Assembly (NCBI GenBank): GCA_913063225.1
Contig: CAJXYP010000001.1
Coordinates: 1 to 57,307, forward strand
Direction: 5' to 3'
DNA: 57,307 bases
Source: an uncultured Cellvibrionales bacterium
GTDB taxonomy: Bacteria > Pseudomonadota > Gammaproteobacteria > Pseudomonadales > GM7GCV1
Shown: positions 1 through 57,307 of the stretch, piece after piece
How the letters are laid out: each line of letters begins with the position of its first letter
How positions within the stretch are numbered: the stretch's first letter is position 1
Position numbers and translations under genes: made by a program
The notes under the pieces: generated by a model
The model's input: only the letters and a program-made list of their open reading frames with translations
The model's database searches: none
Told to the model about the DNA's origin: nothing

Positions 1-1064
1 CGCTCCATCCAAGGCAGCGCCATATCCATCTCGCGGGCTTGATAAAAAGCAGAACCAACCGCGCGCATTACATCTTCACTTTCTTCGATAAGGCCGTTAT
101 TGATACCTTCGATCATCAGGTTGGCACCTTCATAAGGCGCACCTGCAGCAATCATTAGATAGCTAAGGCCCTTCATTTGACCCTCTGTTTCCAAACCATT
201 TTGCAAGTAAGCGAGGTGATACGCAGCCAACTGTGACCTTGTATCTTCCAACTCAGAGAACATGCCACCCAACTCACGCCAATATTTGACATTGGGATAT
301 AAAACAATCAGCTTCTTAAGAACGGTAATAACCGCTGGAACATTCTCTTTTTGATAATAGATAGAACGCTGCATGGAGTACCAGTTTTCACGACCGATAT
401 TACCGGCGTCTTCTTCCATAACAATTGCTTTTTCTGTGTAAAAAAGCGCCTGATCTAGATCATCAATACGATAATAGATAATCGCAAGTTCCGCATAGTC
501 CCTGGAAGAAAGCTGGTTATCTGGGTTTACCTGCCTAACACAAGCCCAATTAATGAAGTACTTCAACGCTTCGTTGAAATCATCATCGAGCTGGTTTAGC
601 TGGGAAATAGTCTTAAGGTTACGTACTACCAACGGACCGTTGGCACCCTCTTCCGCAATAGTCCGCTTGTAATATTCTAGCGACTGAGGAACATCGTCAT
701 TCAAATAATGCGCGTAAGCGAAAAGGTTATAAACTTCGGCTCGCTCGTGGCTTTGTAGCCGATCGGTGCGTAAATCATTCAACTCATTGATCGCAGCCAC
801 TGGATCTGGTTCTGGCAAAATGGCATCTGGCTCGTCTTCTGGCGGAAATGGATTCAGCAAATACCGCGGAGTTTCCAACCGTCGGTTAACGGCTTGATCC
901 AACGCGCGAAGACGTCTCTCGCCAACGTCCATATAAGGCTGACCTACACAAGAAAACTCCTGCTGGGCCATACTCAGTTGAGATAAAGAAGCTACCGCTA
1001 ACAATATCGCTGCCTTGGTTAAGACAGCGGTAACTAATAAAGGATTTCGCAAAAATGTACGCAT
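1..1064 (-). CDS. TPR-repeat protein of the TonB2 operon (3' end outside window)
   Basis: The reading frame opens at an ATG (complement of 1062-1064) and stays open to the left edge, so the C-terminus is missing. Residues 1-33 form a Sec signal peptide with a likely cut after Ser-Met-Ala, giving a periplasmic or outer-membrane-facing protein. The rest is alpha-helical with tetratricopeptide-like spacing of Ala, Tyr and Leu. It lies 34 bases downstream of tonB, last in an operon with DUF3450, TtpC, ExbB and ExbD. A TPR protein at this place is typical of TonB2/TtpC clusters and probably helps couple the motor to the cell envelope; that role is inferred. The frame is certain, the exact TPR subfamily is not. 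Confidence 0.85.
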   Translation of the reverse strand, partial: MRTFLRNPLLVTAVLTKAAILLAVASLSQLSMAQQEFSCVGQPYMDVGERRLRALDQAVNRRLETPRYLLNPFPPEDEPDAILPEPDPVAAINELNDLRTDRLQSHERAEVYNLFAYAHYLNDDVPQSLEYYKRTIAEEGANGPLVVRNLKTISQLNQLDDDFNEALKYFINWACVRQVNPDNQLSSRDYAELAIIYYRIDDLDQALFYTEKAIVMEEDAGNIGRENWYSMQRSIYYQKENVPAVITVLKKLIVLYPNVKYWRELGGMFSELEDTRSQLAAYHLAYLQNGLETEGQMKGLSYLMIAAGAPYEGANLMIEGINNGLIEESEDVMRAVGSAFYQAREMDMALPWME

Positions 1065-1098
1065 TCTAAATTTCCTGAATCTCTTTCTGACGGCTAAA

Positions 1099-1728
1099 TT
1101 AGTCGTCTTCTAATTCGTAGATAAAACGGTTGGCGTGTTCAATTTCTACTGCTGTACCGTCTACAATCTTGGGCTTGAATTTAAATCGCTCAATGGCCCG
1201 AATACTCGCGCGGCTAAACAGGCTATTACTGCAATTCGCTTCGCCCTCTGGCACATAGGCGTCACGAGTGGTTCCCAATGCCGTAATAGTAAAATACACC
1301 GTACAGAAACCTTCGATACCACGTTCTGCTGCCCGCTGAGGATACTCAGGGTTAACCCGAACCAGGGCGATAACATCACCGTCTGAGAATGCGCCGGCAT
1401 CAACCTGAAGGTCGATCACCAGTGCATCACCAGAAAGGCCGCCCATATCGACATCGCTATCTACGCTGATATCCATTTGTGGCAAGTCAGGTGGAAGCTC
1501 AACGTCATCTACTTCATTGAGTTTGATTTCCTTTTTGAATTCAGTGATTTCTGGCTCTGCTTGCCAAATATCACCGATAGCAAAAACTTCTGTGTCATCT
1601 GGCGCTTCCTGATCAGCGTTGATCAAGGCTTGCATCAAAAAGAGCAGCGCAAATACAACAAAAATTGCACCGCCCGCGGCAGGCAGAAGTAATAGAAAGC
1701 CATTCTGTTTTGCTGGAGATTGAAACAT
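1099..1728 (-). CDS. tonB: TonB family energy transducer (TonB2 type)
   Basis: 209 aa. A single membrane anchor lies at about residues 11-36 after a short cytoplasmic tail. A periplasmic linker rich in acidic residues and Pro follows, then a C-terminal TonB domain (about 120-205) starting at a YPQRAAERG motif. TonB carries proton-motive energy from ExbB/ExbD to outer-membrane TonB-dependent receptors. The gene starts 2 bases after exbD ends, which suggests translational coupling. The protein is short, lacks the long Pro-Lys spacer of classical TonB1, and its C-terminal domain has two Cys residues (FCTVYF and ANCSNS) that could form a disulfide. No receptor gene is in the window, so the substrate is unknown. 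Confidence 0.9.
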   Translation of the reverse strand: MFQSPAKQNGFLLLLPAAGGAIFVVFALLFLMQALINADQEAPDDTEVFAIGDIWQAEPEITEFKKEIKLNEVDDVELPPDLPQMDISVDSDVDMGGLSGDALVIDLQVDAGAFSDGDVIALVRVNPEYPQRAAERGIEGFCTVYFTITALGTTRDAYVPEGEANCSNSLFSRASIRAIERFKFKPKIVDGTAVEIEHANRFIYELEDD

Positions 1729-1730
1729 GA

Positions 1731-2138
1731 TTATCCCTCCTCAGAAGAAATTTGAACAAGCTCTACGCCAACTTCTTTAGCGGCGTCGGCTACAAGAGCA
1801 ATTTCTTTTACCTTGGCATCTTCATCCGCTGTAATAACCAATGCACCCTTGGGGTTATCGGCATATAGCGCAGCAATGGAAGTACGTAGAAACTTCGTTT
1901 CTATTTTTTCGCGGTTTATCCAAATAACACTATCGGAATCTATCGCTACCAACATACTGGGTTTAAGGGATATAGACGAGTTGGCGCCAGGGCGAACTAC
2001 ATCAACGCCAGGTAACTTGATAAAAGTTGCGGTTACGATAAAGAAGATCAACATAATGAATACAACGTCCAACATGGGCGTCAAATCAATATTCTGCTCG
2101 TCAGAACCACGGTTTCTACTGCTGCTGCCTCTATTCAT
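1731..2138 (-). CDS. exbD: ExbD/TolR family biopolymer transport protein
   Basis: 135 aa, the usual ExbD length. The N-terminus carries the family signature NIDLTPMLDVVFIMLIFFIV, with the essential membrane Asp (LDVVF) in the single transmembrane helix at about residues 20-43. A periplasmic ExbD domain follows. With ExbB it forms the proton-driven motor that energises TonB. It lies between exbB (24-base gap) and tonB (2-base gap) and is surely co-transcribed with both. Family assignment is firm; the split between ExbD and TolR rests on the TonB neighbour. Confidence 0.93.
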   Translation of the reverse strand: MNRGSSSRNRGSDEQNIDLTPMLDVVFIMLIFFIVTATFIKLPGVDVVRPGANSSISLKPSMLVAIDSDSVIWINREKIETKFLRTSIAALYADNPKGALVITADEDAKVKEIALVADAAKEVGVELVQISSEEG

Positions 2139-2162
2139 AATCTGTTTGACCTCAAATTCGGT

Positions 2163-2687
2163 CTAATGATCCATCGTAAGGTGGTCTTCCAACAACATAG
2201 TTTCTTTGTTGGCCACTCGATTTAGATAGGTGTCTGCAAAAACTCCGGCGATGGCAACTACCATTCCGGAAAGTGTAGGGATAGTGGCACTAAATACACC
2301 ACCGGCCATTTGTCTCGCGTCACCACCGCCGGTAATAGCCATAACCTCAAATACAGAGATCATGCCGGTAACCGTGCCGAGCAATCCGAACATAGGCGCT
2401 GAAGCAACCATGGTTTTCACCATCATAAGATTCGATCGAACCTTCTCATTTACTTCAGAAATCAATTTTTCTCTGACCTTGTGCGCATTCCAAGAAACGC
2501 GCTCAGATCTTGCCTCCCAGGCGGCAGTAGCTTTATTGATATCAGCCTTTAACCCACCAAACTTATAGTAGGCGATCCGTTCTAGAATCAAGGTCCACAT
2601 CAAAAACGCCAGGGTAGTAATCCCGTACTTAAGTACGGGACCACCCATTTCGAGATACTGAGTTACTGGCTCTAATATTTCGTTCAT
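2163..2687 (-). CDS. exbB: MotA/TolQ/ExbB proton channel protein (ExbB2)
   Basis: 174 aa with three predicted transmembrane segments (about 17-37, 95-118, 130-152) and the conserved channel sequence MFGLLGTVTGMISVFEVM. It is the inner-membrane proton-channel subunit that pairs with the downstream ExbD. It starts 2 bases after the ttpC-like gene ends. The short form without a long N-terminal extension is typical of the ExbB2 partner in systems that also have a large TtpC-like ExbB paralogue, which is the upstream gene here. Confidence 0.92.
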   Translation of the reverse strand: MNEILEPVTQYLEMGGPVLKYGITTLAFLMWTLILERIAYYKFGGLKADINKATAAWEARSERVSWNAHKVREKLISEVNEKVRSNLMMVKTMVASAPMFGLLGTVTGMISVFEVMAITGGGDARQMAGGVFSATIPTLSGMVVAIAGVFADTYLNRVANKETMLLEDHLTMDH

Positions 2688-2689
2688 GC

Positions 2690-4072
2690 TCAGTTAGCCT
2701 CAGATTTCTCCGCAACAATACCGGCTGCTTGTTCATCAAGAATATGCACAATGCGCATGGCTCGGCTGTTAAGCAATGTATGTAGAAGTATTGTCGGAAT
2801 AGCTACGCAAAGACCGAGAACCGTAGTTACTAGTGCCTGAGAGATACCGCCGGCCATACCCTGTACGTCGCCTGCACCGAAGAGCGTAATGCCCTGGAAC
2901 ACAACGATCATACCGGTCACCGTACCTAGCAGACCCATTAGAGGCGCTACAGCTGCGATGATTTTTACAATATTTACCCAGGCTTCGATAGCTGGACGCT
3001 CTTTGAGGATCTGCTCATTCAGCTTCAACTCAAGCGTTTCTGTATCGATGTTTGGATTGTTTTCTTGGATAGCAAGTACGCGACCAAGAGGGTTGTTCGG
3101 CATAGCTTTGTTTGACTTAAGCTGCTTGGAAACTTTAGAACTCAAGCCCATTAGAACGATTAGCCGCCAGAAAGAGATAAGCATCGCAACGCCAAACAAA
3201 CCGGTAATGATGTAACCAACCGTTCCGCCCTGGTGCCATTTCTGCTCAAGCGTAGGCGAAGCAATAATTGCTTTCAAGAAAGTACCGCCGCGAGAACCCG
3301 TTGGATCAATACCTACCCTATTAAAAGCAGCTGTTGAATTCTGGATGTCTCTAGCGTCGCCGGTGAACCTTTTTGGCTGACTTGGCAAAACCGTCACTCG
3401 GCCAGTGTTGGCGTCATAGCTCAAGTAGTCACCGTCAGAAATCAGGTTGTAGTTACCGACTCGAATCACTTCACGCTGGCTAACGTTGCCATCAGGAGAG
3501 GCTACGCTAGTAGAGAATCTTGAAACGTTACCACTCTCAACAATCTCATGCAGCATCTCTGCCCATAGGCGCTCGATTTCTGCGATTGAAGGTAGCTCAG
3601 TAGTACTGGACATTTTTGCAATCATTGACTCGAGGAAGTCTGTACGACCCGGGTATTGAGCAGAAACGATAGACAAATCAAGGTTTTCGCGGGCATCGCC
3701 AGCGGCACCAGTTAAGTGGCCGAACAATTCACGCAATGCGCCCAAACGTTCTTCTAGTTGATCTTGCTTGTCAGCGATAACCAATTCATTGGCATTAAAC
3801 GAATCTTCCAACTGATCGGAACGACGCTCTTCTGCAACGCGAGTAGTATTCTCTTGATCAAGAAAACGCTGCTGATTATTGCGCTCGGCAGTAAAAGCCG
3901 CTTGACGATCACGAACGTCTTGCGACTGTATAAGGTCGGCCTGACGAACCAACTCAAGTAGCTCTGCGGTGTCAACTGCAGTTTGAGCTTCGTCTTGCGC
4001 AATGACTGAACCGGCTAGCAACAAACCACAAAGACTGGCTGCTAAAGGAAATTTATTAACTGTAAAATTCAT
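2690..4072 (-). CDS. ttpC: TtpC-like large MotA/TolQ/ExbB protein
   Basis: 460 aa. A signal peptide (residues 1-25, cut near VIA-QDE) is followed by a periplasmic coiled-coil region (about 30-260) rich in Glu, Arg and Gln. A C-terminal ExbB-like membrane domain (about 280-455) carries the channel motif MGLLGTVTGMIVVFQGI. This architecture matches TtpC of the Vibrio TonB2 system, which is needed for TonB2 function along with ExbB2/ExbD2. It begins 4 bases after the DUF3450 gene ends, and those two proteins usually occur together. TtpC assignment rests on architecture and gene order. Confidence 0.85.
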   Translation of the reverse strand: MNFTVNKFPLAASLCGLLLAGSVIAQDEAQTAVDTAELLELVRQADLIQSQDVRDRQAAFTAERNNQQRFLDQENTTRVAEERRSDQLEDSFNANELVIADKQDQLEERLGALRELFGHLTGAAGDARENLDLSIVSAQYPGRTDFLESMIAKMSSTTELPSIAEIERLWAEMLHEIVESGNVSRFSTSVASPDGNVSQREVIRVGNYNLISDGDYLSYDANTGRVTVLPSQPKRFTGDARDIQNSTAAFNRVGIDPTGSRGGTFLKAIIASPTLEQKWHQGGTVGYIITGLFGVAMLISFWRLIVLMGLSSKVSKQLKSNKAMPNNPLGRVLAIQENNPNIDTETLELKLNEQILKERPAIEAWVNIVKIIAAVAPLMGLLGTVTGMIVVFQGITLFGAGDVQGMAGGISQALVTTVLGLCVAIPTILLHTLLNSRAMRIVHILDEQAAGIVAEKSEAN

Positions 4073-4076
4073 CTTC

Positions 4077-4850
4077 TTACCCCTGTGGCGCGGCGATAGG
4101 AAGGCTAAGAATATCTATCGCTGCTTGCTTCTTAGCGACTCTTAGGCCTTGTGCGACGGCGTTTCTATAGTCGCCAGTATCAATGGTCTCCCAAGCATTT
4201 GTATCATTATTCCAAGCGCCGGTTACGGCCTCGTCAAGCGTTTGATACATCAGGGAAATACGACCGACCCGCAAAATGTTCACGTCGAGCTCAGTGCCGG
4301 CAAGAACGATGGTATCGGTATAGGTTTCAAGATTAAGACCGTAATCCGTTTCGATTTTGAACACTTCTAAGATCTGACGAAATTTCTCAGCAGAAGTAAT
4401 ATCGGAACGACCTAGGTTGTTTTCCAGTCGAGCGACGCTATCGCGGCGTGCGTCAAGATGGAAAGGAAGATCGAGTTCAACGAATTGGGCCAATGATTCA
4501 ATCATCTCAACCATAACCGGTGCAATTAGCACCTCTAGTGTTGAGGCTTCATCAATAGATCGATCAAGATTACCAATCTGTCTATTTTGATCATCGATCT
4601 GCAGTTGAAGCTGCGCGTTATAGACCTTTAGGCCCTGCACTTGCTTAAGGACGACCTGAAATTCATCAAATAGCCTTATAGCGGCGTCATCTAGTGTGTC
4701 TACTTGTGCTTGTGCTCTAGAAGCATTAGCGGGAAGCTCTGCAGCAGCATTAATGGCGTCGTCAACTGACTGTGCTTGCGCACTTAGGCCAAATACAGCG
4801 CAAAGAGAAGATAGGAAGCATCCAATTAGCTTCAGTCTCGCATTATTCAT
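4077..4850 (-). CDS. DUF3450 periplasmic protein, first gene of the TonB2 operon
   Basis: 257 aa. The signal peptide ends at Ala-Gln-Ala (about residue 27). The mature part begins with a coiled coil (about 45-115) and continues as a mixed domain typical of DUF3450, which is nearly always encoded just upstream of a TtpC-like ExbB. The molecular role is unknown; a periplasmic partner of the TtpC coiled coil is a reasonable inference from the conserved pairing. A good ribosome-binding site (AGAGGAAATC then ATG) supports this start. It is the first gene of the operon, which reads toward the left edge. Confidence 0.85.
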   Translation of the reverse strand: MNNARLKLIGCFLSSLCAVFGLSAQAQSVDDAINAAAELPANASRAQAQVDTLDDAAIRLFDEFQVVLKQVQGLKVYNAQLQLQIDDQNRQIGNLDRSIDEASTLEVLIAPVMVEMIESLAQFVELDLPFHLDARRDSVARLENNLGRSDITSAEKFRQILEVFKIETDYGLNLETYTDTIVLAGTELDVNILRVGRISLMYQTLDEAVTGAWNNDTNAWETIDTGDYRNAVAQGLRVAKKQAAIDILSLPIAAPQG

Positions 4851-5182
4851 GATTTCCTCTTACGGTCTTATGAATTCGATAACAGATTGCAATTTAGAGG
4901 GGAAAGACGCAAAAACATTTGAAGAAACCCGGAAGAATCCAAGTCCCTGTTGCCTACTTAACAAGGAAGCCAACAAATTTCCTATCCCCACCCTGCGGGC
5001 ATGTTAGCACTAACCAATAAAGCTTAACCATAGGAAAACTCAGTGAGATCTACCTATTTGTCGCTTTTTTAACACTTACTATCAGGCTAATTCGTAGCTT
5101 TCCTCCCAAAATACCGTTGTAAACGACTGGAATCATTGGAAAATACCGAAAAACTGGCAAAAACTATGCATTTGTCATCTAC
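4851..5182. other. Intergenic region, 332 bases, without a convincing gene
   Basis: This gap lies between the 3' end of thyA and the start of the TonB2 operon, both on the minus strand. It must hold the operon promoter, but no clean -35/-10 pair was found. The only open frames are short, lack ribosome-binding sites and do not look like protein. Confidence 0.5.
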
Positions 5183-6016
5183 TTAAACAGAGATGGGTGC
5201 AGATATATGCGGATGCGGATCGTAACCTTCTAGATCAAAATCATCGAAGCTGAAATCGAAGATACCCTTTATTTCTGGATTTATCCTCATCTGAGGAAGC
5301 GCACGAGGCTCTCTACTCAATTGCTCCTGCGTCTGTTCGAGATGATTTAGATATAGGTGAGCATCACCGAAGGTGTGCACAAAATCACCGTACTCGAGAT
5401 CACAGACTTGCGCCAGCATCATGGTAAGTAAACTATACGAAGCTATATTAAAGGGCACCCCTAAAAATATATCGGCGCTGCGCTGGTATAGCTGACAGGA
5501 AAGACGCCCATCAGCCACATAGAATTGAAACAGGCAGTGACAGGGAGGCAATGCCTGCAGCCCCGCGGAAGCATTGTCATGAGGCGAAACGCTAGAATCA
5601 GGCAGCACCGCCGGATTCCAGGCACTTACCAACAGCCGTCGAGAGTCTGGATTATTTTTTAGGCTCTCAACCAATTCAGAAATTTGATCGATAACCCGGC
5701 CATCTGGTGCCTGCCATGATCGCCACTGCTTACCGTATACCGGGCCGAGCTCGCCTTCTTCAGTAGCCCAGTCGTCCCATATACGAACTCCGTTTTCACT
5801 GAGGTATCGAATATTGGTTTCTCCTTTAAGAAACCAAAGTAGTTCATGAATTATGGATCGTAGATGACATTTTTTTGTGGTCACCAAAGGAAAGCCCTGC
5901 TGCAAATCAAATCGCATCTGGTAGCCAAACACACTAATAGTGCCCGTGCCGGTGCGATCAGACTTCTCCGCGCCTGTTTCAGCTACATGGCGCATAAAAT
6001 CCAAATACTGCTTCAC
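5183..6016 (-). CDS. thyA: Thymidylate synthase ThyA
   Basis: 277 aa. Converts dUMP to dTMP using methylene-tetrahydrofolate, in the cytoplasm. The catalytic Cys is C159 in [11 protein letters not shown]. The folate/dUMP motifs RTGTGT (21-26), [11 protein letters not shown] and [17 protein letters not shown] are intact, and the C-terminus ends in API-SV as the family does. Compared with the E. coli enzyme it has about 13 extra residues before the catalytic loop (around 139-153), an insertion known in many other ThyA proteins. The start is a GTG that overlaps the lgt stop codon by 4 bases (GTGA), with an AGGGGAA ribosome-binding site. It ends the rppH-ptsP-lgt-thyA group. Confidence 0.97.
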
Positions 6017-6813
6017 GTTGTTGTTCCCCTAGATTTCGATTTTTGAGCTACGTAAATAAGTGCAAGGCCCGCGAGTAACATCGGTACACACAGAGTTTGT
6101 CCGCGCGTTATCCACCCAAAGAGCAACTCTTGTAAATGACTATCCGGCTCACGCACAAATTCTACGAGAAAGCGGAAGCAGGCATACATACTTAGGAATA
6201 ACCCAGACAATAAACCTGCCTGCCTAGGACGTCGTGCCAACCAATTCAAAACAACAAAAATAACCAGGCCTTCTAATAACGCCTCATATAACTGCGAAGG
6301 ATGCCGCGGTAACTGCAGTGGATCTCTGGGGAATACCATTGCCCACCAACCTTCGGTCGTCCGACCCCACAGCTCTTGCCCAACAAAGTTTCCAAGACGA
6401 CCAAGAAATAGGCCAATTGGCGCTAGCGGTGCAACAAAGTCCCCCAACTGTAAAAGTCCAATCTGATGCTTGCGGGAGAATAGGAGCAGCGCCAGGATTA
6501 CACCGATTAGACCGCCGTGAAATGACATGCCGCCTTCCCACACTCGCAGCAGCCAGAGTGGGTCTTCAACAAACCTCGAAAATTGATAAAAGAATACGTA
6601 GCCCGCACGACCTCCGAAAATAACACCCAAAGCACCGTAAAAAATCAGGTCTTCTACTCTTTCTGCCTTGACCGGGCTCCAGGGCCTTTTGGCCTGCAGA
6701 AGAGCGAGCCGCCACACACCGAGAAAACTTAGCAGGTAGGCGATGCCGTACCAATGTACCGAGAGCGGGCCGAGGCTAAAAGCGACTGGATCTATTTCAG
6801 GATAACCAAGCAT
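6013..6813 (-). CDS. lgt: Prolipoprotein diacylglyceryl transferase Lgt
   Basis: 266 aa, an inner-membrane enzyme that moves diacylglycerol from phosphatidylglycerol to the lipobox Cys of prolipoproteins. About seven transmembrane segments are visible. Diagnostic motifs are HGGLIG at 99-104 and [14 protein letters not shown] further on, followed by the HPSQLYEA motif. It sits between ptsP and thyA with a 4-base overlap into thyA, an order conserved in gammaproteobacteria. Several lipoproteins encoded in this window (the M48 protease, the LEA protein) would be its clients. Confidence 0.97.
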
Positions 6814-6917
6814 TTATGAGGACAATTAGTTTGATTGCAAAGGCAGAATTCGAGGCGCAACCCTAGCACGGCTTTAGGGCCGGTTAACACTAATTGTTAA
6901 AAGGGCTTTGGCGTGTA

Positions 6918-9200
6918 TTAGTGCGTCGTTATTTTTTTGAGGTTAGCCAGTCTGCGCAATTCCGGATCTTGGACAAAGTCCTCTAAACATTGATGCACGT
7001 CGGCTACATCCGCAACCGCCAATACCTTCTTAAGTAGTGGTCCCAATTCCGAATACTTTGAACTGCGGATCAGTGCTTTGACTCGCAGAAGATTAGAGGC
7101 GCTCATAGAAAGCGAATCATATCCCATGGCAATTAGCAGCAATGCTCCAAGAGGGTCACCTGCCAATTCGCCACATAGTCCAGCCGAAATCCCCTCGGCT
7201 CTCGCTGCATAGACTACGTGTTGTAACGCGGCCAATACTGCCGGGTGCATAGCATCATATAGATCCACCACTCTTGGATTGTTCCTATCCACCGCCAATA
7301 TGTATTGGGTTAGGTCGTTGCTGCCTACGGAAAGAAAATCGACTCGTTTGGCAAAATCCCGCGCCAGAAATACCGCCGAAGGTACCTCAATCATCGCACC
7401 CAATTTGGGCATCAATATTTCAAACCCTTCTTCTTCCGTCAACTCTTTGTGGGCCCGCTTAACCAGCGCCACAGCCATATCCAGTTCCGGCACGCCAGAT
7501 ATCATCGGGAACAAAATCGACAAGTTATCGAGCTGATAAGAAGCTTTCATCATGGCGCGGACTTGAGCGAGAAAAAGCTCCGGGTGATCGAGTGTAATAC
7601 GAATTCCGCGCCAACCTAGAAACGGATTTTCTTCACTAATCGGGAAGTATGGCAGCGCCTTGTCTCCACCAATATCCAACGTGCGCATAACTACCGGTCG
7701 CGGCGAAAACGCCTCTAACAGCTCTCGGTAAAATTGCCGCTGCTCTTCTTCCGTAGGAAATCTCTGGCGCGTAAAAAATGGTACTTCGCTGCGGAATAAG
7801 CCCACACCTTCAGCCCCGCGCTCAATCGACCTTCTTACATCTGCCATCAGGCCTGTATTCACCAGCAATTTAATACGGTGTTCATCTTGGGTAACCGCCG
7901 GCAAATCACGCAGTTGCTCTAACTCTGCATTTAACTCGGCATCTTCTTGCTGGAGGGCCTCAAAATGCTGCCTGTGTTCCTGCGTCGCATTGACGTACAT
8001 ATATCCATGGTGGCCATCTACGATAACTTCTTCGCCCTTCAATTTAGAGGGCCTGAGTCCCTCGACACCAACTACTGTCGGAATACCCATGGCCCGCGCC
8101 AAAATTGAGAGATGCGAATTTACCGAACCTTTGGCCGATACCAATCCCGCCAATCTTTCAGGCGGAACCATGCCAAACACATCTGCCGAAAGGTCTTCAC
8201 CGATTAAAATTGCGTTATCAGGGAACTCAAGTTTCTCATCTTGTTTTTCCTGCATATAACTAAGTACGCGCCTACCCAAATCTTTTATATCAACGGCTCG
8301 TTCTCGAAAGTATGGATCTTCCATAGCTTCGAAGTGTTTGCAATGCTGCAATATCACTTCGCTCCATGCCGTTTGGGCGGCAGCGCCTTCCTTAATGCGC
8401 GCTTTAACTTCTTTCCCCAGGTTTTGGTCATCGAGCATTTGTACATAAGCCGTGAACAGCAGGCGCTCTTGGTCTGATATAAGGCCGCTGAGACTGCGCT
8501 CCAGATCTTTGATGTGCATATGGGCGCGCAGGACCGCACCCTCGAATTCCTCTAGCTCTATTTTTGGCCCGCGGGGTTTAACCGCGCTGGTCGCATAAAG
8601 ATCGGCAACCGGAGAAATGATTACTGCTGTACCAATACCAATTCCGGGAGAGCCGGGCAAGCCGCGATATTCAACCTCTTGGTCAGCGCCCTGCCCACTC
8701 GTTAGTCGCTTTAATCCGCCAACGGACTCAGCGTGGGCGATAACTCCCGCAAGCTGCGCAGAAAGCGTAATAAGGAAAGCTTCGTCGCTCTCATCAAATT
8801 TTCGCTTCACTCTCTGCTGAACAACCAAGACGCCAAGCACTCGACGGTGATGGATGATGGGGACACCCAGAAAGGAGTTGTACTTTTCCTCACCGGTTTC
8901 CGGCAAGAATCGATAAGACGGGTGCTTTTCTGCGATTTCAAGATTGATTGGCTCTTCACGCCTGGCAACCAACCCGACAAGGCCTTCACCAACTCCCAAG
9001 CTGGCCTTACGCACCGCTTTTTGACTCAGCCCTTTGGTGGACATAAGTAAATAGCGCTGATTTTGCTCGTCGTAAAGATATACCGAGCAGACACTAACCG
9101 ACATGCTGCGCTTAACACGGCTAACGATTATATCTAGTGAAACCTCAAGATCAGCCGCCTCGGAAACTTGCTGAACAATAGACCGCAGGTCACTCAGCAC
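6918..9200 (-). CDS. ptsP: Phosphoenolpyruvate-protein phosphotransferase PtsP (EI-Ntr)
   Basis: 760 aa, usual length for PtsP. An N-terminal GAF domain (about 15-165) is followed by the EI fold. The phosphohistidine lies in GSVNSHLSILARAMGIP, the PEP-binding part includes GVGLFRSEVPF and MRTLDIGGDKALPYF, and a C-terminal TIM barrel contains SVGSNDLTQYILAVDRNN. It starts the nitrogen PTS relay (EI-Ntr to NPr to EIIA-Ntr), which senses nitrogen and potassium status. NPr and EIIA-Ntr are not in this window. The start is a GTG just after the rppH stop, and the N-terminus matches E. coli PtsP in register. Confidence 0.96.
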   Translation of the reverse strand: MLSDLRSIVQQVSEAADLEVSLDIIVSRVKRSMSVSVCSVYLYDEQNQRYLLMSTKGLSQKAVRKASLGVGEGLVGLVARREEPINLEIAEKHPSYRFLPETGEEKYNSFLGVPIIHHRRVLGVLVVQQRVKRKFDESDEAFLITLSAQLAGVIAHAESVGGLKRLTSGQGADQEVEYRGLPGSPGIGIGTAVIISPVADLYATSAVKPRGPKIELEEFEGAVLRAHMHIKDLERSLSGLISDQERLLFTAYVQMLDDQNLGKEVKARIKEGAAAQTAWSEVILQHCKHFEAMEDPYFRERAVDIKDLGRRVLSYMQEKQDEKLEFPDNAILIGEDLSADVFGMVPPERLAGLVSAKGSVNSHLSILARAMGIPTVVGVEGLRPSKLKGEEVIVDGHHGYMYVNATQEHRQHFEALQQEDAELNAELEQLRDLPAVTQDEHRIKLLVNTGLMADVRRSIERGAEGVGLFRSEVPFFTRQRFPTEEEQRQFYRELLEAFSPRPVVMRTLDIGGDKALPYFPISEENPFLGWRGIRITLDHPELFLAQVRAMMKASYQLDNLSILFPMISGVPELDMAVALVKRAHKELTEEEGFEILMPKLGAMIEVPSAVFLARDFAKRVDFLSVGSNDLTQYILAVDRNNPRVVDLYDAMHPAVLAALQHVVYAARAEGISAGLCGELAGDPLGALLLIAMGYDSLSMSASNLLRVKALIRSSKYSELGPLLKKVLAVADVADVHQCLEDFVQDPELRRLANLKKITTH

Positions 9201-9203
9201 GCA

Positions 9204-9692
9204 TTAGTCTCGCGTCAATCGAACTTGGTTATGGGATAGTTCTGACATGGCTTTTCGGTAAACATCCTTTTTAAATGGAACTACTTGGCCAACAGGGTAC
9301 CAATAACTCACCCAACGCCAATCTATAAATTCCGCTTTCTCACCACAATCAAATCGAATTCGGTCCGAATCCGCCTTTAGTTGCAGCAAGAACCATTTCT
9401 GTTTTTGTCCAATACAAGCAGGAACTTGGCGTTTGCGAAGCAAATTATCCGGAATTCGATAGCGCAACCAAGAACGCGTTTGGCCGACCAAATTTACATC
9501 GGCCTGTTCTAAGCCAACCTCTTCATATAGTTCACGATAAAGCGCATCAAGCGCGCTCTCACCCTCATCAATGCCACCTTGAGGGAACTGCCAGGAATCA
9601 CTTTGTTGTACGCGCTGGCCCCAGAAAACCTGGCCAGAGCCGTTGGCAATAATAATGCCGACGTTGGCTCGAAAGCCGTCTGAATCGATCAT
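9204..9692 (-). CDS. rppH: RNA 5'-pyrophosphohydrolase RppH (Nudix)
   Basis: 162 aa from the [12 protein letters not shown] start. A longer frame opens at 9800 but would overlap the gcvH coding end and adds 36 residues with no family similarity. RppH removes pyrophosphate from 5'-triphosphorylated RNA and starts mRNA decay by RNase E. The Nudix box [20 protein letters not shown] is intact, as are the family motifs [21 protein letters not shown] and [14 protein letters not shown]. It lies directly ahead of ptsP, as in E. coli. Confidence 0.96.
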
Positions 9693-9753
9693 ATGCGATT
9701 CCAGATTCTTGGAATAAGCCAGAAATTGTGCCCGCAGATTGCCTGCAGCGCAA

Positions 9754-10140
9754 TTAATCGGCAGTTTCTTCCGTGTAGGCCTCTGCATCCATGGAGTCAT
9801 CTAGCTCGGAAACATCGTCTGGACGAACCCGGTAAAACCAACCATCTGCGTATGGTGATTCATTAACTAGCTCTGGTTCATCTGCGAGAATTTCGTTTAC
9901 TTCAACTACCTCACCAGTTACCAAAGAAAATATATCTGAAGCAGCTTTTACGGACTCTACAACACCAGCCTCTTCGTGAGCGGTCACCTGAGCCCCCACT
10001 TCAGGGATTTCAATGTAAACCACATCTCCCAGGCTCTGCTGGGCGTAATCGGTGATTCCCATAGTTACAGTTCCATCGGCGTTAAGTCGGGCCCACTCGT
10101 GGCTCGCCAAATAACGCAAACCTTCAGGTATCTCGCTCAT
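9754..10140 (-). CDS. gcvH: Glycine cleavage system H protein
   Basis: 128 aa lipoyl carrier of the glycine cleavage complex. The lipoylated Lys is K65 in VESVKAASD, and the C-terminal [15 protein letters not shown] motif is typical. It receives the aminomethyl group from GcvP and passes it to GcvT. It lies about 90 bases downstream of gcvT on the same strand. gcvP is not in the window, so the P protein must be encoded elsewhere. Confidence 0.96.
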
Positions 10141-10230
10141 TTTCAGTACTCATTTGTCTTAATAGTTAGTTAATGCTCAAGGGCTATAGTTTGTGATCAA
10201 AGTCTATATTTCGCAAGTTACTAGAGCCGA

Positions 10231-11325
10231 TTAATTGAACAAGCTTTTGCCGTTGCTAACAAAGGCTGGCTTGGTGACCCGGGCATTCAATTTTCGATTG
10301 CGAACCAGCACTTGAACCTTTGAGCCACTTTCAACTCCTACGGGAATTCGAGCCAAGGCAATACTTTTTTCCAGCGTCGGTGAATAACTGCCACTGGTAA
10401 CTAAGCCGGTTCCTGCAGCGGTTTCCACTTCGCAACCGTCACGAATTACGCCTTTATCTTCTAGCACCAGGCCAACGAGTTGCTCTGTAACCCCTTGGTT
10501 TTTTTGTTCTTGCAGAGCGGCGCGCCCAATGAAGTCTCTGTCATCGCGCATTTGAATAGTCCAACTCAAATTGGCTGCAAGAGGGCTCACACTTTGATCC
10601 ATCTCGTGACCCCAGAGGCAGTATCCAGCCTCCAAGCGCAATGTGTCTCGCGCGCCTAAGCCCGCAGCAACCGCGCCGTGCTCAATTAGCTCAGCCCATA
10701 ACCGTTCAATGCGATCATTTGGGCAAATAATTTCAAATCCATCTTCGCCGGTATAGCCCGTTCGCGCCACACAGCAGTGCTCCAGAGAACTCATTTGGAA
10801 CCTTTTCAGCTTGCTAGCCTCTGCCCATCCCGAAGGCTCCATCGCCTCTAATATCGCCACAGACTTTGGGCCTTGAAGAGCCAGAATTCCCATCTCCGGT
10901 CGAGCCGCCACCTGAACTTCAAACTTAGCTGCTTGCGACTTCATCCAATCGAGATCGGTTTCTTTGTTGCCGCAATTGACCACTATGCGGTAACGGTCCG
11001 TTCGCAGCTTGTACAAAATAAGGTCATCAATGACACCACCGGCCTCATTCAGAAGCAGTGAATACTGCCCCGCACCGACGCGGTTTAAGCGGCGCACATC
11101 ATTGGCTAGCAATTTTAATAGAAAGGCCTGAGTATCTGGACCGGTTACATCAACCACCCCCATATGACTCACATCGAAAACTCCACAGGCTGTTCTAACT
11201 GCGTGATGCTCCTCAATTTGCGAACCGTAATTGACGGGCATTTCGTAGCCCCCAAAATCCACTAGGCGAGCGCCCATCTGATGGTGGGTTTTGTTCAGAG
11301 TTGTTGTTTTCAAATTGGAGGTCAA
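10231..11325 (-). CDS. gcvT: Glycine cleavage system aminomethyltransferase GcvT
   Basis: 364 aa when started at the TTG at 11325, which has AGGGA 7 bases upstream and gives the same length as E. coli GcvT. An ATG at 11373 would add 16 unconserved residues and remains possible. GcvT transfers the methylene group from lipoyl-bound aminomethyl to tetrahydrofolate and releases ammonia. Visible motifs are ARLVDFGGYEMPVNYGSQ at the N-terminus, FDVSHMG, and YTGEDGFEI in the middle, followed by the C-terminal barrel. It is the first gene of gcvT-gcvH and is divergent from ubiA. Confidence 0.95.
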   Translation of the reverse strand: MTSNLKTTTLNKTHHQMGARLVDFGGYEMPVNYGSQIEEHHAVRTACGVFDVSHMGVVDVTGPDTQAFLLKLLANDVRRLNRVGAGQYSLLLNEAGGVIDDLILYKLRTDRYRIVVNCGNKETDLDWMKSQAAKFEVQVAARPEMGILALQGPKSVAILEAMEPSGWAEASKLKRFQMSSLEHCCVARTGYTGEDGFEIICPNDRIERLWAELIEHGAVAAGLGARDTLRLEAGYCLWGHEMDQSVSPLAANLSWTIQMRDDRDFIGRAALQEQKNQGVTEQLVGLVLEDKGVIRDGCEVETAAGTGLVTSGSYSPTLEKSIALARIPVGVESGSKVQVLVRNRKLNARVTKPAFVSNGKSLFN

Positions 11326-11497
11326 TTTATAATCCCTAATTGAAAGAAGAGTACGATGAGCCTTTAGAGGCATTATAGGACCTATCTGACTTCGAATGCG
11401 TAATGAATTGTTGTCAATCCAATCAAAATAATTGGTAAGCCACAGTCATCGCGTTCTTCCGTACAATATCAGCTCTCACTGATGTAACCGGATAGGA

Positions 11498-12391
11498 ATG
11501 CCACCCCTACTTAAGAAGCTTATCTCAATTAGGCCCGCCTCTGACACTGTCATTGGCCCCTATTGGCGGCTGATGCGATTCGACAAGCCGGTTGGAACGC
11601 TACTGCTACTTTGGCCCGCATTGTGGGGGCTTTGGCTTGCAGCCGACGGCGTGCCGGATTTCAGCCTATTGGTTATTTTTATTCTGGGTTCATTTTGCAT
11701 AAGGGCTGCTGGTTGCGCCATCAATGATTATGCTGATCGCGACTTCGACGCCGCAGTAGAACGCACAAAGAACCGCCCTCTAGCAACCGGCGAACTCGCT
11801 CCAAAACAGGCGCTTATAAGCTTTTTTGTTGCTCTTGCATTGGCCTTTTTACTGGTTCTGCTGACTAATGCTCTCACTATCAAAATGGCATTTATTGGCG
11901 CGATTCTGACCGTTGTCTATCCTTTCCTGAAACGCTGGACTCATCTGCCGCAAATCTGGATTGGCATGGCCATGAACTGGGGATTAATTATGGCCTTTAC
12001 TGCTCAGGGCAATCAGTTAGCTCCCGGCATCTGGGTCTTCTATTCTGCTGCCATATGCTGGGCTGTTGTTTATGACACCTACTATGCCATGGTCGACCGA
12101 GAAGACGATCTGACGATCGGCGTGAAGTCCATCGCAATATTATTTGGTGAGCAAGACCGGTTTATGATCGGTGTACTGCAGGTTTTCACACTGGTGGCCT
12201 TGGTAATAGGCGGACAACGATTTGAATTTAGTACCGCTTATTTCTGGGGCCTGTGGCCTGTCGCTGCCCTCTTTGCGTACCAACAATGGATAACCCGCGA
12301 TCGAAGTCGCGATGGCTGCTTTGCCGCGTTTATGAACAACCGTTGGGTCGGGCCTTTAGTTTTAGTTGCCATCTATCTCGGTCAGCTTTAG
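11498..12391 (+). CDS. ubiA: 4-hydroxybenzoate polyprenyltransferase UbiA
   Basis: 297 aa inner-membrane prenyltransferase of ubiquinone biosynthesis, which attaches the polyprenyl chain to 4-hydroxybenzoate. Both Asp-rich motifs are present: NDYADRDFD (76-84) and DTYYAMVDREDD (193-204), with about eight or nine membrane helices. GATAGGA provides the ribosome-binding site. ubiC is not adjacent. The stop codon abuts the ATG of the next gene, so the two are probably translated in a coupled way. Confidence 0.96.
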   Translation: MPPLLKKLISIRPASDTVIGPYWRLMRFDKPVGTLLLLWPALWGLWLAADGVPDFSLLVIFILGSFCIRAAGCAINDYADRDFDAAVERTKNRPLATGELAPKQALISFFVALALAFLLVLLTNALTIKMAFIGAILTVVYPFLKRWTHLPQIWIGMAMNWGLIMAFTAQGNQLAPGIWVFYSAAICWAVVYDTYYAMVDREDDLTIGVKSIAILFGEQDRFMIGVLQVFTLVALVIGGQRFEFSTAYFWGLWPVAALFAYQQWITRDRSRDGCFAAFMNNRWVGPLVLVAIYLGQL

Positions 12392-13570
12392 ATGTCTACG
12401 AATTCTTCCGATCTGCAAATTGAATTTTTGCCTAGTATTAACGACATAGCGCCAGCTGACTGGAATAGCCTTAACCAGAACGACTACCCATTTACCCAGC
12501 ACCAATTTTTATCCGCGCTCGAAACTAGTGATTGCGTAGGAAAGGATACCGGCTGGCACCCACGTCATATTGCTATATACCGGGGTGACAAACTGATTGC
12601 TGCAATGCCCTGCTACCGCAAGGATCACTCCTACGGCGAATACGTATTTGATTGGAGCTGGGCTCAGGCATATCAGCAAAACGGATTGGACTATTACCCA
12701 AAGCTGGTCAGTGCCATTCCCTTTACTCCCGTGCCCGGCCCCAGGCTTCTCACCGAAAAGGGTGAAAATAAATCGATTTTGATGCAGGCGGTAATCCAAG
12801 CTATTCACTCACGCGCAAAAAGCGCTGGTTATTCGGGGTGGCATGTACTTTTTCCAGAAACTGATTTACTGGAAGGCAGTAGCGACCTAAAGATGCTAAA
12901 ACGAGAAGATGTGCAATTTCATTGGCACAACCATAATTATCAAAGCTTTGATGATTTTCTGGGCACGCTGCGATCATCCAAACGCAAGCAGTTGCGCCGA
13001 GAGCGCCGAATAGTTTCGGAACAAGGCATTGCAATGCGTCGTTACAGCGGCGATCAAATCGATAGCAAGATTCTGGAAAATTTCTATATCTGTTACTGCC
13101 AGACCTACCTGCGCCGAAGCGGACATAGCGGATATTTGAACCAACGTTTTTTTGAATCCGTTATAGAAAGTCTTGGCGACCAGACAATGATCGTATTGGC
13201 CATAAGAGATGAGAAGCCTGTCGCTGCGTCACTGTTCTTTTTCGATAGCACTAAGCTCTACGGTCGATATTGGGGGTGCACTGCTGATGTGGATTGCCTG
13301 CATTTTGAAGCCTGCTATTACCAGGGAATTGAGTTTGCGATAGAACGTGGTTTAACCGAATTCAATCCGGGCACTCAAGGCGAACATAAATTAGTGCGGG
13401 GATTTGAGCCTACAAAAACCTACTCCCTGCATTGGGTGCAGGATCAACGATTTCAAAACGCCCTTGAAGAATTTATGCAGCGTGAATCCGAGCATAAAAC
13501 CGAATATCAATTGGCCGCTCGAGAGGCGCTACCATTTCGGCAAGAAGGTTCATCTGAGAAGTCAAAATGA
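12392..13570 (+). CDS. FemAB-like GNAT-fold protein (DUF482 / PF04339 family)
   Basis: 392 aa soluble protein. It has the hallmarks of the DUF482 group, annotated as peptidoglycan biosynthesis/recognition or GNAT N-acetyltransferase: an early HQFLSALE segment, a long central region with RSSKRKQLRRERR, and a C-terminal acyltransferase-like part with YGRYWGC, FEACYYQGIEFAIERGL and the GTQGEHKLVRGFEP motif. The substrate is not known. The ATG follows the ubiA stop with no gap (TAGATG). The phoB Pho box lies 3 bases after its stop, so ubiA and this gene form one unit and phoBR another. Family confidence is high, function low. Confidence 0.85.
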   Translation: MSTNSSDLQIEFLPSINDIAPADWNSLNQNDYPFTQHQFLSALETSDCVGKDTGWHPRHIAIYRGDKLIAAMPCYRKDHSYGEYVFDWSWAQAYQQNGLDYYPKLVSAIPFTPVPGPRLLTEKGENKSILMQAVIQAIHSRAKSAGYSGWHVLFPETDLLEGSSDLKMLKREDVQFHWHNHNYQSFDDFLGTLRSSKRKQLRRERRIVSEQGIAMRRYSGDQIDSKILENFYICYCQTYLRRSGHSGYLNQRFFESVIESLGDQTMIVLAIRDEKPVAASLFFFDSTKLYGRYWGCTADVDCLHFEACYYQGIEFAIERGLTEFNPGTQGEHKLVRGFEPTKTYSLHWVQDQRFQNALEEFMQRESEHKTEYQLAAREALPFRQEGSSEKSK

Positions 13571-13573
13571 TAT

Positions 13574-13595
13574 CTGTCATGAATTTGTCACTTTG
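13574..13595 (+). promoter_or_regulatory. Pho box upstream of phoB
   Basis: Two 11-base half-sites in tandem, CTGTCATGAAT and TTGTCACTTTG, closely match the PhoB-binding consensus (CTGTCAT plus four A/T-rich bases, twice). The box ends 42 bases before the phoB ATG, and a TACAAT that could serve as a -10 lies at 13618-13623. This points to phosphate-starvation autoregulation of phoBR. Confidence 0.8.
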
Positions 13596-13637
13596 GAGTC
13601 ATAGACTTCAGGCAAATTACAATAGACTGCTGTACCT

Positions 13638-14348
13638 ATGACCCGCAAGACCGTTCTAATAGTTGACGATGAACCTGCCATTCGGGACATGCTAAAAGTT
13701 GCCTTGGAAATGGCGAACTTTGACTGCATAGAAGCAAAAAATGCCCACGAAGCGCAGATAGCCGTTACCGATAACCGCCCCGACCTGGTCCTACTAGATT
13801 GGATGATGCCCGATGTCACCGGAATCGAACTCTTACGCCGCTGGCGCAGAAACGAAGATACGCAATACCTTCCGGTAATTATGCTGACGGCTAAGGCCGA
13901 AGAAGAAAATGCTATCCGCGGTTTAGATGTCGGCGCAGATGACTATATTTCAAAACCATTTTCTCCCCGCGAACTCGCTTCTCGCATAAAGGCACTGATT
14001 CGTCGCTCAACACCAATAGTCTCTGAAGAGTTACTAATAGCTGGCGAGTTGATTTTGGACCCTGTGGGTAGATTAGCTTCTGTGAAAGGTCAAAACGTAT
14101 CCCTGGGCCCAACGGAATATAAGATGCTCGAGTTCTTTATGATGCATCCAAATCGGGCTTATACACGCGAGCAGCTTTTGAACAATGTGTGGGGAGCTAA
14201 CGTATATATCGATGAACGCACTATCGATGTGCACATTCGAAGACTGCGTAAAGCCCTCTCAATTGACGGATACGAAAATATAATTCAGACCGTTCGCGGT
14301 TTTGGTTATCGATTTTCTGAAGAAGCTCTGATTAAATCCACGGACTGA
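13638..14348 (+). CDS. phoB: Phosphate regulon response regulator PhoB
   Basis: 236 aa OmpR-type regulator. The receiver domain (1-120) has the acidic pair DDE at 10-12, phospho-acceptor D54 in LLDWMMPD, and the conserved Lys in YISKPFSPREL. The winged-helix DNA-binding domain (about 130-232) contains LGPTEYKMLEFFM and TIDVHIRRLRKAL. When phosphorylated by PhoR it activates the Pho regulon, here plausibly pstSCAB-phoU and phoBR itself. The Pho box just upstream and phoR just downstream make the assignment firm. Confidence 0.97.
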   Translation: MTRKTVLIVDDEPAIRDMLKVALEMANFDCIEAKNAHEAQIAVTDNRPDLVLLDWMMPDVTGIELLRRWRRNEDTQYLPVIMLTAKAEEENAIRGLDVGADDYISKPFSPRELASRIKALIRRSTPIVSEELLIAGELILDPVGRLASVKGQNVSLGPTEYKMLEFFMMHPNRAYTREQLLNNVWGANVYIDERTIDVHIRRLRKALSIDGYENIIQTVRGFGYRFSEEALIKSTD

Positions 14349-14384
14349 TAAATTATCCTTCCAGCCTGGGGCTAGTCACCTACA

Positions 14385-15683
14385 TTGAAAAACCAATATA
14401 AAGCTGAGATTCGTCTCTTCTTGCTCACCTTGGTATTTAGCCTCTTGGTCGGATTAGCAATCGGCCACCCACTCCTGGCCCTGCTGTGTGGAATACTCGG
14501 ATACATGGGTTGGATTTTCTACCAAGTCCGGCAGCTGGATAAATGGCTGGCCAAATCGGGCCGCACTGCAAAACCACAGCTAACCGGCATATACGCTTAC
14601 ATAATTGATCGTGTCGTGCGCCTGCAAAAACAACATGATCGAGAGACTGAGATACTAAGAGCTTCCTTAGAAAGGCAAAACCTGCTTATTTCCGAAGTCA
14701 AAGATGGCGTGGTACTTATCGACGATAAAGACCGCATCAAGTGGTTTAACAAATCCGCAGAAAACTTGATTTACCTAAATCCTAAGCGAGACTTAGGCGT
14801 GCCTCTTCGCGGTGCACTGCGTCAGGCTTCATTCCATGCTTTTTATGACGCCGAAGATTTCACTAAGCCCAAGCGAGTTTGTTTCGATGAAGCAACAAAA
14901 AGCTGGCTCGATATTTCTGTCACTGAATATGAAGACAAAGAAAAGCTTTTGGTGATTCGAGACGCCTCAATGCTGCAAGAACTCGAAGACATGCGACGAG
15001 ACTTTATCGCCAACCTGTCCCATGAGCTGCGCACCCCGGTTACGGTATTGGTAGGCTATTTAGAAACACTTGAAATGCTAGACCAAGATCCGACAGCAGT
15101 AAGAATTCACACCGAAATGAACAACCAATGCCTGCGGATCTCGGCGCTGTTAAAAGATCTGCTTACGCTATCTAAACTTGAGGCGATGGACTCAAAACGC
15201 TCAGATGCCGAAATTGATATCAGTGTTTTGCTAGAGCAGATCGCTGCAGATGCGCCTAAGCTTGAAGAGTTCGATAAACACAAAATTGAGGTAAAAGTGG
15301 AACCAGACCTAAAAGTAATCGGCGCCGAGACTGATTTGTTTAGCGCCTTTGCTAACCTGATTTACAACGCGGTTCGTCACACCCCGGCCGGCACCGAAAT
15401 TGGCATCAAAGCAAAATCTAAACAGGGCATAGCCCGGGTAGAAATTAATGATAAAGGCTACGGCATTGAGCGTCAGCATCTGCACCGGTTAACCGAACGC
15501 TTTTATCGCGTTGAATCGAGCAGGAATTCTGAAACCGGAGGAACCGGGTTGGGTCTTGCTATAGTAAAGCACGCGCTTATGCGAAGCGGCGGAAAGCTTA
15601 AGGTGGAGAGCACGCTAGGAAAAGGTAGTTCATTTCGATGCCTAATTCCCTTGGCACCGCAACCATCGGACAACAACGATTAA
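14385..15683 (+). CDS. phoR: Phosphate regulon sensor histidine kinase PhoR
   Basis: 432 aa starting at a TTG. Two membrane helices (about 9-45) have a very short loop between them, as in E. coli PhoR. A PAS-like domain covers about 95-190. The dimerisation/phosphoacceptor motif is FIANLSHELRTPVTVLVGYL with H213, and the ATPase part has N-box NLIYNAVRHTP, DKGYGIE and GGTGLGLAIVKHAL. It lacks a large periplasmic sensor and is expected to receive its signal through PstSCAB-PhoU, all encoded at 30667-36389. It phosphorylates PhoB under phosphate limitation. Confidence 0.96.
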   Translation: MKNQYKAEIRLFLLTLVFSLLVGLAIGHPLLALLCGILGYMGWIFYQVRQLDKWLAKSGRTAKPQLTGIYAYIIDRVVRLQKQHDRETEILRASLERQNLLISEVKDGVVLIDDKDRIKWFNKSAENLIYLNPKRDLGVPLRGALRQASFHAFYDAEDFTKPKRVCFDEATKSWLDISVTEYEDKEKLLVIRDASMLQELEDMRRDFIANLSHELRTPVTVLVGYLETLEMLDQDPTAVRIHTEMNNQCLRISALLKDLLTLSKLEAMDSKRSDAEIDISVLLEQIAADAPKLEEFDKHKIEVKVEPDLKVIGAETDLFSAFANLIYNAVRHTPAGTEIGIKAKSKQGIARVEINDKGYGIERQHLHRLTERFYRVESSRNSETGGTGLGLAIVKHALMRSGGKLKVESTLGKGSSFRCLIPLAPQPSDNND

Positions 15684-15695
15684 GATAAACAGACC

Positions 15696-16142
15696 CTAGA
15701 ATAGAAAGGGCACAAAGCGTTTAGTTTTCATGCTGTAGCGCTCGTAGTCACCGGATCGCTCTTTCAGCAACCGCTCCTCAAGACTCGATTTTCTTTCAAG
15801 TACAATTACCAATCCGCCCCAGGCGGCTATGCTTATCCAGCTAAAGTTCATCAGCAAAATTCCCGCCAAAGCGATAATTTGCGCAACGTACATTGGGTGC
15901 AGCATAAACTGATAGGGCCCACCGAAGCAGAGCGAAGCGCCGGTTCTCGGAGTAGGGTTCAAATTAAAATTATCTGGCCGGTTCACTACCAAAGACCAAG
16001 CACCTAGTAATAAACCAACCGCCAAAACGGTCGCACCCGGAAGATTAAACTGAGGGATCGAGCCAGTGCCAATTAATACCAGAACAATCAAAACAAATTG
16101 TCCGTATACAAAAGTTTGTGCCTGCCTAGGTAAATCGCTCAT
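15696..16142 (-). CDS. Isoprenylcysteine carboxyl methyltransferase-like membrane protein
   Basis: 148 aa with four or five membrane helices. The C-terminal part GGPYQFMLHPMYVAQI followed by LERKSSLEERLL and YERYSMKTKRFVPFLF matches the ICMT / phospholipid methyltransferase superfamily, where these residues bind S-adenosylmethionine in the membrane. The bacterial substrate is unknown. It is convergent with phoR, with only 12 bases between the stops. Confidence 0.75.
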   Translation of the reverse strand: MSDLPRQAQTFVYGQFVLIVLVLIGTGSIPQFNLPGATVLAVGLLLGAWSLVVNRPDNFNLNPTPRTGASLCFGGPYQFMLHPMYVAQIIALAGILLMNFSWISIAAWGGLVIVLERKSSLEERLLKERSGDYERYSMKTKRFVPFLF

Positions 16143-16327
16143 AGTTCTCTAACGTATTCTTAATTCGCTTTAACTTAATTGGTACTAACTTAGATGATAG
16201 TAAATAGTACCTACGCCGAAAGCTTATCTGGAAACGCTATGATGTCCAGCGATAACCGCCAACTCAACCTAACTTAGCGCCAGATTCAAGCTGGTAGCTA
16301 GCTACTGAAGACCAACCACGAGTAAAA

Positions 16328-17857
16328 ATGTCTGATCATTCAACCCAAAACCACGAACTGCCGGAACCAGCAAAAAGCCCTAATAAACTAGCGCCCAAAG
16401 AATGGCTGTCTGGCCTAAAAACGGTAAATCACTTTGCGCAGCTTGGTAATCAGTTCTCGTCCAAGGTGTTACCCCTTTCTTTAGACAATCCGCGCATAGT
16501 AGATATTAGCCCGGAAGCGGCGGCTGAACTCGGCATAGATGAAAATCAAAATACCGGGCCACTGGTAGACCTATTGAATGGCGAGTATTTACCGGAATCT
16601 TTTGAGCCTATCGCCATGCTCTATGCCGGACACCAATTTGGTTCATGGGTGCAACAACTGGGCGACGGCAGGGCCATGATTCTGGCCCAAATAGAAACCC
16701 CCTCAGACAATATGTGGGAGCTTCAGCTCAAGGGCGCTGGTCCAACTCCCTATTCCCGACAAGCAGATGGCCGCGCGGTTTTGCGTTCAACCATTCGTGA
16801 GTATCTGTGCAGTGAAGCAATGCACGCACTGGGTATTCCCACTACTAGAGCCTTGGCGTTAATTGACTCCGACACGCGCGTATATCGAGAAGAGGTCGAG
16901 ACCGGCGCAATCTTGCTACGCATGGCGGCAAGTCATATTCGCTTTGGCAGCTTCGAATTATTTGCCTCTCGCAATCAACCCGAACAGGTTCGCACCCTGG
17001 CCGACCACCTAATCGAGCACTACCGTCCAGAGCTCAAGGATGACGCCCTGCCCTATCTTTCCCTATACCGTGATGTCATTCAGCGCACGGCAGATGTAAT
17101 AGCTGACTGGCAGTCTGTGGGCTTCTCACATGGCGTTATGAATACCGACAATATGTCCGTGCTTGGTTTGACCATAGATTACGGCCCGTTTGGATTTATG
17201 GAAGCTTACGACCCCGGCTTTGTCTGCAACCACTCTGATCACAATGGCCGGTATGCCTTCAATAAACAGCCGGATATCGCCTGGTGGAACTTGGCGGCTT
17301 TGGGCAACGGCCTGCTACCTTTACTGGAATTGGATCAAGCGAAACAGGCTATCGAAGAATTTGGAGGCTTATATCAACTCGCTTTTCGAAATAGGCACCT
17401 AAAAAAACTTGGCTTGGTTGGCGACGTGCCTGAAGACGATGCCCTTATCGAAGATTGGCTAAACTTGATGACCCAGCAGAAAGTCGACTTTACCAACGCC
17501 TTTCGGGCTCTTTGTCACTTCTCTACAGAAGCCGATACACCAGCCGAATTAGCCGATCTATTTACTAATTCCGGTGATTTTCGTCGTTGGCTAGAAAAAT
17601 ATACTTCTCGGCTAGCGCTTCAAGAGGTATCGGATATTGATCGCCAGCGGCAGATGTTGTCTTCAAATCCTAAATATATATTGCGAAACTATTTAGCTGA
17701 AAATGCCATCGTCAAAGCGCAGCAGGGCGACTATTCTGAAGTGGTGAAGCTCAGGCAAATACTTAGTCACCCTTTTGACGAACAAAGGGAACATAGTAGC
17801 TACGCCAAAACCACACCCGCCTGGGCAGCCAATCTATCCGTGAGTTGCTCCTCGTAA
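16328..17857 (+). CDS. selO: SelO/YdiU protein adenylyltransferase
   Basis: 509 aa. A pseudokinase-fold enzyme that transfers AMP to Ser, Thr or Tyr of target proteins and is linked to redox homeostasis in E. coli. Recognisable parts are YAGHQFGSWVQQLGDGRA, LQLKGAGPTPYSRQADGRAV, the catalytic-loop-like GVMNTDNMS, and the metal-binding DYGPFGFMEAYDP. The C-terminus ends SVSCSS: this Cys sits where eukaryotic SelO has selenocysteine. The gene is monocistronic, with a 185-base leader region that shows no clear promoter. Confidence 0.95.
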   Translation: MSDHSTQNHELPEPAKSPNKLAPKEWLSGLKTVNHFAQLGNQFSSKVLPLSLDNPRIVDISPEAAAELGIDENQNTGPLVDLLNGEYLPESFEPIAMLYAGHQFGSWVQQLGDGRAMILAQIETPSDNMWELQLKGAGPTPYSRQADGRAVLRSTIREYLCSEAMHALGIPTTRALALIDSDTRVYREEVETGAILLRMAASHIRFGSFELFASRNQPEQVRTLADHLIEHYRPELKDDALPYLSLYRDVIQRTADVIADWQSVGFSHGVMNTDNMSVLGLTIDYGPFGFMEAYDPGFVCNHSDHNGRYAFNKQPDIAWWNLAALGNGLLPLLELDQAKQAIEEFGGLYQLAFRNRHLKKLGLVGDVPEDDALIEDWLNLMTQQKVDFTNAFRALCHFSTEADTPAELADLFTNSGDFRRWLEKYTSRLALQEVSDIDRQRQMLSSNPKYILRNYLAENAIVKAQQGDYSEVVKLRQILSHPFDEQREHSSYAKTTPAWAANLSVSCSS

Positions 17858-17957
17858 AAGACTGCCTCAGTAAAGTCTCAAGTGGAGATCGGCATATGAG
17901 CGATCTCAAAGATACGGAGAAAGTATTAGACGCAAATAGCTAATCTGACTAAATGTC

Positions 17958-19976
17958 CTAAATACTTGTTGGGAATTGTATAAAAAACTCTACGCCAGAT
18001 TCATCAAGCAAATTTCTTGCTTCTATTTGCCCCTGGTGAAACTCAACTACCCGTTTGACCACAAACAGACCAAGGCCTAGATGCGGTTTTTCGCTTTTCT
18101 CCGATCTAAGGGATACCAGGGAATCAAATAGATTCTCTGACATATGCTCGGGCAAAATCGGGCCATCGTTTGCCACGGTTAAACAGATGTTTTGGTTTTC
18201 AGTCTCAAGCACAATGCGGATTTCTCGGGTACAAAAATCTGCCGCGTTATCCACTAACTTATCCATCATCTGAGCGAATAGATCTGCCGAACCCTGAAGT
18301 GGAACAGAAAGGGCCTTCTGCCCAATGTCTAAGCCAATAGCAATATTTGGATGAAGTTCTGAATATGCCGCTGCCAGATCCCGAAGAACCGCTGCGGGCT
18401 CAAAGGATTCCCGCTCCGTATTCTCTATGGCTGATTCGATTGCCGTAGATTGGCTCATTGAAGACAAAATAGTAGAGAGGCGATCGATCCCCTCTCTGGC
18501 TCGCTGCAGATACTTTTCTCTTTCCGCTCCTTCGCTGGCCTGTTCGAGGTTGTCTAAGGATGACCTTACAATGGCCACCGGAGTTCGTATCTCATGGGAG
18601 AGCTTTCCGGAAAGCGATTGCAGATACCCCGTGTAACCCCTAACCCGGTTCAACATCTCAGCGTACTGTCGACTCAGATCGCCTAACTCATCTTTCGAGT
18701 TTGAAGCCACAAAGGCTTTCTCTGAGCTTTCTCTTGCAGAGCCACCACGACTGCCGCGAACCAACTCAGAAGTTGCTCGACTCAATCGTCTTATGCGGGC
18801 AGACAACCACAATGCATAGGCAATCAGCCCCAAACTAGTTATGAGAAAAGCCGACCCGCTATACCAAAGCAAGCGTGTCAGGGCAGCGCTATTAATATCG
18901 CTCAGTGTTCGAGCGGGTTCATCCAGTATCAGTATCGCTACTCGAAGCCCGCCGATATCCAATGGATAGTAGGCGCGAGCTATTCGACGGTTGCCGTCGC
19001 GATGCCAAAGTACCTGAGGCTCACCAGCAGTTGCTTGCAATACTCGCTCGCCAAAAAACCCTGCCTGGTTTGCGTAACTAATACTGCCTACGAAATTCTG
19101 CGCACTGAGTAATTCATACAGCCTAGCCAGCCAATCCTCGGGCTCATTGAATAAGGTCGCCTGCTCCCCCACTACTGAAGCCGTAACGGAGCCGCTGTTG
19201 CTAAGTAAGAATATGGATTCTTCCAGATCGGAACTTGCCAATTGCTGAGCTGCGGCTTGCAGGCCATCATTGGTTTGCAGGTATCTAAGGGGCCGGCCCT
19301 GCGCGCTCAAGCCATCAGAGACTAGCGTTTGAATACCATTTTCAACCACTTCAAAACCCAGACTACTGCGCGCTACAAAATCTGGCACACGCAGCTCGAC
19401 AAGATAACCCTGCGGCGTTTCAGCCCAATAAGCGCTAAGCGTGTAGTCCAACACTTCAGTGTCGCCATTGGTTTCATATACACCCTGAAAAAGTCCTTCG
19501 CCACTGGTTCTGAGCCAGTATCTTTGTGTCCCTGTATGGAGGATTAAGTGGTCTCCAAAAACCAACTCTCCCAGATTGGGGCGATGGTATTGAATTTGTG
19601 AGTCGTCTACCTGCACACATAAATAGAGGTCGGACCCCAGCCGACCAGCCATATATAGAACACCTGAACCCAGATCCTGCCATGCCTTATCTACGGCACC
19701 AGAAGCAAGCGTCCAATCTGTGCATTCGCCGTTCAATACGGGTCGGGTATTTAAGTCCAGAAAATTTATTCCGCCTAGCTGAGGCGGCGGCAGAAGGCCG
19801 GCAAAAAGATCTGGTGAAGACTCCAGCTGAACCGCAATTGACTCTGCTCTATCCAGCAGAGCTTCTGCCTGCGTATCGAGTAACTGGGCATCTAACTGCC
19901 GCACATACTGACAACCAGCCCAAGGAAGGGTCAGCGTTAACAGGCTTACCAGAAACAGCTGTCGGCTAAGTTTCAC
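17958..19976 (-). CDS. pdsS: Sensor histidine kinase of the proteobacterial dedicated sortase type (PdsS-like)
   Basis: 672 aa, GTG start. The N-terminus (MKLSRQLFLVSLLTLTLPWAG) forms the first membrane helix. A long extracytoplasmic region (about 25-365) includes a beta-rich stretch (about 70-205) that resembles a CBM9-like carbohydrate-binding fold. A second membrane helix (about 368-392) and HAMP-like segment follow, then phosphoacceptor H461 in KLSHEIRTPVAIV, and an ATPase domain with DKLVDNAADF and LGLGLFVVKRVVEFH. The unusual N-terminus and sensor region match my recollection of the TIGR03785 family, which pairs with PdsR, sortase and an LPXTG-like target. No sortase is nearby. Histidine kinase is certain; PdsS subfamily is likely. 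Confidence 0.8.
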   Translation of the reverse strand: MKLSRQLFLVSLLTLTLPWAGCQYVRQLDAQLLDTQAEALLDRAESIAVQLESSPDLFAGLLPPPQLGGINFLDLNTRPVLNGECTDWTLASGAVDKAWQDLGSGVLYMAGRLGSDLYLCVQVDDSQIQYHRPNLGELVFGDHLILHTGTQRYWLRTSGEGLFQGVYETNGDTEVLDYTLSAYWAETPQGYLVELRVPDFVARSSLGFEVVENGIQTLVSDGLSAQGRPLRYLQTNDGLQAAAQQLASSDLEESIFLLSNSGSVTASVVGEQATLFNEPEDWLARLYELLSAQNFVGSISYANQAGFFGERVLQATAGEPQVLWHRDGNRRIARAYYPLDIGGLRVAILILDEPARTLSDINSAALTRLLWYSGSAFLITSLGLIAYALWLSARIRRLSRATSELVRGSRGGSARESSEKAFVASNSKDELGDLSRQYAEMLNRVRGYTGYLQSLSGKLSHEIRTPVAIVRSSLDNLEQASEGAEREKYLQRAREGIDRLSTILSSMSQSTAIESAIENTERESFEPAAVLRDLAAAYSELHPNIAIGLDIGQKALSVPLQGSADLFAQMMDKLVDNAADFCTREIRIVLETENQNICLTVANDGPILPEHMSENLFDSLVSLRSEKSEKPHLGLGLFVVKRVVEFHQGQIEARNLLDESGVEFFIQFPTSI

Positions 19977-20003
19977 AGCTTTAACATTTCTTTCAAGGTC
20001 AAA

Positions 20004-20705
20004 TTAGTCTTCAAGATTCCAGCGATAACCCATGCCATAGGCGGTTTGAATTCCGTCAAAACTTGCATCAGAAATCTGAAACTTCTTCCGCAGACGTTTT
20101 ATATGGGAGGTAATAGTGTTGTCATCCAGCACTACGTTAGCCGCATCCATCAGTTGCTGACGGTTTTTGACATGTCCGGGTGATTTCGCCAGGGCGTGCA
20201 ATATCCAAAACTCAGTAACCGTCAAATCGAGGGCTTCGTCTCGCCATTTTGCCGTCATGCGGTCCAAGTTTATTTCCAAGTCACCTCGATCTAACCTTTC
20301 ATCTTGGCCATCGCGATTAGACATCGCATCTACCCGGCGAAATAGCGCGACGATGCGGGCCAGCATATGTACCTGGCTAATATCCTTGGTCAAATAGTCA
20401 TCGGCTCCTAAGCGCAGCCCAGATATAACATCAAATTCAGAGTCTCGAGCCGTCAAAAAAATAATGGGCAACTCGGGCGCCATGGTCCGCAGCTGTCGAC
20501 AGAGGTCAAATCCGCCTTCAATTTCATCAGCCAAGCCAACATCTATAATGGCCAAATCCGGCAGGCGACTTTCAAATGAGCTCAAAGCCTCCTTACGAGT
20601 CTCATATAGGCGAACCTTGTATCCTTGCCGACGCAGCGCGTCTGAATAATTCGCAGCGATAGCCGGTTCATCCTCAACAATGGCGATTTCTCTAGCCACT
20701 TTCAC
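20004..20705 (-). CDS. pdsR: Response regulator of the dedicated sortase type (PdsR-like)
   Basis: 233 aa OmpR-type regulator. The receiver has EDEPAIAANYSDALRRQGY, phospho-acceptor D55 in LAIIDVGLADEIEGGFDLC, and Lys in DDYLTKDIS. The winged-helix domain carries LTVTEFWILHALAKSPGHVKNR and TITSHIKRLRKKF. The receiver and linker wording matches the TIGR03787 PdsR family as I know it. It starts the two-gene operon; pdsS begins 27 bases after its stop. The targets are unknown. The divergent porin at 21195 is the nearest candidate, though the 489-base gap argues for separate promoters. Confidence 0.82.
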   Translation of the reverse strand: MKVAREIAIVEDEPAIAANYSDALRRQGYKVRLYETRKEALSSFESRLPDLAIIDVGLADEIEGGFDLCRQLRTMAPELPIIFLTARDSEFDVISGLRLGADDYLTKDISQVHMLARIVALFRRVDAMSNRDGQDERLDRGDLEINLDRMTAKWRDEALDLTVTEFWILHALAKSPGHVKNRQQLMDAANVVLDDNTITSHIKRLRKKFQISDASFDGIQTAYGMGYRWNLED

Positions 20706-21194
20706 TCCCCTTCAAGCCAATAGAATCAGTTCGCTTATTCTATCCCTTGAGGGCGGCATAAAGCACTGGCAAAAAAACAGCGGCCACAATTGATCATAAT
20801 TGATAACTTCCAACACAGAAGTAAGCTCAAGAAAGACCGGCAGGTTCGATGTACTGATAAACAAATCTAAAGTGAGCTTTGCCATGCCTTTCAAGAAAAC
20901 TCGAGTACCAAGATATTTGATTATGGAAGACTCCAACCCTCAGATTGGTCGACGCTGGGTAAGCTGGCTAATACTTATTTTTTGCTGGGAACATTAGTAG
21001 TATTTACCCTTTTTTAAGTAGTGTGGATCAAACAACCGGCCGTTATACCCTTGCGCCAGCCTGGAATAGATAAAGGCTAGTTTTCATGAAAATGAAAAAG
21101 AAATGTCACATATATTTAATAATTTCATATAAGTGAAATATTTTGCGCCTAAAGTTCGCCGCAAATGAACTATTTGTGACATTTCGGAGAAATC
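20706..21194. other. Long divergent intergenic region between pdsR and the porin
   Basis: 489 bases with no supported gene. Short open frames of 60-75 codons (20712-20936 minus, 20800-20997 plus) lack ribosome-binding sites and look random. The last 120 bases are A/T-rich and probably hold the porin promoter and operators, described separately. Confidence 0.5.
21101..21184 (+). promoter_or_regulatory. Spaced inverted TGTCAC motifs ahead of the porin gene
   Basis: AAATGTCAC at 21101-21109 and its exact reverse complement GTGACATTT at 21176-21184 frame an A/T-rich segment just before the porin ribosome-binding site. Each holds a TGTCA core like half of a Pho box, and A/T bases follow each core, but the second half-site is poor in both. 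A PhoB operator for this OprP-type porin is plausible; another regulator is equally possible. Confidence 0.35.
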
Positions 21195-22262
21195 ATGCGA
21201 TTCATTAAACCTTCCATTGCTAGCCTCGCCTGCTTATTGGCGTCTGCATCCATTGCCCAGGGCCAAGTAACCACCGACGGTAATGATCTAATAATCAAAA
21301 CAAACGGCGGCCTATCCGTAGCAACCACCGACGGAGACTACTCAATGAAATTGGGCGGCCGACTTCAGTGGGATTACAACCAAGCAGAAGAAAATGGCAT
21401 TGTCGACGAAGACGCCTTTGATATCCGTAGAGCTCGCCTATATGTATCGGGTAACGTAAAAGACTGGGGCTACAAAGCCCAGTTCAATATCGGCAACGGC
21501 AATGGTGGCACCCCGGAAGATCTATACATCCGCTATAACGGACTGAGCAATGGCATGACCGTCACCATTGGCCGTCAAAAGGAACCATTCGGACTCGAGC
21601 AAATGATCAGCTCAAAAGACAACAGTATGTTAGAGCGCGGCGGCCCGGTTGAAGCTTATACACCTGGCCGCAGCGATGGTATTCAGCTAAACGGAACCGC
21701 GGGCGATGTTTACTACGGATTTGGTGTTTTCGAAGACGAAGACTCTAGCGGTACTAGCGACTTTACCCTTACCGGACGTGTCACAAGTGCGGTAGTAAAC
21801 ACGGGCGATTCACTGGTTCATTTGGGTTTGGGATATACCACTCGTGGAGACGATATCAGCACGGTCGGACTAGAAGCCGCATATTCTGTAGGCCCTCTTC
21901 ATGTTCAGGGCGAGTACTTTGCTTCAGATAATGCCGGTGTTGATCTAGATGGATATTACCTGCAAGCGGGCTGGATTATTACCGGAGAAAGCCGTCCGTA
22001 CTCAAAGGGTGTGTTTGGCAAGGTAAAATCAACAGACGTCGCTGGCGCTTGGGAAGTAGTCGTTAGATACGAAGCCGGTGACGGTGACGGCAACTACAGC
22101 GATATCGAGCTAGGCAGAACCGATGCAACCGCACTAGGTGTTGGCCTTAACTGGTATGCGAATGCCCTAACCAGACTAGGCATCGACTACACCACGGGCG
22201 ACGATGAAAACAGCACGGATACCGGCAGCGAATTCCGCGCCAGAGTACAGTTTGCGTTCTAA
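21195..22262 (+). CDS. OprP/OprO-family porin (phosphate-selective porin family)
   Basis: 355 aa outer-membrane beta barrel. The signal peptide ends at about residue 23 (IAQG-QVT). Features of the Porin_O_P family are LGGRLQWDYN, the DAFDIRRARLYVSGN strand, the YIRYNGLSNGMTVTIGRQKEPFGLEQ segment, and the late GWIITGESRPYSKGVFG motif; the chain ends in Phe (QFAF) as expected for BAM targeting. Family members in Pseudomonas pass phosphate or polyphosphate. Specificity here is inferred from family and from the TGTCAC motifs upstream. TCGGAGAAATC is the ribosome-binding site. It is monocistronic and ends in a strong terminator. Confidence 0.88.
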   Translation: MRFIKPSIASLACLLASASIAQGQVTTDGNDLIIKTNGGLSVATTDGDYSMKLGGRLQWDYNQAEENGIVDEDAFDIRRARLYVSGNVKDWGYKAQFNIGNGNGGTPEDLYIRYNGLSNGMTVTIGRQKEPFGLEQMISSKDNSMLERGGPVEAYTPGRSDGIQLNGTAGDVYYGFGVFEDEDSSGTSDFTLTGRVTSAVVNTGDSLVHLGLGYTTRGDDISTVGLEAAYSVGPLHVQGEYFASDNAGVDLDGYYLQAGWIITGESRPYSKGVFGKVKSTDVAGAWEVVVRYEAGDGDGNYSDIELGRTDATALGVGLNWYANALTRLGIDYTTGDDENSTDTGSEFRARVQFAF

Positions 22263-22283
22263 AAAAAGATTTGGCAGGATTCG

Positions 22284-22312
22284 AAAAAAGGGGTTAAGCA
22301 GCCCCTTTTTTT
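22284..22312. terminator. Bidirectional rho-independent terminator
   Basis: An A-run, a GC-rich stem (GGGGTTAAGC / GCAGCCCC region) and a T-run follow the porin stop. Because the A-run lies on one side and the T-run on the other, it can also end transcription of modABC from the opposite strand. Confidence 0.8.
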
Positions 22313-22357
22313 GTGGTCCCAAGCCGGAACAAGATCGCAACAAAAGCAGAACCAGAA

Positions 22358-23428
22358 TTATTGAATCAGTGACGCCGCCTTGATCTGCGCAAATACCGAA
22401 TCGCCAACTTTCAATTCAAGCTTGTCGCAGGAAAGACTAGACACTCTTGCCGCCAAGCTGGCCTGACCGGTTTTCAGGCTCACGAGCTTCTGCGAAGGAT
22501 GGTCAGTGGCTTCTATATCCGCGATTACCGATTCAAATATATTTAGAATACTTGAACCTTCAGGTCGTCCCAAACTAAGACTTATATCCTTTGCGTATAA
22601 CCTCAATCGCACCGCTTGATCTGCCGATACCTCCATTCCGGGCATCGAAATAAGCAGACCACTAGCATCAACCACCGTCAAATGATGTGCCGTACAGGCT
22701 TCACTCACTCTGCCTTCAAGCAGAGCAAAGGGCTCATCAGCCAATTCATTCAGAAGCCGATTGTTGTCCAATACTTGCATTAATGGTCCTTGCTCGCGCA
22801 CCTTGCCATCCTCCATAAGAACCAGGTGATCCGCCAATCGGATTACCTCTTCCAACGAGTGGCTTACATACAGCACCGGTATATCCAAGTTTCTTTGCAG
22901 TCGATCCAGGTAGGGCAAGATCTCGCGTTTTAATTGCACATCCAGGGAAGCCAGCGGCTCATCCATTAACAGCAATTTGGGGCTCGCTAGAAGAGCTCGG
23001 CCAATGGCCACCCGCTGCGCTTCTCCGCCAGACAAAGAATGAGTTTCTCTTTCCAACAGCTGATCGATATCGAGCAAGGCCACCACTTCATCAAAGCCAA
23101 TTTGACGGTCTTCAGCAGCGCGACGTTCGAATCCGTAATTAAGGTTTTCACGCACATTCAAATGAATAAACAGACTGGGTTGCTGAAATACAAAGCCAAC
23201 CGAGCGCTGATGCACGGGTAAGCAAATCTGGTTGGAATGCCATACCTCGCCCATCAACTGAATCTGTGCATTATCAAGCTCAATTAGGCCTGCTATGGCT
23301 CGCAAAAGACTGGTCTTACCAGACCCAGAAGGGCCAAATATTGCCGTCACACCCTTCGCCGGAACAGCAAAGTTAGCATCCAACTGAAAGTTTCCTAGAC
23401 TAGCTTGAACCGAAATATTCAGGCTCAT
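22358..23428 (-). CDS. modC: Molybdate ABC transporter ATP-binding protein ModC
   Basis: 356 aa. The N-terminal ABC ATPase has Walker A GPSGSGKTS, Q-loop VFQQPSLF, signature LSGGEAQRVAIGRALL and Walker B LLLMDEPLASLD. A C-terminal TOBE/MOP-type domain (about 290-350) binds molybdate for feedback control. It drives import through ModB. It overlaps modB by 4 bases. The TOBE region and modA/modB neighbours separate it from generic importers. Confidence 0.95.
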   Translation of the reverse strand: MSLNISVQASLGNFQLDANFAVPAKGVTAIFGPSGSGKTSLLRAIAGLIELDNAQIQLMGEVWHSNQICLPVHQRSVGFVFQQPSLFIHLNVRENLNYGFERRAAEDRQIGFDEVVALLDIDQLLERETHSLSGGEAQRVAIGRALLASPKLLLMDEPLASLDVQLKREILPYLDRLQRNLDIPVLYVSHSLEEVIRLADHLVLMEDGKVREQGPLMQVLDNNRLLNELADEPFALLEGRVSEACTAHHLTVVDASGLLISMPGMEVSADQAVRLRLYAKDISLSLGRPEGSSILNIFESVIADIEATDHPSQKLVSLKTGQASLAARVSSLSCDKLELKVGDSVFAQIKAASLIQ

Positions 23429-24099
23429 ACTTTCACCAGATCAAAGCGTCGATTAATGCTGTATACAAATACCAGAAGAGCAAATGAGAGTATCAATAGC
23501 CCAGCAGACAACCAATGGGCTTGGCCGTATTCAAGGGCAGCGACGTGGTCGTATATGGCGATGGATAGAACTTGGGTTTTCCCGGGAATATTGCCGCCAA
23601 TCATCAAGACCACGCCAAACTCACCCAAGGTATGGGCAAAGCCCAAAACGGCGCCGGTCAAATAACCTCTTCGGGCTAAAGGCAAAAGTATCGAGACAAA
23701 CAAGTCTCGCCCGCTCGAGCCAAGGGTGCGGGCAACTTCAAAGGGCCTATCGCCTATCTCCACAAATGCCTGGTGCAAGGGCTGCACCACAAAGGGTAGT
23801 GAATATATAACCGAACCTATGACTAATCCGGCGAAGCTAAAACTTAACGCCGACAAACCCATAGCCTCAAAGGCTCCACCTATAGCCCCCTGTGGCCCGA
23901 GGCTAATTAGTAAATAGAATCCAAGAACCGTCGGCGGAAGCACAAGGGGTAAGGCCACCAAGGCTTCAACCACTACTTTAAATCGACCCTTATTGTGCGC
24001 CAGCCACCAAGCTAAGGGCGTGCTTATCAACAGCAAGATTGCGGTTGATACACCAGCAAGCTTTAAGCTTAGCCACAAGGCGGCTATGTCAGGATGCAT
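23425..24099 (-). CDS. modB: Molybdate ABC transporter permease ModB
   Basis: 224 aa with five membrane helices. The EAA motif that contacts ModC lies in EVARTLGSSGRDLFVSILLPLARRGYL, and LGFAHTLGEFGVVLMIGG is characteristic of ModB. Forms the membrane channel of the molybdate importer. Lies 28 bases downstream of modA and overlaps modC. Confidence 0.95.
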   Translation of the reverse strand: MHPDIAALWLSLKLAGVSTAILLLISTPLAWWLAHNKGRFKVVVEALVALPLVLPPTVLGFYLLISLGPQGAIGGAFEAMGLSALSFSFAGLVIGSVIYSLPFVVQPLHQAFVEIGDRPFEVARTLGSSGRDLFVSILLPLARRGYLTGAVLGFAHTLGEFGVVLMIGGNIPGKTQVLSIAIYDHVAALEYGQAHWLSAGLLILSFALLVFVYSINRRFDLVKV

Positions 24100-24127
24100 T
24101 TATTAATCCAGTCACTTTCAGTAAAAC

Positions 24128-24877
24128 CTATTCGCCAAGAGCATAACCTGCTTCCACAATAAGTTTTTGTATCTCATGGCTTTTAAGAAAACTCATAAAT
24201 TGTCGCGCGGTTGCATCTTCCGTTAGCAGCAAGGCTTGCTGGCGAATGGGCTCGTATAGCTCTTGGTCCAGAATCTGATATTCGCCCTGCTCTTCCAGTG
24301 ATAACACCAAGACTTGAGAGAGTGCCACAAAACCAAGATCGGCCGCGCTGCTCTCCACAAACTGAAAGGTTTGGGCCAGGTTTTCACCCTGCACTAGCTT
24401 TGGCTGTATCTCATCTACCAAGCCCATGTGCGTCAAAACCTCTGTTGCCGCCAACCCGTAAGGAGCCAGCCTGGGATTAGCGATGGCAAGATATTGGTAA
24501 CTATCCAATTCTGAGAGCGCTACAAGACTTTCCGAGCTCCAAAGTACCAGCCGACCCAAGGCGTAAGTAAAGCGAGAATTTTCTACGCCGAATCCCGCCT
24601 GCTCCAGCAATCGGGGTCGTTCTTCATCTGCCGACAAAAAAACATCAAAGGGTGCGCCATGAACAATTTGTGCGTACTGATGCCCCGTAGAGCCCAAGGC
24701 CAATATCACCGAATGACCAGTAGCCTCTTCAAAGCGCTGGGATATAGCTTTTGCGGTAGTTGAAAAATTGGAAGCCACGGCTACGACAATTTCTTCTGCG
24801 TTTGCCAGCGGCATACAGAAAAACAATATGTATATAGAGGATACGCAGATTCGAAATTTGAGAGGTGGGAAATGCAT
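24128..24877 (-). CDS. modA: Molybdate ABC transporter substrate-binding protein ModA
   Basis: 249 aa from the ATG at 24877; a longer frame reaches 25000 but would put 41 unlikely residues before the signal peptide. Signal peptide is about residues 1-27, and the mature protein starts EEIVVAVASNFSTTAKAI, the ModA N-terminal signature whose Ser residues bind the oxyanion. GSTGHQYAQIVHGAPFDVFLSAD follows. The protein captures molybdate or tungstate in the periplasm. First gene of modABC. No ModE-like palindrome or Moco riboswitch was recognised upstream. Confidence 0.93.
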   Translation of the reverse strand: MHFPPLKFRICVSSIYILFFCMPLANAEEIVVAVASNFSTTAKAISQRFEEATGHSVILALGSTGHQYAQIVHGAPFDVFLSADEERPRLLEQAGFGVENSRFTYALGRLVLWSSESLVALSELDSYQYLAIANPRLAPYGLAATEVLTHMGLVDEIQPKLVQGENLAQTFQFVESSAADLGFVALSQVLVLSLEEQGEYQILDQELYEPIRQQALLLTEDATARQFMSFLKSHEIQKLIVEAGYALGE

Positions 24878-25000
24878 TGCCAAATAGTTAGGTATGCACC
24901 GCCAAATGGCAAGCTGAACAGCGGCTCTACACCCTAAATTGTCAGGATTAGGCCAAAAAAAGCGCACTACGGCGCCACAATAATTGCTCGGACAGGGCAA

Positions 25001-25684
25001 TTATTCGCGGATAGAGCCTATATATAGGGTTACATCGCGAATTTGTTGATCTGAAAGAATATTTTCCCAAACCGGAGACTCACCTTCACGACCCCTTTCT
25101 ATAGCGTCGTAAACCGTTGCGTAATCGTGGCCATAGAGGGAAATGTCATCGATAAGACTGGGTGCACCATACCATTCGACTTGGCCGGCAAAATCAAACC
25201 CATGGCATTCGCTACATACATTTATTGCGGTGTCTTCCGCACGCGTTACCGCATCCGCGGGAACATCTTCGCCGCGCAGACTCCCTACGTAATAGGTCAG
25301 ATCGATTAGCAATTGGGCATCGTATCCAACACCAGACTCCTGCTCTCCATAGGCCGGCATTTGATAGAAACGTGCTTTTTCGTGACCCGAGCGTATGCCG
25401 TACTTAATAACGTAAGCCATGTCGGCCAACTCAGGGCCCCAGAGTGTTTCATCATCAAGTAAGTTGGGAACGCCCGGCATTCCGGCGCCTTCAACTCCGT
25501 GGCAAACCATGCAGTAGGTGCCAAATACTTGCTCGCCCTGAGACAAAGCAGCGCGGTATTGGCCTGCATCGGCCTGAGTTTCGGCAAACCCCAAATCCAG
25601 AACCTCCCACTGCCACTGAGCGACACTAGGAGAGCAAGCGATATAGAGCGCAACAAAAGCGGCCGAGAGAATTAAGCTTTTCAT
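25001..25684 (-). CDS. Periplasmic diheme c-type cytochrome, CcoP-like
   Basis: 227 aa from the ATG at 25684, chosen because a signal peptide (1-23) begins there. A longer frame to 25759 needs a TTG and has no signal. Two class I cytochrome c domains carry CMVCH (C58, C61, H62) and CSECH (C158, C161, H162). The layout resembles the C-terminal part of cbb3 oxidase subunit CcoP, with PNLLDDETLWG and GR-like motifs. M110 (QMPAY) can be the distal ligand of heme 1, but the second domain contains no Met at all. Likely a soluble electron carrier; the partner is unknown. Confidence 0.85.
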   Translation of the reverse strand: MKSLILSAAFVALYIACSPSVAQWQWEVLDLGFAETQADAGQYRAALSQGEQVFGTYCMVCHGVEGAGMPGVPNLLDDETLWGPELADMAYVIKYGIRSGHEKARFYQMPAYGEQESGVGYDAQLLIDLTYYVGSLRGEDVPADAVTRAEDTAINVCSECHGFDFAGQVEWYGAPSLIDDISLYGHDYATVYDAIERGREGESPVWENILSDQQIRDVTLYIGSIRE

Positions 25685-25771
25685 TTTGGTGAGCCAAAAT
25701 ATATCTGTATGCGGTGTATTTTGGTCCTTGGAGGAAAGCACATCCATGATTTGCATCAAGACAACGAAATA

Positions 25772-25791
25772 CCGGAGCCTTGCGGCTCCGG
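25772..25791 (-). terminator. Hairpin downstream of the OmpA-family gene
   Basis: A perfect 8-bp stem (CCGGAGCC / GGCTCCGG) with a 4-base loop lies 70 bases after the stop of the OmpA-family gene on the minus strand, followed by a weak T-rich run (TATTTCGTT). It probably ends that transcript. Confidence 0.55.
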
Positions 25792-25860
25792 ATGGGGGTC
25801 TGCGATCGAATTTACAGTTCGAACGCAGGGTGAAGGGAACTGAAAAGCTAGTCCTACTAT

Positions 25861-26592
25861 TTAGTGGCTCTGTGCCAAGCCAGTTGTTGGCTGCTTGTAG
25901 ACTTCTATATTTACGCGGCGTTCCAGAGCATAGGATTCGTAGTCTCCGCTAACCGCTTCTGATTCGTCAGCACCGTGGAAATGAATCTGCACCCGTTCTT
26001 GATCGATACCTTTTCCGTACAGGGCATTGGCTACTGACAGTGCCCGAAACTTAGCAAGCACATTGTTGTATTCATCTGATCCCCGAGGGTCAGCATGTCC
26101 ATCAAGGCGAACACTTAGCTCGGGATTGCGCTGCAAATAACCCGCCAACATATCGATACGTGTTTGGTCTTGCTCTTGAATTACATCTTCGCCGGTACGA
26201 AACATCATTTGAAATTCCAATCGGGTTTCATCATTTGCGGCAATTTCTGTTCGAAGCTCAGTTTCGAGAAAGGCAATGCGCGCTTGCTGTTGCTGCAGTT
26301 CGCTTTCAAGTATCTCGGTTTCTGCACTAGCCGCCCGAAAAGCTTGCTCGGTGCTTGGCAAGGCATCCGCTTTTTTAAGTTGCTCGCCAAAATAGACGCC
26401 GCTCAATGCGCCAGCGAACATCCCAACGGGACCGCCCATCACCAATCCGGCAATCGCGCCTCCACCAAAACCAAGGCCTGGCTTAATTTCCGAAAGTGCA
26501 TCTTCTGCGCTAGCACCGGCACTAATTAAGGAGCTAACTAAAAATGCTGCGATTAGGGTGGATATAGCTAATAGAGTATTTGTCTTTTTCAT
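25861..26592 (-). CDS. OmpA-family protein resembling sortase-system protein PdsO
   Basis: 243 aa. Signal peptide about 1-29 (ending GASA). A Gly-rich segment (about 40-70, GFGGGAIAGLVMGGPVGMF) looks like a glycine-zipper membrane insert, and a coiled coil follows (about 85-125). The C-terminal OmpA domain (about 135-235) has LDGHADPRGSDEYNN and LERRVNIEV, which bind peptidoglycan. This combination fits PdsO (TIGR03789), the OmpA-like partner of the dedicated sortase system. PdsS/PdsR-like genes lie 5-8 kb away, which supports the idea, but no sortase is present. A GAGGAATACC ribosome-binding site supports the start. OmpA fold is certain; PdsO identity is moderate. Confidence 0.8.
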   Translation of the reverse strand: MKKTNTLLAISTLIAAFLVSSLISAGASAEDALSEIKPGLGFGGGAIAGLVMGGPVGMFAGALSGVYFGEQLKKADALPSTEQAFRAASAETEILESELQQQQARIAFLETELRTEIAANDETRLEFQMMFRTGEDVIQEQDQTRIDMLAGYLQRNPELSVRLDGHADPRGSDEYNNVLAKFRALSVANALYGKGIDQERVQIHFHGADESEAVSGDYESYALERRVNIEVYKQPTTGLAQSH

Positions 26593-26842
26593 TTGGTATT
26601 CCTCGTTCTCAAATCTGGTTCTAAAAAGTTAGATCAGCAGTTGCGCTGGCATGGACGTCATTAAAGAGACACAACCAGTCTTTCAAGAGATCGAATTAGG
26701 TTGAACTAATGAGCAAATATGACGAAATATGGCAAGGCATACGCCAGCTGCAACAAAGGCATCAAGAGAGGCCGAAAAAGAAAGAAACTAGAAGGGAGCT
26801 AAGTGGCTATAGACGCCTGTGGCGCATAAAGAGCACCTGCGG

Positions 26843-27586
26843 CTATAAAAAGAGCAGCTTAATAATAAAGATGATCAACACAACATTGAGTACGCGGTTA
26901 ATAAGGTGCTCGCCCTTGCTCACCGACATATTCGCGCCTATCCAACCACCAATGGAATTGCCCACCGCCAAGCAAAGACCGGCTATCCAAAAAATCTCTA
27001 CCTGCGAAGCAAAGATAAATAGTGCAACACTGGTATAGCAGAGCACTACAAAAACCTTGTGCATATTTACCCGCACCAGATCCAAGCCCATTACCCGGTG
27101 CAATATTGGCATCAGTAAAAAGCCCACCCCAATTTGAATAAAGCCGCCCCAAAATCCCGCACCCACCATACAGATATGGCCGGCAATCAGCCGTTTAGTC
27201 GAAGGCTTTCCAACCTCTGTCGCTTCTTTCTTAGGCAGCGCCATAATGATCATCACGGCGACCATTACCAAAGCCAATACCCTATCAAACCACTCGCCTG
27301 ACAGCTGAGTTCCCACCATCGCTCCGACAATAGCTCCCGGCGTGGCAGCTGCCGCTAGACTTAAACTCAATTTGAAATCAGAAAAACCGCGTCGGAAAAA
27401 GGCGGTAACAGCCGTAATGTTTTGCGCCAAGATCGCTATACGATTGGTGCCGTTTGCAACGGGTCCGGGCATGCCCATAAAGAGCATTATTGGTACCGTA
27501 AGTAGCGAACCACCGCCGGCCATAACGTTTAGCCATCCGGCAAAAACACCGACAAAGGTCAACAGCGGAAAATACCAGAATTCCAC
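26843..27586 (-). CDS. TauE/SafE family sulfite/organosulfonate exporter-like protein
   Basis: 247 aa, GTG start, about eight membrane helices in two repeated halves. The family signatures FAGWLNVMAGGGSLLTVP and GFIQIGVGFLLMPIL are clear. Members export sulfite, sulfoacetate or related anions, or are of unknown specificity; nothing nearby identifies the substrate. Confidence 0.88.
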   Translation of the reverse strand: MEFWYFPLLTFVGVFAGWLNVMAGGGSLLTVPIMLFMGMPGPVANGTNRIAILAQNITAVTAFFRRGFSDFKLSLSLAAAATPGAIVGAMVGTQLSGEWFDRVLALVMVAVMIIMALPKKEATEVGKPSTKRLIAGHICMVGAGFWGGFIQIGVGFLLMPILHRVMGLDLVRVNMHKVFVVLCYTSVALFIFASQVEIFWIAGLCLAVGNSIGGWIGANMSVSKGEHLINRVLNVVLIIFIIKLLFL

Positions 27587-27613
27587 TAGCGGGCTACCCC
27601 AAGAATCCGCTGA

Positions 27614-28387
27614 CTAGCTGGCGTCACGCAGAAATACTGGTTTTGCGTCTGTTGAAGCTGCCGCGTTGTAGCGATAGCCATCCACATCAAAGTTCTGCAA
27701 CTGGCCAACATCTTCAATTTGGTTCTGGATAACCCAGCGGCTCATGCTGCCTCGAGCTTTTTTAGCGAAGAAGCTAATGATTTTGTATTTTCCAGATTTG
27801 TAATCTTTAAATACCGGCGAAACAATTTCGGCCTTAATAAGCTTGGGTCGAACCGCTGAAAAATATTCGTTGGAAGCTAGATTGAGCAAAACCTCGGATC
27901 GGGTTTTCTTAAGCTGCTTGTTCAGACCATCACTGATCTGCTCACCCCAAAAATCGTATAAATTGGCGCCACGTTCCGTTTTGAGCTTGCTGCCCATTTC
28001 CAATCGATAGGGCTGCATCAAATCCAATGGACGCAACAGACCATAGAGCCCGGAGAGTATTCGGAAATGCTCCTGAGCATATTCAAAATCTTCTTGGCTA
28101 AAGCTATTCGCTTGTAATCCTTGGTAAACGTCCCCAGTAAAGGCTAATACGGCAGGGCGCGCATTCTTCCGTGTTGCCTTTGGCTGCCAAGATAAATAGC
28201 GGCCAAAGTTGAGGTCGGCGAGCTTAGCGCTGATGCCCATTAACTCACTTACCTGAGGTGGTGAAAATTGCCGAAGTTGTTCAATCAGAATTTCGCTCTG
28301 TTCCATATACTGAGGCTTGGTCGCGCTTTTGGTAGCAAGAGAGCTCTCGTAGTCGAGGGATTTTGCTGGAGAAACTACTATTAGCAT
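27614..28387 (-). CDS. yaaA: Peroxide stress protein YaaA
   Basis: 257 aa, the family length. Begins MLIVVSPAKSLDYE, the family hallmark, and contains LSGLYGLLRPLDLMQPYRLEMG and LNLASNEYFSAV. In E. coli YaaA binds DNA, lowers free iron and limits Fenton damage during hydrogen peroxide stress. Monocistronic here, with the TauE-like gene 27 bases downstream on the same strand. Confidence 0.96.
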   Translation of the reverse strand: MLIVVSPAKSLDYESSLATKSATKPQYMEQSEILIEQLRQFSPPQVSELMGISAKLADLNFGRYLSWQPKATRKNARPAVLAFTGDVYQGLQANSFSQEDFEYAQEHFRILSGLYGLLRPLDLMQPYRLEMGSKLKTERGANLYDFWGEQISDGLNKQLKKTRSEVLLNLASNEYFSAVRPKLIKAEIVSPVFKDYKSGKYKIISFFAKKARGSMSRWVIQNQIEDVGQLQNFDVDGYRYNAAASTDAKPVFLRDAS

Positions 28388-28465
28388 TTGATTAGCGCTT
28401 TTGTTGGATAAATAATGGAGGCTATTATAGCCACCATTGACTCAGCTTACTCTTGAGGAAAATTA

Positions 28466-29998
28466 ATGAGGTCGATTAGCTTTAGTAAAGTCTGGATACT
28501 GGCACTTTTAACCAGTGTTATCGGTGCCTGCGCAGTAAACCCGGTTACGGGCAGAACAGAGGTATCCATAGTATCGCCGTCTCAGGCTATCGAAATGGGC
28601 ATCCAGCAATACGAGCCGGGGCAACAATCCCAGGGCGGTGTCTACCATATAGATGAAGACCTCAACGCCTACGTAAATAGAGTGGGGCAAAAATTGGCTT
28701 CAGCTTCAGAGGCCTACTACCTGCCCTACGAATTTGTAGTGCTAAACAATGGTGTACCAAACGCTTGGGCATTACCCGGCGGCAAAATTGCCGTCAACCG
28801 TGGACTATTAATAGAACTCGAAGACGAAGCTCAACTGGCAGCAGTTCTCGGCCATGAAGTTGTGCATGCAGCGGCCAATCATGGCGCCAGTCAGATGTCT
28901 CGCTCTGCACTCCTAAATATTGGCCTAATGGCCGGCGGAATACTCGCACAGGACTCGCAATACAGCGACCTTATATCCATGGGCTCGCAAATTGGTAGCG
29001 CTGCCTGGATGGCGAGCTATGGACGGGATGACGAATTAGAGTCCGATGAACATGGCATGCGCTATATGTCTATTGTTGGCTATGACCCGCAGGCCGCTGT
29101 CGAGCTTCAAGAAACCTTTGTGCGCCTCTCGGAAGGCAATTCCAGTAACTTTATAAGCGGGCTATTTGCCAGCCACCCACCTTCGCAGCAGCGCGTAGAC
29201 GCAAATATCGCTCACGCCGCCAACCTGCCCTCAGGCGGCATCAGAAACCGCGACGCCTATCAACGAGCAATAGCGCAGATAGTGGCTGACCAACCGGCCT
29301 ACGATGCTCAAGAAAGCGCCGTAGCCGCTTTGAGTGATGAAAACGCCGAACTCGCACTGGAATTTCTGGACCAAGCCGTTGAATTGCAACCGGACGAAGG
29401 ACAGTTTTGGGAACTGCGTGGCCACGCCTGGCAAATGAATGACAATCAGGACAATGCCGAAACTGCCTTTAGTACCGCTATCAATAAAAATCCCGATTAC
29501 TTTCAACACTGGTTAGTGCGCGGCCTACTCCGCAAAGAGATGGGCCAAATATCTTTGGCAGAAGAAGACCTGCACCGAGCTGAAGAATTGTTGCCAACCA
29601 GCAGCAGTGCTTACGCTCTGGGCGAGATCGCGGAGTCCCGTGGCGATATGCAAGCCGCCATGAGTTATTACTCTTCTGTTGCCGGCAGCGGTGGGGATTT
29701 GGGCCAACTCGCCAGCGCCAAAGTTGTGCGTTACGACTTACCCTCTAATCCCGGAACCTATATTGCTTCAACGATCACAACAGATAATCAGGGTCGAATG
29801 GTTGCTTTAGTGAGAAACGATTCAGGGATTCCTACCTCGGATATTAAGGTTCGGCTAACACTTTCGAGCAGCGGGCTATATAGAGACTACGAAATACGCG
29901 GCACCTTGGCTGACGGCCAACAGGACTCGGTCAATACCGGCATTGTTGCCGACTACAGCCTGTATTCTCTGCGGGTAATTCAGGCAATCCCTCGGTAA
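28466..29998 (+). CDS. M48 metalloprotease lipoprotein with TPR repeats
   Basis: 510 aa. Lipoprotein signal with Cys at residue 22 (VIGAC). The M48 peptidase domain (about 30-265) has zinc motif HEVVH at 130-134 and the third ligand in DELESDEHGMRYM. TPR-like helices follow (about 290-420), with a small C-terminal beta domain. The layout is like BepA, which acts on outer-membrane protein assembly, with an extra C-terminal domain. Expected to sit in the periplasm, anchored by lipid. CTTGAGGAAAATTA is the ribosome-binding site. Confidence 0.9.
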   Translation: MRSISFSKVWILALLTSVIGACAVNPVTGRTEVSIVSPSQAIEMGIQQYEPGQQSQGGVYHIDEDLNAYVNRVGQKLASASEAYYLPYEFVVLNNGVPNAWALPGGKIAVNRGLLIELEDEAQLAAVLGHEVVHAAANHGASQMSRSALLNIGLMAGGILAQDSQYSDLISMGSQIGSAAWMASYGRDDELESDEHGMRYMSIVGYDPQAAVELQETFVRLSEGNSSNFISGLFASHPPSQQRVDANIAHAANLPSGGIRNRDAYQRAIAQIVADQPAYDAQESAVAALSDENAELALEFLDQAVELQPDEGQFWELRGHAWQMNDNQDNAETAFSTAINKNPDYFQHWLVRGLLRKEMGQISLAEEDLHRAEELLPTSSSAYALGEIAESRGDMQAAMSYYSSVAGSGGDLGQLASAKVVRYDLPSNPGTYIASTITTDNQGRMVALVRNDSGIPTSDIKVRLTLSSSGLYRDYEIRGTLADGQQDSVNTGIVADYSLYSLRVIQAIPR

Positions 29999-30025
29999 AA
30001 GCCCCTAGATAAAAGAGACGACAAA

Positions 30026-30634
30026 ATGAACCCCGTTGCGCAATCTGTTTACGACTATTGGTTTGGCACCGATGGATTAAGTTTAGGCGCGGTAAAGGCC
30101 CGCGGATCTCTCTGGTGGCAAGGCTCCGCAGACACGGATTACGATATTGAGTGCCGTTTTGGCAAGTTGGTAGAGGCCGCGGGCAAAGGCGACTTTTCCG
30201 ATTGGATGTCAGACGCACGTTCGGCCTTGACGCTGATTATTTTGAACGATCAGTTTCCACGAAATATTTACCGCGGATCAGGGAAAGCTTTTAGTCATGA
30301 CTCTATAGCCCTTGGCTACTCAAAGCAGCTAGCAGCCTCTCCGCTTTTTGATGAACTTGAGCCAGTAGAAAAAATCTTTTCTTTGATGCCTTTTGAGCAC
30401 AGCGAAAATATTGACGACCAGAAATTCAGCGTAGCAAAATTTACCGAACTGTCTGAAAGCGTTGCCGAAGAATGGAAAGAAAGTATGAAATCCTATCGCC
30501 AATTTGCGCTAGATCATATGGAGATAGTTCGAGACTTTGGCCGATTTCCCCACCGCAACAAAGTGCTGGGTAGGGCGTCAACAACCGAAGAGATTAGGTA
30601 TCTAGAGGGCGGCGCCAGAACCTTTGGGCAGTAG
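30026..30634 (+). CDS. DUF924 family protein
   Basis: 202 aa, all-helical, matching the DUF924 (YjbK/TPR-like) family: DYWFG near the start, LTLIILNDQFPRNIYRGSGKAF in the middle, and FGRFPHRNKVLGRAST near the end. Function is unknown. It lies 27 bases after the M48 gene on the same strand and may be co-transcribed. Confidence 0.9.
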   Translation: MNPVAQSVYDYWFGTDGLSLGAVKARGSLWWQGSADTDYDIECRFGKLVEAAGKGDFSDWMSDARSALTLIILNDQFPRNIYRGSGKAFSHDSIALGYSKQLAASPLFDELEPVEKIFSLMPFEHSENIDDQKFSVAKFTELSESVAEEWKESMKSYRQFALDHMEIVRDFGRFPHRNKVLGRASTTEEIRYLEGGARTFGQ

Positions 30635-30644
30635 CCTAAAAAGC

Positions 30645-30656
30645 GCCAAATCTGGC
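30645..30656. terminator. Short hairpin between DUF924 gene and phoU
   Basis: A GCCA/TGGC stem with T-rich flanks on both sides (GCTTTTTAGG on the minus strand, CTTTTATT on the plus strand) sits between two converging stops. A weak bidirectional terminator is plausible. Confidence 0.45.
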
Positions 30657-30666
30657 AAGACTTTTA

Positions 30667-31395
30667 TTAAGAGTCCCGGAACTGTTTCTTCACTTCTTTT
30701 AAAGTCGCATGGCGAACGTCTACGCCTTTAACCGTATAGATCAAATGCTCCGCCATATTTTCAACGTGATCCGCGACGCGCTCTAAAGAACGCAGCGCCC
30801 ACATAACACTAAGCACAGCGGAGATAGAACGCGGGTCTTCCATCATGTAGGTGACCAACTCTCGAATGGCTGACTTCTGCTCTTCATCAACAATTTTCTC
30901 ACGACGCACAATAGTCAGAGATAAATCGGCATCCAGTCGACCATAGGCATCTAGTACCTGTCGCAACTTGTCCGCAACATATTGAGAGATATAGCGAATT
31001 TTTGCCCGACCAATACTTGAGGGTGAATTCGATTCTTCGGCAATACTAATCGTCAGCTTGGCAATTTTGTCCGCTTCGTCACCGATGCGCTCCAAATCCT
31101 GAACCGATTTTCCAACGCCTAGCACTAAGCGCAGATCGGAAGCTGTTGGCTGACGCATAGCAATCAAACGAACACAGAGCTTATCAATTTCGATATCAAA
31201 ATCATCGACCTGCTCTTCGTTGGCAATTACCGCTAACGCCAACTCGGTGTCCATCTCGATTAGGGCGGTAGTAGCGTCACTTAGTTGTTTTTCAACTAGA
31301 CCGCCCATCTCCAAAAGCTTGTTGACCAGATTACTTAGATCGTCATCAAATTTCTGAAAGATATGTTTTTCAGTCTGTGGTATTTCTTTAGCCAC
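30667..31395 (-). CDS. phoU: Phosphate signalling regulator PhoU
   Basis: 242 aa from the GTG at 31395, which has a near-perfect GGAGGAAATTCTT ribosome-binding site and gives the length of E. coli PhoU (241). An upstream GTG at 31434 adds 13 residues without such a site. Two three-helix bundles each carry the metal-binding ExxxD-type motifs, e.g. ERIGDEADKIAKL and ERVADHVENMAEH. PhoU links PstSCAB to PhoR and keeps the Pho regulon off when phosphate is plentiful. Last gene of the pst operon. Confidence 0.96.
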   Translation of the reverse strand: MAKEIPQTEKHIFQKFDDDLSNLVNKLLEMGGLVEKQLSDATTALIEMDTELALAVIANEEQVDDFDIEIDKLCVRLIAMRQPTASDLRLVLGVGKSVQDLERIGDEADKIAKLTISIAEESNSPSSIGRAKIRYISQYVADKLRQVLDAYGRLDADLSLTIVRREKIVDEEQKSAIRELVTYMMEDPRSISAVLSVMWALRSLERVADHVENMAEHLIYTVKGVDVRHATLKEVKKQFRDS

Positions 31396-31468
31396 AAGAA
31401 TTTCCTCCGCGGTTTGCTGTGCAGGCAATTGCACAGTTTTTGTAAGTGGTTTGCATAGCGTTCATGTC

Positions 31469-32287
31469 TTAGCCAAAACGACCGGTGATGTAGTCTTCTG
31501 TCAGCTGGTGAGAAGGATTGGTGAATATCTGTTCCGTCGCGCCAACTTCAATCAGCTTGCCTAAATGGAAATAGGCCGTACGCTTAGAAACCCGCGCCGC
31601 CTGCTGCATCGAATGCGTCACTATGGCGATGGTGAAGTTACTGCTCAGCTCATTTATAAGCTCTTCGATGCGCGCTGTTGCAATGGGATCCAGTGCTGAA
31701 CAGGGCTCATCCATCAAAATCACTTCAGGCTGAATAGCGATGGCCCGAGCAATACATAGTCGCTGCTGCTGACCACCGGATAAGCCCGTTCCCGGCTGAT
31801 GCAGCCGGTCTTTAACCTCTTCCCAGAGACCTGACTTTTTCAAGCTGGTTTCAACAATTTCATCCAACTCGGGTTTATCGCCAGCTAATCCGTGAATACG
31901 TGGGCCATAGGCCACATTTTCAAAGATGCTTTTAGGAAAGGGGTTTGGTTTTTGGAAAACCATGCCCACTCGCGCCCTAACTTTAACCGGGTCCATCGCC
32001 TTGGAATAGATACTCTCGCCATCCAACTCGATATCGCCAGAAACACGGCAATCGGGGATAGTATCGTTCATGCGATTCAAAGCCCGCAGAAAGGTCGACT
32101 TGCCGCATCCTGATGGGCCAATCATGGCAATAATTTCTCTATCGGCAATATCCAGGCTGACATTAAAAATGGCCTGCTTGTCGGCGTAAAAAACGTCGAC
32201 ATTCCGCATTACAAAACGCGGATTTTTGACAAAAGGTGTGCCTACGGTTTCGTAATCGTCTGCAATTTCAAATGAACTCACGCTCAA
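31469..32287 (-). CDS. pstB: Phosphate ABC transporter ATP-binding protein PstB
   Basis: 272 aa. Walker [21 protein letters not shown]-loop VFQKPNPFP, signature [14 protein letters not shown] and Walker [15 protein letters not shown] are exactly PstB-like. Supplies ATP energy to PstA/PstC. The longest frame starts at a TTG (32287); a GTG at 32281 is an alternative and the GGAG upstream does not settle it. A 171-base gap with two strong inverted repeats separates it from pstA, unlike the tight joins elsewhere in the operon. Confidence 0.95.
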
Positions 32288-32334
32288 TAAACTCCTAAGT
32301 TCTCAAATTCTACCTTGCGGCCCACAGATGTGCC

Positions 32335-32352
32335 GCCATTGGCCCCAATGGC
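32335..32352. repeat. Palindrome in the pstA-pstB gap
   Basis: GCCATTGG, two C bases, then CCAATGGC form a perfect 8-bp inverted repeat 48 bases before the pstB start. In the transcript it would be a second, smaller hairpin after the large one at 32412-32448. Confidence 0.6.
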
Positions 32353-32411
32353 CAATGAAAGCGACATAAACGCAAGCCAATCGACGCTTTTGCGCCAGCG
32401 TTCTTGTCGCG

Positions 32412-32448
32412 TGCTCTGACAATTCTCAGAATGAGAATTGTCAGAGCA
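32412..32448. repeat. 16-bp perfect hairpin just after pstA
   Basis: TGCTCTGACAATTCTC, a 5-base loop, then the exact reverse complement GAGAATTGTCAGAGCA. The outer arm ends 10 bases after the pstA stop. No T-run follows on the minus strand, so it is not a classical terminator. It more likely stabilises the upstream mRNA end or is an RNase III / processing site that sets different levels of pstCA and pstB-phoU. Confidence 0.85.
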
Positions 32449-32458
32449 GATTAAAAAG

Positions 32459-33817
32459 TTACCAACGGCGCTCTAATCTGCGTCGCAGTATTACTGCCAA
32501 TCCGTTCATAGTGATAAGGAAGGCTAGCAAAACCAGTGTGGCACCCGATGTTTTTTCCAGGAAAGCCCGCTCAGGACTATCCGCCCACAAATAAATTTGT
32601 ACCGGCAATACTGTCGAAGAGTCGGTCACCCCTCCTGGCACATCTACAATAAAGGCTACCATACCGATCATCAGCAATGGCGCAGTTTCGCCAAGGGCCT
32701 TGGCCATTCCGATAATGGCCCCGGTTAGCATGCCCGGCATCGCCAAGGGCAAAACGTGGTGCATTATAGTTTGAGTATGGGAGGCTCCCACACCGAATGC
32801 CGCTTCTCTTATAGATGGCGGTACAGATTTCAGCGCCGATCGGCTGGCGATAATAATAGTCGGCAAGGTCATAAGCGCTAGAACTAGACCACCAACCAAA
32901 GGCGCCGATCGCGGCAAGCCAAAAAAGTTAATGAATATAGCCAAACCTAAAAGGCCAAAAATAATAGAAGGCACTGCCGCCAAATTATTGATGTTCAGCT
33001 CAATAAACTGGGTAAGACGATTCTTCGGCGCTATCTCTTCCAGATAGATTGCTGCACCAACGCCTAAAGGTACCGCAAGTATCAGGGTAACCAGCATGGT
33101 CAGCAAAGACCCCATGGCCGCACCGAGAATACCGGCTTGCTCCGGGTCGCGAGAGTCGCCGTTGGTGAAAAAGGATTTGTTAAAGACTATTCGCACTTCA
33201 CCCTGCGCGTCTAAATCATCTAGCCAGGCAATCTGAATGTCCTTAAAGCGTCTTTGCGCTTCCGGAAGGTCTCTGTCGATATAGCCTTTATGGAATACAT
33301 CGACATCATCATCCGCAATTAGCCAAATACTTTGGGTGGTATCCGCAAGTTCCGGGTTTGCTTCCAGCATGTCTTGAAGCATATATACCGAGGCGCTACT
33401 GACTATCGATCGCAACGCCCTGCGATCGTTTCGGCCACTCACCTCGGGGAACCGCTCATAGATGGCCAGTTGCAATATACGATCAAAATCTGCGCCGCGC
33501 ATATCTTCCGACGTGGGGTTAGCAGGCAATCCCATCTCGAGAGTGTCGAAATTAATCTCTAGCTGAATCTGAGTTTGCACAAAGGCTTTGTAGCCCTTGG
33601 CCGTGATATCCGCGAATAGAAGAAATACCGCCGACAAGCCTAGGAAGATCGCGATTCGGCCATACCACTGAAAGCGTGCTTCGGCACGGTATCGACGCTG
33701 CAAAGAGTTGTTTACTCGATCCGCAGTGGATAGTTTCGACTTGTTTTCTGGTGCCTTTTTATCTGCTGCACCATTTTCTAATGAAGGGGACTCCACAGAG
33801 TTTGGCTCGCTACTCAT
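32459..33817 (-). CDS. pstA: Phosphate ABC transporter permease PstA (long form)
   Basis: 452 aa, longer than E. coli PstA (296). A cytoplasmic N-terminus of about 50 residues precedes the first membrane helix, then an extra domain (about 75-235) of the DUF3333 type found in long PstA proteins, then the permease domain with five helices. The EAA-loop motif REAAFGVGASHTQTIMHHVLPLAMPGMLTGAIIG is split around the usual Gly. It pairs with PstC. Overlaps the pstC end by 8 bases. Confidence 0.93.
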   Translation of the reverse strand: MSSEPNSVESPSLENGAADKKAPENKSKLSTADRVNNSLQRRYRAEARFQWYGRIAIFLGLSAVFLLFADITAKGYKAFVQTQIQLEINFDTLEMGLPANPTSEDMRGADFDRILQLAIYERFPEVSGRNDRRALRSIVSSASVYMLQDMLEANPELADTTQSIWLIADDDVDVFHKGYIDRDLPEAQRRFKDIQIAWLDDLDAQGEVRIVFNKSFFTNGDSRDPEQAGILGAAMGSLLTMLVTLILAVPLGVGAAIYLEEIAPKNRLTQFIELNINNLAAVPSIIFGLLGLAIFINFFGLPRSAPLVGGLVLALMTLPTIIIASRSALKSVPPSIREAAFGVGASHTQTIMHHVLPLAMPGMLTGAIIGMAKALGETAPLLMIGMVAFIVDVPGGVTDSSTVLPVQIYLWADSPERAFLEKTSGATLVLLAFLITMNGLAVILRRRLERRW

Positions 33818-35192
33818 ATTGCTCTCTATATCTATTCACCACCCAGAGGGCGATAGCATTAAGCACAAGGGTTACCAAGAAGAGCATCAAACCTAGAGCA
33901 AATGCAGCTAAGGTTTTAGGGCTATCAAATTCTTGATCGCCTACCAGAAGAGTCACAATCTGCACGGTTACCGTAGTCACAGATTCTAAGGGGTTCATGG
34001 TCAAGTTGGCAGCGAGCCCGGCCGCCATCACCACAATCATGGTTTCACCAATAGCACGTGATACCGCCAGCAATATGCCACCAACAATACCAGGTAGCGC
34101 CGCCGGAATGACCACCTTAACGATGGTCTCGGATCTAGTAGCGCCCAACCCATAGGAGCCATCCCGCAAAGACTGTGGAACCGCATTAATTACATCGTCT
34201 GACAGAGAAGAGACAAAGGGAATAATCATAATTCCCATCACTGCCCCTGCCGCCAAGGCGCTTTCAGAGGAAGTGGTGAACCCCATCGACTGACCCCACT
34301 CGCGAATAGCGGGCGCCACCGTCAATGCGGCAAAGAAGCCGTATACCACTGTGGGTATGCCCGCCAAGATCTCCAACAAAGGCTTAGCGGTATTTCGCAA
34401 GCGCTGGCCTGCGTATTCGGAAAGGTAGATTGCTGAAAACAGTCCAATAGGAACCGCAACACACATGGCCATAAAGGATATTTGCAGCGTGCCCACAAAG
34501 AGTGGGATGGAACCAAAGCTACCCGAGGCACCAACCTGATCCGCTCTTATAGCGGTTTGCGGACTCCAGTGCAGGCCGAGTACAAAATCAAAAAACGGTA
34601 CTTGTTGAAAGAAGCGAGTCGCTTCAAAAAATACCGAGAGCACTATGCCCAGCGTGGTGATAATCGCCACCAAAGAACAGCAAATTAGCGCAACCCGGAA
34701 AATGGTTTCTACATGGTTACGCGCGCGTTTTGCAGCCTGTACTTGTAACCAAGCCAGAAAGGTACCGAGTAACCCAATGCCCAAAACCAAAATATTGCGC
34801 AACGTCTGGCTGGTCCCGCGCAACTCATTTAGATACTCCGCCGCCTCAATATGAGCCTGACTATCGCTCTGCAAGCGACCAGTAGAGATGTTTTCTATAG
34901 TATTTATTAGCAGTCCGCGCTGAACTTCATCCGCTGGTACCTCGGATACCAGCATCGAATCCAAAGTCATATGCTGCAATACATCGCGCTCAGAAAACTG
35001 CCAGATAGCCAATAAAAATAGCGCGGGAATCAAACACCAAAGAGCGACCATGGTGCCGTAATAACCAGGCAAGGAATGCAGAGACGTAATGCCGCCGTTA
35101 TTGCCAGCAATCGCCCTGGATTTTTTTAGGCCCAGAAAATAGGCAAGTGCGCTGACAACTAGCAGCGCAGATAATAAGGAAGTTGAATCCAT
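33810..35192 (-). CDS. pstC: Phosphate ABC transporter permease PstC (long form)
   Basis: 460 aa. Two N-terminal membrane helices and an extra extracytoplasmic region (about 65-125) precede the conserved permease core (about 225-455) with the coupling motif GSYGLGATRSETIVKVVIPAALPGIVGGILLA and VSRAIGETMIVVMAAG, typical of PstC. Overlaps pstA. A 60-base gap separates it from pstS. Both permeases in this operon are the long variants, which often occur together. Confidence 0.93.
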   Translation of the reverse strand: MDSTSLLSALLVVSALAYFLGLKKSRAIAGNNGGITSLHSLPGYYGTMVALWCLIPALFLLAIWQFSERDVLQHMTLDSMLVSEVPADEVQRGLLINTIENISTGRLQSDSQAHIEAAEYLNELRGTSQTLRNILVLGIGLLGTFLAWLQVQAAKRARNHVETIFRVALICCSLVAIITTLGIVLSVFFEATRFFQQVPFFDFVLGLHWSPQTAIRADQVGASGSFGSIPLFVGTLQISFMAMCVAVPIGLFSAIYLSEYAGQRLRNTAKPLLEILAGIPTVVYGFFAALTVAPAIREWGQSMGFTTSSESALAAGAVMGIMIIPFVSSLSDDVINAVPQSLRDGSYGLGATRSETIVKVVIPAALPGIVGGILLAVSRAIGETMIVVMAAGLAANLTMNPLESVTTVTVQIVTLLVGDQEFDSPKTLAAFALGLMLFLVTLVLNAIALWVVNRYREQYE

Positions 35193-35252
35193 TATGTATT
35201 AATTCCGGACGCTCATATTAAATACTCGCGTCCGGATGTTGGCCCTCAATTG

Positions 35253-36389
35253 TTAAAGCTGCATTGCTCTCATAGAGGCAGCGTCTGAGCCAAAGCTCTC
35301 TCGTTCTTCTTCTGGCATCGGAATCAATCCACGATCCGTTAGGTAGCCATCGTCACCCCAAGCCCGCTCTGACGTGAACTCATTAATGAACTCTTGCATG
35401 CCGGGAACAACCGAACTGTGCTGAGCTTTCACATAGAGATAGAGTGGACGGGAGACACTGTAAGAGCCGTCGGCGATGGCGTCAAACTCTGGCGTAACTC
35501 CTTCGATGACATGGCCCTGAACCGAGTCACTATTTTGATCCAAAAAGCTATATCCGAAGATACCTATGGCCTCACCGTTTGAGTTTAGCTTTTGTACGAT
35601 TAGGTTGTCGTTTTCGCCCGTTTCAACGTAAACGCCGTCTTCTCGAATGGTATGCGATAGCGCGCCAAAGACATCACCACCGTCAGCGCCGTTTTCAGCC
35701 ATACCCGCCATATCACCAATGCCTGCAGCATTCATAATGGCGATTAACTCACTGCCTTCTGCGCCCTCGATAGCCGCAAGAACCGGGAATCGTTCAGCAC
35801 CCACTTCCATCACAAGCTCAAGAAATGCATCCCGCGTACCGGAAGTAGGCGGAGGTCCTAAAATTTCAATGCGCCGATTTGGCAAACTGGCATTTATTTG
35901 ATTCCAATGCGTATAAGAATTTTCCACCAACTGAGTACCGTCTGCGCTTGGAACATTTGCAGCTAAAGCCAAAAATATTTCGTCTAGAGTCAACTCCATC
36001 ACGTCGTGGTCATAGCTGCTAGCAATTACCACACCGTCGTACCCAACCTTAAGTTCAAGAATGTCGGTAACGCCGTTAGTCTGGCAATCGTCAAACTCGC
36101 TTTGCTTGATGCGCCGAGACGCGTTGACCATATCGGCATACTCAACGCCGACACCGCCGCAAAACTGTTTCATACCACCGCCCGTACCGGTAGACTCGAC
36201 CTTAGGTGTTGGATAATCCGTAGAACGGCCAAATCGTTCAGCCACTACCGTGGTAAATGGATATACGGTAGAAGAACCTACAACGCTGATTTGATCTCGT
36301 GCGGCCTGTGCAGCAGGAGAAGCAATCATCAGAATTGTGATAGAAGTGGCAACAAAAAGGGATATATAAGGCTTCATTAGTTTGGTCAT
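35253..36389 (-). CDS. pstS: Phosphate ABC transporter substrate-binding protein PstS
   Basis: 378 aa. Signal peptide about 1-29 (ending AQA). The phosphate-binding stretches are visible as ISVVGSSTVYPFT, ESTGTGGGMKQFC and GPPTSGTRDAFLE. It captures phosphate in the periplasm. First gene of pstSCAB-phoU, with a Pho box about 50 bases upstream. Two in-frame ATGs lie 4 codons apart at the start; the first is used here. Confidence 0.95.
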   Translation of the reverse strand: MTKLMKPYISLFVATSITILMIASPAAQAARDQISVVGSSTVYPFTTVVAERFGRSTDYPTPKVESTGTGGGMKQFCGGVGVEYADMVNASRRIKQSEFDDCQTNGVTDILELKVGYDGVVIASSYDHDVMELTLDEIFLALAANVPSADGTQLVENSYTHWNQINASLPNRRIEILGPPPTSGTRDAFLELVMEVGAERFPVLAAIEGAEGSELIAIMNAAGIGDMAGMAENGADGGDVFGALSHTIREDGVYVETGENDNLIVQKLNSNGEAIGIFGYSFLDQNSDSVQGHVIEGVTPEFDAIADGSYSVSRPLYLYVKAQHSSVVPGMQEFINEFTSERAWGDDGYLTDRGLIPMPEEERESFGSDAASMRAMQL

Positions 36390-36438
36390 AGGGAAATCAC
36401 TAAGCTCTTGTTTAATTCTGGTTTATTTACAGATCAGA

Positions 36439-36460
36439 GTTTATGTAAGAAAAATGACAC
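36439..36460 (-). promoter_or_regulatory. Pho box upstream of pstS
   Basis: On the minus strand the half-sites GTGTCATTTTT and CTTACATAAAC lie in tandem 11 bases apart, matching the PhoB consensus well in the first and acceptably in the second. A TAAATA that may be the -10 begins 9 bases further on, and the pstS ATG is 50 bases away. The same box lies 44 bases ahead of the divergent TRAP gene start at 36504. Confidence 0.75.
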
Positions 36461-36503
36461 TTTTGTGAAAATGGGCATATTAGTTTCCGGGGGGAATAAT
36501 AGG

Positions 36504-37055
36504 ATGAGTTTCCAAAAGGTCGCCGACCTGGCCGATCGCTGTAATCACATAGTTGGCTCTATTGTCGCTTGGCTTACCTTGGCCATGGTACTGACAACCG
36601 TCACCATCGTTCTGCTGCGCTACGTATTTCAGACTGGCAACATAATCATGCTGCAAGAGTCGGTTATATATATGCACTCCGCCTGCTTCTTACTCGCCTG
36701 TGGTTGGGCCCTGGGTCGCGAAAAACATGTGCGCGTAGACGTTTTCTATCGTACCTGGTCGCCCTACCGTAAAGCCTGGCTTGACGCCGTAGGCACCCTG
36801 GTATTTCTCTTTCCAGTAGCCTTCTTTATATTGCTCAGTTCACTCGATTTTGTTGCGCAGTCTTGGTCCGTAAAAGAAACCTCACCGCAGCCCGGCGGCA
36901 TCCCCGCCCTCTATTTGCTCAAATCCCTAATACCCGCCATGGCTGTCTTGCTAATACTGCAAGGTGTGGCAGAGCTAATTCGCAATACCAATATCTTGCT
37001 ACAGGGCGATGATCATTCCAACATGCCATCCACCGATAGGGTGGAACAAGCATGA
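36504..37055 (+). CDS. dctQ: TRAP transporter small permease subunit (DctQ-type)
   Basis: 183 aa from the ATG at 36504 (GGGGGGA ribosome-binding site); a longer frame from 36408 would run through the pstS Pho box and is unlikely. Four membrane helices and the DctQ pattern GWALGREKHVRVDVFY then ETSPQPGGIPALYLLKSLIP. It is the small membrane subunit of a TRAP importer that uses the sodium gradient. It overlaps dctM by 4 bases. Confidence 0.9.
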   Translation: MSFQKVADLADRCNHIVGSIVAWLTLAMVLTTVTIVLLRYVFQTGNIIMLQESVIYMHSACFLLACGWALGREKHVRVDVFYRTWSPYRKAWLDAVGTLVFLFPVAFFILLSSLDFVAQSWSVKETSPQPGGIPALYLLKSLIPAMAVLLILQGVAELIRNTNILLQGDDHSNMPSTDRVEQA

Positions 37056-38413
37056 TCGAATTTATCCCCTTAATTATGTTTCTGGTGGTCTGTGGCCTAT
37101 TGGTGCTCGGCTACCCGGTTGCCCTAACTCTGGGTGGCACGGCGTTAAGCTTTGCGGCCTTTGGTATTGTCAGCGGCATATTTGATCCCAGTCTTTTGCG
37201 CGCCACACCCGATCGCCTATTCGGCATCATGAACAATGAAACCCTTGTAGCCGTTCCGCTGTTTGTTTTTATGGGTGTGATGCTAGAGAAGAGTAACGTC
37301 GCTGAAGACCTGCTCGAGAATATGGCTAAGGCCTTTAAAACCGCCCCGGGCGGGCTGGGCATATCCGTAGTATTTGTCGGCATGTTGCTGGCCGCAAGCA
37401 CCGGCATTGTCGGCGCTACCGTGGTTGCCATGGGTTTGATGTCACTGCCAACTATGTTGCGCCGCGGCTACAGCCCTCGACTAGCTACTGGCACCATCTG
37501 CGCGACCGGAACCCTTGGGCAGATCATCCCTCCCTCTATTACGCTAGTGCTGCTGGGCGATGTTATTTCCAACGCCTACCAGCGCGCCCAACTAAACATG
37601 GGCATCTTCAATACGCAGACAGTTTCGGTAGGCGACTTATTTTTGGGCGCTATGATTCCCGGCTTGCTCTTGGTGGTTTTATACGCAGCTTATGTTTTCG
37701 GTTTTGCACTACTCAACCCTGAGCAAGCTCCGGCCATACACGACGACGACCAGCCTTCCATAACCAAGATTTTGGCCAGCTTGGCGCCGCCGCTTATTCT
37801 AATATTTTTGGTTCTGGGCTCAATAATCGGGGGCATTGCCACACCCACTGAAGCAGCGGCGGTTGGCGCACTGGGTGCCACGGTGCTGGCTCTTGCCAAA
37901 GGCAAGTTCAGCCTTGGCCGATTGAAGCTGGTAATGAGTGGAACGCTAGAAACCACAGCCATGGTATTTCTGATTCTTATAGGCGCTTCTATCTTCTCAT
38001 TGATCTTCCGCGGCTATGGCGGCGAAGAATTAATTCAGCAACTATTTGTTGATATGCCCGGCGGTGTAATTGGCGCTATGGCTATTGTCATGCTGGTGAT
38101 CTTCCTACTCGGATTTATTCTCGATTTTATCGAAATAACCTTCGTAGTAGTTCCCATTGTTGGGCCGGTATTGCTGATGATGGGCGTAGACCCGGTTTGG
38201 TTGGGCATTATGATTGCGCTCAATCTGCAAACGTCTTTCCTGACACCGCCCTTCGGTTTTGCGCTGTTCTATTTACGCGGAGTCGCACCAGAATCGGTGG
38301 CTACCTCAGATATTTATCGAGGCGTGATCCCCTTTATCTGCATTCAATTGTTTGTACTGAGTCTGTTGGCAGTATGGCCTGCTCTAGCCACTTGGTTACC
38401 CGCAACCTTCTAA
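37052..38413 (+). CDS. dctM: TRAP transporter large permease subunit (DctM-type)
   Basis: 453 aa with about 12 membrane helices. Family motifs: PLFVFMGVMLEKS, GATVVAMGLMSLPTMLRRGYSP, GTICATGTLGQIIPPSI, TPTEAAAVGA, and LQTSFLTPPFGFALFYLRG. It is the transport subunit working with DctQ and a substrate-binding protein. The likely binding-protein gene is at 38891-40036 on the opposite strand, not in the same operon. Confidence 0.93.
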   Translation: MIEFIPLIMFLVVCGLLVLGYPVALTLGGTALSFAAFGIVSGIFDPSLLRATPDRLFGIMNNETLVAVPLFVFMGVMLEKSNVAEDLLENMAKAFKTAPGGLGISVVFVGMLLAASTGIVGATVVAMGLMSLPTMLRRGYSPRLATGTICATGTLGQIIPPSITLVLLGDVISNAYQRAQLNMGIFNTQTVSVGDLFLGAMIPGLLLVVLYAAYVFGFALLNPEQAPAIHDDDQPSITKILASLAPPLILIFLVLGSIIGGIATPTEAAAVGALGATVLALAKGKFSLGRLKLVMSGTLETTAMVFLILIGASIFSLIFRGYGGEELIQQLFVDMPGGVIGAMAIVMLVIFLLGFILDFIEITFVVVPIVGPVLLMMGVDPVWLGIMIALNLQTSFLTPPFGFALFYLRGVAPESVATSDIYRGVIPFICIQLFVLSLLAVWPALATWLPATF

Positions 38414-38423
38414 AGCGAGCTAC

Positions 38424-38891
38424 CTAGTTCGATAGCCGAACTAGGCCGGACTCATTTACTTCGATCGGTCTGGAAAATCCACGCACGCCAATGGATGCTT
38501 CCAAATCATAAGCAAAGTCGGTGATTTGACTCGACAGCAAATCAGTAAACAACGCCATCATGCCAAATAAATTGGTGCCGGCTTCGAGCCGTATTTGGGT
38601 TTCACCCTATGCACCAAGGTCAATGCCCGTTGAAGAGACTCCACTGAGAACTTCATTACCGTTCAAACTCAAACCACTAATGGGAATGGTGATCGGGTTG
38701 GGGTTTTGAACGGTCAGATCTAAGCCAAAGCGAATCGAGAAACCATCGGCTTCAAGAATTTCGATGCCGATCAGGCTAACGGTGGGAGGCTCAAAATAGT
38801 TCTGTAACGAGGCACAACCTGCCAGAGACAACAGAATACAACCCAGAGCAAAGCATCTACCCCAAATTCTGCCAGGGCCCAAAAGTCTCAT
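38424..38891 (-). pseudogene. LEA/WHy-domain lipoprotein gene interrupted by an in-frame amber codon
   Basis: A frame of 156 codons begins at the ATG that overlaps the DctP stop (TAATG). Residues 1-25 are a lipoprotein signal with Cys in LAGC. The part up to codon 94 (VQNPNPITIPISGLSLNGN) is typical of LEA14-like / water-stress-hypersensitive domains. Codon 95 is TAG (38607-38609). After it the same frame runs on for 60 sensible codons (GETQIRLEAGTNLFGMMALF, then DLEASIGVRGFSRPI) to a TAG at 38424. That continued stretch is the expected second half of the domain. Either a recent nonsense mutation, readthrough, or a base-call error. Without readthrough only 94 aa are made. Confidence 0.8.
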
Positions 38892-40036
38892 TACTGTCTA
38901 TTTAGATAGAGCGGCAATTCAGATATAGCGTGCCACGCCTGTACTTTTTCATAGAAGGACCAGTACTGGTCATATACTTCCGCGAAGGTCTCATCCTTTT
39001 CAGACTCTTCCTCATAGTAGGCTATAGATATCTCTTCCAGAGCAGCCAATACTTCCGCCGGGAAAGGACGTATATCCGTACCCTCGGCAATTAAGTCTTG
39101 CAGCACAAAAGCATTTTGCGCCGTATATTCGTCCAGCATATCTTCGTTGATTGCCTGTGATGCGCCTTCAACAATGGCCTGCAAATCTGCGGGTAAGCTA
39201 TTCCAAGCGTCCAGGTTAATTTCAAATTCGAGCATCGATCCCGCTTCGTGCCAACCGGGGTAGTAGTAATACTGACCCACTTCGTGCAGCCCAAAGGAAC
39301 GATCGTTATAGGGGCCGACCCATTCGGTAGCGTCGATCACACCGGTTTGCATAGACGTATAAAGCTCACCACCAGCGATATTAACGGCGGTACCACCCGC
39401 GCGTTGTAGTACTTCGCCAGCCATTCCGGGTAGTCGCATTTTTAACCCGCGCAAATCATCTAAGCTATTGATTTCTTTATTAAACCATCCGCCCATCTGT
39501 ACGCCGGTATTGCCGCCGGGAAAGGGGATAATATTGAAGGGTTCGTAGATTTCGCGCCACAAAGCCATGCCACCGCCATACTGCAACCAGGCGTGAAGTT
39601 CTTGCGCGTTCATGCCAAAAGGCACGGCTGTGAAAAAGGGTGCTGCCGGGATTTTGCCTTTGTTGTAGTAAGCGCCAGTGTGGCCAATTTCTACCGCTCC
39701 ACTGGATACCGCGTCAAAAACGCCCAGGGCTGGCACCAGTTCGCCGGCTCCGTAAACTTGAATATGCAGCCGACCATCGCTCATTCGGTCGACTAGGGTG
39801 GCAAAGTTTTCTGGACCCATGCCGATACCGGGAAAGTTTTTCGGCCATGAGGTGACCATACGCCATTCGAAGGTTTCGCGCGTATCAGGTGATTGCGGAC
39901 CTTGAGCAGCATTAAAGTCCGAGTTCAGGTCAAAATTGCGGCTTTTTTCCATCACCAGCAAACCAAATACGAGAACCAGCGCGGCGACCAGAGCCAAAAT
40001 AATTACCGGTGTAGCAACCCCTCTTTGCGTTTTCAT
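38891..40036 (-). CDS. TRAP transporter substrate-binding protein (DctP family, TakP-like)
   Basis: 381 aa. The N-terminal hydrophobic segment (about 9-29) has no clear signal-peptidase site and may anchor the protein. The DctP domain starts at FEWRMVTSWPKNFPGIG and includes GVQMGGWFNKEINSLDDLRGLKMRLPG, whose Arg binds the carboxylate, and the ATEWVGPYNDRSFGL stretch. These motifs resemble TakP-type alpha-keto acid binders. GGGGGGAGACAAGA is a strong ribosome-binding site. It converges with dctQM and probably serves that permease. Confidence 0.9.
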   Translation of the reverse strand: MKTQRGVATPVIILALVAALVLVFGLLVMEKSRNFDLNSDFNAAQGPQSPDTRETFEWRMVTSWPKNFPGIGMGPENFATLVDRMSDGRLHIQVYGAGELVPALGVFDAVSSGAVEIGHTGAYYNKGKIPAAPFFTAVPFGMNAQELHAWLQYGGGMALWREIYEPFNIIPFPGGNTGVQMGGWFNKEINSLDDLRGLKMRLPGMAGEVLQRAGGTAVNIAGGELYTSMQTGVIDATEWVGPYNDRSFGLHEVGQYYYYPGWHEAGSMLEFEINLDAWNSLPADLQAIVEGASQAINEDMLDEYTAQNAFVLQDLIAEGTDIRPFPAEVLAALEEISIAYYEEESEKDETFAEVYDQYWSFYEKVQAWHAISELPLYLNRQ

Positions 40037-40107
40037 TCTTGTCTCCCCCCGAGATATTTACATCAGTGCTGGGCTAACATTTCTTAGCCAAAGTTTGTGG
40101 CACGGAA

Positions 40108-42288
40108 TCAGATCGCTTCAAGCCGGGCATAAGACACCACTAACCACTTGGCGCCTGCGCTGTTGAAGTTAACCTGTACTCTGGCATTGGCGCCCTGTCC
40201 TTCAAAAGTAAGAATAACGCCTTCGCCAAATTTTGCATGCGCAACCCGCTGGCCCAACTCAAAGCCGGTATCAACGCCCTTATCACTGGTGGAAAACTTG
40301 CGAGAACTTCCGCCAGTCGCTCGCACCGTTCCCGGTGCAGCCGGTCTTTTAACCGTGGCGCGAACTTCTTCAACCAATTCACCAGGAACATCTCTTACAA
40401 ATCGCGACACCGCGTTAGTGCGTTCTTCACCATATATACGTCGACATTCAGCGTAAGTCATCACCAGCTTTTTCTCAGCGCGGGTTATACCCACATAGGC
40501 CAAGCGGCGCTCTTCCTCGAGGCGACCGGGCTCTTCAGCTGACATGCTGTGAGGGAAGAGGTTTTCTTCCATACCGGACATAACCACCAAGGGAAATTCC
40601 AAACCCTTGGCGGAGTGAAAAGTCATCATTTGCAGCGCATCTTCGTGTTCTTCAGCCTGCTTATCACCGGCCTCTAAAGTGGCTTGGGCCAAAAACTGTG
40701 GCAACGTATCCATATCCGGATCGTCGGCTTCATAGGATTTACAGGCACCAACCAATTCCAATAGGTTTTCTACCCGAGCTTCACCTTTCTCGCCCTTCTC
40801 GGCACGATGGAATTCCAACAAGCCGGCAGAGTTGATAGCTTGCTCTGCCATCTCAGATAGATCTTTGTCTTTTATGCTGGCTTCCAAATCGGTCACCAAT
40901 TCCACAAACGCGTTCAGCGCATTTGTGGCTCGGCCAGACATAAGGTTTTCTTCGATCAGTTTAACGCTGGACTGCCACAGGGATATTCCCTGCTCTCTAG
41001 CCAGGGTACGCACATCTTCAAGGGTACGGTTACCAATGCCCCTGGTTGGCGTATTTACTACCCGCTCAAAAGATTGATCATCGTTGCGGTTTAAACAAAG
41101 GCGTAGGTACCCCAAAGCATTTTTAATTTCCAAACGCTCATAGAAACGATGGCCGCCATAAATCCGGTAGGGAATATTGGCCCGCAACATCGCATCTTCC
41201 AGTACGCGAGACTGCGCATTGGAACGATACAGAACCGCACTCTCTGAATAGTTATTGCCCTGCTCAAAACGGCGTTTTACAAAGTCGGCAATAAAACGCG
41301 CTTCATCAACTTCATTGAAGGCTGAATAGAGAGAGATAAGATCGCCGCCCTCTTCTGCCGTCCAAAGCTTTTTACCAAGCCGTCCGGTATTGCGTGAAAT
41401 AACCGCATTGGCGGCCTGCAGAATAGTTCCGGTCGAGCGATAGTTTTGCTCCAGACGAATCGTTTCCGCTTTCGGATAGGTTGCGGTGAAGTCCTGAATG
41501 TTTTCAATTTTAGCGCCGCGCCAACCGTAGATAGATTGGTCATCGTCACCCACTACCATCATGGAACCGCTTTTGCCCGTAAGCAGGCGCAACCAAGCAT
41601 ATTGGATAGTATTGGTGTCCTGGAACTCATCTACCATGATATTGGTGAATCGCTCTTGATAGTGCTTGAGCAGATTTTCATCGTCTCGCAGCAACTCATG
41701 GGCGCGCAGCAATAGCTCGCCAAAATCTACCAGGGAATTGGCTTTGCAGACTTCTTCATAGGCCAGATAAATCTTGCGGTGGGTCTTTATAAAAGGGTCG
41801 TCAGAATCTTCAACATACTTAGCTCGTATGCCTTCGTCTTTTTGGCCGTTAATAAACCATTGGGCCTGACGTCCGGGCCAGCGGTTTTCATCCAAGCCGA
41901 TATCTTTAATTACGCGTTTAACCAATCGCTGCTGGTCGTCAGAATCCAGAATTTGAAAGTTTTGCTGCAAACCAGCTTCTGCCCAGTGGTGATTTAAAAG
42001 GCGATGCGCCAATCCGTGAAACGTACCAACCCACATGCTGCGCGTGGGAATGCCCAACATATTCTCGATGCGGTTACGCATTTCCCGCGCGGCCTTGTTG
42101 GTAAAGGTAACCGCCAAGATGGACTGGGGCGATTGCTGCTGCACATCAATAAGCCAAGCCATACGATGCACAAGCACGCGGGTCTTACCGCTGCCGGCTC
42201 CGGCCAGAATTAACAGGTGTTGGTTGTCTGAAGTGACTGCTTGGCGTTGTGCGTCGTTCAGCGAGTCAATTATTGGGGTTACATCCAC
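40108..42288 (-). CDS. uvrD: DNA helicase II UvrD
   Basis: 726 aa SF1 3'-5' helicase. Q motif LNDAQRQAV, Walker A AGAGSGKTR, motif Ia TFTNKAAREMRNRI, motif II VDEFQDTN, motif III VGDDDQSIYGWRGA, motif IV LEQNYRST, motif V FHSAKGLEFPLV and motif VI AYVGITRAEKKL are all intact. The tail (about 655-726) ends in a Tudor-like segment (GQRVAHAKFGEGVILTFEG) typical of UvrD. Acts in mismatch and nucleotide-excision repair. Confidence 0.96.
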   Translation of the reverse strand: MDVTPIIDSLNDAQRQAVTSDNQHLLILAGAGSGKTRVLVHRMAWLIDVQQQSPQSILAVTFTNKAAREMRNRIENMLGIPTRSMWVGTFHGLAHRLLNHHWAEAGLQQNFQILDSDDQQRLVKRVIKDIGLDENRWPGRQAQWFINGQKDEGIRAKYVEDSDDPFIKTHRKIYLAYEEVCKANSLVDFGELLLRAHELLRDDENLLKHYQERFTNIMVDEFQDTNTIQYAWLRLLTGKSGSMMVVGDDDQSIYGWRGAKIENIQDFTATYPKAETIRLEQNYRSTGTILQAANAVISRNTGRLGKKLWTAEEGGDLISLYSAFNEVDEARFIADFVKRRFEQGNNYSESAVLYRSNAQSRVLEDAMLRANIPYRIYGGHRFYERLEIKNALGYLRLCLNRNDDQSFERVVNTPTRGIGNRTLEDVRTLAREQGISLWQSSVKLIEENLMSGRATNALNAFVELVTDLEASIKDKDLSEMAEQAINSAGLLEFHRAEKGEKGEARVENLLELVGACKSYEADDPDMDTLPQFLAQATLEAGDKQAEEHEDALQMMTFHSAKGLEFPLVVMSGMEENLFPHSMSAEEPGRLEEERRLAYVGITRAEKKLVMTYAECRRIYGEERTNAVSRFVRDVPGELVEEVRATVKRPAAPGTVRATGGSSRKFSTSDKGVDTGFELGQRVAHAKFGEGVILTFEGQGANARVQVNFNSAGAKWLVVSYARLEAI

Positions 42289-42352
42289 AGCAGTCTACTT
42301 TCCGTATTTATGAAATGAACCGAAGAGCCTTGGCTCCTCGAATATTGGGCTA

Positions 42353-42616
42353 TTAAATGCCCATTTTTCCTAGTATATCTGCGAGCTCTCGTAATATGGC
42401 CTCGGTACGCGGGTGCTTCACCGCAAAATTAGTGGCCGCCAGATCTAAGCTATCGCCAAGACCTGGTTCAGGCTCATGCCCTTCTTCGTGGGCTAATCTA
42501 TCCAACTGGACATCTAAGTCCGATGCAATTTCTTGCAAATCGGTATCCAACTGATCCGTCGCCGATAGTTCATCGCGCAACTGTCCCAACAATGACTTGA
42601 GTTGTTCTTTATCCAA
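42353..42616 (-). CDS. DUF4404 family protein
   Basis: 87 aa, acidic and helical, beginning MDKEQLKSLLGQLRDELSAT and ending EAILRELADILGKMGI, which matches DUF4404. The start is a TTG with AGGGAAG 4 bases upstream. Function unknown. It lies 64 bases upstream of uvrD on the same strand and may share its transcript. Confidence 0.8.
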   Translation of the reverse strand: MDKEQLKSLLGQLRDELSATDQLDTDLQEIASDLDVQLDRLAHEEGHEPEPGLGDSLDLAATNFAVKHPRTEAILRELADILGKMGI

Positions 42617-42847
42617 GACACTTCCCTCTATCTATATTCAGCCCACCATTATTGCTTATTTGGCCTGATAAGTGGGGCCGTAAATCAAATCTCGCCCCTA
42701 TATAGGTCAAAAAGTGGGTCGAAAATTGTCTCGCCCTGTCAACCAAGTCCACGAATCCGCGTTTATAGATCAAACCGGAACATTTATGCATCGCGATTGC
42801 GACCGCCTCCAAATGCATCCGGCCCTTATAAAAAAGAGGAAAAACAC

Positions 42848-43190
42848 ATGAAGACGTTAAACAAATCATATCTTTTCGCGGTACTTCTAAGCGCTAGCCT
42901 GTTAACCGCCTGTGGCGGCGGCTCTAGTAGCAACCTGACCAGCGAGCTCGGTGGCGCATCTGGAAATGACGGAGGTGACCAAGATTTAGGTAAGGTACAG
43001 ATTGTACTAACGGATGCCGAGGACGATTTTCTAACCTATAAAGTATCAGTGATACTCAATCACCTTGATTAGCCTCGCCGGCACAGAGGTAGACGTACTG
43101 TCCATACCAACGATGGTAGATTTTGTGCAGTACCAAGAGCTTAGTGAGCTGTTCGCCATACGCAGCATTCCCGCTGGCAGTCAGGCTCGG
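42848..43190 (+). pseudogene. Frameshifted and truncated DUF4382 lipoprotein gene
   Basis: ATG at 42848 follows a GAGGAAAAACAC ribosome-binding site. The product starts with a lipoprotein signal ending LLTACGGGSSS and a DUF4382-like start (KVQIVLTDAEDDFLTYKVSV), then hits a TAG at 43070. The expected continuation (SITLISLAGTEVDVL, then VDFVQYQELSELFAIRSIPAG) lies in another frame from about 43053, consistent with one extra base near 43049-43056. That frame loses family likeness at about 43190, exactly where the dienelactone hydrolase gene ends on the other strand. Both a frameshift and loss of the 3' half are indicated. Confidence 0.8.
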
Positions 43191-44057
43191 CTAGCCAAGC
43201 TCGCGATCGAACAAATCCAACATGCGCGCCCAGCCTTTTTCAGCCTGTGCATAGTCATACACATGGGAATCCAACGGGCACCAACCATGCTGTGCTTCAT
43301 AGACTTCAACCTCAGCTTTGTCACCAAAGGCATTGGCTAACTCAGTTTTTGCTTCAGGCTGATTTTCATCATCATTCTGCGCAATGGCAATCAACAATCC
43401 GGCGTTAACCTGATCCGCTAACAAATGCGGGCTGCTATCGTTATCTGTTACCAGTCCACCACCGTGGAAAGAAGCGCCAGCACCAATGCGGTCGGGCATA
43501 TCTGCCGCCATCCGTATAACGCAAGAACCCGTCATACAGTAGCCAGCGGCTCCGATTTTACGGCTAGTAGATACCGATTCTTGTTGATCCAACCAAGCCA
43601 CATAATCACGGCCATCTGAAACACAGGTTTCAGGAGACAGCGTGCCTGCCTGGGGATAAAGCAAATCGCGCACGGCTTCAATAGCAAAAGTACCACCCTC
43701 TGGAGTAATACGACCAGCAAAGGTTCGGTAATAAGGGTTCACAACCAATACGGAATATCCAGACTGAGCAAGGCGTTTGGCCATTTGGCGGAAAGCCGGA
43801 CGGATACTCATAATGTCTGGCCACAAAACAACAGCAGCATGTTTGCCCGTTACTGGGCGTACAAAGTAGCAATCAGAAACGCCATCTGCCATCGGTACCA
43901 TAACTTCGTCTTCCGCCACATCCATTGCGTTAGCAACGGGAGGCATAGCCGCCACCAAAGAACTGCCTGCCGCTATCTGGCCAAATTGCCGGCGAGATAT
44001 GCCGTTTTTTTTAGCTAGAAAATCTTTGTTACTCGTATTGGTTAAGTCATCACACAT
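43191..44057 (-). CDS. Tat-exported dienelactone hydrolase family protein
   Basis: 288 aa from the ATG at 44057 (GAAGGGAAAGCT ribosome-binding site); a TTG at 44093 would add 12 residues. A twin-arginine signal (SRRQFGQIAAGSSLVAA) ends near residue 44. The alpha/beta-hydrolase domain has the nucleophile Cys in GAAGYCMTGSC, a His in AQHGWCP and a candidate Asp in AQNDDENQ, the Cys-Asp-His triad of the family. The natural substrate is unknown. It is encoded on the opposite strand from the DUF4382 remnant, with no gap. Confidence 0.88.
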   Translation of the reverse strand: MCDDLTNTSNKDFLAKKNGISRRQFGQIAAGSSLVAAMPPVANAMDVAEDEVMVPMADGVSDCYFVRPVTGKHAAVVLWPDIMSIRPAFRQMAKRLAQSGYSVLVVNPYYRTFAGRITPEGGTFAIEAVRDLLYPQAGTLSPETCVSDGRDYVAWLDQQESVSTSRKIGAAGYCMTGSCVIRMAADMPDRIGAGASFHGGGLVTDNDSSPHLLADQVNAGLLIAIAQNDDENQPEAKTELANAFGDKAEVEVYEAQHGWCPLDSHVYDYAQAEKGWARMLDLFDRELG

Positions 44058-44162
44058 AGCTTTCCCTTCGACGCTAATTGGTAAATTGTTCAACTAGTTT
44101 CGGTCAACTGGACTAAAGGTACAAGTATGCGTGCAGCTCTTTACTGCCTTTACGCGGCTCGG

Positions 44163-44849
44163 TTACCTGCTTGTATCATTTATAAACTGCGACAGTTCTA
44201 GGAACACCCCCTGCACCGCACCAAGCTCGCCGTCCCGAATATTGCGGTACACGGCCTGTTCGCTAATACCTAATAGCTCGACAGTCTGGGCGACCGTCTG
44301 CTTTTTCAGCATGCCTAGAAAGGTTCCGATGCGCGCGACTCGCCAGGTCTTTCTCATAGATGAGATCAGATTCAACATATGCAGCACCAAGGCGTCTCGC
44401 TCAGCCAAGCCCTGCACTCGATAGTGTTTTCCGTCTTTGTTTAGGCTTTCCACACTCTCTCGAGCATTGTCGAAAGCTTCGCCATGCATTCCTATGGCCG
44501 AATCCGGGTTTATGGCGGTATTTATCTCGCCAATACCTATGCCAAAACGCAGTCGAACCGGGAACATGGCGTATTCCAACTCGAATATGGCGCTCCACAG
44601 CTCATTTGCGGAACGAAATACCGCCTGTACTTCGCTCCCTTCAATATTGGAGGGCATATTTGCGGGGCCAACAGAGGGAATGACCGTAAAAGGAGTAATC
44701 AATCCAAACTTTACTCTGCGCCGGTTAAGGCCCGAACCGGCTAAAGCCAGCTTTTCGTTTATCGCAGCGCTACCTTCCAAGGCCCTTTCATCTAGGCCCC
44801 GGGGTTCACAGGTTTCTGCGATTAAAACGATGCGTCTCACTTTACTCAA
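44163..44849 (-). CDS. SatD family protein
   Basis: 228 aa. The central RLRFGIGIGEINTAINPDSAIGMHGEAFDNARESVESL pattern, split here by wording only, is typical of SatD proteins (PF16264). The C-terminus has a helix-turn-helix-like segment (VAQTVELLGISEQAVYRNI) that suggests DNA binding. SatD is named from a streptococcal acid-tolerance operon; its biochemical role is not established. TTGGTTTAA repeats flank its promoter region, which fits autoregulation. It is followed downstream on the minus strand by a 69-base gap and the hydrolase gene. Confidence 0.7.
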   Translation of the reverse strand: MSKVRRIVLIAETCEPRGLDERALEGSAAINEKLALAGSGLNRRRVKFGLITPFTVIPSVGPANMPSNIEGSEVQAVFRSANELWSAIFELEYAMFPVRLRFGIGIGEINTAINPDSAIGMHGEAFDNARESVESLNKDGKHYRVQGLAERDALVLHMLNLISSMRKTWRVARIGTFLGMLKKQTVAQTVELLGISEQAVYRNIRDGELGAVQGVFLELSQFINDTSR

Positions 44850-44854
44850 TCATA

Positions 44855-44961
44855 TTGGTTTAATTTATTTACATTAAACCAAAATAAAGTTAACGCGTCT
44901 ATCTATTCAAAGTTACCACTGATTAAGCATAAACCACAATATTTATACCAAATTGGTTTAA
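44855..44961. repeat. Three TTGGTTTAA elements around the satD promoter
   Basis: TTGGTTTAA occurs at 44855-44863, its reverse complement at 44874-44882, and again at 44953-44961, where ACCAA-A-TTGGT makes a palindrome. The first two form an inverted repeat with a 10-base gap just ahead of the SatD-like gene. They may be operator sites; the third overlaps the stop of the CPBP gene. Confidence 0.55.
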
Positions 44962-45620
44962 ATATTGTCCAATAAAGTCAAAAAAATCGTGAATCCAATG
45001 GCAAATATGGAGATATCTGCCATCACATGCATGGCCCAGGAGTTCCAAATAGATTTACGGTCGCCATTCAGCCAGCAGAACATCAAACCGCCAACAAATA
45101 GACCCACCAGCGCAATCAAAGTAACCCAACAGGAAAACCAGCTTATAAAGATAGTTAAGTGGTAAAAGGAGAATAACGCCGAGGAAAACAGCCAAGGCCG
45201 CTTAAACCCGCGCTGAACCAGAAATCCGCGGAAGAATACTTCCTCCAGCATGGAATTTCCCAAGGTCGCATAGATAGCCACCCAAACATAGGTTGTCGCG
45301 GTTATACCCTGCTGTTCGCTTAGCAGGGTTTTGATTTGGCCAAGGTCTATGTAGCGCTGCAGTACTAGATAGGCCGCCTGAATAATTAGAATAGCCCCTA
45401 CGCCCAGTAATAACGCGATCTTCAGCTTTTTTGGGTCCGGCTTGGCAAAGAATGTGCGGCTAACCCATATTAGCGGTAGCAGCATCAAAGAGACCTTTAG
45501 GAATATCTTGTAGATATAGGCAATCGGCGCCCACAGCTCTATGGCAAAGAGCAGACCAATTACCAAGACAATATAGGTTACCCAGAAGGCTCTTTTATCC
45601 GTAAAAATCGAAATCCCCAA
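44958..45620 (-). CDS. CPBP family intramembrane glutamic protease
   Basis: 220 aa with about seven membrane helices. The CPBP/Abi motifs are E126-E127 with R131 (LEEVFFRGFL) and H154 in SFYHLTIF. Family members cleave peptides within membranes (CAAX processing, bacteriocin immunity). The start is a TTG without a clear ribosome-binding site, 21 bases after the zinc peptidase stop, so translation may be coupled to it. Confidence 0.85.
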   Translation of the reverse strand: MGISIFTDKRAFWVTYIVLVIGLLFAIELWAPIAYIYKIFLKVSLMLLPLIWVSRTFFAKPDPKKLKIALLLGVGAILIIQAAYLVLQRYIDLGQIKTLLSEQQGITATTYVWVAIYATLGNSMLEEVFFRGFLVQRGFKRPWLFSSALFSFYHLTIFISWFSCWVTLIALVGLFVGGLMFCWLNGDRKSIWNSWAMHVMADISIFAIGFTIFLTLLDNI

Positions 45621-45641
45621 AAAACAGATGCGAGGCGGTGA

Positions 45642-46328
45642 CTAACGCCGCAACAGCATAAACCACCGGCCTATATTTACCACATTGGCTAAGGCTGCCG
45701 CACAGTAAGTAAGCGCTGCTGCTTTTAGCACCCGATGCGCAGCGGGCATTAGGTGCTCAGGTAAATAATCGCCCTCGCGAAGCATAGGCAAAGCCTTGTT
45801 GAAGCTGGCATCCCACTCTTCTGGCAGCACAATCAAATACATGGCCGCACCCGCTAGCTGAAATATGAGGCTTAGGGCAATAAAGGCGATAACCGCCGCA
45901 GGTGCTTTAAACAGAATGGTTACTACCGGTATAGCAAACAACATATAGATGCCGATCTTGCCAAGCCTTACCGATATCGGCAGATACCTGCCTCGTAGCT
46001 TGCTGAGAGGCTCTTCACGCGCGAACTGGATAGCGTGGCCCACCTCATGCGCAGCCACCGCAACCGCGGTTATAGACCGTCCAGCGAAGTTCCTGGGGCT
46101 TAAACTCACACAGCGCGTCTGCGGGTTGTAGTGATCTTGGCCCTCGACTCCTTCTTCCACCTTTACGCCGTCCAATTCGTAGCGCTCTACTAAATGGGCT
46201 GCGAGCTCTCCGCCCGTACCTGGCATATCGGCAATATCTTTGCCGTGCTTGCGCATCACAAAGCGAACCCAGAACTGCGGCAAGACTCCGCACAGAAGAA
46301 GAATGATAAACAGGATGATTAATGGCAT
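45642..46328 (-). CDS. Membrane zinc metallopeptidase (DUF2268-unrelated, YugP-type)
   Basis: 228 aa. A first membrane helix (1-20), a cytoplasmic or periplasmic domain with zinc motif HEVGH at 94-98 (VAVAAHEVGHAIQF), then three more helices and a C-terminal AALTYCAAALANVVNIGRW segment characteristic of the YugP-like neutral zinc metallopeptidase family. The substrate is unknown. It is the first gene of a two-gene set with the CPBP protease. Confidence 0.88.
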   Translation of the reverse strand: MPLIILFIILLLCGVLPQFWVRFVMRKHGKDIADMPGTGGELAAHLVERYELDGVKVEEGVEGQDHYNPQTRCVSLSPRNFAGRSITAVAVAAHEVGHAIQFAREEPLSKLRGRYLPISVRLGKIGIYMLFAIPVVTILFKAPAAVIAFIALSLIFQLAGAAMYLIVLPEEWDASFNKALPMLREGDYLPEHLMPAAHRVLKAAALTYCAAALANVVNIGRWFMLLRR

Positions 46329-46486
46329 GGGGAGAGTGTCGTTCTATACCGCTATGCAGATCAAGAAACCCGACCAATTATTAAGAAATCTTTCCTCTAC
46401 TAATCTGTAACCTCTTTTTGAGTTAACTGCGCTAAAATCAGTCTAGACAAATTTTTAAGTATCCATACCTCATTGGGGAAATTGAA

Positions 46487-47218
46487 ATGAACAACCTAAA
46501 ACTCACCTTACTAGCTGGCCTGTCTGTACTGCTGGCTACCACTTCCGTTACTGCAGACGATGTTTCTGATCGCATTGCCGTAGCGCTGGCCGATCCAGCC
46601 CGTGCCGAAGAAGACAGCGCTCGTGATGAATCACGTAAAGCGGATCGAGTAATTGCCTTTATCGGTATCGAATCCGGCATGGACGTTCTCGATGCATTCT
46701 CTGCTTCCGGTTGGTACGCAGAAGTACTTGCAGCAGCGGTTGGCCCAGAAGGCAGCGTACTTGCACAAAATAGTTCACGTTTTGCTGAGCGAGTAGCTCC
46801 AGTACAAGCACTGAAAGTAGCGCGCTACCCGAATATCACCACAGTCACTGCCGAGAATGCAGACGGCTTTGGTGTAGACGGACAAATGGACGCGGCTTGG
46901 ACTGCACTTAACCTGCACGACAACGCTAACGCTGACCGCGCAAACGGCTTGTTATTTTTGGGCGCTATATATGACTCACTAAAACCAGGTGGCGTAATAG
47001 CGGTTATCGATCACGAAGGTTCTGCAGGCATGGATAACCAAGCCTTGCACCGTATCGATGTAGACACAGCTTTTGGCTTGCTTGAAGAAGCAGGTTTTGT
47101 AGTTGAAGCTCAGGCTTATATGTTGAACAACGCTGCTGATGACCACACATTGCATCAGCGTGAGTTAGAGCGGAATACAGATCGCTTTGTATTAAGAGCT
47201 CGTAAGCCTGGAATGTAA
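46487..47218 (+). CDS. Exported class I SAM-dependent methyltransferase-like protein
   Basis: 243 aa. Signal peptide about 1-23 (ending SVTA-DD). The rest is a Rossmann methyltransferase of the COG4798 type: GMDVLDAFSASGWYAEVLAAAVG as motif I, then LKPGGVIAVIDHEG. Motif I has DAFSASG in place of the usual DxGxGxG. SAM is not known to be abundant in the periplasm, so the enzyme may bind another ligand or act before export. TTGGGGAAATTGAA is the ribosome-binding site. A strong terminator follows. Confidence 0.85.
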   Translation: MNNLKLTLLAGLSVLLATTSVTADDVSDRIAVALADPARAEEDSARDESRKADRVIAFIGIESGMDVLDAFSASGWYAEVLAAAVGPEGSVLAQNSSRFAERVAPVQALKVARYPNITTVTAENADGFGVDGQMDAAWTALNLHDNANADRANGLLFLGAIYDSLKPGGVIAVIDHEGSAGMDNQALHRIDVDTAFGLLEEAGFVVEAQAYMLNNAADDHTLHQRELERNTDRFVLRARKPGM

Positions 47219-47234
47219 GTTTACGTTAGATCTG

Positions 47235-47263
47235 AAAAAGGCGACTTTTTAGTCGCCTTTTTT
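47235..47263 (+). terminator. Rho-independent terminator after the methyltransferase gene
   Basis: GGCGACT, a TTTT loop, AGTCGCC and a run of seven T follow the stop by about 20 bases. The A-run on its left side could let it work on the other strand as well. Confidence 0.9.
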
Positions 47264-47280
47264 ATTTCCTAAAACTTGAG

Positions 47281-47308
47281 TTGACAGTCTACTCTATGTA
47301 CATACAAT
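47281..47308 (+). promoter_or_regulatory. brnTA promoter and operator
   Basis: TTGACA at 47281-47286 and TACAAT at 47303-47308 are 16 bases apart, a strong sigma-70 pair. GTACAT-ACA-ATGTAC, an inverted repeat, covers the -10 box (47298-47312). BrnT/BrnA systems are repressed by their own BrnA, so this is a natural operator. Transcription should begin near 47315, leaving almost no leader. Confidence 0.75.
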
Positions 47309-47314
47309 GTACGT

Positions 47315-47605
47315 ATTATAGAGTTTGAATGGGACGAGGCCAAAGCGGCATCCAACCTGAAGAAACACGGAATATTATTTGAGGAAGCGAGATCAGTATT
47401 CTTCGACGAGCTGGCCATCCAGTTTTTTGACAATGCTCATGCGCAACTGGATGAAGATCGTTTTCTTTTGTTAGGGACAAGCATCGAGGAAAAGTTACTT
47501 CTCGTATGCCATTGCGAACGCGAACAGGGAGAAATTGTAAGGATTATTTCGGCGCGCAAAGCAACCAAAACTGAACGAACATATTACCAAGGTGAATCTC
47601 GATGA
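47315..47605 (+). CDS. brnT: BrnT family toxin without a standard start codon
   Basis: The frame runs from an upstream TGA at 47282 to a TGA at 47603-47605 and encodes about 96 residues: IIEFEWDEAKAASNLKKHG near the start, FEEARSVFFDELAIQFFD, and RIISARKATKTERTYY at the end. This is a full BrnT ribonuclease toxin. No ATG, GTG or TTG lies in frame before this sequence; candidates are ATT (47315), ATA (47318) or a GTA (47309). The ATG at 47308 is out of frame and stops after four codons. The stop overlaps the brnA ATG (ATGA). Either a lost start or an unusual one. Confidence 0.8.
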   Translation: MIEFEWDEAKAASNLKKHGILFEEARSVFFDELAIQFFDNAHAQLDEDRFLLLGTSIEEKLLLVCHCEREQGEIVRIISARKATKTERTYYQGESR

Positions 47606-47838
47606 AAGCAGAATACGATTTATCAAAAATGCAATCTCGTAAAAACCCTTATGCCGGGAAGTTGAAAAAGCCCGTGACTATGCGTCTTAGTGAAGACGTC
47701 ATTAGTTACTTTAAGGACATGGCCGAAGAAAGTGGTGTCCCCTACCAAAGCCTGATTAACCTGTATTTACGTGACTGTATAAAGGAAGGTCGAAAGATCG
47801 ATATTTCCTGGGAAAAACAGTCCGCGGTCGCTGGTTAG
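47602..47838 (+). CDS. brnA: BrnA antitoxin
   Basis: 78 aa. N-terminal toxin-binding part (DLSKMQSRKNPYAGKLKKPV), then a ribbon-helix-helix DNA-binding domain (VTMRLSEDVISYFKDMAEES, then PYQSLINLYLRDC). It neutralises BrnT and represses the operon. Its ATG overlaps the brnT stop by 4 bases, the classical arrangement, and GGTGAATCTCG gives only a modest ribosome-binding site, so translation may depend on brnT being read. Confidence 0.9.
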   Translation: MKAEYDLSKMQSRKNPYAGKLKKPVTMRLSEDVISYFKDMAEESGVPYQSLINLYLRDCIKEGRKIDISWEKQSAVAG

Positions 47839-47843
47839 ATTAT

Positions 47844-47872
47844 GGAATTATTACTCTGACCCCATTAATTTT
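47844..47872 (+). repeat. Left CTCTGACCCC repeat flanking the exonuclease gene
   Basis: The sequence GGAATTATTACTCTGACCCC with ATTAATTTT after it aligns with the copy at 48626-48655, which has GGAATCTTTACTCTGCCCCC. About 16 of the 20 core bases agree. Motifs of this wording are common in proteobacterial accessory regions. Confidence 0.6.
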
Positions 47873-47973
47873 GCCGACTTACGAAATATCGAAAAACTCT
47901 AAGAGTTCTATTCAGTGTGCTGTGGAGCAAGCCGCATCGGTTTAGAGAACTCAAATCAATAATAAGGCGTCAC

Positions 47974-48615
47974 ATGGAAGCAATGAACTCAACGAGGGCT
48001 GACACGGTAGTTGTGCTCGATTTTGAAACCACCGGGTTATCGCCCAATCAAGGCGACAGGGCCATTGAAATCGGAGCGGTTAGAATTGAAAACGGCCAAA
48101 TAACTGACCGCTTTCAAGAGTTAATGAATCCCGGGCGGCGCATTAGCGGATTTATTGAATCCTATACCGGCATAACCAATTCCATGTTGAGTTCCGCCCC
48201 ACCCTGCAGCGAAGTTATGCCTCGTTTTGCAGAATTTATTGATGGCTACAACCTGGTTGCACATAACGCTTCTTTCGATAAGAGTTTCCTCGATTCTGAA
48301 ATGCGCCTTGTCCCCAGCGCCTGCTACACAGGGCAGTTCGCATGCTCACTGCTTGCCGCTAGACGAATTTACCAAACGGCATCGAGTCATAAACTCGGTA
48401 ACCTAGTACGGCACGCCAATATTCCAGCAGACGGCGAATTTCACAGGGCCTTGTATGACTCTGAAATGACGGCAAAACTCTGGTTAGCAATGCTCACGCG
48501 CATCGCGCCGCAAGCGGACACCAGTCAAATACCCTTCGCGACTATGCAAAAGCTGTCCACCGTTCCAAAAAGTAAAGTTCAACGTTTTCTATATGAGACG
48601 TTGGAGAACGGATAA
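47974..48615 (+). CDS. DnaQ-like 3'-5' exonuclease
   Basis: 213 aa from the ATG at 47974 (AAGGCGTCAC ahead of it); a frame from 47917 adds 19 unlikely residues. DEDDh exonuclease motifs: DFETTGLSP (Exo I), HNASFDKSF (Exo II), and HRALYDSEMTAKLW (Exo III with the catalytic His). EIGAVRIENG is also typical. It resembles free-standing exonuclease domains of the DNA polymerase III epsilon type, not the true replicative subunit. It lies between two imperfect repeats and next to a toxin-antitoxin pair, so it is probably an accessory gene. Confidence 0.85.
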   Translation: MEAMNSTRADTVVVLDFETTGLSPNQGDRAIEIGAVRIENGQITDRFQELMNPGRRISGFIESYTGITNSMLSSAPPCSEVMPRFAEFIDGYNLVAHNASFDKSFLDSEMRLVPSACYTGQFACSLLAARRIYQTASSHKLGNLVRHANIPADGEFHRALYDSEMTAKLWLAMLTRIAPQADTSQIPFATMQKLSTVPKSKVQRFLYETLENG

Positions 48616-48625
48616 AACGGTATTT

Positions 48626-48655
48626 GGAATCTTTACTCTGCCCCCAAATACTATT
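48626..48655 (+). repeat. Right CTCTGCCCCC repeat flanking the exonuclease gene
   Basis: GGAATCTTTACTCTGCCCCC and following bases form the second copy of the repeat at 47844. It begins 10 bases after the exonuclease stop and overlaps the end of the membrane-protein gene on the minus strand. Direct orientation suggests cassette edges. Confidence 0.55.
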
Positions 48656-49367
48656 ACTCAAATTCCTGACGAAGATGATAATAACTATCTGGCATCGCAA
48701 TAGTTAATGCGCCATCAGCAGTGTAGATGCCTAGCAGGTTATCGCTCTTAAACATTAGTCTTCCGACAACCTCAAATCCGTCTTTTTCGAAATTTGTACA
48801 CCAATTCAAATCATTCTTGATACTAGTACAGAGTTCGGTCTGATACTTTTCTATTGTTCGCTCAGCAATCGTTTCACCATACCGCAACGCGGTTACAGGA
48901 AGCAGCACCCAAACAATTGCTATTAAGGCAAAGGTATTCACGATGGAGTAAAAAACGACAGATGTACGCATCGCATTTGACCAATAATCGTTGATCCACT
49001 TTGGTTTATTAATCGGTTTTGAATTGGATAATGAAAAATTCCAAACCATAAAAACGAAGAGCCCGGCGACCAAAGCGCCAAAAATCAGAGCTACAAAATT
49101 GCCACTCCACAAATTGATGGCATCCACGCCTGCCCATAAGCTCGCGTTATATGCCCACATATATGCTGATTCAGTGGTGATGGGGAAAAGCTGAAGATCA
49201 AACCCCAATTCATGTATGTACCCTTCGTAGTAGACCTGGCCATAAAGGAGGATGATCTTTAGGAACAGACCGGTTCCAAAGATGAGGGAAATTAGAACTC
49301 GTGCTAGTTTTATGTTTTTAGTTTCAGACTGATTTTCATCTTCCATCGAACGAATTAATGAAATCAT
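48654..49367 (-). CDS. Hypothetical membrane protein
   Basis: 237 aa, family not recognised. Three membrane helices are predicted (about 26-48, 92-114, 137-160). The first loop contains YEGYIHELGFDLQLFPITTES, split by a short Tyr-rich part, and the C-terminal 70 residues are soluble with two Cys (LCTSIKND, WCTNF). Start may instead be the ATG 7 codons later (49346); neither has a clear ribosome-binding site. A/T-rich compared with its neighbours, which fits the accessory nature of this region. Confidence 0.65.
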   Translation of the reverse strand: MISLIRSMEDENQSETKNIKLARVLISLIFGTGLFLKIILLYGQVYYEGYIHELGFDLQLFPITTESAYMWAYNASLWAGVDAINLWSGNFVALIFGALVAGLFVFMVWNFSLSNSKPINKPKWINDYWSNAMRTSVVFYSIVNTFALIAIVWVLLPVTALRYGETIAERTIEKYQTELCTSIKNDLNWCTNFEKDGFEVVGRLMFKSDNLLGIYTADGALTIAMPDSYYHLRQEFE

Positions 49368-49438
49368 GCGACTTGAAAAAATGAATTATGTCTGCTTCCG
49401 GAAAAAGCTCTATTAGTCGGTCGTATAGTTCAACATCT

Positions 49439-49621
49439 TTAGGGTTTTGGGAGTTTTCTTACTATTGCGTTTAACAAATCACGCGCGGGATGAATTAGAG
49501 AAATGAGCGCCAAAATAGGGGCGTATGTAGCCTCGCCTGGAGACACGAACCATGCAACGCTAAAAACCGCAGCTGCTAATAAGGCGATTATATTAATAAT
49601 TATGAGAAACTCCCCTTTCCA
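49439..49621 (-). pseudogene. Possible relic of a small membrane protein gene
   Basis: A 60-codon frame with no start codon encodes WKGEFLIIINIIALLAAAV followed by FVSPGEATYAPILALISLI and a basic tail ending KLPKP. The hydrophobic helix, the Pro-Gly-Glu turn and second helix look like a small two-helix membrane protein. An ATG at 49622-49620 is one base out of frame, so a single-base change may have broken the gene. Evidence is composition only. Confidence 0.4.
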
Positions 49622-49876
49622 TAGGTTTTAGCATCACACAGGATTTTACGCATCGAAGTTTATTGTGATTTTACCACTTTTATAATCTAGCGATAATTGA
49701 TCTAGGGGCAGCCAGTGGAATCATAAAACACTCGTTAAACGATACTATCCAAGACGCACATGCGCGTATCAAACAAATACTCTTTTACCTTAGCGGACCC
49801 AAACTCTTTATTGATCCCTTTTTCTGGTACCACTCCTAAATATATGCAAAGGGCAGCCAAAAATATTTTCCTTTTC
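49622..49876. other. Intergenic sequence without a supported gene
   Basis: A/T-rich sequence between the relic frame and the atp terminator. It holds TTTATAATCT near 49680, which could be a -10 box, but no matching -35 or gene was found. Confidence 0.4.
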
Positions 49877-49880
49877 CACA

Positions 49881-49905
49881 AAAAAGGGCGCCATCGGCGC
49901 CCTCT
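49881..49905 (-). terminator. atpC: Terminator of the atp operon
   Basis: On the minus strand GGGCGCC, loop GAT, GGCGCCC and TTTTTT follow the atpC stop by about 25 bases. This is a textbook rho-independent terminator. Confidence 0.92.
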
Positions 49906-49929
49906 TCATTCACACACTACAGCTAGCTT

Positions 49930-50358
49930 TTAACCGCCACCCATCTTCTTACGCAATTTCTGAATACTCAGTAATTGCGCTGACGCTTCAGCAAGCTCTG
50001 CGCTGGCTCGGCCGTAATCCATTTCACCAGATTGGTTTTGGATATGTAGCTCTGCTGCTTTTCGGGCTTCTTCTGCTGCGGCCTCATCCAGGTCGTCTGC
50101 TTTGATAGCAACATCGGCAAGAACGGTAATTAGGTTTGGCTGAACTTCGAGGTAGCCGCCTTTTACAAAGATGACTTCTTCGTCGCCGTTGTCCAGAACC
50201 AGCTTAACCGGGCCAGGCTTAAGCGGGGTAAGCAGTGCGGCGTGGCCGTACTGAATACCCAGCTCACCTTCGATGCCGGTAGCTGTAAGGCTGACGATCT
50301 TGCCGGCGAAGACTGACTCTTCGGAGCTGACGATGTCGCAATGTACGGTTATGGCCAT
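49930..50358 (-). CDS. atpC: ATP synthase epsilon subunit
   Basis: 142 aa. N-terminal beta sandwich (ITVHCDIVSSEESVFAGKI, then GIQYGHAALLTPLKPG) and C-terminal helical hairpin with AAEEARKAAELH. Part of the central stalk of F1 and inhibitor of ATP hydrolysis. Last gene of the operon, 39 bases after atpD. Confidence 0.97.
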   Translation of the reverse strand: MAITVHCDIVSSEESVFAGKIVSLTATGIEGELGIQYGHAALLTPLKPGPVKLVLDNGDEEVIFVKGGYLEVQPNLITVLADVAIKADDLDEAAAEEARKAAELHIQNQSGEMDYGRASAELAEASAQLLSIQKLRKKMGGG

Positions 50359-50397
50359 GCGTTTCTGCTCTTTATTTCTTTTGGCTCAGGGCTGCGC

Positions 50398-51789
<1,392 letters not shown>

Positions 51790-51876
51790 TCATATTTGGA
51801 GACAGATCTAAATCTGTCGCCTGTTCAAATTTTTAAACTCTTTTGCCTAGCTTTCTAACTAGACAGCAGCTTCGTT

Positions 51877-52740
51877 CTATACAGCAGCTGCGCCTGCAAC
51901 AATTTCTGATAACTCTTGGGTAATAGCACCCTGACGCGCTTTGTTATAAAGCAACTGCAGCTCGTCAATAATATCGCCGGCGTTATCCGTCGCGTTTTTC
52001 ATGGCCAGCATGCGAGCCGCCATTTCACAGGCTTTGTTTTCTACTACTGCCTGATAAACCTGAGATTCGACATAGCGAACCAATAGGCCTTCTAAAATTA
52101 CACCCGCATCATCGGGTTCGTAAAGGTAATCCCAGTGATGGGACATCTCGTCTTTTTCAATTTTTGGCAATGGCAGCAACTGAGTTACCGTAGGATTTTG
52201 CGTCATGGTATTTACAAATCCGTTGCCGGCCAGATAAAGACGATCGATCTCGCCATTATCAAAGGCTTCTAACATCACCTTAACGTTGCCCAGCAAATCT
52301 GCTGCCGCCGGAGCGTCGCCTAGGTCGCGCACTGCGCCCAGTACATCGCCGCCATACTTGTTGAAGAAGCTGATGGCTTTAGCGCCAACACTGCAATACT
52401 TCACGCCAATTTCTTGGTCGGCATAGCCCTTTGAGGTTTTAAGCACTTGCTTGAACAGGTTAGTGTTCAAACCGCCACAAAGGCCACGATCTGAAGCCAC
52501 CACAATAAAACCAACGTTTTTAACGTCGCGTTCCATCATGTAACGGTGGCGGTATTCGGAAGTAGCGTTGGCCACGTTGCCGATTACTTTGCGAATGTTG
52601 TTCGCGTAAGGTTTACCCAGCGCCATACGTTCGGTAGCACGGCGCATTTTACTGGCCGCAACCATTTCCATGGCAGAGGTGATCTTCTGAGTAGATTGAA
52701 TACTCAGGATCTTAGTTTTTACTTCTTTCCCAACAGCCAT
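51877..52740 (-). CDS. atpG: ATP synthase gamma subunit
   Basis: 287 aa. N-terminal helix with [31 protein letters not shown] and C-terminal helix [21 protein letters not shown] form the rotor shaft. Forms the central stalk that turns inside the alpha-beta ring. Sits between atpA and atpD in the standard order. Confidence 0.98.
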
Positions 52741-52801
52741 TCTCTATTGTCCCGAAGCTATTGCGCTTCTAAAATCTCTGTTCACTTAAAGATGTATTAA
52801 C

Positions 52802-54346
52802 TTAATACGACTGCGTTTCAACAAACTTGTCGAGAGCAGCTTTAAAGCCTGCTTCGATGTCGTCGTTCCAAGCGCCGCCCTCATTAACCTGAGCCATCAG
52901 GTCGGAGTGGTCGGAGTTCATATAGCTGATAACCGCCGCTTCGAAATCGCCTATTTTATTGATCTCCATACCTTTGAGGTAACCGGAGTTAGCCGCATAA
53001 AGCACAAGGCCCATTTCGGCGACGTTTTGCGGGCTGTATTGAAGCTGCTTCATCAATTCGGTTACGGCTTGGCCGTGCTCGAGTTGTTCGCGCGTTGCGT
53101 CATCAAGGTCAGATGCAAACTGCGAGAATGCCGCCAGTTCACGATACTGAGCCAGTGCCAGACGAATACCACCGCCAAGCTTTTTAATGATTTTAGTTTG
53201 TGCAGCACCACCCACTCGAGATACGGAAAGACCGGCGTTCATTGCTGGACGAATACCCGAGTTAAACAAATCCGATTCAAGGAAGATCTGACCATCCGTA
53301 ATAGAAATTACGTTAGTTGGTACAAATGCCGATACGTCACCGGCTTGGGTTTCGATAATTGGCAGTGCGGTCAATGAACCGGTTTTGCCTTTTACTTTGC
53401 CCTTGGTGAATTTTTCAACATAAGTAGCATTTACTCGCGCTGAACGTTCTAGCAAACGGGAATGCAAATAGAACACATCGCCCGGGTAGGCTTCACGACC
53501 TGGTGGGCGACGAAGCAATAGAGATATTTGACGATAGGCCCAAGCTTGCTTGGTTAGATCATCATAGACAATCAAGGCGTCTTCGCCGCGATCGCGGTAG
53601 TACTCCCCCATGGTGGCGCCGGCATACGGAGCCAAGAACTGCATGGATGCTGGGTCTGATGCACCAGCTGAAACCACAATGGTGTGTTCCATGGCGCCGT
53701 GCTCTTCGAGCTTGCGCACGATGTTAGCAACGGTAGAATTCTTTTGGCCAATGGCAACGTAAACACACTTAACACCGGTGTTTTTCTGGTTGATGATGGC
53801 GTCGATCGCAACGGCTGTTTTACCAATCTGGCGATCACCAATAATTAGCTCTCGCTGACCACGGCCAATGGGCACCATGGCATCGATTGCTTTCAAACCA
53901 GTTTGTAGTGGCTCATCAACGGATTGACGTTCAATTACACCAGGTGCAACTTTTTCAATCGCGTCGGTTTCGGTAGTTTCGATTGCGCCTTTGCCATCAA
54001 TGGGCAGACCTAGGGCATCAACTACTCGACCTTGAAGTGCTGGACCAACCGGCACTTCAAGAATACGGCCTGTGCAGCGTGCTTTTGCGCCTTCGGACAG
54101 GGATAGATAATCACCCAAGACGATGGCGCCAACAGAGTCGCGTTCCAAGTTCAGGGCCATACCAAAAAGGCCGCCGTCGAACTCGATCATTTCACCGTAC
54201 ATTACCTCGGCTAGGCCGTGGATTCGTACAATACCATCTTGAACCGAAACTACTGTGCCCTCGTTCTGGGCCTCGCTAGTCACCTCAAGGGAATCAATCC
54301 GCTTTTTGATGATCTCACTGATTTCGGAGGGGTTGAGTTGTTGCAT
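52802..54346 (-). CDS. atpA: ATP synthase alpha subunit
   Basis: 514 aa. P-loop [15 protein letters not shown], and the family segments [35 protein letters not shown] and [12 protein letters not shown]. Non-catalytic nucleotide-binding partner of beta; the Arg finger lies in the SVSRVGG region. Follows atpH by 11 bases. Confidence 0.98.
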
Positions 54347-54357
54347 CTATTATTTCC

Positions 54358-54894
54358 TCAGGAATTCATTGCGTCAGCCAGCTTGGTCAAACGACCTTGC
54401 ACACTGGCATCAATGACCGTATCGCCCGCGTTTATTCGCACGCCACCAATAAGATCGGCGTCAACATCGCAGGTCAAACTAACTTTGCGATCTAGGGTTT
54501 TGGTCAAGGTATTAGAAAGTTGTGTAACTTCTTGTTCTGAAAGCTCGTAGGCGGAAGCAACATGCACTTCGACACTTTGCTCACGCTGAGCTTTCAGTGC
54601 CTGAAATAGCTCGGAAATATCCGATACCAAATCTAGGCGTTTTTGTTCGGCAAGCACACCGATAAAATTGGCTAAACCAGCAGAAAAATCATCACCACCC
54701 AAACCGAGCAGTAATTCAGCTCGTTTGTCGCTGGTTAGCGCTGGATTATTCAAAGCTTGAGCGACCTTTGGTTCAGAACAGATTGATGTCAACCGACCCA
54801 GCTGGGTTTCCCATTCGCCAAGCGCCTTATTCTCGTCAGCATGTTCAAATGCTGCGCGGGCGTATGGTCGAGCTAGTGTTTTAAGTTCTGCCAT
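54358..54894 (-). CDS. atpH: ATP synthase delta subunit
   Basis: 178 aa. MAELKTLARPYARAAFEHA at the start and LIGGVRINAGDTVIDASVQGRLTKL near the end are delta hallmarks, the latter split by only conserved Gly. Links F1 to the b-subunit stator. Confidence 0.97.
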   Translation of the reverse strand: MAELKTLARPYARAAFEHADENKALGEWETQLGRLTSICSEPKVAQALNNPALTSDKRAELLLGLGGDDFSAGLANFIGVLAEQKRLDLVSDISELFQALKAQREQSVEVHVASAYELSEQEVTQLSNTLTKTLDRKVSLTCDVDADLIGGVRINAGDTVIDASVQGRLTKLADAMNS

Positions 54895-54918
54895 GGTTCG
54901 CTCTTCTTACAGTTCTCG

Positions 54919-55389
54919 TTAAAGCTCAGCTGAAAGTTTGTTGAGCATTTCGCTGTGCTTCGCTGCGTCTACGGTTTCGCCGAGAATTTTCTCAGCGCCG
55001 GCGACAGACAGTGTTGCAACCGAGCTGCGAAGTTCTTCGCGCGCTTTTGCGATTTGCTGTTCTACTTCTGCTTCGGCCGCCGTGCGAATACGCTCGGCTT
55101 CTTCCACAGCTTTTAGCTTAGCTTCGTCAACCATTTGATCACCGCGCTTCTTAGCAGCATCAATGATTTCGGCCGCTTGAACCTTGGCTTCTTTAAGGTC
55201 TTCGCCGGCTTTTGCTTGTGCCAGCTCCAAACTTTTTTCAGCGCGGTCAGCTGCAGCCAGACCATCGGCTATTTTTTCAATACGCTCTTTCATAGCGCTG
55301 GTGATGGGCGGCCAAACGAATTTGACACAAAACATCACGAACACAACGAAAAAGATCATTTGGCCGAATAATGTGTAATTAATATTCAC
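54919..55389 (-). CDS. atpF: ATP synthase b subunit
   Basis: 156 aa. One membrane helix at about 5-25 ([20 protein letters not shown]), then a long Ala/Glu/Lys coiled coil that forms the peripheral stalk. Length matches E. coli AtpF. Confidence 0.97.
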
Positions 55390-55449
55390 GCGTGAATACC
55401 TCTGTGAGTTATTGCTTTAAACAGGTTGCTTAAACTCTTGAACCGAGCC

Positions 55450-55695
<246 letters not shown>

Positions 55696-55720
55696 CTAAT
55701 TCGTAGAAATGTTTAAAGTA

Positions 55721-55756
55721 TAAAAAAGTGTAAAAAAGTGTAAAAAAGTGTAAAAA
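55721..55756. repeat. 10-bp tandem repeat between atpB and atpE
   Basis: TAAAAAAGTG is repeated three times exactly at 55721-55750 and partly a fourth time (TAAAAA). On the operon strand this is a pyrimidine-rich leader with repeated CACTTTTTTA ahead of the atpE ribosome-binding site. U-rich leaders before atpE are known to raise translation of subunit c in E. coli. Confidence 0.85.
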
Positions 55757-55761
55757 TTAAA

Positions 55762-56697
<936 letters not shown>

Positions 56698-56722
56698 TCA
56701 GGACCTGCTTTGTGATTGATGC

Positions 56723-57142
56723 TTAAGCATCAATCTTGATTTTTTCAGCGGGCTTAATTTGGTTAACTAAGCGCGCGCTACCGAATATTTGTATTACCAG
56801 CATGACAAGGAACCCGCTAAATACAGCGGGGGCCAAAACATCCGGCTGGAACTTAAACAGCAGCGCAAAAAATGCTGCGGTTAATAAAAACTTTCCTGAC
56901 TCGCCTCGCATCATTGCAAAGTAAGCCCGTTGTGGATCTTTGGCGGCTGAAATTCTGAATACCTGCAAAGCAAAGTAGCTTTGCGGCAATATCGAAATCA
57001 ATACGCCAAACCCGAATCCTATCGCCCAATCTGAAGAAATAATCAGGCCTGCCAAACTAAGCCCGGTGCCAATTAAAAACAGGGTTAGAAGATACAGACC
57101 TAAGGCCTGTTTAAATTGGTTCTGAATATTATTCTGAATCAA
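56723..57142 (-). CDS. atpI: ATP synthase subunit I
   Basis: 139 aa with four membrane helices, typical of AtpI: GFGFGVLISILPQSYFALQVFR and YFAMMRGESGKFLLTAAFFA. Assembly factor for the c ring or Mg/Ca handling in other bacteria. First gene of the operon, 34 bases before atpB. Confidence 0.93.
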   Translation of the reverse strand: MIQNNIQNQFKQALGLYLLTLFLIGTGLSLAGLIISSDWAIGFGFGVLISILPQSYFALQVFRISAAKDPQRAYFAMMRGESGKFLLTAAFFALLFKFQPDVLAPAVFSGFLVMLVIQIFGSARLVNQIKPAEKIKIDA

Positions 57143-57191
57143 TCGCTATCTAACCCCTCTCTAACTCTGCCGCACCAAGTCCGGGCACGCG

Positions 57192-57220
57192 ATTATAGAG
57201 ATCGCGAGGGTATTGATCAA
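57192..57220 (-). promoter_or_regulatory. atpI: Promoter of the atp operon
   Basis: On the minus strand TTGATC (57215-57220) and TATAAT (57192-57197) are 17 bases apart, a near-consensus sigma-70 promoter 50 bases ahead of the atpI start. No other promoter candidate of similar quality was seen within the operon. Confidence 0.75.
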
Positions 57221-57307
57221 GACAACTTCCAGTCGGAAAAATATCGATGTTTTTCAGATGGATATATCTATGCTCCAGAGTCTTTTTTAGAGCTTAAAGT
57301 GGGACAA

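Follow-up and report, generated by a model that had tools for sequence, protein, structure and literature searches.

The window, a stretch of 57,307 nucleotides from an uncultured Cellvibrionales bacterium, likely carries a sortase-free PdsS-PdsR-PdsO regulon. On the best reading of the data, these three proteins constitute a core envelope regulon to which the sortase-target cassette is a separable output, absent here. The relevant features are:

17958–19976, minus strand: PdsS-like sensor histidine kinase (TIGR03785; Pfam HAMP, HisKA and HATPase; predicted fold)
20004–20705, minus strand: PdsR response regulator, receiver and OmpR-type DNA-binding domain (TIGR03787, Pfam)
20781–20802, minus strand: predicted PdsR box upstream of pdsR (26.2 bits; 76 bp from the start, reading toward pdsR)
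21195–22262, plus strand: Porin_O_P porin, divergent neighbour (Pfam)
22358–25000, minus strand: modC-modB-modA
25001–25759, minus strand: c-type cytochrome with two matched heme domains
25772–25791, minus strand: terminator-like hairpin separating the PdsO-like gene from the cytochrome-mod genes (consensus scan only)
25861–26592, minus strand: PdsO-like protein (TIGR03789 as best family, Pfam OmpA, model)
26714–26735, plus strand: predicted PdsR box upstream of the PdsO-like gene (27.3 bits; 122 bp from the start, reading away from the gene)

The open reading frames lie where an earlier note on this DNA had placed them, and their positions, together with family searches, bear out its observation that the kinase, regulator and OmpA protein occur without a sortase or target between them. 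Its assignment of the three proteins to dedicated-sortase families held fully for the regulator, which exceeds the TIGR03787 cut-off (385.9 versus 335.7 bits). TIGR03785 (over the full length) and TIGR03789 are likewise the best families for the kinase and the OmpA protein, but both proteins fall below cut-off: the kinase scores 459 bits against a TIGR03785 cut-off (612.2) that discriminates poorly, being passed by 6 of 145 genomes, four of them without a sortase, and the OmpA protein scores 109.1 bits against a TIGR03789 cut-off (152.2) passed by one of the 145 genomes, itself without a sortase. OmpA domains are common, and TIGR03789 has matches in 140 of the 145 genomes at E ≤ 1e-15. The next-best models for the regulator and kinase are CreB (187.1 bits) and CreC (128.4 bits), far under the respective cut-offs of 273 and 356. 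CreB-CreC is the same type of regulator and kinase, but its box differs from that of the window, as does the periplasmic domain match of CreC from that of the window kinase. For the OmpA protein, the second model is YiaD (75.8 bits; cut-off 175), and Pal, the closest solved structure by sequence, scores 64.3 bits (cut-off 125.35). The OmpA domain is common to all three; unlike YiaD and Pal, the window gene has a predicted PdsR box upstream.

The kinase consists of an N-terminal membrane helix and a long periplasmic part with a CBM9-like β-sandwich, followed by HAMP, HisKA and HATPase. The sensor part is modeled as a CBM9 fold (pLDDT 80.8), with CBM9 modules as the top-ranked folds (Z of 13.2, 12.9 and 12.4; Foldseek E of 2.8e-4 to 3.9e-4). 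No Pfam family, PF06452 (CBM9) included, matches the window sensor part at E ≤ 0.01, and PF06452 is matched by 14 of the 58 members of the alignment. The PdsO-like protein comprises a signal helix, a glycine zipper, a coiled coil and an OmpA domain of the peptidoglycan-binding type, with Asp168 and Arg183 invariant in all 32 of 32 PdsO-like proteins.

The predicted PdsR box is a 22-bp OmpR-type direct repeat of tandem half-sites, learned from DNA upstream of regulators in other families; the window's own family was excluded from matrix training. Coding sequence was trimmed for motif learning, and 42 regulators were retained after removal of 11 that lacked the anchor motif; the site at 26714–26735 was absent from every training set. 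Predicted boxes lie upstream of both the regulator, the first gene of the pdsRS pair, and the PdsO-like gene, which is how we define a PdsR box regulon in this analysis. Sites as strong as these two are expected by chance 0.002–0.006 times per whole genome. Among the 22 genomic sites that differ from the box pattern by no more than one mismatch, which are those covered by the ranking, the window sites rank first and second (26.9 and 23.2 bits over 19 shared columns), followed by C23:7170 (19.4 bits) and C5:93575 (18.1 bits); the ranks thus put all but the two window sites near chance level. The half-site AATTGTGGC alone is uninformative, since, with one mismatch allowed, it matches the window 20 times where 17.6 matches are expected. 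The CreB-like repeat is TTCAC-N6-TTCAC; as a candidate box it was rejected, as no 5-mer recurring after a 6-base gap is common to more than 2 of 38 upstream regions.

Both window boxes are conserved in G002 and in G003, a genome of the window's genus, and the box of the OmpA gene is weak (11.4 bits) in G004, also of that genus. Across 40 genomes with a regulator above cut-off, the box is found at 30 of 39 regulators, 21 of the 24 targets available and 17 of 21 PdsO-like genes. Its orientation is constant relative to each of these gene kinds. By comparison, it precedes 3 of 1318 other genes in the same loci and none of 11 generic OmpA control loci, the latter in a comparison whose PdsO labels derive partly from loci already known to carry a box. 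In many relatives, it precedes PdsO-like genes as well as unlinked sortase targets. A separate motif search of 28 loci from Shewanella, Alteromonas, Photobacterium and others yielded the same half-site in a variant box. In titled relatives, the first matrix detects the box at only 4 of 6 PdsO-like genes that are separated from the regulator, at 1 of 14 that are divergent and at 1 of 15 separated targets; most of these genes belong to a clade with the variant box. It is absent at both the regulator and the PdsO-like gene in f34, and from the PdsO-like genes of f15 and f42. PdsO often adjoins the kinase even where no sortase or target is nearby (35 loci). A second OmpA cluster of low similarity occurs at nine loci. 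The shared operator-like box and the co-occurrence in relatives thus support the tie between the regulator pair and the OmpA protein that the earlier note had suspected.

Genome searches identified no TIGR03784 sortase or TIGR03788 target (E ≤ 0.001) and no PF04203 sortase (E ≤ 0.01), and tblastn of the 20 kb around the window genes (L041) found no sortase or target remnants. TIGR03785 (E ≤ 1e-60) and TIGR03787 (E ≤ 1e-75) each have a single match in the genome, which therefore contains no second PdsS/PdsR cluster, nor any sortase cluster with its own pair. The earlier note's premise that known systems have sortase and target as direct neighbours of these genes is true of only some relatives; in others they are unlinked or absent. 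The dispersed arrangement proposed for the window does occur in relatives, with a TIGR03784 sortase above cut-off elsewhere in 12 of 24 titled genomes that lack a sortase or target near the kinase, but not detectably in this genome. The assembly is 96.8% complete, and the missing few percent might hold both genes of a dispersed but complete system. Such a placement is quite improbable, given that the five genomes of the window's family have no match to TIGR03784 or PF04203 and no target either.

The proteobacterial dedicated sortase system (TIGR03784, TIGR03788, TIGR03785, TIGR03787 and TIGR03789), for example in Shewanella (L213 and L215), has the same half-site box as the window; the window genome differs in having no detectable sortase or target, and its OmpA gene, rather than adjoining the regulator, lies 5 kb off with its own box. 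Four Microbulbifer loci (L179, L194, L208 and L221) resemble the window in combining a boxed PdsO-like gene with regulator and kinase, but there PdsO heads the cluster and all four genomes have a TIGR03784 sortase elsewhere.

That the three genes are a decaying relic of a lost sortase-target cassette, as had also been suggested, is highly improbable. Sortase loss appears to be under way in one relative (L235), where a decayed sortase and target adjoin an intact trio. In the window, all three frames are open and the catalytic His and Asn of the kinase are conserved, and G003 retains the two boxes. The pN/pS of the regulator against that genome is 0.091/0.85, and the values are well under 1 for the regulator, kinase and PdsO-like gene, with synonymous sites saturated.

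It is also unlikely that kinase and regulator have been recruited to control envelope genes, for instance the divergent porin, with the OmpA protein being of the ordinary YiaD/OmpA type, an idea that could draw on the YiaD score and the wide spread of TIGR03789 matches. In three species of this genus the porin does remain adjacent to the regulator, but the sole strong box of the intergenic region is on the regulator side, at a distance of 393 bp from the porin, and the OmpA gene is itself preceded by a box, in contrast to the generic OmpA loci. A Pho box in the porin region has 2 of 14 mismatches in G004, but only 4-mismatch sites are present in the window and G003. The porin is therefore probably outside the regulon, although its control by a weaker site may be compatible with the box data. 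The hairpin at 25772–25791 suggests that the PdsO-like gene is transcribed separately from the cytochrome-mod genes; the consensus scan gave 11 terminator-like sites in the region where 7.4 were expected, and a sigma-70 scan of 20500–27000 gave none against 8.2 expected. Finally, the box could be genuine but bound by another OmpR-type regulator, such as PhoB (13638–14348), one of several in the genome, making pdsR and the PdsO-like gene co-targets of a third system. We regard this as improbable, considering how regularly the box accompanies PdsR genes and targets, and that a diverged regulator (f15, about 40% identity to that of the window) lacks it.

The genes, the boxes, the folds, the lack of a detectable sortase or target and the turnover of the sortase among relatives are results of computation; for the sortase-free regulon, we infer PdsR binding of the box, its effect as activation or repression, the ligand and the function of PdsO. 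PdsS would sense a periplasmic signal, possibly a glycan, through its CBM9-like domain and phosphorylate PdsR, which would bind the tandem half-sites of both boxes, in front of the pdsRS operon and of the pdsO-like gene, and would thereby control itself and PdsO. The glycine zipper of PdsO may hold it at a membrane while its OmpA domain grips peptidoglycan, so that the envelope would be tethered or stiffened. The predicted box also lies ahead of the sortase-target cassette in many relatives, an output that the window lineage lacks. Searches of the accessible literature found no paper on PdsS, PdsR or PdsO, and none on CBM9 in histidine kinase sensor domains.

These results suggest that, within the so-called sortase system, the sortase itself is optional. 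More tentatively, and with somewhat less than even confidence, we propose that PdsS-PdsR did not originate as a sortase regulator, but represents an ancient envelope-sensing system of gammaproteobacteria that may respond to glycans. Its most constant partner would be PdsO, with its grip on peptidoglycan, and the sortase-target cassette would be one exchangeable output, plugged in, moved or lost under the same box. If so, the name "dedicated sortase system" would cover only a subset. Annotation pipelines derive the names of these proteins from a sortase, although none is detectable in 15 of the 40 genomes of the order with a regulator above cut-off. A defined operator box would make the regulon predictable in other genomes, the CBM9-like sensor offers a testable clue to the signal, and the sensor-switch, the OmpA partner and the sortase would be separable as modules.

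The window probably carries a sortase-free PdsS-PdsR-PdsO regulon, of which the protein families are known, the layout is a variant and the candidate operator box is newly defined. The gene coordinates given in the earlier note are correct, and the genes considered here are the following:

17958–19976, minus strand, PdsS-like kinase
20004–20705, minus strand, PdsR regulator
21195–22262, plus strand, Porin_O_P porin, divergent from the regulator
25861–26592, minus strand, PdsO-like OmpA protein

In the family-model search the kinase, the regulator and the OmpA protein each have the corresponding dedicated-sortase family as best match, and the regulator passes its cut-off (TIGR03787, 385.9 bits vs 335.7), whereas the kinase (TIGR03785, 459 bits vs 612.2) and the OmpA protein (TIGR03789, 109.1 bits vs 152.2) do not. 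The gap between the regulator pair and the OmpA gene was described as free of sortase genes, and indeed holds the porin, modC-modB-modA and a c-type cytochrome. A scan for sigma-70 consensus promoters in 20500–27000 found none, compared to 8.2 expected in shuffles. Phosphate genes flank the locus, with phoB and phoR on one side and phoU and pstB on the other. A Pho-box-like site (13574–13591, plus strand, 2/14 mismatches) lies upstream of phoB, and two more with 3 and 4 mismatches (36443–36471, minus strand) lie upstream of a PstS-like gene (35253–36389). A FemAB_like protein (12392–13570, plus strand; PF04339, 500 bits) adjoins phoB-phoR.

The genome of the window comprises 2.26 Mb in 32 contigs, with a completeness of 96.8%. 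A sortase cluster with its own PdsS and PdsR elsewhere in it would have been an alternative to a sortase-free system. However, the kinase and regulator models match once each under strict thresholds, and TIGR03784 (sortase), TIGR03788 (target) and PF04203 (the Pfam sortase model) have no match in the genome at this completeness.

Missing the TIGR03785 and TIGR03789 cut-offs does not tell systems with a sortase from those without one in this set, since most proteins that pass come from genomes with no sortase match and some sortase genomes score like the window. Among 145 genomes of the order, six kinases pass TIGR03785, four of them in genomes of one family (f44) that match neither TIGR03784 nor PF04203. 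The single genome passing TIGR03789 is also without a sortase, and G100 and G127, both of which have one, reach 110.7 and 110.5 bits, close to the 109.1 of the window. The f44 loci (L044–L047) have the top TIGR03785 scores of the 145 genomes (788–850 bits), despite zero sortase matches in all four. The regulator, with TIGR03787 passed in 40 genomes, is a cleaner marker than the kinase or PdsO models. TIGR03784 matches (E ≤ 1e-40) in 25 of these 40 and not in the other 15, which include all four regulator-bearing genomes of the window's family; the fifth member, G001, is without a regulator, kinase or good PdsO match.

In the non-coding stretches that precede 42 regulator genes, an EM search identified a motif of 22 bp, cAATtgTGatgAATTgTGGCAa, built as a direct repeat of 10-bp period (log-likelihood ratio 341, compared to 79–84 in three shuffled sets). 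Direct repeats of this period are usual for OmpR/PhoB-type regulators, and the box is a candidate PdsR operator. A matrix retrained on 39 upstream regions, with the window's family left out, places two boxes in the window:

26714–26735, 27.3 bits, 122 bp before the start of the OmpA gene
20781–20802, 26.2 bits, 76 bp before the start of the regulator gene

Sites as strong as these are expected 0.0023 and 0.0056 times per genome, respectively, on a simple base-composition background. The third site in the window, within gcvT, scores 16.9 bits, which is at about chance level, and the best score in 20 shuffled windows was 18.6 bits with an earlier matrix. The region upstream of the OmpA gene was absent from every training set. 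A 0-mismatch pattern scan of the genome returned both boxes and position 93575 of contig C5, which scores 15.8. Both boxes are kept in G003 of the same genus (regulator 20.5, OmpA gene 25.1) and G002 of another genus (21.1 and 24.5); in G004, of the same genus, the regulator box scores 27.2 and the OmpA-gene site just 11.4.

In the 40 regulator-passing genomes, with a threshold of ≥17 bits and for genes in hand, the box precedes 30 of 39 regulators, 21 of 24 targets and 17 of 21 PdsO-like genes (13/13 with a sortase, 4/8 without). Its orientation is constant: it faces pdsR, and it points away from the target and from pdsO. Some box-bearing genes share one divergent intergenic region; among those that do not, the box is found at 16/28 PdsO rows (one a contig-cut duplicate) and 8/10 targets in the order set, which includes families outside the 40. 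Other genes at the same loci have it in 3 of 1318 cases, and generic OmpA control loci in 0 of 11. Loci fetched on TIGR03789 score alone carry it in 7 of 15, the eight boxless ones coming from f34, f42, G004 and G121; the PdsO labels used with these loci deserve caution, as their reference proteins came partly from loci where the box had already been seen. Kinase searches of titled records gave further relatives (80 loci kept of 367, nearly all labelled gammaproteobacterial). Counting against the association, the first matrix found the box there at only 4/6 separate and 1/14 divergent PdsO-like genes, and at 1/15 separate and 14/18 divergent targets; a target in the sortase-target-PdsO order lacks its own promoter region. 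A fresh search of 28 loci, a selection that covers Shewanella, Photobacterium, Alteromonas, Pseudoalteromonas, Colwellia and others, yielded CAATTGTGGCAAAAAAATGGCA (LLR 415 vs ≤79), identical in half-site and orientation to the first motif; two of the 28 (L210 and L220) have no such site. Three sortase-free f34 genomes (L051–L053, L133–L135) lack the box at the regulator and PdsO-like gene, and G073, also f34, has it at the target and PdsO and not at the regulator. Family f15 (L090, L091, L093, L094, L095) has an OmpA-regulator-kinase run with no sortase, no box of the window type and a diverged regulator (∼40% identity to the window's).

The porin is the divergent neighbour of the regulator in three species of the genus, where the box adjoins the regulator and is 330–393 bp from the porin. 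The porin region contains a Pho box with 2 mismatches in G004 and 4-mismatch sites in the window and G003, such 4-mismatch sites being common across the window. From these sites, one might guess that the porin is PhoB-controlled.

The kinase keeps the conserved His461 and Asn577, which are invariant in a set of 16. A model of its periplasmic part, made together with 57 relatives (pLDDT 80.8), contains a β-sandwich whose best matches by structure comparison are CBM9 modules (Z 13.2, 12.9 and 12.4), also matched by Foldseek, followed by an ethylbenzene dehydrogenase subunit (11.4); antibody folds reach ∼6. PF06452 matches 14 of the 58 members of the sensor alignment and two Cache models match 10 and 4; the window's own sensor part matches none of these. 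According to Pfam and the model, PdsO contains a helix of signal type, glycine-zipper helices and a coiled coil in addition to its OmpA domain. Asp168 and Arg183, at positions where OmpA-like domains bind peptidoglycan, are invariant in 32/32 PdsO-like proteins. Low pN relative to pS against G003 (regulator 0.091/0.85, kinase 0.275/0.80, PdsO 0.242/0.83), at saturated synonymous sites, indicates purifying selection on all three. A literature search covering few subscription journals found no papers on PdsS, PdsR or PdsO; one study reports no gain in current density when srtA, a putative sortase gene, is deleted in Shewanella oneidensis (PMC8176591).

Within seven genes of the kinase at 135 loci, the recurrent neighbours are the regulator type (117), PdsO (52), the target (49) and the sortase (45), with the next clusters at ≤13 each; 35 of the 52 PdsO neighbours are in stretches without a sortase or target. 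On a regulator tree of 57 rows, built by a quick method and with several long branches, the window falls in a starred set; of its 44 rows, 25 belong to genomes with a sortase. This tree requires at least 9 changes in sortase presence, 5 of which are forced by starred branches, and the tree by itself does not distinguish gain from loss. Among 24 titled genomes without a sortase or target in the kinase stretch, TIGR03784 is above its cut-off elsewhere in 12 and nowhere in 12; it is above it in all four comparison genomes, chosen for a sortase or target in the stretch. The 12 with no match above the cut-off include an uncultured Paraglaciecola (L235), which retains frame-broken remains of a sortase (6690–7297) and target (7286–8063) next to a trio of PdsO, regulator and kinase that is intact, a case of loss in progress. 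The evidence points to the sortase as the part of the system that moves.
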